A stretch of 64,000 nt of DNA, taken from assembly GCF_032854445.1 (NCBI RefSeq), contig NC_088303.1:22577501-22641500 (forward strand). The letters are read 5' to 3'. The translations under genes and the position numbers were made by a program. The notes under the pieces were generated by a model. It was not told the origin of the DNA. It saw only the letters and a program-made list of their open reading frames with translations, and ran no database searches. The DNA is from Liolophura sinensis. Lineage: Eukaryota > Mollusca > Polyplacophora > Chitonida > Chitonidae. This document shows positions 1-64,000 of the stretch, one piece after another (position 1 is the stretch's first letter; each line of letters opens with the position of its first letter).

Positions 1-3000
1 TTAATGAAAAATGATTAAATTTTTGAGTTGCTGTCTCAAAAATGTAGACACCTTGCCAAAAGAAACTCTCTTGTGCTGGATATTAGCTGGCCCTGTGACA
101 TGATAATAGTTTCGCTTTCAAATCATATTTTGCACTAACAAAAATTCTTGATGCAAAGTGTTTTGTAGGCCTATTTAATAGATTATGTTTTACAAATAAT
201 GCATAGTGTATATATTATCACTTGGGATTTTTTTTGCATGCAACTTTGTAAGCTTTAACTGTCATTAACACATTCAACAAGAACAACATGGTATTTCAGC
301 ATGGACGTGAGAAGGTTTACAAGGATTTTATCTAGAATTGTAACACACATTTTGCTTTGTTGTCTTAATTTTTGCAACACTGTAGCATGTCGATGGTCCT
401 TTCTTTTGTGTTTTGGGGCTACAACCCTTTGGTAAAACTCAACAGAAATCTGAGAAAACTGGTGTGGTTTCACCTGGCAATGTGTGCAACTCTTACACAG
501 TCACTCTTGCCGGTCACATTTATTTCCAGACAATGTACGAGTCAATAATACAGGAATTGTCTTTCAAACTGCAAAGACGTGCTAGTTTGTGGATGCCAAC
601 ATCATGAAATAATGCAGTCTCTTGTTGGAAATAAATTATTGCTTTCTAAATATATGAGTACTGGATATTATACAGAGATAGATACATCTGAAGGTCAGGT
701 GCAAATGATAACATATGGGAACGTTTCCCATTTGCAACCGTTACAAGACTTGCCATGATAGTATGGCAGAAAGAGAAAAAAGCTTGAAAGTTAAATGATT
801 CGGATATAGTACAGTTTTATTACAGGGACTCTGGGAACTGATAATTAAGCCCTAATTATTTGTTTGACATGTTGTTTGCATATATCAAGTATCATGAGGC
901 TCAGTAGAAGTGCAGAAGATCTTTTGTTCTTCACAAACCCTGGTAAATCTTTATTTTAAAGCTAATTTTTGATTTCAATTTCCTTAAAATTTTAAAAATG
1001 AAAACCTTTTAGAGCTCGAACATAACTGATTATACTTGCAAAGATAAACAGCAAACTGATAATCAATGGATCATGGCAGGGTTTTTGTTTAGGAGTTTGA
1101 AGTTTAACAGAGATGCTGTCGACAGGTGTTTGCCTTTCAATCACCAGGACTCACCAGGTTCAAACCGGGCCTTAAATTTCTGAAACAGAGAACCCCTCCA
1201 TTGTTGTGTTCGATAATGCTCATGTCACGTCTACAAATTCTAACATTTTTGCAAGACCGCTAGCCTTCCACCAGTATGGTGTGCATTTCTGTACGTCACA
1301 TACAACATGTCAGGGCTGTGGTATTCCCCCAACACTCCTCTTTTCTACATTTATAATACTGATCCCTATGATATACCTATAAGTGAAAAATTCTTGAGGA
1401 AGGCATTTATCAAGCAAATAAGCTGCCCTAATTCTTCAACGTTCTCAACCAACTCTGCAAGCAATATTTTGAAACATTCGTAGAGAACTATGGGGTGTAA
1501 ATCATTTGTACAGTTTTATCAAGCTTGCATCTTTAATGACACAAACAAATCCCTTTTAATGTCATTTTCATAATATTTGTTTGCATAATTTCCACTGGAT
1601 AAAGTGCTTTAGTGGTTGAGTTGGTTGAAGATTCACAGTAACGGGTATGTACATGTCCTTGTACATGAACATAGAAGAAACAGGTGAATGGTGTTTATTG
1701 CTTTGAACAAATTCATGTTATTCTGGCACTGTTTAGACAGGAATATGACCTTGAGGGACAGCGTTTATCAGATCTTATTTGGCTACAATGGCTACAGTGG
1801 CCATATAACTTACACCAAACAATTCGTGAGCGGTGAAGCATGTCGATCTGCATCATTTCACACTGTGCTTTTTCCTCAAGATCTCAATGGTCACGATGAC
1901 TCTTGTCATGAGGTGACAAAACATGTTTACAAATCCTCTTTCGTGGTGAAAGTTCTTGCAATGGAGGTGGAAATAAATCTCTTCATTTTTCAGAAAATGA
2001 TTATCCGTGCCATAAACACAAGTCAATTAACCACACTGGATGAACACAACTGCAGCTGATTGTTTCAGAAGCGTTATTCAGGAAGAAGGTACTTCAGAAG
2101 AAAATGAATGTTTTAAGAATGCTTCTATTTAATTTTTACTTTATTTTAAAGAAAAGACATTTTTGAGTAATCTTTGTATGAGTATAAATTCAAATTATGA
2201 GGAGGTAGAGTCAACTCGATGTTTGTACCCCTAAAGATTTTCATTCTGAAGCAAAAATAGGAGAAATACACATGTTGACTTGAACTTCACTTTAAAACTC
2301 TGCATAAAGCCAAGAATAATCATTAGTGTGGTACGAGAAAGTGTAATACAATTAGATGCATGATTAGGTGAATTCATCCAATGTGCATATATTTTATACA
2401 GGCTGAAGACAAATTGTCAATAGATATTCTTTTATTAACGAGATAGGCAAGTCACATATTAAATTGGACATATATTTTTCCTTTTTTTTTTTTAAGAGAA
2501 CATTTCTTGAAAATTAAGTTCTGGTTTTTCAATTTTGACCCAAGAACTTGAACCATAAAATGCCAATTTAACAGCTTGAATCTTTAACCTTACACGCAGG
2601 GATATATGATATACATACATTAATTAATACAGTTGACATTTGTGTCGGTTTGAAGTCTCCTTCACACACTATGTTTCACTTTACCCGTGTCATTTTAACC
2701 TGATCTGTTAGGAATAAAACAGGTATTCAGGGCTACATTTTGAAATTAGACACGAAAAAGAAAATACAAAAAAGGAAAATTATTGGAGTGACAAATCAGG
2801 CATGTTGAAAAAAAAAAGATGGATTTCAGATTTATAATAAAGTGTCTTCAAGGTTCCCTTTTCAGGTGTGGTCAGATTATAAACGTGATTATGCATAATA
2901 AGTGGTTGTACCACACACATCTGTTTGAGAAAGTCTTGCACAAATGAGCATTCAATCCATATTTACATGTACCACAGATTAAGGCCTTCTGCTTGGCCTA

Positions 3001-3277
3001 GCTGTTAATAGTCCATACATTTGCACTGGAGCACACTACTTCTCAGCTTTAACTGTATAAGTATAACTTTATAAAAGTTTAACTTTAAGTATATTCCACT
3101 GGTAAGTCAGTTGTAACAGTCCACGTGTTTACAGATATATTTGTCCTGTGCATAAGCCTCCATCACAGCAAATATCTTGGTTTCGACTGTCATTTGGGAA
3201 CAGTGATTCCATGAATCCATTTACCTTCTGGTACTCTGTAAGGCACAGTTTACCATTCATTAAAGCATTGTCCGCTC
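1..3277. other. Left non-coding flank
   Basis: AT-rich, with no recognisable exon. It holds a MITE-like copy (1424-1641) and presumably the 3' UTR of the LRR gene next to 3278. Minus-strand AATAAA candidates lie at 2431-2436 and 2140-2145. The longest open frames (for example 1688-2059) show no domain or codon signature. Confidence 0.6.
1424..1641. mobile_element. MITE family M1, copy 1
   Basis: A roughly 215-bp element whose ends are inverted: CCCTAATTCTTCAAC on the left and GGTTGAAGATT on the right. No coding capacity. Confidence 0.7.
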
Positions 3278-5437
3278 TTAGGTTACCTTCTTCTGTGCCT
3301 GCTCCCTCCACCGGGCAATTTGTTCAGCTTTTTTGTGTGGGTGCCTGATGTTCAGATTTTTGTAGTTGGCTGTTTTTTTGCCGGTTTTGCGCAGTCTTAA
3401 CCTGTGGCGCCGACGGTTGTTCCTGCGGCGCTGATACTTTCTCCGCCTAACAACTGGCCATTTTTTGGCACCATTGGTTCCGGGAGCCACAGTGGAAAGT
3501 CTGTAGCGCCTACGTTTGCCTTTGTAGCGCCTGTAGAATGGGTTGTAGGGTCGCCGTCCCTGCCTGGCTGTGCTTGTGCGTTCCAGCTCTGTGGTCATCT
3601 GGGCTTCAGTGGTGGTAGGTTCAGGTGTTGTTGTTGTTGTTGTGGTAGTTGTAGGGGCTGTGGTTGTTGCCTCTGTTGTGGTTGTGGCCTCAGTTGTTGT
3701 TTTGGCCTCAGTTGTTGTTTTTCTGTCATCAGTGTCTCTAGTACCAGAGTTCTGCTCGTTCAGAGCACCTGGGGTGTCTTGCTGTTCTTCCTCCTGCACT
3801 GGTTCTATGAAATCTCGGTCTGCCACTTCCCAGACTTTCTGACCCTTGAGGTTGGCTGGGCTCTCACATGTCACCGGCTTGTCCTTGGAGAAGGTCACAT
3901 CTGCTGAGAGCATCCAGTTTTTTAGCCACCTGAGACTTGTGTCACACATCCATGGATTGTCATCCAGGAGGAGCTCTTGCACATTTGGGACCAGCTCACG
4001 GATCTCTGGGGGCAGGGCACTAAGGTCACAGTACATCAGGTTCACCTTGGACGCTTTGGTCAGCGAGTGTAACGGCTTTTTCTGCAGCATCTTCATGATG
4101 CCTTTAGCCAGACCAGGGCTGTTGACCAGCTCGATGGTCTCCAGGTTAGGCATGGCATCCAGGAAGTTGTCTCCAATGTCTGTCATGGTAGACATGACAT
4201 GGGACAGTCCCAGCTTGGTCACGTTCTGGAGGTCTTTGAATGTTCCCACTGGTATGGTCTCAAGCATGTTGTTGGAAAGGTCTAGGTAGTTGAGGTTGGG
4301 AAGGTCACTGAAGGTTCCGGGTTTTAGCTCCTTTACCCGATTCACCTTCAAGTCCAAAACCTTCAGATTCTGCATGTTGTTGAAAGCTCCAGCTGGAATC
4401 ATCTCAATACGATTCATTTCCATGGATAAATACTCCAGCTGAGAATCATTCTTGAACATGGTTTCTTCCATTTCCTGAATAAGGTTGTTGTCCATGTAGA
4501 GTTTGGTTAGACTGGAGGGCAAGCCACGAGGGATGTACACCATCTTGTTGTGGCTCAGCCAAAGCTCCTTTAGGTGCTCCAGTCCACGGAACGTACGATA
4601 CAAAACATTTGTGATCTGATTGTTGTCTAGCGCCAGTAACTGTAACCTTGTAATGTTGCGGATGTCAGATTCGTCAACAATGATGATCTTGTTTTTGCTG
4701 AGACGAAGGTCACTAAGCGTTGAGGGTAAGACATGAGGCACCTTTGTCAAGCTGCAGTTTGTGAAGTCAACCAATTGAAGGCGAGTGTTTGTAAAGTTCA
4801 AGCCCATTAACTCGGGTCCTAGCGGGTTATTTTGAATGAACAGGTAACGCAACCCTGAGATGTTCTTGAAGGCATCTCCATGGACTTGACTAATCTCATT
4901 GTTGCTCAAATCAAGCTGCTTAATTTTGGATGTCAATCTCAAGTCTTCATTCGTCAGTTGTTTCAGGTTGTTATAACCCAGGTTGAGAGAGCCCAAGTTT
5001 GGAGTGTGGTGTAACACCCCAGTTAACGTCTGTAAGGAGTTATAGGCCATGGACAGTGTCATGAGGTCACTCAAACCTTTAAATGTGTCTCTGTCAAGGT
5101 AGCGAAGGTGGTTTTGACTGACGTCTAGCGACATGAGATGTGGCGTGTGCAGGAACGTCCCAGGGGGAATGTCGTCTATAGAGTTCCTCGCCAGACTCAA
5201 TATCTGCAGATTGTCCAGGCCTTGGAAGGCATCGTTCGGAACATTTTTGATGGAATTATCATCCAGACGTAGAACTGTGAGCGTGCTGGGGAAGTTATAT
5301 GGAATATACTTCAGATTCCGTCCACTACAGTCTGCGACTTGTGCTGAACACTGACATTTCTCAGGGCAGGAGAGGACAGTGTTGATGAAACATAAGACCA
5401 GCAAAGCTAGTACACCCAGAGTGACTGTACAGCACAT
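3278..5437 (-). CDS. Secreted leucine-rich-repeat protein with mucin-like stretch and basic tail (719 aa, single exon)
   Basis: The uninterrupted frame starts at the ATG complementary to 5435-5437 and opens with a hydrophobic signal peptide (about residues 1-23). A Cys-rich LRR N-cap (CPEKCQCSAQVADC) follows, then roughly 18 leucine-rich repeats of the LxxLxLxxNxL type. Some are short 21-residue repeats ending in LPS, as in small leucine-rich proteoglycans and chondroadherin. A C-cap begins at DNPWMCDTSLRWLKNWM. After it come a Thr/Glu-rich mucin-like segment (about 574-620, likely O-glycosylated) and a tail (about 625-719) in which about 37 of 95 residues are Arg or Lys. No transmembrane helix is visible, so secretion to the extracellular matrix is inferred. 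The basic tail could bind glycosaminoglycan or another polyanion; that is speculation. LRR with caps is certain; orthology is not, and I give no symbol. It is divergent to the ACAP gene on its right. Confidence 0.9.
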   Translation of the reverse strand: MCCTVTLGVLALLVLCFINTVLSCPEKCQCSAQVADCSGRNLKYIPYNFPSTLTVLRLDDNSIKNVPNDAFQGLDNLQILSLARNSIDDIPPGTFLHTPHLMSLDVSQNHLRYLDRDTFKGLSDLMTLSMAYNSLQTLTGVLHHTPNLGSLNLGYNNLKQLTNEDLRLTSKIKQLDLSNNEISQVHGDAFKNISGLRYLFIQNNPLGPELMGLNFTNTRLQLVDFTNCSLTKVPHVLPSTLSDLRLSKNKIIIVDESDIRNITRLQLLALDNNQITNVLYRTFRGLEHLKELWLSHNKMVYIPRGLPSSLTKLYMDNNLIQEMEETMFKNDSQLEYLSMEMNRIEMIPAGAFNNMQNLKVLDLKVNRVKELKPGTFSDLPNLNYLDLSNNMLETIPVGTFKDLQNVTKLGLSHVMSTMTDIGDNFLDAMPNLETIELVNSPGLAKGIMKMLQKKPLHSLTKASKVNLMYCDLSALPPEIRELVPNVQELLLDDNPWMCDTSLRWLKNWMLSADVTFSKDKPVTCESPANLKGQKVWEVADRDFIEPVQEEEQQDTPGALNEQNSGTRDTDDRKTTTEAKTTTEATTTTEATTTAPTTTTTTTTTPEPTTTEAQMTTELERTSTARQGRRPYNPFYRRYKGKRRRYRLSTVAPGTNGAKKWPVVRRRKYQRRRNNRRRHRLRLRKTGKKTANYKNLNIRHPHKKAEQIARWREQAQKKVT
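3631..3730 (-). repeat. In-frame trinucleotide-rich repeat coding poly-Thr/Glu-Ala
   Basis: On the plus strand this reads as runs of GTT, GTG and GCC triplets. On the coding strand it gives ACA/ACC/ACT Thr runs interspersed with GAG-GCC. It encodes the mucin-like part of the LRR protein and is likely length-variable between alleles. Confidence 0.8.
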
Positions 5438-6003
5438 TGTCTTTGTCGTTGTTGTTACGGCTTTGACGTCCGACTTTCTGTTTCAATGCTACACAAACTT
5501 CTGTCTCACACAGAAACACAGAGCTTATCCATGGTGCAGCTTGATCCTCTGAACACTGCCTGCTCTTGTTGACTGTACCAAAACAGTGGAGCACTGGGAG
5601 TTGTTTATAGAAACTGTCCAGTTTAATTTTAGTCACTGACTGCAGAAGAATAGGTGTTGTTACTTCTCTTTGGTGTGGGGGTGCAGGGCTTATCTCCTCC
5701 GGGTCACAAGTCTTCAAGTTCCTGACCACCTGTACAAAAGGCTTGTCTGGGCTGGTGGGAATAGTGGGTGTTCAATGTCTCCACACAATCAGCTTATTAC
5801 ACAATGGGTCATTGTGGAACTTTGCCAAGTGTTGTCCACTGAGCTGCTGTGATATGCTGCAGTCACTCCCACACACACACATGCACACTAACTCTCTGTA
5901 GACACCACTGCAAATGTTTTGTGTTTTGTCAGCCAGCCAGTCAGCAGTATGGACTTGTAGTTCTGCATCCAGAGTAACAGTGTGCGCCCCAGCCCTCTGG
6001 CTG

Positions 6004-6020
6004 AGCCTATATATATTTTG
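6004..6020 (-). promoter_or_regulatory. Candidate TATA box for the LRR gene
   Basis: Read on the minus strand this is CCAAAATATATATAGGCT, a good TATA-like match. It lies about 570 bases upstream of the LRR start codon. A start site 25-30 bases downstream would give a 5' leader of about 540 bases. Position and motif are seen; use as a promoter is inference. Confidence 0.25.
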
Positions 6021-6120
6021 GTGTTTTCCTCCTCCAGGCACTGATAGCCTGCAGCAGGTTTCTACTGCTTCAAGCTGATAAGAAGGAGTTATGTTACATG
6101 ACAGGGCACCTTGCCTTTGC

Positions 6121-6188
6121 TCAGCCACCCCCTCCCTCCCCCCTCCTCTCCCCCCTCCTCTCCCCATCCTCTCCCCCTCCCCAGCCCC
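6121..6188. repeat. C/T-rich (minus-strand G/A-rich) low-complexity tract
   Basis: Almost pure pyrimidine on the plus strand, built from repeated CCCCTCCTCTCC-like blocks. On the minus strand it is a run of short G tracts separated by A or GA. It sits just upstream of the TATA-like motif of the LRR gene and could adopt a triplex or G-quadruplex. Confidence 0.7.
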
Positions 6189-6699
6189 TTTTGGGCTGTC
6201 CTCACAGTCCCAAACTCTTGCTGAAGGATGGATGTGTGGGAAGTGGGGTGTAAAGAGTAAAGGAAATGATTTGTGGGGTGAACATGTGTTGATATTTACA
6301 TAGTAATCTGATAGCCCTTTGATAAGGTCACATGGAACTGTTTTATTACCAGAGAAAAGCCTACATGTGCTTGTGCATGTATCTACCATTCCTTATAACT
6401 GTACATATACTGCACACAAACATGTCATTATTATAAATACCAGCAAGCACCTCATTTATTTTAATAAAAACTTGAGACTTGATTGGAGATAAAGGAATTA
6501 AATATTTTTTGATCATGTGATGTTAAAAAAGTTGTTTTACTTATTTCTGTATATCTTGGAGGCTTTAAATGCCCTGATCAGGCTTCAGAGGGACAGTGAC
6601 ACCAGTGGAATCATAAGTAGAGTGCATGTAAAAATGTAATCCTTGGGGTAACAATAATGTTCAATCCCTGAGTTGTTTTATTAATAACAAATTTAAAGG

Positions 6700-6969
6700 A
6701 GGGGCCTCTCTGGTCTAGTGATGATAGTGTGCCAGCAGCACAATGGGCCAGTGGCCTCTCACCAATGCAGTTACTCTGAGTTCGAGTCCAGCTCATGCTG
6801 ACTTCCTCTATGGTGATATGTGGGAAGGTCTGTCAGCAACATGCGGATGGTCTTGTGTTTCCCTTGGACTCTTTCCCCCTTTTGCCTCCCACCGTAATGC
6901 TGCCTCCATCGTATAGATGAAATATTCTTGAGAGTGGTGTAAAACATCAATCAAAGAAGAGATAAATAT
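6700..6969 (+). mobile_element. SINE family S1 copy, diverged
   Basis: Shares head (CTCTCACCAATGCAGT), body (GGGAAGGTCTGTCAGCAAC) and 3' end (GAAATATTCTTGAG) with the 10029 copy. Flanked by TTTAAAGGA/ATTAAAGGA, a probable eroded target duplication. Confidence 0.85.
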
Positions 6970-7215
6970 AATTAAAGGAATCAAACCCAGGTCGAGTCAT
7001 ACCAAAGATTTTAAAAATGGTATTTGTTACTGCTTCTCTTGGCCTGCAGCACTGAATGCTGCCTCCACTGAAGTATCATGCCGAAGACACCAGGCATGAC
7101 ACCCCACCCAGTCACATTATACTGACACCAGGTCAGCCAGTCTTTGTTTCCATGCTCCAACCTTAGTGCTGAGCACCAAGAGAGGTAGCAACGAAGTACC
7201 ACAAGGAGACACAAT
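6970..7215. mobile_element. SINE family S2, two pieces in opposite orientation
   Basis: The first ~60 bases (GGAATCAAACCCAGGTCGAG) match the S2 head region in plus orientation. The rest (CCAGTCACATTATACTGACA) matches the S2 body in minus orientation. Confidence 0.55.
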
Positions 7216-7548
7216 ATTTGTATACACACCTAATGATTCCTCATATGACTGAAAAATAGTTAAGTATGGCACAAAAAACTCATAGTCATGTGTTTTGCTG
7301 GTATAGCGTTCTTCAGTCACTTCCTCATGCCTCAGTCTGTGAAGAGGAAACCTGTGCAATATCTGATATTGTTTTACGTGTTACGTTTGTTTTTCTGGAA
7401 ATGTAGTTAGCAGGATTTTCATTCAACCTGTATAGTCAAGCATATAAAATATGCAGAAACACTTGATATCTTTGCTGTCATTAATTACTAACTAGTAAAA
7501 GTCCAACTGATGCTGACTGTGACAGTCTACCAGTGCACACAAGCTTCT

Positions 7549-7769
7549 GGCCCTGGGATCACGAAGCAATCTTTGACTTAAAACAAAAATTTAATCATTA
7601 AATTTGGTGTGTTCCTTTCCCTGATTTTAGGTAAAATTTGTCGTAAATAGAAATTGCTCAGAATTTATGTTGTCAAGCAATATATTGACCTTGTAACGTC
7701 AGAAATAACCAATTTAAGCTGATTTGAAAATCGGACTAAAGTCTAAAATCGCTTGGTGATCTCGGGGCC
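7549..7769. mobile_element. MITE with GGCCC-type inverted ends
   Basis: Left end GGCCCTGGGATCACGAAGCA pairs with right end CGCTTGGTGATCTCGGGGCC as imperfect inverted repeats. About 220 bp, no coding capacity. Confidence 0.8.
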
Positions 7770-10028
7770 TGGTGTCAGAGCTTCCTGTGCGGGTCTGCTT
7801 TTCTTTATGGTGCACTAGCTGTCAGGTCTGCGTTATGTCAGGACGCGCTGTACACCTTAACTCTGGCTGGCTGTTTTGTTCTCCAGCAGAACAGTTCCTC
7901 TGCTGCACAGTCTCGCTGTATACAAATAATGAAGCAGCGTCTACATGTACACACGGCTTGCACAGGGTACGGCCATCCACTCACGTACATGCTAATTTCC
8001 CCTCTTGTGTGTAGATCTTCATAGTACATGTATATAGCCGTGTTATTATGCTGTGATGAACAATACAGTTTTATGTCCCTAATAAATGTTGAATTGAATG
8101 CGTTTATACCAGTAATTCTGGGGTGCCCAGTGCAAAGCAAAATACCTGCTTTTGTAAAGGAGCCATGTACATGCTTGGGTGACCAGGGTTGGTTTACTGA
8201 TGAAGAGGGCTTCTGTGACTCTGGAGCTAATGCATTTTCATAGCTAAATAAATGTTGTGATGAGACACTTTGCTCATGTAAATCCAAATTCAGTGGTGAA
8301 TATTTTGATGCTAATCCCCCCTCCCCTCGCCTGGGCTGCAGTCAGTTCTTTTCAATATATCAGGCAAAACAGTCTTTTCTTTCAAATTGCAATGGAAAGT
8401 CTCTCTTCTTAGTTCAGTTACATCATAATCAGCTGTTGAAATTTCTTAAATTAAGAAAATAAGGCATATTAGATATTAAGCTAACAAACGAACTGATTCA
8501 ACATTAATTGTTTCATGTTCTTGTCGCTCAGACTATATACATGTAAGTGTTTGGATCTTGGCACTTAGTTTGATCAGAAGGGCAGAGGTCTCTCTTAAAG
8601 TTGTAGCAGCTTAATTCAAGAACTTCATTCGTCTGTTTTCTACGCTCAGTATCATTTACAATAATCACTAAAAAATATGTGTTTTAATTCAAATTCTAAA
8701 ATCTGCATAAAGCAATATCCACAAAAAATTCGTTTGTAAGATTGGGAAATTTGTACACCTACATGTACATATTAAAAACGTGTTTGACTTCATCTTTTTT
8801 GACTTTTGCTTGCCAGCCACATGTGAACCTAGCTTGTGTTGTATACTGGTTTGGTATTTCCTAAAGCCGTAGTAGGTGTAATGTACCTAATCTGGAACAG
8901 CTGTAACCTACAAAACACAACATGTGCTCTGCTTGTAGAGCCCATGCAATTCTCTGATACAGGATATGACTTTTATATTAAAGAGGAAGTCTGCTGCTGG
9001 GTATTTTGTAGGGGAATAATTTGTGCCCAAGTAATAAAGTTGATCAAGGAAAGCCCTTCTTCACGGGCCAGATCTCAGTTGACTGAAATTAAATCTGTGT
9101 ACAACATTTTTCAGCAAAAAAAAAAAAAATGCAACAGATTGTGCTGTTGATCGCACAGTAAACACGTAGTGGTGTTGAAATCAAGGTTGTACCTCACCAC
9201 AGTGTAAGCTTGTCTCTAATGTGGGAGCATTAGAGTTCAAGTCCAGATTGGGTCTTGCTGATAAAGCCTTCAGAGTTTGCAAGCTTTGCACTGTCTCAGT
9301 GCACACATTCAGCATAGTTGTTAAAGCAGTGCACTGAATCTGACAGAAGGATCCTTTAGGTGTCTTCCACACACATGGTTTTGCAAAAGGCACAGCACTG
9401 AAAACAGTTTAGAGTTACATGCATGTGTCAATAAATTACAGTGAACAAATTATTGTTAGTTTTTGTTGGTTTGTCATATGTTTCTCATCAGCTACACAGG
9501 TCATGTTTTTGTACAAATCTCCCCAGTACAGTCTGAGGTTAAGGTGTATATGTAACCAGGCAGCTGTCAGGCAATAAAATAATCAGTCTTGTTGATGTAA
9601 ATTTACCAAACAGTTATAAAAACATCCCTGTTGTAAATGCTAAAGTGTTGGGTTTTTTTTTCTTTAGCCTAAATACATGTATCTAAATTTCTAGATAAAA
9701 AAAAAATTTCTGACTGGCAGAATTGTGGCCCACATTAGCATACAGTTGTTTGCATTTACCCCTTCACTTTCACATTTTGAAAATTTTGGATACATGTAGT
9801 TTGTGATCATTAGAAAATGAAAATAAATATCATCAGAAATGAAAAAGTGAATTATACTGAGTAAATGTTGAGATGCAATACTGCTGTATCAGAATGTTTT
9901 TATGGATGGCCTGATGATCATAGTGGGCAGGAAACATCTGTGTTATCTTAAACTAATATCCTGTTACACTGGCACAGTTAGCTAGCTACACTTGGCATTG
10001 GGTGATGTGCTGGGATTCAAATGCATGG

Positions 10029-10313
10029 GCGGGGCCTCCGTGGCTCAGTCGGTTAGCGCGCTAACGAAGCGGACCCAGGAGCCTCTCACCAATGCGGTCG
10101 CTGTGAGTTCAAGTCCATCTCATGCTGGCTTCCTCTCCGGCCGTAAGTGGGAAGGTCTGTCAGCAACCTGCGGATGGTCGTGGGTGGAAACCGGGCAGAG
10201 CCCGGGGGAACCCAGGCTGTGCCCGGTTTCCACCCACCATAATGCTGGCCGCCGTCGTAAAAGTGAAATATTCTTGAGTACGGCGTAAAACACCAATCAA
10301 ATAAATAAATAAA
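10029..10313 (+). mobile_element. SINE family S1, full-length copy with 12-bp target duplication
   Basis: The tRNA-like head has an A box (TGGCTCAGTCGG) and a B-box-like GAGTTCAAGTCC. The conserved body (GGTCTGTCAGCAACCTGCGG, AATGCTGGCCGCCGTCGT) is followed by an (AAAT)n tail. TCAAATGCATGG flanks it at 10017-10028 and 10314-10325. Non-coding, mobilised by LINE machinery. Confidence 0.92.
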
Positions 10314-11688
10314 TCAAATGCATGGTAGTGGTATCCACTAACATGTATGAATAACCTATTGTTCCAGGAAATATTTCCCAGCCAGACTGCAGGGATCATG
10401 TGATTACGGCAAGAAATATGTTGGGCAGGGTTTTAGTTTGCTTTCCTACATTGATCATGTCAGTATCAAGTCTGACTCCCCAGTTGCCAATTACTTGTGA
10501 TGCTTACAACATACTCTTCAAGCGATCATAGATACCTACATGTACACCTGTACATGCTCTGGAATTACACATGTTTCAGTTCATAGTTAATTTGAACAAA
10601 GGTCCCTTTCACACTCTCTGGGTGAATAATTAAGTTACTTGCATGTGCATGTATATCAAGATTGATATGAAAATAATTGTACAAGCAAGAAAGGCCAATT
10701 AGTCGTGTATCTTTAGTAATTAATTCACCATCAGGTGTGTTTAACAGCCAAATTACACAGTCTGATTTAAGTGTTGTGAAATGCTGGTATCTGCACTGGC
10801 AGGTACTCTTTTGTTTGCCTTGAGGCTCTAATGATCGATCACTCTTAATACATGTATCTGCACACAGACCTTGGCTGATGATGTTTGTAATGTAGGCCTG
10901 TAAATCTAGATCCTACTAGTATAATTCCATTGCTTTCAGATTACTGCCAGAATGTTTACCAGGTATTTTAAAAGTGTGTTACCCTTAAAATGTAAGTAGT
11001 CTTGAAGACAAAATTCACTAAGAGACACAAGAACTGTATAAGATCAAGAGGTTTAGGGCGGGGGGCCACCACTCATTTCTGCCTGCAAGCATTGTGTGTA
11101 ATTAAGCTATTTCACATAGGAGTTGCTTGGTCTAATTACCCCCAACAGAGTTAGTAAGCCTGAAAACTAGGCTGACCTTTGCCCTCATAAAAATTGGCAT
11201 GGTTTAATAGTGTTTTTTACATGAATATGAAAACATAGTGGCATGCAAATTTACAAGCATGCATACATCACATGTACCATTATGCTGTACCTGGTAATCT
11301 GGTCCCTGGTCGTTTCTATTGCTATACTCACTTCACTTCCCAAGTATGGTTTGCCATAGTAGACAAATGTCCTTTCTCTGGCAATTTGTTGCCACATATT
11401 CAGTTTGAATTTTATATACTTCTTTTTTATTTCAAGGCCATCTTTATGTTAATGCAGTAAAGCCAAAATACAGATTTTCATCATGTATGCATTGCTTGCA
11501 GTCTTGCTGAGCTGTGGCATTAGAACACCTTTGAACAATTCAGGTTTGACCTTTGTCTACAAAAACTACACTGCAGTGATAATATATCCAGGAGGTGTAT
11601 GTAGATTGTCTGCTGATACAGGCCCTATAACTACAGTTGTATATCGTCTTTGGTACTGCTAATCTAGACAGTGTGTGCTGCTTTGCAG

Positions 11689-11787
11689 CCCTCCTCAGCT
11701 GATGATTTTGATGGGGAAAGTCTTAAATATATCAATGTCCATATAATACTGCAATCAAATCCGACTAAACACCAACCTCATCTGCAG
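11689..11787 (+). CDS. ACAP: Candidate additional upstream ACAP exon (33 aa)
   Basis: Bounded by TTTGCAG before and CAG/GTATGT after. It is open for 33 codons and phase 0 at both ends, so it would join directly to the phase-0 exon at 12169. Its peptide contains SSADDFDGESLKYINV, faintly like the SSDDSKLEYNV linker between BAR and PH domains in vertebrate ACAP2. An open 99-base stretch can arise by chance, so this is only a candidate. Confidence 0.3.
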
Positions 11788-11881
11788 GTATGTGCAGAAT
11801 ACACAGAAATAGCCTTAAAAACATCTGCCCCATCTATACCCAGGCTCGCACTACCAGGTGTGGGTTGACTGTAATCTGTAC

Positions 11882-12012
11882 ATTATTTATTTGATTGGTG
11901 TTTTACGCCGTGCTCAAGAATATTTCACTTATACGATGACAGCCAGCATTATGGTGGCAGGAAACCCGGTATAGCCCAAGGGATACCCACGATCAGCCGC
12001 CGGTCAGACTTT
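11882..12012 (-). mobile_element. SINE family S1, 3' fragment
   Basis: Inverted tail and body only (TTTGATTGGTGTTTTACGCC onward). Ends about 155 bases before ACAP exon 12169. Confidence 0.85.
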
Positions 12013-12168
12013 GTATGTGATAGGAGATGACACTCTGATCACCAGCAGGGCCTACAGTCCACCTGACCTTCACAATGTTGTATAATCAGTGCACTTGTGT
12101 CCAGTGTAAAATATGGCCTATCTCATAGACACATGATCACAGCTGATGTTGTTGTTTGTATGTCACAG

Positions 12169-15100
12169 GAGATGACAATCTCGTCACCAGTACAGCCCCA
12201 GAAGCAGGCAGAAGACAAGGCACGAATAGAGGGATATCTCTTTAAACGTACCAGTAATGCCTTTAAGTCCTGGGTGAGGTAAGAAACCTTTAGCAAACTC
12301 AAATCCCTAACCAAACAGATGGCCTTTTTTAATGCCCAATAGAACAATTCTGACTGTTTATTAAACACCTGGCTCTGTTGTTCAAGATTGTATAAGCTAA
12401 CACCGATACGAAGTGACGTAATATATTTAAGATTTTAATATAACTAAGCTGCCAGTACATTTGTATTCAGACCACATGGAACAGAGCAGATTTACTTTAT
12501 GTTTAATATACTGTTACTCACTTATTTTTGGATCGAGTACAAAATTGAAGACTTAGCTTAAAATTATGTCTGGTATGAAGTGTTCAGACAGTTTTGAACA
12601 ATTTGCACATTTTTCTTGAGGCATTAGAAAAGGTGCGGTGAACTTCAGCTTCCAATTGCTCGTTTTCTCTTTTTCTCATAAAGTTTTTCATATTAAAAGG
12701 TGCATTTTTTTCTGCCTTTGATATATCTGGCTGCTGTAGACTCTATACATTTGATGCATATATATATATGCATGTATTCCTAACCTTAAATGGTGTTATA
12801 TACTCTCTCCGCTTACTTTGTGCAGGTAAACGTGAATGGCATCATTATTTTTTCTTCCCTGTTACAAGATTTAAATGATTTGGTCCATGACCTGGCTCAG
12901 TTTTCATTTTTTTGTGTCAAAGAGACCAGTGCAGTGTGTCATTCTTCAGTTAGTCTGATAACAACCTTGCTGGCATAAAATGTCTACTCTATGGATGAAT
13001 TTTGGTTAAAACCTGTAACCAGTGAGGACGTAGGTTCACATCCAGCTGTCATTGTACAGCAATGACTTTTAAGTGAGAAAGTTTGTCAGGTACTTTGTGA
13101 AGGGTAATAGTTAACTCAGAGAATACTGCATTCCTCCACCAATGCTTACCTAAAGTCAAAACTCTTTGGTGAAGTGTTAGACAAATAAATGAGTGTCCAT
13201 GACATGTATGTAACCTCTTGACTGATGTGTTGTTGTTGTTATCGTCAGGCGATGGTTCAGCATCCAGGAACGTAAGCTGGTGTACAGGAAGCGTACCAAG
13301 GACACCTGGACTGTGATGGAGGAAGACCTGAGGTTGTGCACGGTCAAACCTGTCTACGACCTGGACAGGAGGTTCTGCTTTGAAGTTCTCTCACCTGCCC
13401 GGTACGCTGCGCTAACAAGCATTGTGTCAGTCATGGACCATTTACACAAAGCTTATGTCATAGTTTGCTATAAAGAATGGATAACCATTTGTGGAAAGGG
13501 AATAACAGTAAAGTACATGTATTAGTGAGTGTTACATCCACTGCAGTGAAATTCAGTTCCCAAGGCAGACTTAATGATTTTAGATTCCTCCAGAATGATA
13601 ATGATGGGGTTTCCGTCAGTGAGACAGTATTTAATTTCCTCCATCTGAGGCAGTATTTAATTTCCTCCTGGGAGGCAGTATTTGATTTCCTCCAGGAAGG
13701 CAGTATGTAATTTTCTCCAGTGAGGTAGTATTTAATATCTTCCAGGGAGGCAGCATTGAATTTCCTTCATTGAGTCAGTGTTTGATTTCCTCCACAGAGG
13801 CAGTATTTAATTTCCTCCAACTGAGGCAGTATTTGATTTCCGCCAGGAAGGCAGTATTTAATTTCCTCCAACTGAGGCAGTATTTAATTTCCTCTAGTGA
13901 GTCAGTATTTAATATCCTCCAGTGAGTCAGTATTTCATTTCCTCCAGTGAGTCAGTATTTCATTTCCTCCAGTGTGTCAGTATTTCATTTCCTCCAGTGA
14001 GTCAGTATTTCATTTCCTCCAGTGAGTCAGTTTTTGATTTCCTCCAGTGAGTCAGTATTTGATTTCCCCCAGTGTGTCAGTTTTTGATTTCCTCCAGTGA
14101 GTCAGTTTTTGATTTCCTCCAGTGAGTCAGTTTTTGATTTCCTCCAGTGAGTCAGTATTTGATTTCCTCCAGTGAGTCAGTATTTGATTTCCTCCAATGA
14201 GTCAGTATTTGATTTCCTCCAACTGAGGCAATATTTAATTTCCTCCAACTGAGGCAGTATTTAATTTCCTCTAGTGAGTCAGTATTTAATTTCCTCCAGT
14301 GAGTCAGTATTTAATTTCCTCCAGTGTGTCAGTATTTGATTTCCTCCAGTGAGTCAGTATTTGATTTCCTCCAGTGTGTCAGTATTTCATTTCCTCCAGT
14401 GAGTCAGTATTTCATTTCCTCCAGTGAGTCAGTTTTTGATTTCCTCCAGTGAGTCAATATTTGATTTACTCCAGTGTGTCAGTTTTTGATTTCCTCCAGT
14501 GAGTCAGTTTTTGATTTCCTCCAGTGAGTCAGTATTTGATTTCCTCCAGTGAGTCAGTATTTGATTTCCTCCAGTGAGTCAGTATTTGATTTCCTCCAGT
14601 GAGTCAGTATTTGATTTCCTCCAGTGAGTCAGTATTTGATTTAATCCAGTGAGTCAATATTTGATTTCCTCCAATGAGTCAGTATTTGATTTCCTCCAAC
14701 TGAGGCAATATTTAATTTCCTCCAACTGAGGCAGCATTTGATTTTCTCCAGTAAATCAGTATTTAATTTTGTCCTGCAGGCAATAATGGGTATCCTTCGA
14801 CAAAGCAGCATATGGTTTCCTCTAGCAGCATGAAGGAGGCAGTATTTTGTTTCCCCGGAGAAGGCAATATTTATTTTCTCTTCAAGGCAGTATTTGTTTT
14901 TCTTCAACAAAGCATTGTCTGGTTTCCTCCAGCAGTACATTATTTTTTTTCCTCCAACAAGACAGTGTTGGTTTCTTCCAGAAATACATTATTTGGTATC
15001 CTGCATGAAGACACTATTTGGTTTCTCCAAACCAGGCAGTGTTGTGTTTTACAGCAATTCATTATCTGATTTCATTCAGCAAGGCAGTGTTTGGTTACCC

Positions 15101-18100
15101 CTGATTGGGAAATGATTGGTTTCCTCCAGAGCTAAATGCTACATGACTTCTTCCATTTCGTTAAATGCTGCATTTCTTTTAGAACTGCTTGACATAGCTG
15201 AAACTAGTGGAAGGACTTCCTGATATATAATTATGTTGTGAATGATTGTGTTTTGTATTTGCAGGTCCCACATGTTACAAGCTGACTCAGAGGCAGAATG
15301 TCAGATGTGGATGACAGCCATACAGGACGGGGTGAACCGTGCCTACAGAGAAACCTTATCTGGGCAGGACACAGAGGTAAACACCATGCACATGTCAGTG
15401 GGAAGGGTTATATCTGATATAAGAGAAAATTCATAAAGTTAGTGAAAGTGTGAGGACTGCTTCGGTGGCCTAATTGTTAGAGAGATTGTCTCGAATTGTG
15501 GAGATCAGGGATCAAACTCAGTTGCTGCCTCGCATGGTACTCAGCATGGAGAGGTTAGAGCGAGGAAACCGGACTAGATGGCACGGTGTCAGTATAATGT
15601 GACTAGGTGGGTTGTTATGGCTGGTGTCTTCAGTATGATACTTCATTGGTGACATGGACTCGCCCTGCCATAAGAACACACTATATGAACAAACACAACT
15701 CCTTGTCATCATATAACTAAAAAATTGCCAAGTACATGTATGAGGTAAAAACCCCAAGCCATACATACACAACAGTGAGCAAGGTTTGAGCAGCTTTGCA
15801 GTGCTTATACTGGCAGGTGCTGGTGGAAATTTCGCACTTAGGTCAGGTTGTGCTATGCTATATATGTGTAGATCCGAGTTCCAATCCAGTGTAACCCACA
15901 TACACTGTAGTACTCTTTTTCGTCCATTACATAAAGAAAGTATAATGAGGTTCTCTGTTCCTTGTTTCTTCCAGGAAGAGGCTGCAAATGATTCGAGTCA
16001 GCCTGGGGCACAGGCAGACAGTGTACAGGGAGATAACTCTACCCTACAACCCAAACAAACCACAGCCCAAAGGTAAGACTTCACACTTTACACAAGTAAA
16101 CTGGGAAGTGAACAAAATTATGTACAAACTTCAGACTGTCATCTTTAATACCTTGTGATTTTGATGCTATAGCTTTCAAAGATTCAGCATAATGCCAAAG
16201 TAGGTATTTTAGCAGTTTTTTTTATCCATATTGTTGCAGTAAAGTTGTAGAAGGTTTGTTTGATTTGTTTGATTGGTGTTTTATGCCATACCCAAGAATA
16301 TTCCACTTATACGATGGCAGACCTGCCCACGTATGGCCGGAGAGGAAGCCAGCATGAGCTGGACTTGAACTCACGGCGATCACATCAGTGAGAGGCTCCT
16401 GGGTCATTACGCTGCGATAGGGCGCTAACCAACTGAGCCACGGAAGCCCCCATTTGTGGAAGAGAACAATTCAACTTAGACCTGAAGAGCTGAAAGTATT
16501 ACGTATGACCGTGACCATGGCCAGTAAGCTGGTTGGCTAGCTCTCATAAATGTGCATAGACTGTTCACAATTGGTAATAGTTAAAAATACTGACAGTACA
16601 AGTGTGTGAAAAGTTTCAGAAATGGACTGCCTTATACTGAGACACAATATTAGAGACATCACCTTATCCATGTGAGAGTGATGCATTGTGAGCTCAGAAT
16701 TCTAGGACTGACTTTTTTTCATGTTGTCTTTGCTCAGATAAGCCTGGTGATCACACTGAGACGAACCTGTTGTTTTCTGTTACAGACGTATGGAGTTGCT
16801 ATTCTCGTTGCCTGGCAACAGTCGATGTTGTGATTGTGGCTCCGCAGAACCCCGTTGGGCCAGTACAAACTTGGGCATCACACTCTGTATAGAATGTTCA
16901 GGTTTTCACAGGTGAGCGTAAACTTCACCATCACACATTGTTACTCACAGGTGAGCATATATACCCCCAATTTTAGCAGTGTTTTGGCCATAATGTGGTG
17001 AGAAAGTCATTGAAGCATCACAGCATTTTGAAAATGAGTACACACCTGGGCATCACGCCCTTTACAGAGTGTTCAGATTTTCACTATTCACTATTCGCTG
17101 TGCTTTATGCAGAAACCCAGAAACCTTATGGCTCTCCTGTACACATAAGTGATAAAATAAAGTCTGGTGTTAAACAGGTAAATACCTTCATAAATGCCTG
17201 GTAAACTAAATGATTATCTGAAGTGAAGCCTAAAGAATTGGCCCGTGCCAACCTGCCTGATCTTACCTGGACAGTTATTTTGTCTGTACAGGAGCTTGGG
17301 GGTACACATCTCTAAGGTGCGCTCTATAACTTTGGACACCTGGGAACCGGAGCTCCTCAAGGTCATGACAGAACTTGGCAATGATGTGGTCAACAAGATC
17401 TATGAGGCACGAGTGGACGAGTCATTAGCAACTCGGGCAACATCAGATTGTAAACGGTGAGTTGATTTTGGCGGTTCTGCAATCATGTGGTTACTCTGGG
17501 AATATCTCAACATTAGAGTTTCATGTTCATGTACGTGGATCTATAGCTGCTAGGGCAATATCAAAATATAACTGTCGCTGAGTATTGGTGAGTGTTATAG
17601 GTTGGTATTTATTTATTTATTTGATTGGTGTTACATCACACTCAAGAATATTTCACTTATACAATTGTGGCCAGCATTATAGTGGGAGGAAATTGGGCAG
17701 AGCCCCGAGGGAAACCCACGGCCATCTGTACGTTTGCTGACAGACCATCTCAGTGAGGTAATTTTTCCATTCGAACTGGATGTATCAGTAGTGCAATCTG
17801 TGTACAGCACAACTGGCCCATGAATCGATCTACATGAAGCCAAGCTAAGCAGCATTATATCCTGTCATTTCTTTTAGGGTTTTCTTTCTTTTATTTTTGG
17901 AAATGTTGAGGGATGCAAGGTGGATATTTCATACATCTGAATTCTAATTGAAGATTTTTGGCAAAATATCAATCATGACAAATCCAGTTGACTTTTTGCT
18001 GTTGTATTTAAATGGCCCAAATAATTATCTCTCAGAAAGTGTCAGTCTCAATTATTTACTTGATACTGTTCAAAATCGGTAATAAAATTTTGTAAAATTT

Positions 18101-21100
18101 ATAAACCAGAGCCTGGTTGTTCAAATTGGTTTAAGACTTAATACCAGATTTAACAATATTTATTTCACTTATATCACGGCAGCATTGAAAGCCGTGCTGC
18201 GTGTTAACCCCCTCGGCCACGGAGGCTCCGATTTAACTTAAAGCCAAGTCTTCAATTTTGTACTTTCCATAAAAAAATTGTGTAACATTATATTAAATAT
18301 GAACTAATACTGCTGCTGTTGTACTTTGACTTCGGAGAAGTGCATTGGCTGGTGAGTTTGGCTAAAAATTTAAATGTAAAATATGACGTAATACACTTTC
18401 GAACAGCTGGGCCCAGGTCATAATATTCTTAAACATTAGAATCACTTTAACACTATGAATAGTACAGGTAATGGTACTTACTGAAAAAGCAATAATTTGA
18501 GTTGTTCTTGATAAATACAGAAAATTTAAATTGAAATCTTACAGACCTTATGAAGCATATATGGTTTTCAGGCAGAGATGAAGTATTTTACTTGTACATG
18601 TATGTGTCCTGTTTCATTGATAAATCTTCAGGCTTACATGTATAATTTCATCATTGTATAGCACTACTTTAACTTCTTTTTTTTTCAAATTATAGGTCTG
18701 TCAGAGAGGCATGGATCAAAGCCAAGTATGTTCAGAAGGCATTTGTGTCAAAACTACCCGGTCCTTCAGACAATAGGTCACCAGAGGGACGCAGGATACG
18801 TGGCTGGAGCGTTTGCCGCAAAACACGGCGATCTCCAGCAAGGTCGCTATCCAAGGAAACATCAGAGTCTGAGGATGACAAGCTGGATGTGACAAGTGGC
18901 TTGTTAGAAGGTGAGAAGAGTGGCTAGTTAGAAAGTGAGAGGAGTTGTTAGACGGTGAGACCACTGGACTGTTAGAAGGAAAGAAGAGTGGCTAGTTAAA
19001 TGAGACCCTTCGTCGTCATATGACTGAAAAATTGTTGAGTGCGACGTTAAACCCCAAGCACTCACTCACTAAATGAGACCCTTGATAGAAGGTTAGACAA
19101 GTCCCTTGATAGAACATGGGACAAATGGCTAGATAGAAGGTGAGATGAATGACTAATTAGGTTAGACAGGTGGTTTGATGGAAGATGAGACAAGTGTCTT
19201 GTAAGAAGGTGAAACTAGTGGCTTGTCAGAAGGTGTGGTTGCGTGTGTGTTTGTGGGAGAAGAACTCCAGTATAGTTTTGATAAAGCAAACCAATCATGT
19301 CACTCATCAGACTAATACAGACCCACGGCAAAACTTAAGTTCAAATCAAACCATGGCAGCAGACTGTAGTTAAGCTATTGTATTTATTACCACTCCCTAA
19401 GTAGGTCACTTTGTATTACCACTCCCTAAGTAGGTCACTTTGTATTACCACTCCCTAAGTAGGTCACTTTGTTTATGGATTTGTTGGTGGTTTTATTACA
19501 TGTATGCTGTTTTTTCTTTCATTTCCGTCTTTAGTGTGTGGTTAATATTTTACATTTGATTTGGATTTTGTAATTTAAGCCTCTATAGTCACTGTGCATA
19601 GTCACATACACTTACCTAACATATGCTATATTTAGACTGCATTCAGTAGGAAGTGACATGTACTATTAAAGATTTCATATTTTTTAATGAATAACCTGTC
19701 TTCTGTTTTATCCAAGTTTTGTTGTATTATAGAGGTTCACATCTTGATGTACTAAAATTATGAAGTTTGAAAAAAAGCATATGCATTAGTATAAAGTTAA
19801 ATATGGAATTTTCATTTTCTTTTTGTTTATGTTGTTAGCCTTTTTCCTTGTTTTATTTTGTTGTGTTTTATTTTATTTACAGTGCTTAATCATGATATGT
19901 TGGTCTTTTGCGGCATGATGTATTCCTCTGCTTGTTCTTTGTGTTGTTCTGTTTGTATTATGTTATGCACGTTGATTGGAATGTCTGCTGTACATGTACT
20001 TGCATGTACTTGTAAAGAGCTACTTTAGGCTGGAAATAAGTTAACCAAAGTTTGACTTTTCATGATTGAGAAAATTTAATCTGTCTTCCAGTACTTGGTA
20101 TGATTTGTTTGTCATACGCTCCTAAAAATATATGATAATTTTGGCCTGATACATGTACTTATTTCCCAGCATGCAATGTGTGTTTGATAGTTCTGTATGC
20201 TGGTGTTAGTATGTAGCATTTTGCTTAATGGGTTTATTGGTTACTATACTGTAGCACTTGCTATTTCAGTTATTTCTTCTTTTATGTTCAAATGTCTGGA
20301 AATTACTTGTACTTCGCTTTTAACCTGGACTAATATTACTTGATCGCAGTTGAAATTTTCTGAGCTTGTTAACATTCATTCAGATTTGAGAAGAATAAAA
20401 ACCAAATAAAATTACATCCCGGTCTAAATGATGTAAGTGTTGATTCATGATCAACATGTGCCATACAAAATGTTGCATTTTAAGACTTTTATGTGACAAA
20501 TTTTCAAATTTTTGAACAATAAATCAGCTATTTCCATTTTGGAATGTGCGAACAGAATTGATTCCAGTTACTAAATTATCCCCCAGTACTAGAGACACTC
20601 TCTTGGAAATAGATTGAAAAAAAATGGGAAAATTGTTTGAATTTATATCCCTTACATGTACATAACCATGAACAGTGTCTTCAGCATACTTAAACAGTGT
20701 CAAGAAAGATTCTGGTACACTCAAAACTGCATTCTGTGGTAATTGTGTTTCAGTAATTGCATATACTGAACGCTCCACATACTGTGAAAACAAGGCTTAA
20801 TTGCATATGTACAGTGTAGTAGAAGCATTAAAATACTAACATTAAAATACTAATTGTCCCTGCCCCCGGTCGATTTCACCCCCCACCACTCTTCGCCCTG
20901 CGCTGTGTGTGGACGTGCGTGTTGGCTTGATCTCTGTGGCACACCCCTTGTTGTTTCTCTTCCTACAGCTGTCTTATCTGTGTCATCAGATGGTACCGGC
21001 AAGGACAACGACAGCGGTATAGGGGGCAGTGCTAACGATATGCTCGTCTTTGGTACGGGCTTGCTCAAGTCAGATATCAACCGCAGTAAGTACATCCACA

Positions 21101-24100
21101 AACCTGTCACTTGGAGGTGGAGTGATAGTGCAGTTACCATAGCTACATGCTGTTTTAATATATGCATGGGTTGGAATTTTTTATATTTTTTTTTATTTTC
21201 ATCATTATGGATGCACCTGTACAATGTGCTTTCAACATGACACAGATGACAAACTCTGCCGGCCTGAAGAATTTGGTCCAGACTTACAGCTTGCTTCCTT
21301 CTGAATTGCGCGTGCTAGCTGCATGAGTATGACACGTGTGCCCTGAGCTAGTGGGCTTACATGTACATGTTCAAGACAAGTGTGTCGTTGTCATATGACT
21401 GAAAAATTATTGAGTACGACGTTTAACCCCAAGCACTCACTCAAGACAAGTGTGACTGGAGAATCAAATTCTCCCTCAGCATGGAGGCCCAGTAATTTTA
21501 AATTTGTCAGATAAATAATTTGACTTTCACTGAAGCTGTGCACAGCCCCACACGCTGCATTATTATGCACTGATATTATTGTTTGTAGCTATGTGTTGGG
21601 TGATACATGTAGGCATAAATTATGTAGCCGACACTTAAAGATGTATTTCTTAGTTCAAGATTTATTATCTTTACTGAAACTGAGGCATGCATGCAAGTAA
21701 GAATGTTTATTTTGTCTTTATTTCCTCTTATTCTTCACATGTACTTCATGCATGATGACATGATTGAAAACCTGAGGTGTTGGTGGACTGACCATTGCAT
21801 AGACTATTCTGCCAGGTGACAAGTATATTGAAAAGAATGTCAAAAGAAAAAAAAATGATATTAAAGTATTGAAACTTTGTTGGTACCTTGTGCTGTTTGA
21901 CTGGACAGTCCTAGAGCATTTCTGGGAATTTGGTTCTTGTATGCCTTGCCAAACAAAAAAGGAAAGAAAATGTACAGAAAGGTCAGGCATGATTATATAT
22001 ATATATACTGAATGTTCCATCGATTCAGGTCTGGATTTAGAAAGCTCTGAGGACTCATGTGAAGATGAAGTGGATGATATGAAATCTACGACATCTTGGG
22101 AGGATGTGAGTAAGCTGGACCCCAACACACTGCTGTTCAAAGCCGCGCAGGCGCGTAACCTTCCTGTGATGCTGGAGGCACTGGCCCACGGTGCTGATCC
22201 TAACTGGGTGAATGAGGACGACGAGGGTAAAACACCTCTCATCAAGGCTGTTGAGACAGTGAGTCAACCTGCAGTGCACGATAGGACATTATTTTTACAT
22301 GATTCAGGGCCGTAGGAAAATTCAGACGCCACTGAAATATCACTGCTGAAATGAAAGAGGTTGAGTGCATTAAATTTTTTTTTTCTGACACATCTGCTAA
22401 AAGAAGTCAGTGAGATCTTTGTATATAAATGTCTGGTTTTAGATTTAATATAAAGTAATTACCTTCAGTTTGAACAATGTGAATCACTGAAGTGTATATT
22501 GTACAGACATGTTTATAAGTGTACGTCTCGTGTTATGACTTCCAGCAGGGAGTCTTAGGAAGGAGTTTGTGTGTGAATGCTTTTTTATTTGTTTGCTACT
22601 TAATGCCATAGTCAGGAAGTTATCTCTGATATAATGTTGGGCAAGTTAATGGGTGGAGGAAACCAAAGTAAACCGTCAACCTGCTGCAAATTACTGGCAA
22701 ACCTTTCCATATGTAACGTACAAACGTGCACACCATTATTGGTTGAAGGCAAGTGGTCTTCAGCAAACATTAGACTGAACGAACAGTCACATGACCACCA
22801 TACGCAGCTTATTGTCTCACCAAAGCAGTGAGAGTAGGGGAACCTACAAATTCCCTGACCAAGGTATGTTAGAAGTGGAGTATTGAAGGGCGTGCTAGCG
22901 CAGCGTAATGACCCAGGAGCCTCTCACCAATGCGGTCGCTGTGAGTCCAGCTCATGCTGGCTTCCTCTCCAGCAGGGATGTCTGCTAGCAACCTGCGGAT
23001 GGTTTTGGGTTTCCCCCTGGCTGTGCCCGTTTTCCTCCTACCTAATGCTGGCCGCCATCGTAAGTGAAATATTCTTGAGTGCAGCGTAAAACACCAACCA
23101 AATAAATAAATAAATATTCAGGTGTCCATTTGTCTGTCTGTGTACTGTTGCAGGGTTCCCTAGCAGCCTGTGAGTTCCTGTTGTTGAACCTTGCTAAGCT
23201 GGACAGGAAGGACAAGTATGGACAAACACCATTACACCACGCCACACTGCTGGGTCACACTGGGTGAGAGAAATTGTGTTCAGTGTAATCTAAAGCTTAA
23301 TTTTCAGCATCAGTACAATATTGAACACTTTTCAGCATCTGTGATTTACAAAATAACTATTTGAAACAAGATCTTTGAAGATGTAGGCTCTGGGGTCTCC
23401 AGCATTTTGTTCCATAGTATCTATTTCTGACCAGCAGAACAACTGATAATTTAGCGTGTGATTATTGGTCAAAATGTATTGGAACATAGCAAAGTGTGAT
23501 GTAATGCCCAAATCATTTTCTGTGTAGACTGATAAAATTATACTTTTTGCGACACCCTGAAATTTGCCAATCCAACCAATGTAGTTTTATCTCCATGATT
23601 AAATTATAAAGGGGCATAAAATGCTGCAAGTTTCTCTTTCATATGCCAAAAAGTTGATGAATTAGGGTAGCTAAAGTAGTTATGTAGGATATCTCAACAA
23701 CACATGGTTGCGTGTTAGGAATCTCCCAATAACACCTCTCATTGCTATCTGTGAGGAATCTGTCAGAAGCACCACATGTGGTCATGTGTTAGGAATAACA
23801 AGGATAACAAGAAGTGGCTGTGTGTTAAGAATCTATCAATAACACCACTTGGCTGTGTTAGGAAGCTCTCAGTAATAGATCTGGTTGTGTGTTTGGAATC
23901 GTTTAATAACCCTTCATGTGGTTGTGTGCTTACAGTCAGGTGTGTCAGTTTCTGAAGAGAGGTGCCAATCAACAAGCTCTGGATAACAAAGGCAGGGTAA
24001 GTGTGACTACAGAAGAGTAACCTGAGTTCATTCTTCAGATTGTTACATGAAGTGGTAGGCAAATGCCTCTGGAGATATTAAATGAGAACATGGGAAATAA

Positions 24101-26181
24101 CTTTTGTTTGACCTGGCACAGGACTAGTTGATCACTATTCACACTGTATACAGTGGCAAAATTGATTTACAGGAGTTGCTTATATTATAATTGGAAATCC
24201 ACAGAAGAATTAATCTGATATATACTTTGTACAACAGACAGGTGTTTGGCTCTTCTCCTCCCTGTCATTGGAAACTGCTTCCCTAATGAGGTTTTATTTT
24301 TGAATACATATATCACTGTTTGATTTGACTGTATATCTAAAGCAGACGGGGCAAAGGGTGGTGGGTTTCCCCCCGGGTAGAGCTCTCAGTTTCGTCTGAC
24401 CATAATTCTGGCCACCATCATATAAGTGAAATATTCTTAAGTACGGCCTACAGTGTAAAACACCAATCAGATAAATAAATCTGGTACAACAGGTGTTTCA
24501 GGTGCCTGACAGGTACTCCATACATTGATTTTCAAGTAATTTGCTTTCTCCCGCCAGCAAACTGTTATATTTAGAAATATCCTAGTTTGTGGTATACACC
24601 ATTAATTACAATACAGCGGTAACATATTATTCTTATTATTTAAACTATTGGAACATTGTAGATATTAGTGTTAATTACTTTAAATGTTAGAGTATTAACA
24701 GTTAAAGAGTTGTTTGCATTTCTGAGGTATCTTCTATATTCTGTGTGTTTTTACCTTCAGAACCCTTTGACGATAGCTGTGTCTACTGCTAATGCTGATA
24801 TTGTTACACTGTGAGTACAATCGCTTTCTTATAAACTTGCTCGCTATCATTTTTGTGTCATAAACGTTTCTACTTATTGCTGAAATTGTGTGATTAAAAA
24901 CTATCATGGTTATGTGCAGACTACATTTCTACGTGTGAGTCAAGATTAGGCTTGAAAAATTTTGTGAATTTTAAAGATATTATATTTTGAAGGTGATCCA
25001 ATTTGTTGGTCTGATGAATTTATGTGTCACATTTGCTTGTAGTCATATTACACTAAATATCTGTTTCTGCTTTTTAAACCAGTTTGTACCTGTTCAAAGT
25101 TCAAATTATATATATAGATTTATACTTTTGTCTAATTGTCTCCCAATCTTTTCATCATCTTCATTCTTCTACAGGTTAAGATTAGCCAAACTGAATCAGG
25201 AGATGAAAGAATCAGACGTATTAGGAAATCCAGGTAATTGTGGGATTAAGTATATTTAGTTATGTTGTGCTCCAAAGATCCTAGTCTAATGTTCAGTTCA
25301 TCATCCTGTAGATTTTTTTCTAGACATTTTTACAAAAAATATTCATAAACAGTATTGTTTTGTTTATCCACTGTTAAGTTATCCTTTATGCAATCAATAA
25401 ACATAGTGTACATTTGGGATGTATTTGAGACATTGTTGTTAAACAGTGCTTATATCTTACCCTGAGCGTCCACATCAGTGTCCAATAACAGGGAAAGCAA
25501 TGTTAAACAAAATGTTATGGATGGTATCTTAAAACGTATTACTGGTATTGAGATCGGAGTTTGCATACATGTAGAGCGCAATAACACAAGCGGGATATTC
25601 CATCATTGATTTGGTGTGTACATATTAAATACCGTGAACTACCTGAATTCCTGACTTAGTGTATTGTGTATTAGAATTAAACGTTTGGGATTACATCTCT
25701 AAAAGCAATGCATGTATTGAACCCAGGTGTTTGCACATATGTAGTGCACAATAGCAAGAGGAGGATATTCCATTGTTGATTTGATGTGTGCATATTAAAT
25801 ACCGTAAATTACAGAATTCCTGACTTAGTGTATTGTGACTTAGAGTTAATGTTCAACAAAATGTTAGGGATGGTATCTCAAAATGTACAGCATGTACTGA
25901 CCTGAAGTTTTACATGCATATAAAGCACAATGACCCGAGGGGCATGTTCCATTGCTGATGCTCTGTGTGTATATTGATTACTGTAAATTACCAAATTCAC
26001 GATTTCATTACTCCATGTATTGAGCTGAAGTTTTGAATTCATGTTTGGTAGCCTTGCAACGAAAAAAGTTTTAATATGTTTTTTCTCTTATGTACTTTTA
26101 GGTGATGACACATTTAATGATGTGTTTCGAGACTTTTCCAACATGGCTTCCAATTACCCAGAGAAGTTAGTAAGGAAATGA
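12169..26181 (+). CDS. ACAP: ACAP-type Arf GTPase-activating protein (PH + ArfGAP + ankyrin), N-terminus incomplete
   Basis: The family promotes GTP hydrolysis on Arf6 in endosomal recycling and actin remodelling. Exons: 12169-12278, 13249-13401, 15265-15376, 15975-16072, 16786-16911, 17292-17456, 18696-18910, 20969-21085, 22029-22258, 23154-23263, 23936-23996, 24761-24810, 25175-25233, 26102-26181. All borders are AG/GT, every junction keeps frame, and the sum is 1686 nt (561 codons plus TGA). The PH domain spans about model residues 17-120 ([23 protein letters not shown]). The ArfGAP zinc finger is C-x2-C-x16-C-x2-C at 172, 175, 192, 195, with the catalytic Arg at 200 (SGFHRSLGVH). An acidic/Ser linker with NDSGI follows, then three ankyrin repeats from about 390 ([26 protein letters not shown]). 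The C-terminus ([15 protein letters not shown]) closely resembles human ACAP2. The family's BAR domain is missing from what I could find upstream, so 12169 is an internal exon edge, not a start codon. ACAP2 versus ACAP3 cannot be settled; invertebrates may have one gene. Confidence 0.93.
13610..15130. repeat. 25-bp minisatellite in ACAP intron
   Basis: A tandem array with a period of 25 bases, built from GAGTCAGTATTTGA followed by TTTCCTCCAGT. It is most regular at 13740-14700 and degenerates to about 15130. Variants alternate TGAGTCA/TGAGGCA/TGTGTCA and TTTGAT/TTTAAT/TTTCAT. It lies in the intron between the two PH-domain exons 13249-13401 and 15265-15376. Open frames here are by-products of the repeat. 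Confidence 0.95.
15463..15770 (+). mobile_element. SINE family S2 copy
   Basis: tRNA-like head (TCGGTGGCCTAATTGTTAG, GGGATCAAACTC), body (GTGTCAGTATAATGTGACTA) and tail (CATCATATAACTAAAAAATT). Directly follows ACAP exon 15265-15376. Confidence 0.7.
16260..16452 (-). mobile_element. SINE family S1 with internal deletion
   Basis: Tail and tRNA-like head (inverted, AACCAACTGAGCCACGGAAG) are present, but much of the central body is missing. Confidence 0.85.
17607..17756 (-). mobile_element. SINE family S1, 3' fragment
   Basis: Inverted (ATTT)n tail and body (GATTGGTGTTACATCACACT, GGCCAGCATTATAGTGGGAG). No head. Confidence 0.85.
18109..18414. mobile_element. MITE with GAGCCTGGTTGTTCAAA ends, interrupted
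   Basis: Left end GAGCCTGGTTGTTCAAATT pairs with right end TTTCGAACAGCTGGGCCC. A SINE fragment (18157-18231) appears to sit inside it. In an ACAP intron. Confidence 0.65.
18157..18231 (-). mobile_element. SINE fragment inside the 18109 MITE
   Basis: Resembles the S1 tail (TTTATTTCACTTATATCACG) joined to the tRNA-like head (CTCGGCCACGGAGGCTCC), with the body deleted. Confidence 0.5.
18998..19072 (+). mobile_element. SINE family S2, 3'-tail fragment
   Basis: Contains CGTCATATGACTGAAAAATT and GACGTTAAACCCCAAGCACT followed by CACTCACT. No head. Confidence 0.6.
19386..19472. repeat. Perfect 29-bp x 3 tandem repeat
   Basis: Three identical consecutive copies, each beginning ATTACCACTCCCTAAGTAGG, in the ACAP intron after exon 18696-18910. 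Confidence 0.95.
21379..21444 (+). mobile_element. SINE family S2, 3'-tail fragment
   Basis: Near-identical to the fragment at 18998 (TTGTCATATGACTGAAAAAT, GTTTAACCCCAAGCACTCAC). The body is absent in both. Confidence 0.6.
22888..23116 (+). mobile_element. SINE family S1 copy, 5'-shortened
   Basis: Starts within the head (GGGCGTGCTAGCGCAGCG) and ends in the (AAAT)n tail, about 40 bases before ACAP exon 23154. Confidence 0.88.
23520..23672. mobile_element. MITE family M1, partial copy
   Basis: Only the right end is clear (CATATGCCAAAAAGTTGATG, then AATTAGGGTAG). Its interior resembles the copy at 36425. Confidence 0.5.
23690..23932. repeat. Diverged short tandem repeat next to ACAP exon 23936
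   Basis: Phrases like GGTTGTGTGTTAGGAATCT and CAATAACACC recur about every 40-60 bases right up to the splice acceptor at 23935. Confidence 0.55.
24346..24481 (+). mobile_element. SINE family S1, 3' fragment
   Basis: Body and tail only (GGTGGGTTTCCCCCCGGGT, GTGAAATATTCTTAAGTACG). Confidence 0.8.
25500..26035. repeat. Three diverged tandem units of about 175 bp
   Basis: Units begin near 25500, 25676 and 25850. They share ATGGTATCT, TTGCATACATGTAG-like, GGATATTCCAT and AAATACCGT blocks in the same order. The array ends about 65 bases before the last ACAP exon. Confidence 0.8.
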
Positions 26182-27207
26182 CAGGCCCTCCACAGTGCAG
26201 ATGTACTACGTACTGCTCATACTCAGAAATGACAGCACTGGAGTTAAGAACACCTAAGTTACAAATTGTTATTATTCTCTTGTGATGAGTGGTGTTCATA
26301 AGTTGAGTGAAAACCTTAATATATTTGACGTGTATTGTATACATGTATCTCTCCTGAAGAAAAAAAAAAAAAAAAAGAGACCAACATGCTTGTGTACTAC
26401 ATGTAGTTCCTGATATAAAGTTTGTTTTGAAACTGTTTGTTTGCAAGTTCCTGTCAATAGTACCAATGATTATGGCTTAACACCAGATCAACAATATTCT
26501 TGTCAGTAGAGAGGTTGAAGTTGTTTACATGGAAGTAAAGCCTTGCGAGGTACATGTACACACAAGCACTAATGTGAGTAGATCTTGTCAAAGACATCGG
26601 CTTCTGGTCCCACATAACCCACCTGTCAATTATATCCAGGATGTGGCTGTGTATCAGATGCATCCTTTAACAAATATTAAAACATGAAGGAGTTTTTGTA
26701 ACCACATGCCCATCTGACTTATGATGGATGTTTATGTGGAATTGTATGAAGTGATATGTCACATAGCACTGTGCAGCTCTGAGAGTGAGATGATTATCTC
26801 CTGAAGTACGGCTTCATTCATCTGGCATTAAATTATCGTATTTTTCCCCCCATTTGTGTACAGGATTAAATGCATCATTGAATGCATCACTTGGTATCAT
26901 ACCTTCTTGCTGGATCAAAGGAGTTTTTAAAAATCGCAGTTAAAAAAGGTTAAGTTTGGGTCACTTGGTAATATTGTGCTCCAGATTTGCAGGTGTAAGT
27001 CTGTGTCTTATACATACATGAAATAGGCTGGTATATGAGTTGCGATGTTAAAGTGTTTGCATTTAGATGTGTGTACACTATATTTAATGTGTGATACTGG
27101 TTTCAGCTTCAGATTGTGGGTGAGACAACATCAGCTTGTGCTATTTCATCATTTTGTTGTCCATGAAGCATGCATTATTCTTAGGCAGTTGTGTGTGTCT
27201 TATGTCA

Positions 27208-27420
27208 CTTACCCTATTTCCTCAACCTTTTCGCATATGCAAGAGCAACTTTCAGCACTTTTAATTCACATATTTAATTTGATTTTGGAAAGAAAATTAC
27301 ACTGGTTGGGTAGGCTTGGCCAATTTAAGAGCTTCACAAAAAGTATAATGTTATAAGTCCCCAGAACATGCGTAAATAAACATCTCGCAAACATGCGAAA
27401 AGGTTGAAGAATCACAGTAC
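27208..27420. mobile_element. MITE family M1, copy 2
   Basis: Left end ACCCTATTTCCTCAACCTTTT and right end AAAAGGTTGAAGAATCA are near-perfect inverted repeats. Length about 213 bp, similar to the copy at 1424. Confidence 0.75.
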
Positions 27421-28130
27421 TGGCATCACCATGGATGCACTGACATATGTGTATTGGATAGTAGATACACTTGATGAAGGCCTTACATATGTGCATAGTA
27501 GTGAGTGTCCCAACTACACTAGACTCTACACTATGGTCCAGGATTTGTTTCTTGTTGCTGCTGAAATATGATTTGCTAGTTGATGTATCACATTAACTGC
27601 GTGGGTGTTGATATAGTTAAGTGAATGTCACTTGTTGCGTCTACCCTTTGACATGAACATATGTACATGTACATGCAAGTTAACCATGGAATCAGTTTGC
27701 TCAGCTGCTTTAAGCGTGTCTCTGTGAGACGACATATATTTTAGTGTGATTGTTTAATAGAATTGTACATCTTTTAAATTGTGACTATAAAAACCCAACT
27801 GCTAGTCATTGCTCTTGCCTTGTTGCTTTAAAAATTTTCATTCGTTTGATGAGTTTGTTTTATGGTGATTTTGAGCTCAAATTGTTTGTGTGCTATGTGG
27901 TTTATTAATTACAATACAGGAGGAGGATTTTTGTTAATATAATCTAAATAATTATGTACGGTATAAAGATGTACATTTACCTTTTTATTGGAAATATCTT
28001 GTCAAAATAATATGACCAATTAAATTTTCAAACACATTGGGCAAGCACAAATATGATAGAAAAGTTTTCAATCATTATTTTCCTTAAACTGGACTTTAAA
28101 AGTATGAAGGTTTGTGGTTCAGAAAGTCTT

Positions 28131-28253
28131 GGGCCCAGTTTCAAGAAGCTCACTTAGCCAAGTATGAACTTAAGTACCATGGCAACATATGTTGTACAGA
28201 TATAAAGTACACTTAGCTAAGGACAACACTAAGTAAGTTTCATGAATCAGGCC
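28131..28253. mobile_element. Short MITE with GGGCCCAGTTTC end
   Basis: Left end GGGCCCAGTTTCAAGAAGCT and right end AAGTTTCATGAATCAGGCC are inverted. About 123 bp. Confidence 0.7.
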
Positions 28254-28963
28254 GCTAGTTTAGTGTTTTTCTCATTGGTCAAAGATAATGGGGTGGAGAT
28301 AATTTTGTCTCCAGGCTGAGCATTAGACAGAACTTGATTATTGGTATCAAATTGTTCATAGTTTAATGCTACTGTATGACTGGCTATAAGCTTACTGTTT
28401 TCAAAAGTTTGCTACAGCATCTCCAGATGAGATTTTCAAGATCTATTAAGTACGGTAAATTTACGTCTTTACTTGTAATCTTAAAATTACAAGTGGTTCA
28501 GGAAGTCTTTTAAGTGAATACTACTGTTAATCAAAACATCTTGCCACAAACAGCAAAATCTACTGGACAAAAAATGTAAAAAATAACAAAATAACCAACA
28601 AAAAAAATTGAAAGAAAAGGAGTATATGTTAGAACAAATACAGGTATTGACTCTGCATACAAATAGATGTATGTAAGCATTCTGTTTGAAACTGTTTTAC
28701 ACAACTTCATAAGCCTTCATATTTGCTGAGACAAACACATGAAATTATTTTTCTATTATTTTTAAGAATCATGTAATTGAAAGTGAATATATGTTCACAT
28801 TGCTATGTTCTTAATGCAACATGTAGATTTTGTGTACGAGGTATTCTTTATTCCTATGGTGAGTTAAACCATTCCACCTGAGTTGTAGTTTTACACATTC
28901 ATAGAATTTTATGTTTTCTGGAATTCTACCATGAACTGAATTTTTTTTCTGATAACTTACTTT

Positions 28964-28969
28964 AATAAA
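28964..28969 (+). terminator. Candidate AATAAA poly(A) signal for ACAP
   Basis: AATAAA about 2.8 kb after the ACAP stop. Further AATAAA hexamers lie at 29071-29076 and 31057-31062. No exon-like sequence lies between the stop and these, so any could end a long 3' UTR. Choosing one needs transcript data. Confidence 0.3.
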
Positions 28970-31421
28970 GTGTTACATTGCATTTTTCTTCTCATGTCAC
29001 AAGTCCCCATTAAGATAGATACTCGTTCCAAAACCCCACTTGAACATGTTTTACTGTTGATTGCATTTTCAATAAAAACAGCACTTTAAAGGATTGATAC
29101 AACCACTTGTGACATAAACACACGTGTCTTCAGTGGTTTGATGATAATAATGTGTTGAATGGAGCTGTTATGGGAATACTGCATATGACGTTAAACTGGC
29201 TATATTACCTACAGGTAGCTGCAGAGGCCAAGAACTTGTAATAGTCAGAATATACATTTAAAAGCTGTGGTGGTTTTGTATTCTGAATGCTGTAATACTC
29301 ACTCATTGTTAACATTTGTAATACAAGTTATACACAAATGTTTTATTTTTACATTTTATGATGAAAGACACCAGATATGGGGTATTTATTTTTAGCATTT
29401 CAAACCAATATTTCTTTTTTCCTCAGTTTTTATGTTACACTTCTTACCATTTTTGGTTGCATTGTATCATCAATACAGCTGAAAATTATTTTCTTAACTG
29501 TTCGTGCTTTTCTAGCAATTTCTATTTTTGAGTCTGATTTTGTTTTTCATGTATCTTTCATGGGAAACCCATAGCCATGAGAACACAATGTATTCTGCAG
29601 CTCTTATACATGACTTTAGAGTGCGTGTATGATGGAGAAGTATCATCAGGAGTGTAGTACAGGCAGCACCCTGCTTCTGTTTTATGGGCTTCCACAAAAG
29701 CTGACATCATGTGGTTTAAGAACGATTTGAAACTGGTTCTAAGACTTGTCATTCTTCTAAATTCTCTGATATGTGGAATGGAAGCATTTGCATGCAAACA
29801 TTAAATATTTTGTTTTGCCAGTATTATCCTCAAAATACCCCATCTTCATGAGCATGATTTTGGAACGTTGTGGTTATACCTTACCATGAAATTTGTTGGT
29901 TGTGAGAGGACTCCATGCATATATTTCAGTTGTAGCCTGAAACCTGCTTTTATAGTAGTAGTTCTCTGCTCAGGTTAGCACTCTCTGTGTTATGGTTAAT
30001 AGCTATTACTTATATGGAATTTTGTCTTGTGCAATGCCAAGAAGAGCATGTACACTATGGTGCCATGTTATTTTGAGTTCGTCCAGTGGAGGCGGCTCTG
30101 TATTTTGAGAGTTCAGTGTCATGGAATGCGCTGTTTTTCTGGTGGCAGACAAAGATCCCATGGTTATGAATTGGAGAGACTGTGAGATCTTTGTGGTATG
30201 GAGGGTATAAGCAAAGCTAGTATACAGTTCTGGTAGATTTTCTATTATGAGATGATTTTTGCAGGCTTCTTGGCTTTGTTATTATGGATGGTGTATATAT
30301 ATATAATCTGTGTTTGGAATTGAAACTGTGTGGTGGTGTGATGTATGATTTTGGTGACTATAAAATTTGAACAGTCCATCATAATATAAATACAGATGTC
30401 TGAGAATAATGGACTAGTGAATGATTACTATGATGATGACTTACACAACCCCAAGAAATGTACATAGAATAGATAGATGTGTATTATATATAGGAACAAA
30501 TCACACACTAGTATATGCACTTTCAGTGTAAATATTTGCAAATTAAAATAGTGTATACGTATTTGAAAGGATTGTACAGGTGTCTAGCTTCTGCATGCTT
30601 ATATTAAGTTTAAGAGCCTGGATATGACCTTGCATGCACAGGCATATCTTCATGAACAGTTGGAATGTTAACATGGACTTAATTAGGAGCAAAAATTGAT
30701 AAGTACTTGTGCTAGAGGCTGTTAGGCTGCAGTGCTGTTACTTTTGTATAAGAATATAGTGATGGCAAAGACATTACCAGTCTCTGCATGTGTTTTCCCT
30801 GATATTATTGCTCATGATCTTGATGATCTGACTGTAAATCCTGGCTGACTTAGTCATCCTATTCTGCTATAAATCCCCTTTGTAATTGTACATAGGCTTC
30901 TCATCCCAGGTTTTATCGCATTTGGTCTGGTGTACCATAGCGTAATGTGGTGCTTGAAACTAATATATGTCATTCTTGTTCCACATTAACTTTTCACAGC
31001 TGATTATGTGCTGTCAGTTTTCCTTGTTCTACAAAAACTCTTCTGTTATAGAGAGAAATAAAACCGATGATGACTTTCATTGAGTTTTGTGTTTTTTATT
31101 GCTTTTACATGAGCTTAAACCATTTATTTAAAACCAATTATTGAAGGTTCTAATGTGTAATAACTACAACAATAAAACTTACATGTAATATAATAGGTAG
31201 TTTAAAGTGTTTTTTTTTTTTAAGGGTATAGTTACACTAATTTAAAAATTTAACAATATCCATAAACAATAATTCCAATGGACACATGTATTGATAAGCA
31301 ACATGAAAGTTAAAAATGAATCCAGATGAAAGTAAATTGACGTTATTACAGATTTTGTCATTGCTTTTTTGGACATATGGTAAATGAGTAATACAAGTGA
31401 CATAACCTTAATAGTGGAACA

Positions 31422-31427
31422 TTTATT
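31422..31427 (-). terminator. Candidate AATAAA poly(A) signal for the SIX6OS1-like gene
   Basis: TTTATT on the plus strand is AATAAA on the minus strand, about 180 bases after the stop codon at 31604. Alternatives lie at 31133-31138 and 31095-31100. All are just right of a plus-strand AATAAA at 31057, so the two convergent transcripts may end close together. Confidence 0.45.
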
Positions 31428-31603
31428 AGTATTTTAAGGGAGCGAAGGTTGACATTTGTATACAAATTAGGTGGAGGAAATTGCAGGAAATGCAAGTGAA
31501 ACGTTATTTTGGAACAGCATCCAGTTTTCTTTAGATTGCCTGTAATATAAAGCCTCACATGACTTCAGTTATTGATGTGACCTGGATGAGTAGAAACAAT
31601 TGC

Positions 31604-34600
31604 CTAGAACAAGGTGAATGTACCAGACACAGGTGTAGGTGGTGGACTTGCCACACTGGAGGTGCCAAAGCTGAAACTGAAACCATCACTATCTCCTGCT
31701 GTAGTGTCTGGTGGTCCACCCCCGAACAGCGAGAACACAGAGCCAGCATCCGACGCTCCTGCCCCACTGTTGTCACCGCCACTGAAATTAAAGGACATAC
31801 TCTGTCCCTGCTCAGTGTGGGCTGAAAGTAAAATACAGAAGCTGTTAAAAAAAATTATCACAAATAATAATAATAAAAAACACAAAAGAAAAAAACCCTG
31901 AAACAATGCTTACCAAAAACTTTCAACCAAAAATCACCTTTGAAGCTTGTTACAATAGGATCCTCCAAAAACATCTAGGTCACCATTTGTCCATATTCAT
32001 CATAAAGGAATCTGATTCAATTTTATTAATGCTCAACATGAGTAAAAGCTAGTTCTTCATATCTTCTCCTTAGCACCAATGGTTCATGTTGGCCCTTGTC
32101 ATATATAGTGAAATATCAGAGCAGTGGAGGCATGTAAAGGTAGGACTATGAAAAGCACAGACATAAATATGGTCAATATTACCTCACCAAGATAGGGCTG
32201 CAATATTACTGAAGTAGTGAAAGCCCATTAATTTGGAAACATTACCAGTGACGTGCTTAAGAGAATGGCCTTATCCAAGCTGTTACATGCATCATTAATA
32301 ATAATGTCTAATGTCTGAAGAAAAACATTGGTCCGGAGCACACTTACTGTAAATATTCAACCTTCTCAACCACTAAAGTACTTTTTCCAATGGTATTTAT
32401 GTATACAATTATTACAAAAATGACACCAAAATGATTATTGTCACTACAGATCCAAGCTTCATAAAACTGTGCAAATTATCTCTCTACACCCCATATTTAT
32501 CTCAGAATGTTTCAAAATATTGGTTGCAGTGGTGGTTGAAAGGTTGAAGCATTAGAGTACCTGGGCTGTCAGCGGGTCCAAACAGAGACTTTCCACCAGA
32601 TTCTGCTAGATCTGGAGACATAAATGCTGACTGGAAGGGCTTACCATCTCCTCTCTGCAAAATATGTTAACATATATGATCAGCACTGAATAAAAGTACC
32701 TTAGAGGTAAGCTATGCTAAGAAACACATAACATGTCCTAGTTCCAATCCGATATACCTTTATAATATATATAATATATAATTATATTGCAAATTATCTT
32801 ACATCAAATCGATATAATTCCCAACATTGATAAATCGAGACCAGTGAAAATACGGCCTCAAACTCGCAGCTATGGGTGTATGTTCCTACTGCTGCACCAA
32901 CTGAAGTATCCTGCAAAATGGGAACAGCCACCTTTTTACAATCTACCTTGCGTCTTTACATCAAGACACCCTGCATTTATTGCACAATGTACAAAGAGAT
33001 GACTTGACAAACTGCAATCATGAGTGAATACACTGAGAAGATATAATTTCCAAAATTATCTGTCAGTGTCTGTGGTGTAATTATGTCTATACTTGATGTA
33101 TTCCCTGATGATAATTGGGATATAAATCATCTTACCCCATCCGGAAAAAAAGACTGAAAGAATGGATTATCTTGCATTGTGTTATTGCCCTCATTCTTGG
33201 CTGCCTGCTAAAATCAGCGAAACATGAAAGAAGAAAAAAAATTATTGCAGTGTGAAAAAAGTCAAATGTAGCTCCATTAATAAGACATTGGTTGGTGTAA
33301 ATTATTGATTCATATATTATGACAAATCCACTGGTTACTTGGTTAATATGTGAATAGTTATACTTCAACATGACTTGGGGAAAATGTGTATCATCAGTTT
33401 CATTAAACTGAACATAAAGTCTGCCATTATATATACATAGAAAATAGGACACATTTATCAAAGAAAAGTCGGTAAAAATTCTATAAAGTTATGAAAGCCG
33501 AGAAGATGAAGTTCAGTATTGGGGATATAGCACTGACGGACAATTCACTCCAAGTAGCCATGTTGTAGAAGCCCTTATGAACTTGGCCAATCACTAGTGC
33601 AGAAAGCGTCACATGATAATTGGCTGTCATGTCAAAGAACCTATTAGCTCTTGATTAACAGTGTGGTCTCCTATAGTGGATGGACAGATATTGATGCAAT
33701 AAATTAGATTTTGCGGTCAGTATAAGTGTTAAACGTGTGCATTTTGCATTTTGGTTGGGCACCAGGCGTTTTTGTTTGTATTTATCTCGGATACAAATAG
33801 TACGGGAGAGCTCCTAGGTTTGGTGATTGGTGACGTCACTCTAGATAGCTATAACATGGCAAAATGGCATTACCAAATGAGTGGCTAGGTAATGACAACT
33901 GTTTGGTATTTCTTTTGTTGATAAGCATTGTAGAATTTTTAAAATATTTTGAGAAGATTTCTGGAATACTACTTCATTTATTAATTGAGATTTAGTGGCT
34001 GACTTTATGTTCACTTTAAAATGTGGGCTATCGGTATATACACCAGGAGAAGCTGTATTTCTAGTAAACAGCAATCTGCAATCATGTCATCTTTACCCTT
34101 TAAATACAACATATCAAAGAACATATCATAAGAGGTGATGAACTTAAGATGGGCTACAAAGTCTGGTGGGCATGCGTAAACCTTCTCTGGGACTGATGGT
34201 TCTGTAGCAAACATTGGGCGTGTAGAATACTGAGGGGCTGCTGGGGACTTGGTCAGAAGACGGACTCTCTCCAGGTGCCTCTCCAGGTTGAATGGACTGA
34301 CATTGTTGTCCTCTGTGCCATGCTGAGCAGGTGTAGTTGGCTGAGACATCTGAATTCCATCCTCCCGGTGTTCTGTGTGGTAAAACATATCATGTACAGT
34401 GCAGGACAGTGTTAGTCTATGCCAGACAGAAATATCAAACTGAATGTTACTCAAATTTCACAGTATTGTAAGTTGTGTTTAAAATCATATTAATGATGCT
34501 GGCAAAGCTTGGACAAGTATACATCACAATTGTTGATGAACAGCAGTACATAGATACATGAATTTGGAATTCAATTTATGTTTGCACCATTTAACTTCTG

Positions 34601-37600
34601 TTAGATACCAGTATCTGGTATGAATAATGTGTAAACATGTAACGGTAATTTATCTTACTGGGGTTTAATACCATACTCAAGACTATTTGATTTTCATGAC
34701 AGTGGCCACTTTTATGGTTGATGGAAACTGGAATGCTTAGAGTACACTTGTAAACAACTGGTCTTTGACAAGTAACCGGTACATATCGGGTAGACATCAA
34801 AACATGGGCCGTGTTTTGATGCTGCATTGCTCCATTATCCTCTGTTCAAACCCTTTCAAACTTCAGACATTCAAATGGCATGATTTTGTTAATATACTGA
34901 GTAGTCTGCACACAGGGCAAAAATGAAAACATAGCCACAAAAACGCACGTTCCGGTGACCCACACTGCATCACCTTTCAGGTGTCATGAGTAGAGTGCGC
35001 ACTGCACCCGTGTGACAGTGTTGTCTTGAAAAATTGTCTGGCTCTAGTGTCAGAGAAACCCTTCTGACAGACAGGAACAAGTTTTGCTGAATCAAGATGC
35101 ATTTCTAAGCGGCGGACAAGGAATTGATGACCTTTTCAAGTAAAGCAAGGTACAACATCATTTTGAAATGTCCAGGACATGCCTTTTTGACTCTTTTTTG
35201 ATTTTGGTCCCATGAACAGAAATCTTTAAGGATGGAATTTGGTCTTTATACTTAGGACATAATGGCTTTATGGCTTTTGAGTGTGTAAATTTTTAGAGGC
35301 TGACGTAAGAGGGTTTTGGAGATATTGAGTGTCAAAGTACGGCCCATTTTTTTATGCCCACCCGATATATAGGTGGACCTCCACATTAGTGACCAGTTAA
35401 CAATCTGATAACAGTGGAAGCTGGGAAAATCTTCAGAATTTCCTGTTTCAGGCTTAGACTGAACAAACACTTTGTGTGTGCTAGCTAATGTTGTGATAAT
35501 GTCCTGAACACTCAATCCACTAGTGACCTTCACAGTCTGACTGTAGTATACAGCACATTATGTACAAACTACGTCATATGGAGGGCATGTGTTTTTATTG
35601 AAGTACACCTATACCTGGAGTTTTGGGTTCCTTCCTGCGTGGGCTAAGGGCAGTGCCATCATTCTGAGTGTGTGGTAAAGGTGAGGGTATCAGTTCAGCC
35701 TCCGACTTGTGCTGTGCTGAAGGTCTCTCTACAAGCACAAAACAATCACAAACTGGATATCCACTGATGTCAGAAATCATCTCTATTTGTTACAGTTCTT
35801 GCAGGATATTCCCAGGTCGTCAAGAAGCCATATGCAATTTGATTTATTTTAGGAAACAGGCTTTCATTCATTTCATCAAACATTTCATGTTGGATTCCAA
35901 TACAAATGTCAACACCCTTTCAGTTCAGCATGTCCAATCCTAATCTTCTGTGGGAATCCCTATCATTCTTCCTTTCTCTTTTCTTAACTGCTGTAATAGC
36001 AAGATAGGTTTTGGGTAAACTTTAAGAAGAACAGTTTCAAAATCAACAAGATGGCTATTCACTATGTTCACCCCGAGTTAGGCAAAACTTTTAATAGGAA
36101 ATGTGCTGTACCTTGGGAGTAGTCCTGTGTGAGTTTGGGAGTTGGGCAGGTATCCTGGAACACAGATGCTCTAGAACCCACCTGAGGACTTTGTGGCACA
36201 CAGAGAGGTGCCTCTGGAACTTTTCCTGTGTCCTATGAGTCAAAATGGAAAAAACAAAATGCACAATCTCATCCACTGAGTCCATACTCTTACTCTAAAT
36301 TACACACTTTATCTTTGCCACACATCACGTATTGTTATACATGATGTTTGCCAGAGATTATTGAAGTCAGCCTTTTCAATGCATGTGCATACATACATGC
36401 AAGCTGAAAGTTAAAGATCAGATTATTGTAATTCTTCAACCTTTTTGCAAGTTTGCAAGGTGTTTATTCAAGCATATTCTGAAGCCATTATTCTGTGTTG
36501 ACTGAAAAAACTGTACGTTTTGTGAATTTTTTTGTAGTTTTTTTTTTATCAAAAATCAAATTCAAAACGGGCACAAATTGCACTGAAAGTTCCTCTTTCA
36601 TATGCAAAAAGGTTGAGGAATTTGGGTAACACAGAAAGCTATCTAGCAGAAGAGAGAATATTGTATTTGGTCATCTTAGAACTTGATCACCAAGTGAAAT
36701 GAAAATTAATAATCATTGTAAACTTCTAACACACAAAAGTGCTCAGTTGTAAACAAAACCTTAATTGCAGTACATAGCTACATGGTCACCATACCTGAGG
36801 AGGCAACCTTTGTTGACCTGTCAGAGCCTCACAGCTACTGGACTTGCTACTTCCAGAAGGAGATGATTTACCCTGATCGGGGCCAAGTTGGTTTGGGTGT
36901 TTGAATACAGCTTGGCCTAGTTGTCCTTCTCCTTCAGTAACAGGTGCTTGGATGATTGGAGGTTGCCCGAGACCTGAAGGCCTGGGAGTCACATGGAGAC
37001 TGCTGGATGCAAAGTTAGGAGACTGTCCAGGGGTTGCAGCAAGTGGAGCTAGGAGAAAGTAGCTGCTTGGCTGAGACTGACTTTGCATCTGAGATCCTCC
37101 CATGGCACTCGTCTTTGGCATGTACTTCAGCTGAGCTGAAAAGTGTTAACGACATGTATACATGTATGACAAGAAGCAATCCAATGATAAACTGATCATC
37201 TAGACACTTGGGTCTTACTGAAATTAAAGAAAACAAGAGCAAAAAATATGAATGCATCAACAGGTTATAATTTGGATATAATTGCATCATAATGACTTAA
37301 TTTCTGTCCCTCACACAACACCACCATTTTTTTTTACTTTCCTTGGAATCATAAGAGAAATAATATAACGATAGTGCAATCATGTAATCTATTTTTCAGA
37401 GGAGTAATATCATTGATGTGTAGGCCCTACAGTGTATTTGAATGCAGGTCCTGCTTACTTGGCTGCACTGATGCAACATGCAACCGACTGGTACCTGGGG
37501 AGGTGTTTCCCTGGTTTTCTCTGTCCTGCAGCAACTTGAAATATTCTTATTAAAGAACAAGACAGCAACTGGCTAAAACATATTTCAATTGAAGGCAAAA

Positions 37601-40600
37601 GTATCGCACTTTATTATTTTAATGAGATTTTCACCGAATAACATAAATAACAAAATGGCAATACTGCACAAATGGCTGGTGTGCATCGAGGCAGCCATCT
37701 TGAGAATTTTATTCAATTAAAAAAGCTTGCTATCATTGCACGGCTTAAGCTGTGACGTAACCTTTACCCATTCACTCCATGAAGTGACATATGATAACAC
37801 AGAACTACTGCATAAGACTAAATTTTGAGGTCGTTTACAACGATTTAGTTACGAATAGCCAAAGGGCCATTTCACACACCGTCAATTGTGGAACAGGTCT
37901 GTATCATTTACGGACCACACAGACATAAAATCAGTAACTTCCAAGCTGTGTAATATTCAACGATGGTATCACAAATTATGTCAGACAGTAAGTACAGTAG
38001 CATACCATCTCGGCCCAAACCGCATTCATCTGCCAATAGACCTTACACCTATACTTAGTCATGCTGCTTAAAATTATACAAATACATTTCTTGTTGTTCA
38101 TTTTAGCATTTAGTCAGAAGTTTCTCCATGACAAATATGAGAAACACTGCTAAATTCATCAGGGATGAAGAAGGTTTGTGGGAATGAGAAGACTGCATCT
38201 CACCAATTTAAATTTTACTCCTTTGTCTTTCTTGCATACAAGGGGTGTTTTTTCGGTTTTCTTTTATAAAATACAGTAAAATTATTGAAACGCTGTGTTC
38301 AAGCCGAGGTGCTTTCTCTGACGTCCGCAATAACTAGGTCGCTGCTTTCATCTTAGAAGCCACCGCTACAAATTGAAGCATAAAAGTTGTTTCAGGATTG
38401 ATCATGAATCTAGTTGTACAACAATCCCATTGTAATTTTGTAAACATTTAATAGGGGTCAAAATCACCAGCACAACCCCTCAGGAGACTATGAACTGAAC
38501 TAGGACTACCCCAGCCGTACATCTGCAGCTTGGCTATTTAAACAGGGTTGCTGGAGTTCCTTGTAAATGATATAGTAGGCCTACTGTATCAATAGTTCAA
38601 GAAGTGGAAGAAATATTTTCCCACTATGTCAAATTTCTGAGAAAGCTATATTTATCACTTGGTCCTTCATCGCCCAAATTCACAACTTTTACCTGTCTTA
38701 CATTACCGCTTAGACTATTACTAGTATACGGAAAATACTTTCGACATTGGAGAGCTTGAGTAAAAGTGACGTCACCTTGCCCATAATGGAGACATGCTGA
38801 AGCTGTGTCAAGACGAAGTTTCATTAACCTTTTACTGGGTTGAAAAAAGTCTAAAAAAATATTTAATGCCTTTTTAAGATACTTTGAATGGTAGTCTTTC
38901 AGTGGACATAAACATTAGTCAGATGCTTTTTTTCATGTTAAGTATGGTAAGTAAGAAACAAATCCCCTAAAACTGCTGTAACACATGGGTTAATCACCTA
39001 GACTGTGACTTACTTTGTTGCATCCAAATCGTAACCATGAAAACAGCTATGTGAACACAGACAAATCAATCGAACATACCATGTATACCATTGCTAGCAC
39101 CTCACAACCTACTATGATGTCATCCACAAGGTATTCTAGCCAAATCAATGAGAGGAGATGAATAATCCTTTACATAGAAGCCTTTCATCTGCCCAGGGGG
39201 GAAGAGAAAAAACACACCTGATGAAGTTATCATATGGCTATGACCCATGTTCCCGGCATGTATCCCATAACTCTGAGGCAGGCTGGCAGGCTGCTGATGA
39301 CATTGGACATGTTGTAGCACCTGTGGCTGAGACCCAGCTGGTTGACACTTGGCTGGAAGTGGCAGAGACCTGGATGGAAGTGATTGAGACCTGGCTGGAT
39401 TTGGCAGAGGTCCATGTGGCTGAGATCTAGCTGACTGATAAGCGGCCTTCTGTAATATCAAATCTTTGTTTGGTTGTTGGAACATCCTGTCACCACCATC
39501 ATACATGCTGAAATATCAACAAGCCTTTGTAAATTAAAATGATCAATTTTTAGATTGTAGTCCTCTTTACCTGCTTTAAAAACAAACTATTCAGTTGACT
39601 TCAGTAAATCACCTATGTCATGGAATCCTTCCCCAACCGATTGCCATGCTGCAATCTAACACTGTGAGTAAAAAAAGTTTCACATGATTTTTTTTTCAAG
39701 CAATTTTTTGGAGAAAATATCCATGAAATTATAGTAGGGGATTTGTATGCTGTTCCTAGTATTTTTTACTTCCATAACTAATGACAATAACGTCATATTT
39801 TCCAGAGATCTCTTAAACTGATTAGGAAAGCCACTAAATCTGAAAACACAGCCTGTTTTATTTATATGTTTTTATATTTCACAGAAAAAAAATGTTTAAA
39901 TGAAAAAACAAAACACAAAGAACATCTATATTCAAATGGGCCAACATTAAAATCACTATCAACAAATAGCTTCTGTGTAAAAAAGAACTGAAACTGAAAC
40001 TAAGTGTTGTGGGGCTCTCGTAATCTATACTTCATTTGTTGGGAAGGTCTGCCAAGAACCTGCTGATGGTCGATGGATCCTCCTGGGCTGTGCTTGGTTT
40101 CCTCCCACCATAATGCTGGCTTCCGTTGCATATCATGTGAAATATTTTTGAGTACGGCATAAAACACCAATGAAATAAATAAAATGTACCATACACTTAC
40201 TGAGCTAGTGTAGACTTCTCCAACCCTATTTCAGCCTGTGTCAATTTCTCTGTACTAGTACTGTTCACACCTGTTTGGCTGTAGCCTGACGCACTGCTCA
40301 TCTGGCTTTCTCTGTTATCAAGCTGAACCGAGTTATCTTGTTCACTCACATCAGCTTGGGGCATGGACTCAGATGCATGACTCTGCTCCTCTTCTGCCTG
40401 ACATTCGTCAACAAATTGAATTCTATGTCTTTATGATAGATTCATAGCCATATGCAATTGTATAGTCGACATTGGATCTTTACACAACCTTGACCAAGCT
40501 GGTTTCTGCAGAACATGTGAGTGTATTGAATTGGTACATGTAGTGTCAGACAAATAGTGTCAGAGGTTATGGTGGATCAGGGAGTTTGTTTTACTATGAC

Positions 40601-43600
40601 CATGAAGCGAACAAATGCAACAAAGAAACAAAATCTGATCTCCATTATACAGCCACTATGGTGTCATAATAACTCTTGGTGTCTCAGGAGGATGCCTCAA
40701 GCATCACTGAGACCCATGTGAAGGGTGTCCTAAATCCAAAATTTCACCTGTCCAGAGGATTAAGTTGAGGCTACACTAGGAAAAATTGGTGAATCAAACC
40801 TGGCTCATGGAGAGAAAAATGGTGACTTAAACAAGGCTGGTTCCATTTAGGACGGCTTTTTTCTCATCCACCAATTTTGGTGGCCTATATTAGAACAGTT
40901 CCGTTTAGTTCACAATTGCTGGTTAAGATGCATAAACTAATTCTCAATACGACCGATGCAACCTTGTGCTGCCTGAAAGCAAATCAAACATTAGATCTAC
41001 TGATCAATGTGTAAATGCAAGCAGCCATAAATTGGTGAACTGAACGGAGCAGGCCCCAATGCTGGCCTTTTTCAGTCCGGAAAAGCTACTCCAGTGTAAC
41101 TGTGATTTTTTTCACCATGGCTGCTCGACTGTTCCCTGGAAATTGGTGCTGCAGATTGCAAATTCTGTTGTGATCCACTGAATGTCTCACCAAGTAGGCT
41201 TTTATTTTTGCCATTTTCATGCAGAATCTCAATTGATAACCTTATACTTGCTTTTCGGGAATCCACATGCAGAATCTAACCTTAAGTTAGAGCCACAAAG
41301 CTGTTGCCCCATTTATTTATTTATTTATTTGATTGGTATTTTACGCCGTACTCCAGAATATTTCACTTATACGACGGCGGCCAGCATTATGGTGGGTGGA
41401 AACCAGGCACAGCCCGGGGGAAACCCACGACCATCCGCAGGTTGCTGTCAGACCTTCCCATGTACGAACAGAGAGGAAGCCAGCATGAACTGGACTTGAA
41501 CTCACAGCGACCGCATTGGTGAGAGACTCCTGGGTCATTACGCTGTGCTAGCGCGCTAACCGACTGAGCCACGAAGGCCCCGCTGTTGCTCCAAGTGAAG
41601 ATTTTTAATGAATATATACATGTACAAGTATTGGTAATCAATATTGTGGATTCCCTGTTAATAACTCAAATGATGAAAGCTCATGTCCACTTTTCCAAAG
41701 AAAGTATCGTAGAAAGGAAATTTGAGAACATTCCAATTGAGTATTTGTTAAGTTACTCTTGTGGTTTTACAAGAATCTTCTTGGATTCTTACTTTTAGCA
41801 GTTATTCTTTATAATTAAATACTGAAATGGGATAACATATCTCTATATGACTACAAGTTTCTCATTAATATGCACAAGATTAATTCTGAATTTAATTAAG
41901 ATAATGCAAGTATAAATAATAGCTTCGTACTTAAAAGGTGATGTAAATTTATCAGCTGCATGTGGAGACTAAGACAGTAGAGTACCTTTGCTTGCAATTT
42001 CCTGGCTCGCTCTTCCTCTATATTTTTCTGCTTTTGCTTCCTTTGTTTTATTTCACAAAGTTCTCTCTCCAATGCTTGTAACTTTTCTTGTTTCACAATG
42101 ATCATTTTGCAGTTTTTCCTGGAGTCCAACTTTAACTGTGCACTTATTTCATGTTAAGGTAAGAAATTTGTTGTCTTATCTCGTGGTCTGACATAATTGG
42201 CCAGTCGATGCTGGGCTTACATAACTGTGTTCTAGGACAATATGAAAGAATAATACCAACAACAGAAGAAGAACAACAGTGACCGATAGGAGCATGAAGA
42301 GGTTAAGAAACCCATGTAAGTCTCCTGATACCTTCTTCCTTTCTGTTTCAGGACATCTTACGCCCGCCTGACAAAATGGAGCTAATAATTATTAGTACTT
42401 ATGATTATTAATTAAACATTAAAGGATACATGGCAACAAGAAAATGCTTCATGTCATAGATGTCAACATCAGGCCCTGCAAAGGTAATTTCTGTACAGTT
42501 ACATAGAGAAAGTATATACACATTTATAGAAAGGAAGTAAAGCCCAGTCCAGACTACCCAACATCACTCAACTTCTGTGGCCTCAACAAGAATCAACTTG
42601 ATGCTGAGTCAACAAGATGAGTCATTTTGAGTAGTCTTCAACACACTCTTTTTTGTTGAATCGGAAATGTGCATGTGTATTTTTTGTCATCAAGTTGAGT
42701 GAAATAGCCAATCAGCGAACGTCTAGAAATAACCTGACCATCTGAAGGCAAGTGAACAGCCAATAAACCCACGACGCGATTCTTCCGGCTGCTCATCACT
42801 GTGTCTCATGCATTGGAGAGAAAGATGGAAATTTCCCTCCATTTTATCGAAAGTTTGTTAAAAAAAAACATGCTACACATGGTTCAACATGCGACAACAG
42901 TGTTGGACAATCTTGACCTATCTAACTTGTAGTGTGGACGGGACACTCAGCAGCATTTAGCTTGCTGTTGAGTTAACAAAACTTGAACAATGTTTGATAG
43001 TCTGAACGGGGTTAAACAATTCACTACCATAACCTGTTCTCATATATCCAGTTCTTAAGTATACTGCTATGGTTGTGAATAAAGCAGAACCTATGGACAT
43101 GGAACACACATTTCTAGAAAACTGAAAGGGAAACATTTTAACTATACACTTATTTCCCTAACACTGTGATAAATAACAAGAAAATTTCTAAGTGCTTAAT
43201 ATGATGTGGATGTTTACAGCTGCAATTACATGTACATGTAAAACAGCTTGAACCTAAAATGAACCTTCATGTAGAAGCTTACCTTTCAATTCTGCAATGG
43301 CTGTTTCCAACTCCTCTATTTTCTTGTTGACTTCATCCAGTCTTGCAGATGAGGTCTCAATTTCCTTTTGTTTTTGTAGAAATGTTTGAGCCAATGGGAA
43401 TGATTCATACTTTTGTTTATAGTCTTCCCAAATATTTGTGTAATGTTGTAACACATTTCTCCTGTCAGTTCTGAAAGCAAAATCTTAAGATTTAGAAATC
43501 AATGAATTGATCTCTCACACTTCTTTTGATATTTTAACTTTACCTTACATCATTTTCTTAAAAGTTATTTTCAACCCTTTGAGCTTTCTTTTTCAAAATG

Positions 43601-46600
43601 CTTTGCATAAATATTAAAAATTTCAAATGCAATTTATTAAAATTTTCTTCAATTTAATTCAGACATGGTCGTAATTAAATGTCATGATCAATGAGGAACT
43701 AATATTCTTAATAAACTTGCTCCATGGCGTTAAATGTTTTTTACAGAGTACTTGTGCTACCTTCATTTGTGTATATACAGTAGTAAGGTACTTTCAAGAA
43801 AGAAATGAACAACACAGTTTGAGAGCAGTTGTTTCAATTGCAGCAGAGATATATGTTCTCTTCATTGTTTGGTCAAAACTTGACTCTTTATGGCTTAGTG
43901 TGGATCAGGGGGGACAACTCTTTGCAACAACTGGAAAGAATGAAATTTTTCTTTACAAAATACCACAAGAAAAATGACAACCCTGTATTATTTGATTACC
44001 CAGTATTTACTTTACCAGAAACTGCTGAGAATTAAAGAATTGAACCCACAGTCTGAATTAAGTCATGCTGTTATAAGTGACAAAAATAAAACTCATATCT
44101 TTATGTTGAGTTTGCACCATATGATTACGGACAATGGAATATTCTCCAGTTTGGCACAAACACCTATGAAACAAACAAAATCAAAAATAAAAATAAAGGG
44201 TAATGAATGCACTATGTTTTGATATCTTTGGCCTTGCAATGGAATAAATGGAATCAATGTGATTACTTTTCCTGTTCACCAGTGACAACCACAGCATTCA
44301 ACTTTTTCATCAGTGCCACTTCATGGTCCAGTAGCACACAGGCCGTCTTCCTCAAGCTATATTAAAAACAAAAGTGTCAGAATTAGTACTTTTTCCAATT
44401 CAAACCAGTTTCACGGATTTAAAACAGATTGACAGGTCATCGTGGGTGTTGATTGAAGTTGCTTGGGGTTTAACTTGTACTTTTCAACAATTTTTCAGTC
44501 ATATGATGACGAAGGAATCCTTAGAGTACATGTAATGTGCCTCCCTGTTGCAGGACAGATTTCCACTGCTCTTTTATCTAGTGCTGCCTCACTGAGATGC
44601 CTTCCTGAAGGCAAGTAAGACACCCCGCCTGAGCCATTATACTGATACAGGTCAACAACTTCCTCTTTAAAGCCTTAGGTGTGACTCGACCCTAGGATTG
44701 ACCCCGGATCTATCGCTGCTGCACGAGGAAATAAGCCAAAACCATAATTACTGTAGTTTTTATACGCTAGATGGCAATTAACCCGATGGTTAATAGCACA
44801 TTCTGGTGATCGACAACGTAATGAATTTGAAGATTTGTTCAGAAGAACAACTTAACATGTAAAGTCATGTTTTAAAATGGGGAGGGGGGGGGGGGGGCAA
44901 TATTAAACTGTACTATAGCTACCAATTTTGTGCAGTGCCTTTAAAGTTGAATACACTGCAATGTACTTTTACCATCTACAGCTGCAGAGATTTGAACAAA
45001 TTCAAGTTGTGAAATATTTCTCAATAGAGCCCTTCTTGTGTATTTCATTTTAACATTCTGGAGGTTATCATGTAAATCTAACTATTATTCAGTGTTCTGA
45101 GTTCCAGCAAAGGTACAGAATAAGAAATTGGATTAACTGTATTTTTAAGAATCAGTGGTATATTTCCCACAACTCAGAGTAGACTGTACAACTTTCTCAA
45201 GTAAATGTCTGTCGATGTGGACAAGGCAAATGTACACCAATTAAACCAATGTATTGTTGTTAATTATAAACCCACAATCAAATTCAAACTATCTCTTTTG
45301 ACTTGGTTACTAAAGCAAATAGTTTAATCTTCGACTTTGGTTTACGGTTTTAATACCTGTCACAATTATCCCTATTTTGAATGAACTGTTTGTGCACCCT
45401 CTTGGTTTCCTCGTCTAGTTGTGTTGAGGATTCTTGGAGACACTCGATTTCTGATTTCTTCTGAATTATTTCCTTTTCAAGACCTGTAAAATACACACAA
45501 AAGATGTGTAACTTAAAGAATATGAAATGTCAAAGAGGCTGCTAAAAAAAGTCCTCTAAAAATCGAGGTAGGCATCACTAAATAGACCACTTAAAACCAT
45601 GCATAAATATACTTTAATTCATTTTTTTTTTTTTAGATTTTTGTGCAAAGAGTTAAAGGCACCCAAACATTTGACTTTTAATGTAGTCTTTATGGACCAT
45701 ACTATGAGAGGTTAGGAACTCTGACGTCACAGGAAGTTTATCCAACTCTAATCACAACACTGAATGTTGGAATAACTTTTTACCCATGAGTGAACATTAC
45801 TGAAATAATGTTCCCAAAATTTCCTTCCTTCTGGTGACCATCAGGAAAAAAGGTGATGTGTTGTCAGAGTTCCTAGATACTGTCAGTAAGGAACATAAAG
45901 CTCACCACAGTCTTCAAATATCTGAACACCTTTCATCACTCTCAAAAAAAATCTGAAAAATAAATGAAAGTATTTTTACACAAAATTTTTCGGTTGTCTT
46001 TATGATGAACCTTACTTCATATTTAAGCCTTCTTTTACCTTAATGAGATAGACTACACTTCATCCATTCTCATTGAGTTCATCAGAAGTCCCTGTATTTA
46101 TGTACATGGAAGCCTGTCGTAACAGCACAAAATTATGTATCTATTATGATTTCTTTGGTGTACTGTAGTCACCCAGACTAGTTAACTACTTACCACATGT
46201 ATATAAATAAAACTTCTCACACTTATCACACCACGAATTTTTTTTTTTTTTTTTTGAATTTAAAATTATTATCCTTACCTTCCAACAGCTGATTCTCTTT
46301 TTCAATAAGCTTTACAATTTGCTGATTTTCATATTCTAGGAAATGAAATAAGAATATTTAAGTACATCGAGTGCATTTTATTTGATTGCTGCTTTACCTA
46401 TGCAGCAGGATATTATCAATACATGTGCATTCATACTTTACTATCTATATGTATCAGATTAATTAACACTGCTGTTCACTGAATATAGGTGTTCAAGCGT
46501 AATATGATGAATGAAACCTAAGACAAAAAAAAAACATATAGTTAATGGCATCAACAGTAAACCTACCAAAACTTTGGATGAGACTGTCCAACTCCTCAGG

Positions 46601-46633
46601 ACTGTTCCCCATTGACAACAACCCAGAATTCAT
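31604..46633 (-). CDS. SIX6OS1: SIX6OS1 (C14orf39)-like synaptonemal complex central-element protein
   Basis: Exons in coding order (plus coordinates): 46567-46633, 46279-46335, 45906-45938, 45357-45483, 44267-44356, 43283-43470, 41986-42135, 40201-40397, 39216-39507, 37459-37525, 36795-37135, 36112-36232, 35615-35728, 34182-34372, 33136-33207, 32561-32654, 31604-31821, giving about 800 aa. The start is the ATG at 46633 (MNSGLLSMGNSPEELDSL). The first third is predicted coiled coil. DNCDSLRKTACVLLDHE and YTNIWEDYKQKYESFPLAQ align with human SIX6OS1 DNCRNWKPTCDVFRKHE and YKEVLKQYQLKYSETPFSR. The last exon is Phe/Gly-rich (FSLFGGG, GFSFSFG) and ends GTFTLF, as human ends in QFTFF. The middle is Ser/Pro/Gln-rich and probably disordered. 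In mice the family partners SYCE1 and is needed for synapsis. Uncertain: the 43283-to-42135 junction is out of phase, so at least one exon is missing (a possible acceptor precedes 42475); the donor near 39216-39218; and the acceptor near 45938. Usual vertebrate length is near 590 aa. Confidence 0.75.
32344..32560. mobile_element. MITE family M1, copy 3 (inverted)
   Basis: Opposite orientation to the copies at 1424 and 52960, with ends ATTCAACCTTCTCAACC and GGTTGAAAGGTTGAAG. It abuts the donor site of the SIX6OS1-like exon 32561-32654; the donor GT (32559-32560) lies inside its terminal bases. Confidence 0.75.
36425..36630. mobile_element. MITE family M1, copy 4
   Basis: Ends TAATTCTTCAACCTTTTTGC and GCAAAAAGGTTGAGGAATTT are inverted repeats. 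In a SIX6OS1-like gene intron. Confidence 0.75.
39331..39432 (-). repeat. Coding minisatellite in the SIX6OS1-like gene
   Basis: Imperfect tandem units of about 21-24 bases on the plus strand share GAGACCTGG and TTGGCAGAG-like cores. On the coding strand they produce a Ser-Gln-Pro-Leu-rich low-complexity segment (ARSQ, SLPSRSLPLPAK). Confidence 0.6.
40038..40186 (+). mobile_element. SINE family S1, 3' fragment
   Basis: Body and tail (TTGGGAAGGTCTGCCAAGAA, CATAAAACACCAATGAAAT). It ends about 15 bases from the donor of SIX6OS1-like exon 40201-40397. Confidence 0.85.
41312..41581 (-). mobile_element. SINE family S1, full-length inverted copy
   Basis: Complete tail, body and tRNA-like head. Flanked by GCTGTTGCCCCA and GCTGTTGCTCCA (41300-41311 and 41582-41593), a target duplication with one mismatch. 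Confidence 0.9.
42540..43016. mobile_element. Non-autonomous DNA transposon, about 480 bp
   Basis: Left end GCCCAGTCCAGACTACC pairs with right end GATAGTCTGAACGGGGT as imperfect inverted repeats, flanked by TAAA on both sides. It lies in the SIX6OS1-like gene between exons 43283-43470 and 41986-42135, where the coding model has a gap. Confidence 0.6.
44450..44720 (-). mobile_element. SINE family S2 copy, inverted
   Basis: Tail first (CTTGGGGTTTAACTTGTAC, TTTTTCAGTCATATGATGAC), then body (GCCATTATACTGATACAGG), then head with TGACTCGACCCTAGGATTGA. In a SIX6OS1-like intron. Confidence 0.7.
44882..44897. repeat. Poly-G tract
   Basis: About 14 consecutive G in an otherwise AT-rich intron of the SIX6OS1-like gene. 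Confidence 0.9.
45711..45880. mobile_element. MITE with TTAGGAACTCTGAC ends
   Basis: Left TTAGGAACTCTGACGTCAC pairs with right TTGTCAGAGTTCCTAG. About 165 bp, in an intron of the SIX6OS1-like gene. It carries a CRE-like TGACGTCA. Confidence 0.65.
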
Positions 46634-47074
46634 GATTCGTCAGTGTACACACAAATGAATTGTTTACATGTATGTGAGCCACGTGAGCCATGTATAGGCT
46701 CCTATCAGTAAGTAAACTTCTGCAGCACAGAACAAATCTGGACAAAGAAAAACAAACTTTAGTTCACTAAAAAATTGATGATCAAATTGTTTAAAGAAGT
46801 TTATTTATTCAGATTAGTTGTCTTTTTCAGCCTTTTTCATGTTGTTTTTCTCAATCCTGTCCGTCCACACTAACCTGTCTTTGACAAGATATAATACTGC
46901 AGTTCTCCTATATTTATATGCTGATGGATGGAGAGCTACAGAGTGAAAGCTGAAGACCAACAGTGGGTTGTTCCTTATCCATTCCAAAAGGAGGCACTTT
47001 ATATATGGCTATGGCAATATGATGGGTTTCGACTGGAGAAGGGGTAACTGGTGCTGAGTTTAAATGTTAACATG

Positions 47075-47333
47075 AGGGCCTCCGTGGCTCAGTTGGTAGG
47101 CACACTAGCGCAGCGAATTGACCTAGGAGCCTCTCACCATTACAGTTGCTGTGAGTTCAAGTCCAGCTCATGTTGGCTTCCTCTCCAGAAATACGTAGGG
47201 AGGCCTGCCAGCAACCTGCTGAAGGTCATGGGTTTCCCCCGGGCGCTGCCCAGTTTCCTCCTTGCCATCGTCGTATAAGTGAAATATTCTTGAGTACGGC
47301 ATAAAACACCCTTCAAATAAATAAATAAATAAA
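47075..47333 (+). mobile_element. SINE family S1, near full-length copy
   Basis: Head GGCCTCCGTGGCTCAGTTGG, body and (AAAT)n tail are all present. About 440 bases upstream of the SIX6OS1-like start codon. Confidence 0.9.
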
Positions 47334-47507
47334 AATTAACAGTTTATGGCAAACCTTGATTCTCACAGGCGGCAGAAGATACAGTTTTATTGAAAATAGG
47401 TTGGAATATAGGCCCTTATTTTCTGATGCTAATGTTTAGCCAAACATTTAAAGAGCTAAACTAATTGAACAATCTTGTTACCTTTCACTCTAAAGGTCTT
47501 TGTTTTA

Positions 47508-47540
<33 letters not shown>

Positions 47541-48359
47541 AGCCCATACACCTCAACAGGCGTTAATTCACCACAATAACCACGATTTTATACTTCCATG
47601 CATTGTGTCATGTCGGTGTGAGTGGCCGCGATTACTTGCAGTATGTAGGCCTATATGTACATAAAATATCTGATTTGAATGATCTGCTTATAATATCATA
47701 ATGAATACTTAATCAAGGATTATAGAGAGTTCCCAGTTATTAATCCAAAGATCTTTCTCAACTATACATCACAGCATAATTGTGACAACCCAGTTCCCAG
47801 TCAGATTATAGATTAAATTTATATAGCCTACGAAGTCAACTGTGAAGTGAAATCTATCATCTTGGAACTGATGGCTAAATATACCATGAAACTGTAAACG
47901 ATGACTTCAAATTACGGGATAGTATATTTAGGCGGCTGGTACTTCTCAAAGGCTATCAGTTTCAGACACTGTAAAATAGGAGAACATGCATGGTGTGATT
48001 GTCCACATATTCATCCCCTGATCCAGGCCAATGAAAAAAAGTCTGATTTTGATTATGACTATGTTTACTCATTGTCATGACAGCCTTATATACTCAATTT
48101 AAATGTTTAGCCCTACAACATACTTCATTCAAATGCATCTTGGAAACTCCAATATTACAATCAAATAAAATCTTTACCGAGAACAGAAGCAGACTATCGT
48201 ATGTCGTCTGCTACACCTCTTTTTGAGAAAGACTTACATTCAAGGGAGACTACTCTAGATAGCCTGAATATGCAGTAGTACCGCTACTTAACATTTTAAA
48301 TGATTATTTATTTTCAGTTTTTTATTTATCTATTTTTACAGTTTGAGCGTAAGGAAAAA

Positions 48360-48632
48360 AGAAAAAGGACAAACTAACCGGCCTTGTAGGCCTGCTATTC
48401 ATACCTTTATAGAGATGGTGGGCTTCAGGCCTCGCTGGATGACAGTAATCCTGTAGCGTAGGCCAGGGTTATGTGTAGAGGGATCCCGAGTGCCTGGGGT
48501 TACGTTAACTACCGACCTTCGCCAGAAACCTGACAAACCTCATGTCGTAATAAACCCACAGCCAAAACAGCGAAAGGTGGATTCGAACATGCGACCTCGC
48601 TTGTCCAAGGGTGGGTAAGTTGAGCCAACGTT
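48360..48632 (-). mobile_element. Third SINE-like element (S3), tRNA-related head
   Basis: On the minus strand the head carries a perfect B-box core (GTTCGAATCC) about 40 bases after GTTGGCTCAACTTAC, followed by a roughly 230-base unrelated body. It does not match S1 or S2. A degenerate tRNA is less likely because I cannot fold a cloverleaf. Confidence 0.4.
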
Positions 48633-48780
48633 TTAAATGCATGTCACCCAAGGTTTTTTTTTGATATCCTTGTCATTCCGCTTCCCAGCAATACTACGGG
48701 CTTTAGTAAAGGTTTATATACCTTTCGCATTTTTCTTGTTTTCAGTTAAATAAATAATCCACTTAATGTAGGCCTAATGT

Positions 48781-48893
48781 GATACCTTTGGCAGTTTGTG
48801 ACGGGGTCATGGATTGCCGCCAAATACACTGACTGGACGATCGCGAGGTGCATATAACTTTGCTGGGGATAGTGAGTCTATATTCAGATAGTG
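48781..48893. repeat. Direct duplication upstream of FoxJ2/3, copy 1
   Basis: Shares GATTGCCGCCAAATACACTG, then GGACGAT, GGTGCATA, AACTT and GCTGGGG blocks in order with 49261-49367. Confidence 0.85.
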
Positions 48894-49260
48894 CTGAATT
48901 GCAGTGTATCTTTTCTGAAAATTATATCAAGTACAGAAATAGAGTCTTTCCAAATCCTATATTAAAACAAACAGGGTTTATTTTAGGGCATGGAATGTTT
49001 ACAAGTGCCTTATATATTCTAGATCCGAGACGTCTGTTTTTTGCACGATGCTACCATAGTGGCCTACTATAGCCACAGGCCTATATTGCCCTCCGTAATT
49101 TCTCAATGATTTTCTTTTTCCATACGTAATTTTGTTTATCTAAAACATAAGGTTATAATGTAACGTAAATGCCCACTATTAAACATTTGATTTGCAACAT
49201 GTTAAAAATAAGCACCCGAGATATGCATGTGGGTATTTCTACATGCACGAAATGTAATAT

Positions 49261-49367
49261 GATACTTCTAGCGTGACAAATAGATTGCCGCCAAATACAC
49301 TGATTGGACGATGACTGGGTGCATAGCAACTTCGCTGGGGGTAATGAAGCTATTCAGGTAGTGTTCA
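49261..49367. repeat. Direct duplication upstream of FoxJ2/3, copy 2
   Basis: The second copy, about 205 bases before the FoxJ2/3 ATG. It has CTGATTGGAC (inverted CCAAT) where copy 1 reads CTGACTGGAC. Confidence 0.85.
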
Positions 49368-49571
49368 GGCTTGTGATTGCGCGATACAAGATAGAACGTA
49401 CAGTTTATATTTTTATACAGCTGTGATCTTGTTGTGTTTTTGTTGTAAAATATTTTCTGAATTTAATATGATGTCGAATTCATCTCCAGAAAAATATATT
49501 CCACCATATGACATGGCGCATGAATATGAAAATAGTTTGCAAATGTGAAAGGACACCTTGTCGAAGTCAAA

Positions 49572-63770
<14,199 letters not shown>

Positions 63771-64000
63771 GTGAGAGAAGGTAGTGTAAAACAATCCGCC
63801 ATCTGGGTTTTCTTTGTCTCATCATTGTTATTAAGTACTGACTAATACGTTGTCAAAACTTCACATCTGTGAACTGAGCAAGTGATTTCATCGAGTATGG
63901 ATGTAACTTGTATAAGACTTGTCAGTTTCTTCACAAAAACATCCATATACGCAAGTATATGAGAACTAACTTGTAGGTAACACCTCACATCTGAAACCAG

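Follow-up and report, generated by a model that had tools for sequence, protein, structure and literature searches.

A probable orthologue of the synaptonemal complex protein SIX6OS1 in the chiton Liolophura sinensis

A split gene on the minus strand of the 64-kb window, the whole stretch of DNA that we analysed, is very probably the orthologue of SIX6OS1 (C14orf39), as judged by sequence comparison. SIX6OS1 is a central-element protein of the synaptonemal complex, which zips chromosome pairs together during egg and sperm formation. The original prediction had read the locus as a probable orthologue, and this reading is supported by a match above the Pfam cut-off, by the gap between this family and the next one, and by a search of the genome with the chiton protein that found this locus alone. 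Since the likeness of the C-terminus is weakly significant, membership in the family rests on the N-terminus.

Structure of the predicted gene

The gene runs from an ATG at 46633 to a stop at 31604, which had been named as its ends in the original prediction; both proved to be real limits of minus-strand open frames. Exons 1 to 5 encode an N-terminus of 176 residues. We derived exons 1, 2, 3, and 5 from the blocks of the original prediction and added exon 4. Exons 6 to 11 are predictions based on open frames and splice phase. The numbering from 1 to 11 omits a provisional exon at 42475-42430.

Exon 1, 46567..46633, minus strand: ATG and the first 22 codons, with LDSLIQSF; in-frame stop upstream, GT donor
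Exon 2, 46279..46335, minus strand: EYENQQIVKLIEKENQLLE; AG and GT sites, phase 1 to 1
Exon 3, 45357..45483, minus strand: coiled coil, with RDNCD at its end
Exon 4, 44267..44356, minus strand: SLRKTACVLLDHEVALMKK..., carrying 'HE'; 90 bases, found by scan
Exon 5, 43283..43470, minus strand: the YTNIWEDYKQKYESFPLAQ... block
Exon 6 (predicted), 41986..42118, minus strand: charged helical; open frame, weak AG and GT sites
Exon 7 (predicted), 40201..40397, minus strand: acidic low-complexity linker; open frame, phase-compatible splice sites
Exon 8 (predicted), 39218..39507, minus strand: linker; open frame, phase-compatible, strong donor
Exon 9 (predicted), 36818..37135, minus strand: linker; open frame, splice sites; 3′ end uncertain
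Exon 10 (predicted), 34097..34372, minus strand: linker; open frame, splice sites; both ends uncertain
Exon 11, 31604..31821, minus strand: C-terminus with FxF motifs and GTFTLF-stop; open frame and acceptor

To find exon 4, we scanned between exons 3 and 5 for AG...GT exons in the phase of exon 3 and compared them with human residues 77-117. The exon that we chose scored 18, compared to 23 for the best candidate of the scan. It was preferred despite the lower score because it contains 'HE', its length is a multiple of three, and it places exons 3 and 5 in one register. Its splice sites are weak by an approximate matrix. With this exon, all the blocks that had been described as DNC...HE and YKQKYESFPLAQ are present in the chiton gene: DNC in exon 3 and YKQKYESFPLAQ in exon 5, with 'HE' on an exon of its own.

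Further downstream, exons 6-7, 7-8, and 8-9 join in compatible phase, and the joins between exons 9 and 10 and between exons 10 and 11 can be made in several ways. For the 3′ end of exon 9, phase favors 36818 and donor strength favors 36795. Exon 8 contains an internal 21-base tandem repeat at 39350-39409. As exon 5 leaves phase 1 and exon 6 (42118-41986) requires phase 2, either a short exon is missing between them or a boundary is wrong. A micro-exon at 42475-42430 is compatible in phase, but 4686 of 20,000 shuffles equalled its likeness to the human protein in fixed register, and we rejected it as the bridge; spliced alignment and splice-site scoring across the interval yielded nothing convincing. 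The provisional chain of 12 exons, with this bridge included, has 668 codons without a stop, compared to 587 in the human sequence used here.

N-terminal domain, docking segment and tail

The profile search that had been proposed as a check on the original prediction placed the spliced product of exons 1 to 5 above the family cut-off. The Pfam SIX6OS1 model (PF15676), which has a curated cut-off of 27 bits, matched 138 residues of the 176-residue product with 40.6 bits (E 1.7e-10); the next Pfam family reached an E value of 0.0038, seven orders of magnitude weaker. A hand-joined chiton model of 639 residues scored 36.6 bits. Products from which exon 4 was left out, one of which carried a small number of intron residues where its exons had been joined, gave no match to the family in a Pfam scan.

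For direct comparison, we used a human SIX6OS1 sequence, which the Pfam model scores at 901.9 bits across all 557 positions. Chiton residues 15-176 align with human residues 9-170 without a gap: over 162 residues, 36 are identical and 75 are similar, for a score of 136. We used two kinds of shuffle: among 800 scored without gaps (400 per kind), the highest score was 54, and none of 4000 scored with gaps (2000 per kind; maximum 79) reached 136. As exon 4 had been picked with the human sequence in hand, we repeated the test without it, and the fixed-register score was 119 compared to a maximum of 12 in 20,000 shuffles. The N-terminal coiled coil that had been described at this locus is present in exons 1 to 3, and the similarity of the N-terminus to human SIX6OS1 is above chance. 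In mammals, residues 1-261 are described as a conserved helical N-terminus (PMC5095591), and our comparison covers this region, ungapped, over human residues 9-170. Neither the human sequence after residue 170 (171-260; VPAPFPS onward) nor exon 6 in the human register gave a significant match between the two proteins.

We also slid each exon separately along the N-terminal 259 residues of the human protein. The register common to the whole alignment ranked first of 218 for exon 3 (shuffle p 0.0002), first of 230 for exon 4 (p 0.0001) and first of 197 for exon 5, for which none of 20,000 shuffles was as good. For exon 2, it ranked sixth of 241 and was not significant (shuffle p 0.07). Scoring of exon 1 over its full length was not possible at the common offset. 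Exon 5 was also the best tblastn match of the human N-terminus within the window (E 0.018).

The gap-free match begins in exon 1, where chiton LDSLIQSF aligns with human LDRLLLEF, residues 9-16. For this block, p was 0.0004 when exon 1 was shuffled and 0.0035 when the block alone was shuffled; for residues 7-22 of exon 1 together, p was 0.021. Residues 1-67 of mammalian SIX6OS1 bind the SYCE1 core and convert the SYCE1 homodimer to a 1:1 complex, deletion of residues 10-21 abolishes binding to the core, and a second contact with SYCE1 comes from sequence further on within residues 1-262 (PMC7467691). By sequence, the segment needed for binding to the SYCE1 core appears to be partly kept in the chiton protein, with moderate significance. 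In the chiton gonad, the N-terminus of SIX6OS1 would dock on a SYCE1-like partner in prophase I, with the helices after the docking segment supplying a second contact, and the two proteins might together help SYCP1 filaments to zip homologues.

At the other end, the original prediction had likened an FSFSFG...FTLF terminus to that of vertebrates. The terminus is present in exon 11, which reads ...MSFNF...VFSLFGGG...DGFSFSFG...GTFTLF, and its match to the vertebrate C-terminus is weakly above chance. With the alignment fixed at the final residue, the human C-terminus was matched as well by 42 of 5000 shuffles of exon 11's own composition; with local alignment left free, the number was 384 of 5000. 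The chiton tail has three FxF motifs, compared to six in the human tail, and both tails end in FTxF. The two tails may weakly resemble each other in style. The predicted tail is tied to exons 1 to 5 by strand and phase alone.

Genomic setting, partner proteins and alternative readings

When the chiton protein was searched against its own genome, all five matches with E ≤ 1 (eight candidates scored) lay at this locus. A genome search exon by exon with PF15676 gave no candidate and missed the locus, and a whole-genome search with the human N-terminus (eight candidates scored) gave three matches elsewhere (E 1.03, 2.15, and 9.11) and not the locus. These searches miss the gene because its exons are short and diverged.

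The vertebrate gene was named for its adjacency to SIX6, a position that does not define homology. The original prediction had noted no SIX gene nearby; we saw none in the 64-kb window, and a genome search for SIX domains (11 candidates scored) gave seven matches, all on scaffold C6 at 12.70-14.76 Mb, while the chiton gene is on scaffold C9. Since chiton chromosomes are strongly rearranged (PMC12005716), the absent linkage says little on ancestry. Elsewhere in the window are a 734-codon open frame with leucine-rich repeats, an ankyrin-like exon slightly below the Pfam cut-off, and a forkhead exon; a PH-like piece matched no Pfam family. The host had been taken for an invertebrate, as indeed it is: the assembly (PMC11068029) was first described as Liolophura japonica, and the species was later corrected to L. 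sinensis (PMC12441733). Its mitochondrial COX1 (contig C99) is a single open frame under the invertebrate code. As expected, phage records held no match to the chiton protein, and none of 139 stretches of prokaryote genomes that fit a pattern was confirmed. Among sequences of solved structures, the best match to human SIX6OS1 residues 1-259 had an E value of 0.41.

We searched the genome for other components of the complex, with SYCP1 and SYCP3 as positive controls. Both are present: a spliced SYCP1 fragment scored 60 bits (cut-off 23), and SYCP3 gave five matches, four of them collinear, of which three are at or over the cut-off and two read through TAG at their edges. With SYCP1 and SYCP3 found and the docking end of SIX6OS1 partly kept, parts of a vertebrate-style complex exist in this animal. 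The absence of a SYCE1 partner had been named beforehand as evidence against an orthologue; no SYCE1 was detected in this genome, by searches that could easily miss it. The SYCE1 model PF15233 gave two matches with E ≤ 10, neither over the cut-off, in frames that by eye we take to be other coiled coils, and the human SYCE1 core gave one match (E 0.10) in a frame that, by eye, is presumably MTERF-like. Taken together, the frames that we read from these searches (L001, L002, L006, L007, and L011) are, by eye, presumably myosin-like, other coiled-coil, MTERF-like or broken. For SYCE2, SYCE3, and TEX12, nothing in the genome exceeded the cut-off, in tests that were weak; across the searches for all four proteins, the lowest E value was 0.10. 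The S6OS1 model also failed exon by exon on a gene that is there. According to earlier work cited in PMC4132317, SYCE2 and TEX12 occur in Metazoa and SYCE1 in Bilateria, while SYCE3 is confined to vertebrates, so that at least three of the misses may reflect a failure of the search.

Several other readings of the locus must be weighed. Coiled coils resemble one another, and the 176-residue product matched 30 Pfam families with E ≤ 10, with 24 others among the matches listed spanning 0.0038 to 3, as well as seven NCBIfam families that were far below their own cut-offs (0.00021 to 0.43; three SMC-like). However, it is very improbable that we are comparing two unrelated coiled coils: S6OS1 is over its cut-off and seven orders above the next Pfam family, shuffles that preserve heptad class reached at most 33 in 20,000 and the decoys (the SYCE1 core and the reversed human sequence) scored 42 and 43, compared to 136 observed, and the residues common to the two N-termini include NC, HE, KY, and P, which reach beyond heptad positions. 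A more serious alternative, although still an unlikely one, is that exons 1 to 5 are SIX6OS1, whereas some or all of the predicted exons 6 to 11, with the FxF tail among them, are part of a different gene or have been given the wrong boundaries. The unsettled junction between exons 5 and 6, the several options for joins 9-10 and 10-11, the introns of more than 2 kb ahead of exons 10 and 11, and a C-terminal similarity that 42 of 5000 shuffles equal at best all agree with such a division. A single gene is favored by the common strand, the compatible phases at 6-7, 7-8, and 8-9, the closeness of the provisional 668-codon chain to the human length, and the FxF and FTxF motifs of both tails.

The true orthologue could instead adjoin a SIX gene on C6, with the C9 gene a paralogue. 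The human N-terminus matches the genome best at C6:14775509-14775649 (38% over residues 75-122, genome E 1.03), and a SIX-domain gene is found 15 kb away at C6:14760548. Within the 30 kb examined, the E value of this match is 1.85e-4 over human residues 76-132; the chance that one of three matches falls less than 20 kb from one of six SIX loci is roughly 0.1%. Yet those 30 kb hold no further match better than E 0.99 with either the human or the chiton query, and the C6 frame has no likeness after YIC, while the C9 gene fits the Pfam model over 138 residues. We judged this lone 57-residue stretch to be a chance match rather than a second copy of SIX6OS1, and give the C6 alternative scarcely any credence. 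Finally, a protein with a SIX6OS1 domain could have another, non-meiotic role in molluscs. The failure to find SYCE1 fits such a role, but the partly kept docking segment and the presence of SYCP1 and SYCP3 in the genome argue against it, and we regard it as quite improbable. Our preferred reading is that the C9 gene is the chiton SIX6OS1.

Relatives of the chiton protein and evolutionary meaning

By these comparisons, the chiton and vertebrate proteins share the same gap-free N-terminal domain, with an LDxL..F start and NC, HE, and KY..xP blocks. They are also of similar length (provisional chain) and probably both have a long low-complexity middle and an FxF tail ending in FTxF. The chiton protein differs in its 22% identity, in having no match past human residue 170 and fewer FxF motifs, and in the lack of linkage to a SIX gene; a SYCE1 partner was not found in the genome searched.

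The likeness to two other proteins is one of layout. Like the predicted chiton protein, SYP-4 of Caenorhabditis elegans has an N-terminal coiled coil and a phenylalanine-rich disordered tail. Nine phenylalanines of the SYP-4 tail are reported to be required for crossover control and for recruiting a pro-crossover factor, a predicted E3 ligase, and they also influence the physical state of the synaptonemal complex (PMC11833701). By analogy, the chiton tail might recruit crossover factors or tune the physical state of the complex. SCEP3 of Arabidopsis has a coiled coil and FxF repeats, as the predicted chiton protein does, but with the two parts in reversed order (PMC12711579). SCEP3 is reported to be structurally similar to SIX6OS1 and SYP-4 (PMC12711579, PMC12283363) and has been named a probable structural orthologue of both (PMC12283363).

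The paper that characterised SIX6OS1 states that the protein first arose in cartilaginous fish and is clearly identifiable from lobe-finned fish to mammals (PMC5095591). A 2021 review describes it as possibly absent from bony fish (PMC8531508), and a 2025 paper counts Six6os1 among the zebrafish components (PMC12425308). An invertebrate orthologue in print is that of Bombyx mori, which appears in a supplementary table (PMC12360503, PMC12956816); it comes from an insect and ours from a mollusc. No mollusc SIX6OS1 was among the literature matches listed, in a coverage mostly outside subscription journals. As far as that literature reaches, this is the first SIX6OS1 in a mollusc, and automatic 'SIX6OS1-like' labels may well exist in databases.

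The chiton gene is an added member of a known family and is of real evolutionary interest. Taken as far as it will go, the evidence indicates that molluscs and vertebrates probably inherited SIX6OS1 from an ancestor that both share. A mollusc SIX6OS1 would make the protein at least as old as the bilaterian ancestor of protostomes and deuterostomes, and the SYCE1-SIX6OS1 half of the central element would no longer be a vertebrate addition. A bolder proposal, which we consider doubtful, takes SIX6OS1 as an ancient central-element subunit of that age or older and, in addition, traces the coiled-coil and FxF layout of SIX6OS1, SYP-4, and SCEP3 to a single ancestral protein that controlled crossovers; the chiton would hold a comparatively slowly changing animal copy of it. 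The chiton sequence can be used to build a deeper profile for testing whether these three proteins are homologous or merely alike.

SIX-domain and synaptonemal complex loci elsewhere in the genome

Six SIX-domain loci lie on one scaffold of the Liolophura sinensis assembly (G000:C6:12.70-14.76 Mb), where they form three groups of two, three and one. As bilaterians usually have three SIX genes, this count is double. A partial genome duplication, to which the six loci may perhaps be related, is reported for Liolophura in PMC12005716.

A frame 15 kb from a SIX gene on the same scaffold (G000:C6:14775509-14775649, minus strand) is 37% identical to residues 76-132 of human SIX6OS1 over 57 columns (E 1.85e-4, search space 30 kb). 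No additional exons were found around the frame within those 30 kb, and we took the similarity to be due to chance.

Exons of SYCP1, another synaptonemal complex protein, were found at G000:C1:39489625-39492759; one piece reads KPTM...FFKPLSN, which resembles the SYCP1 N terminus.

Genes and repeats in the window

An open frame, part of a gene and three repeats were recorded:

3278-5482, minus strand: leucine-rich-repeat open frame of 734 codons (Pfam LRR_8)
49536-49961, plus strand: beginning of a forkhead gene (65.6 bits against Pfam Forkhead)
13610-14769, diverging up to about 15100: minisatellite with a 25-base unit (46 copies, 88% matches)
6735-6978, 10029-10320, 17606-17752, 22890-23127, 40040-40183, 41309-41583, 47076-47339, 56206-56377: first dispersed repeat
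1426-1641, 32344-32559, 52960-53173: second dispersed repeat (three copies, about 215 bases)

The leucine-rich-repeat frame, whose first 568 residues were covered by the Pfam scan, has a hydrophobic start and a threonine-rich stretch followed by a basic C terminus. The forkhead exon presumably resembles FOXJ2/3.

The first dispersed repeat, at most about 290 bases long, is present in at least eight copies with 71-84% identity among the 40 longest pairs, and two of the copies lie within predicted introns of the SIX6OS1 gene. The last predicted intron holds one copy of the second repeat, whose copies are 75-79% identical among the matches listed.

A mitochondrial contig

COX1 occurs seven times on contig G000:C99 (108,685 bases), at a spacing of about 15.5 kb:

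8348, 23885, 39496 (partial), 54929, 70450, 85975, 101504: COX1 copies

This contig is a concatemer in which mitochondrial genome copies follow one another head to tail, and it probably arose as an artefact of assembly. COX1 was also found on G000:C632.
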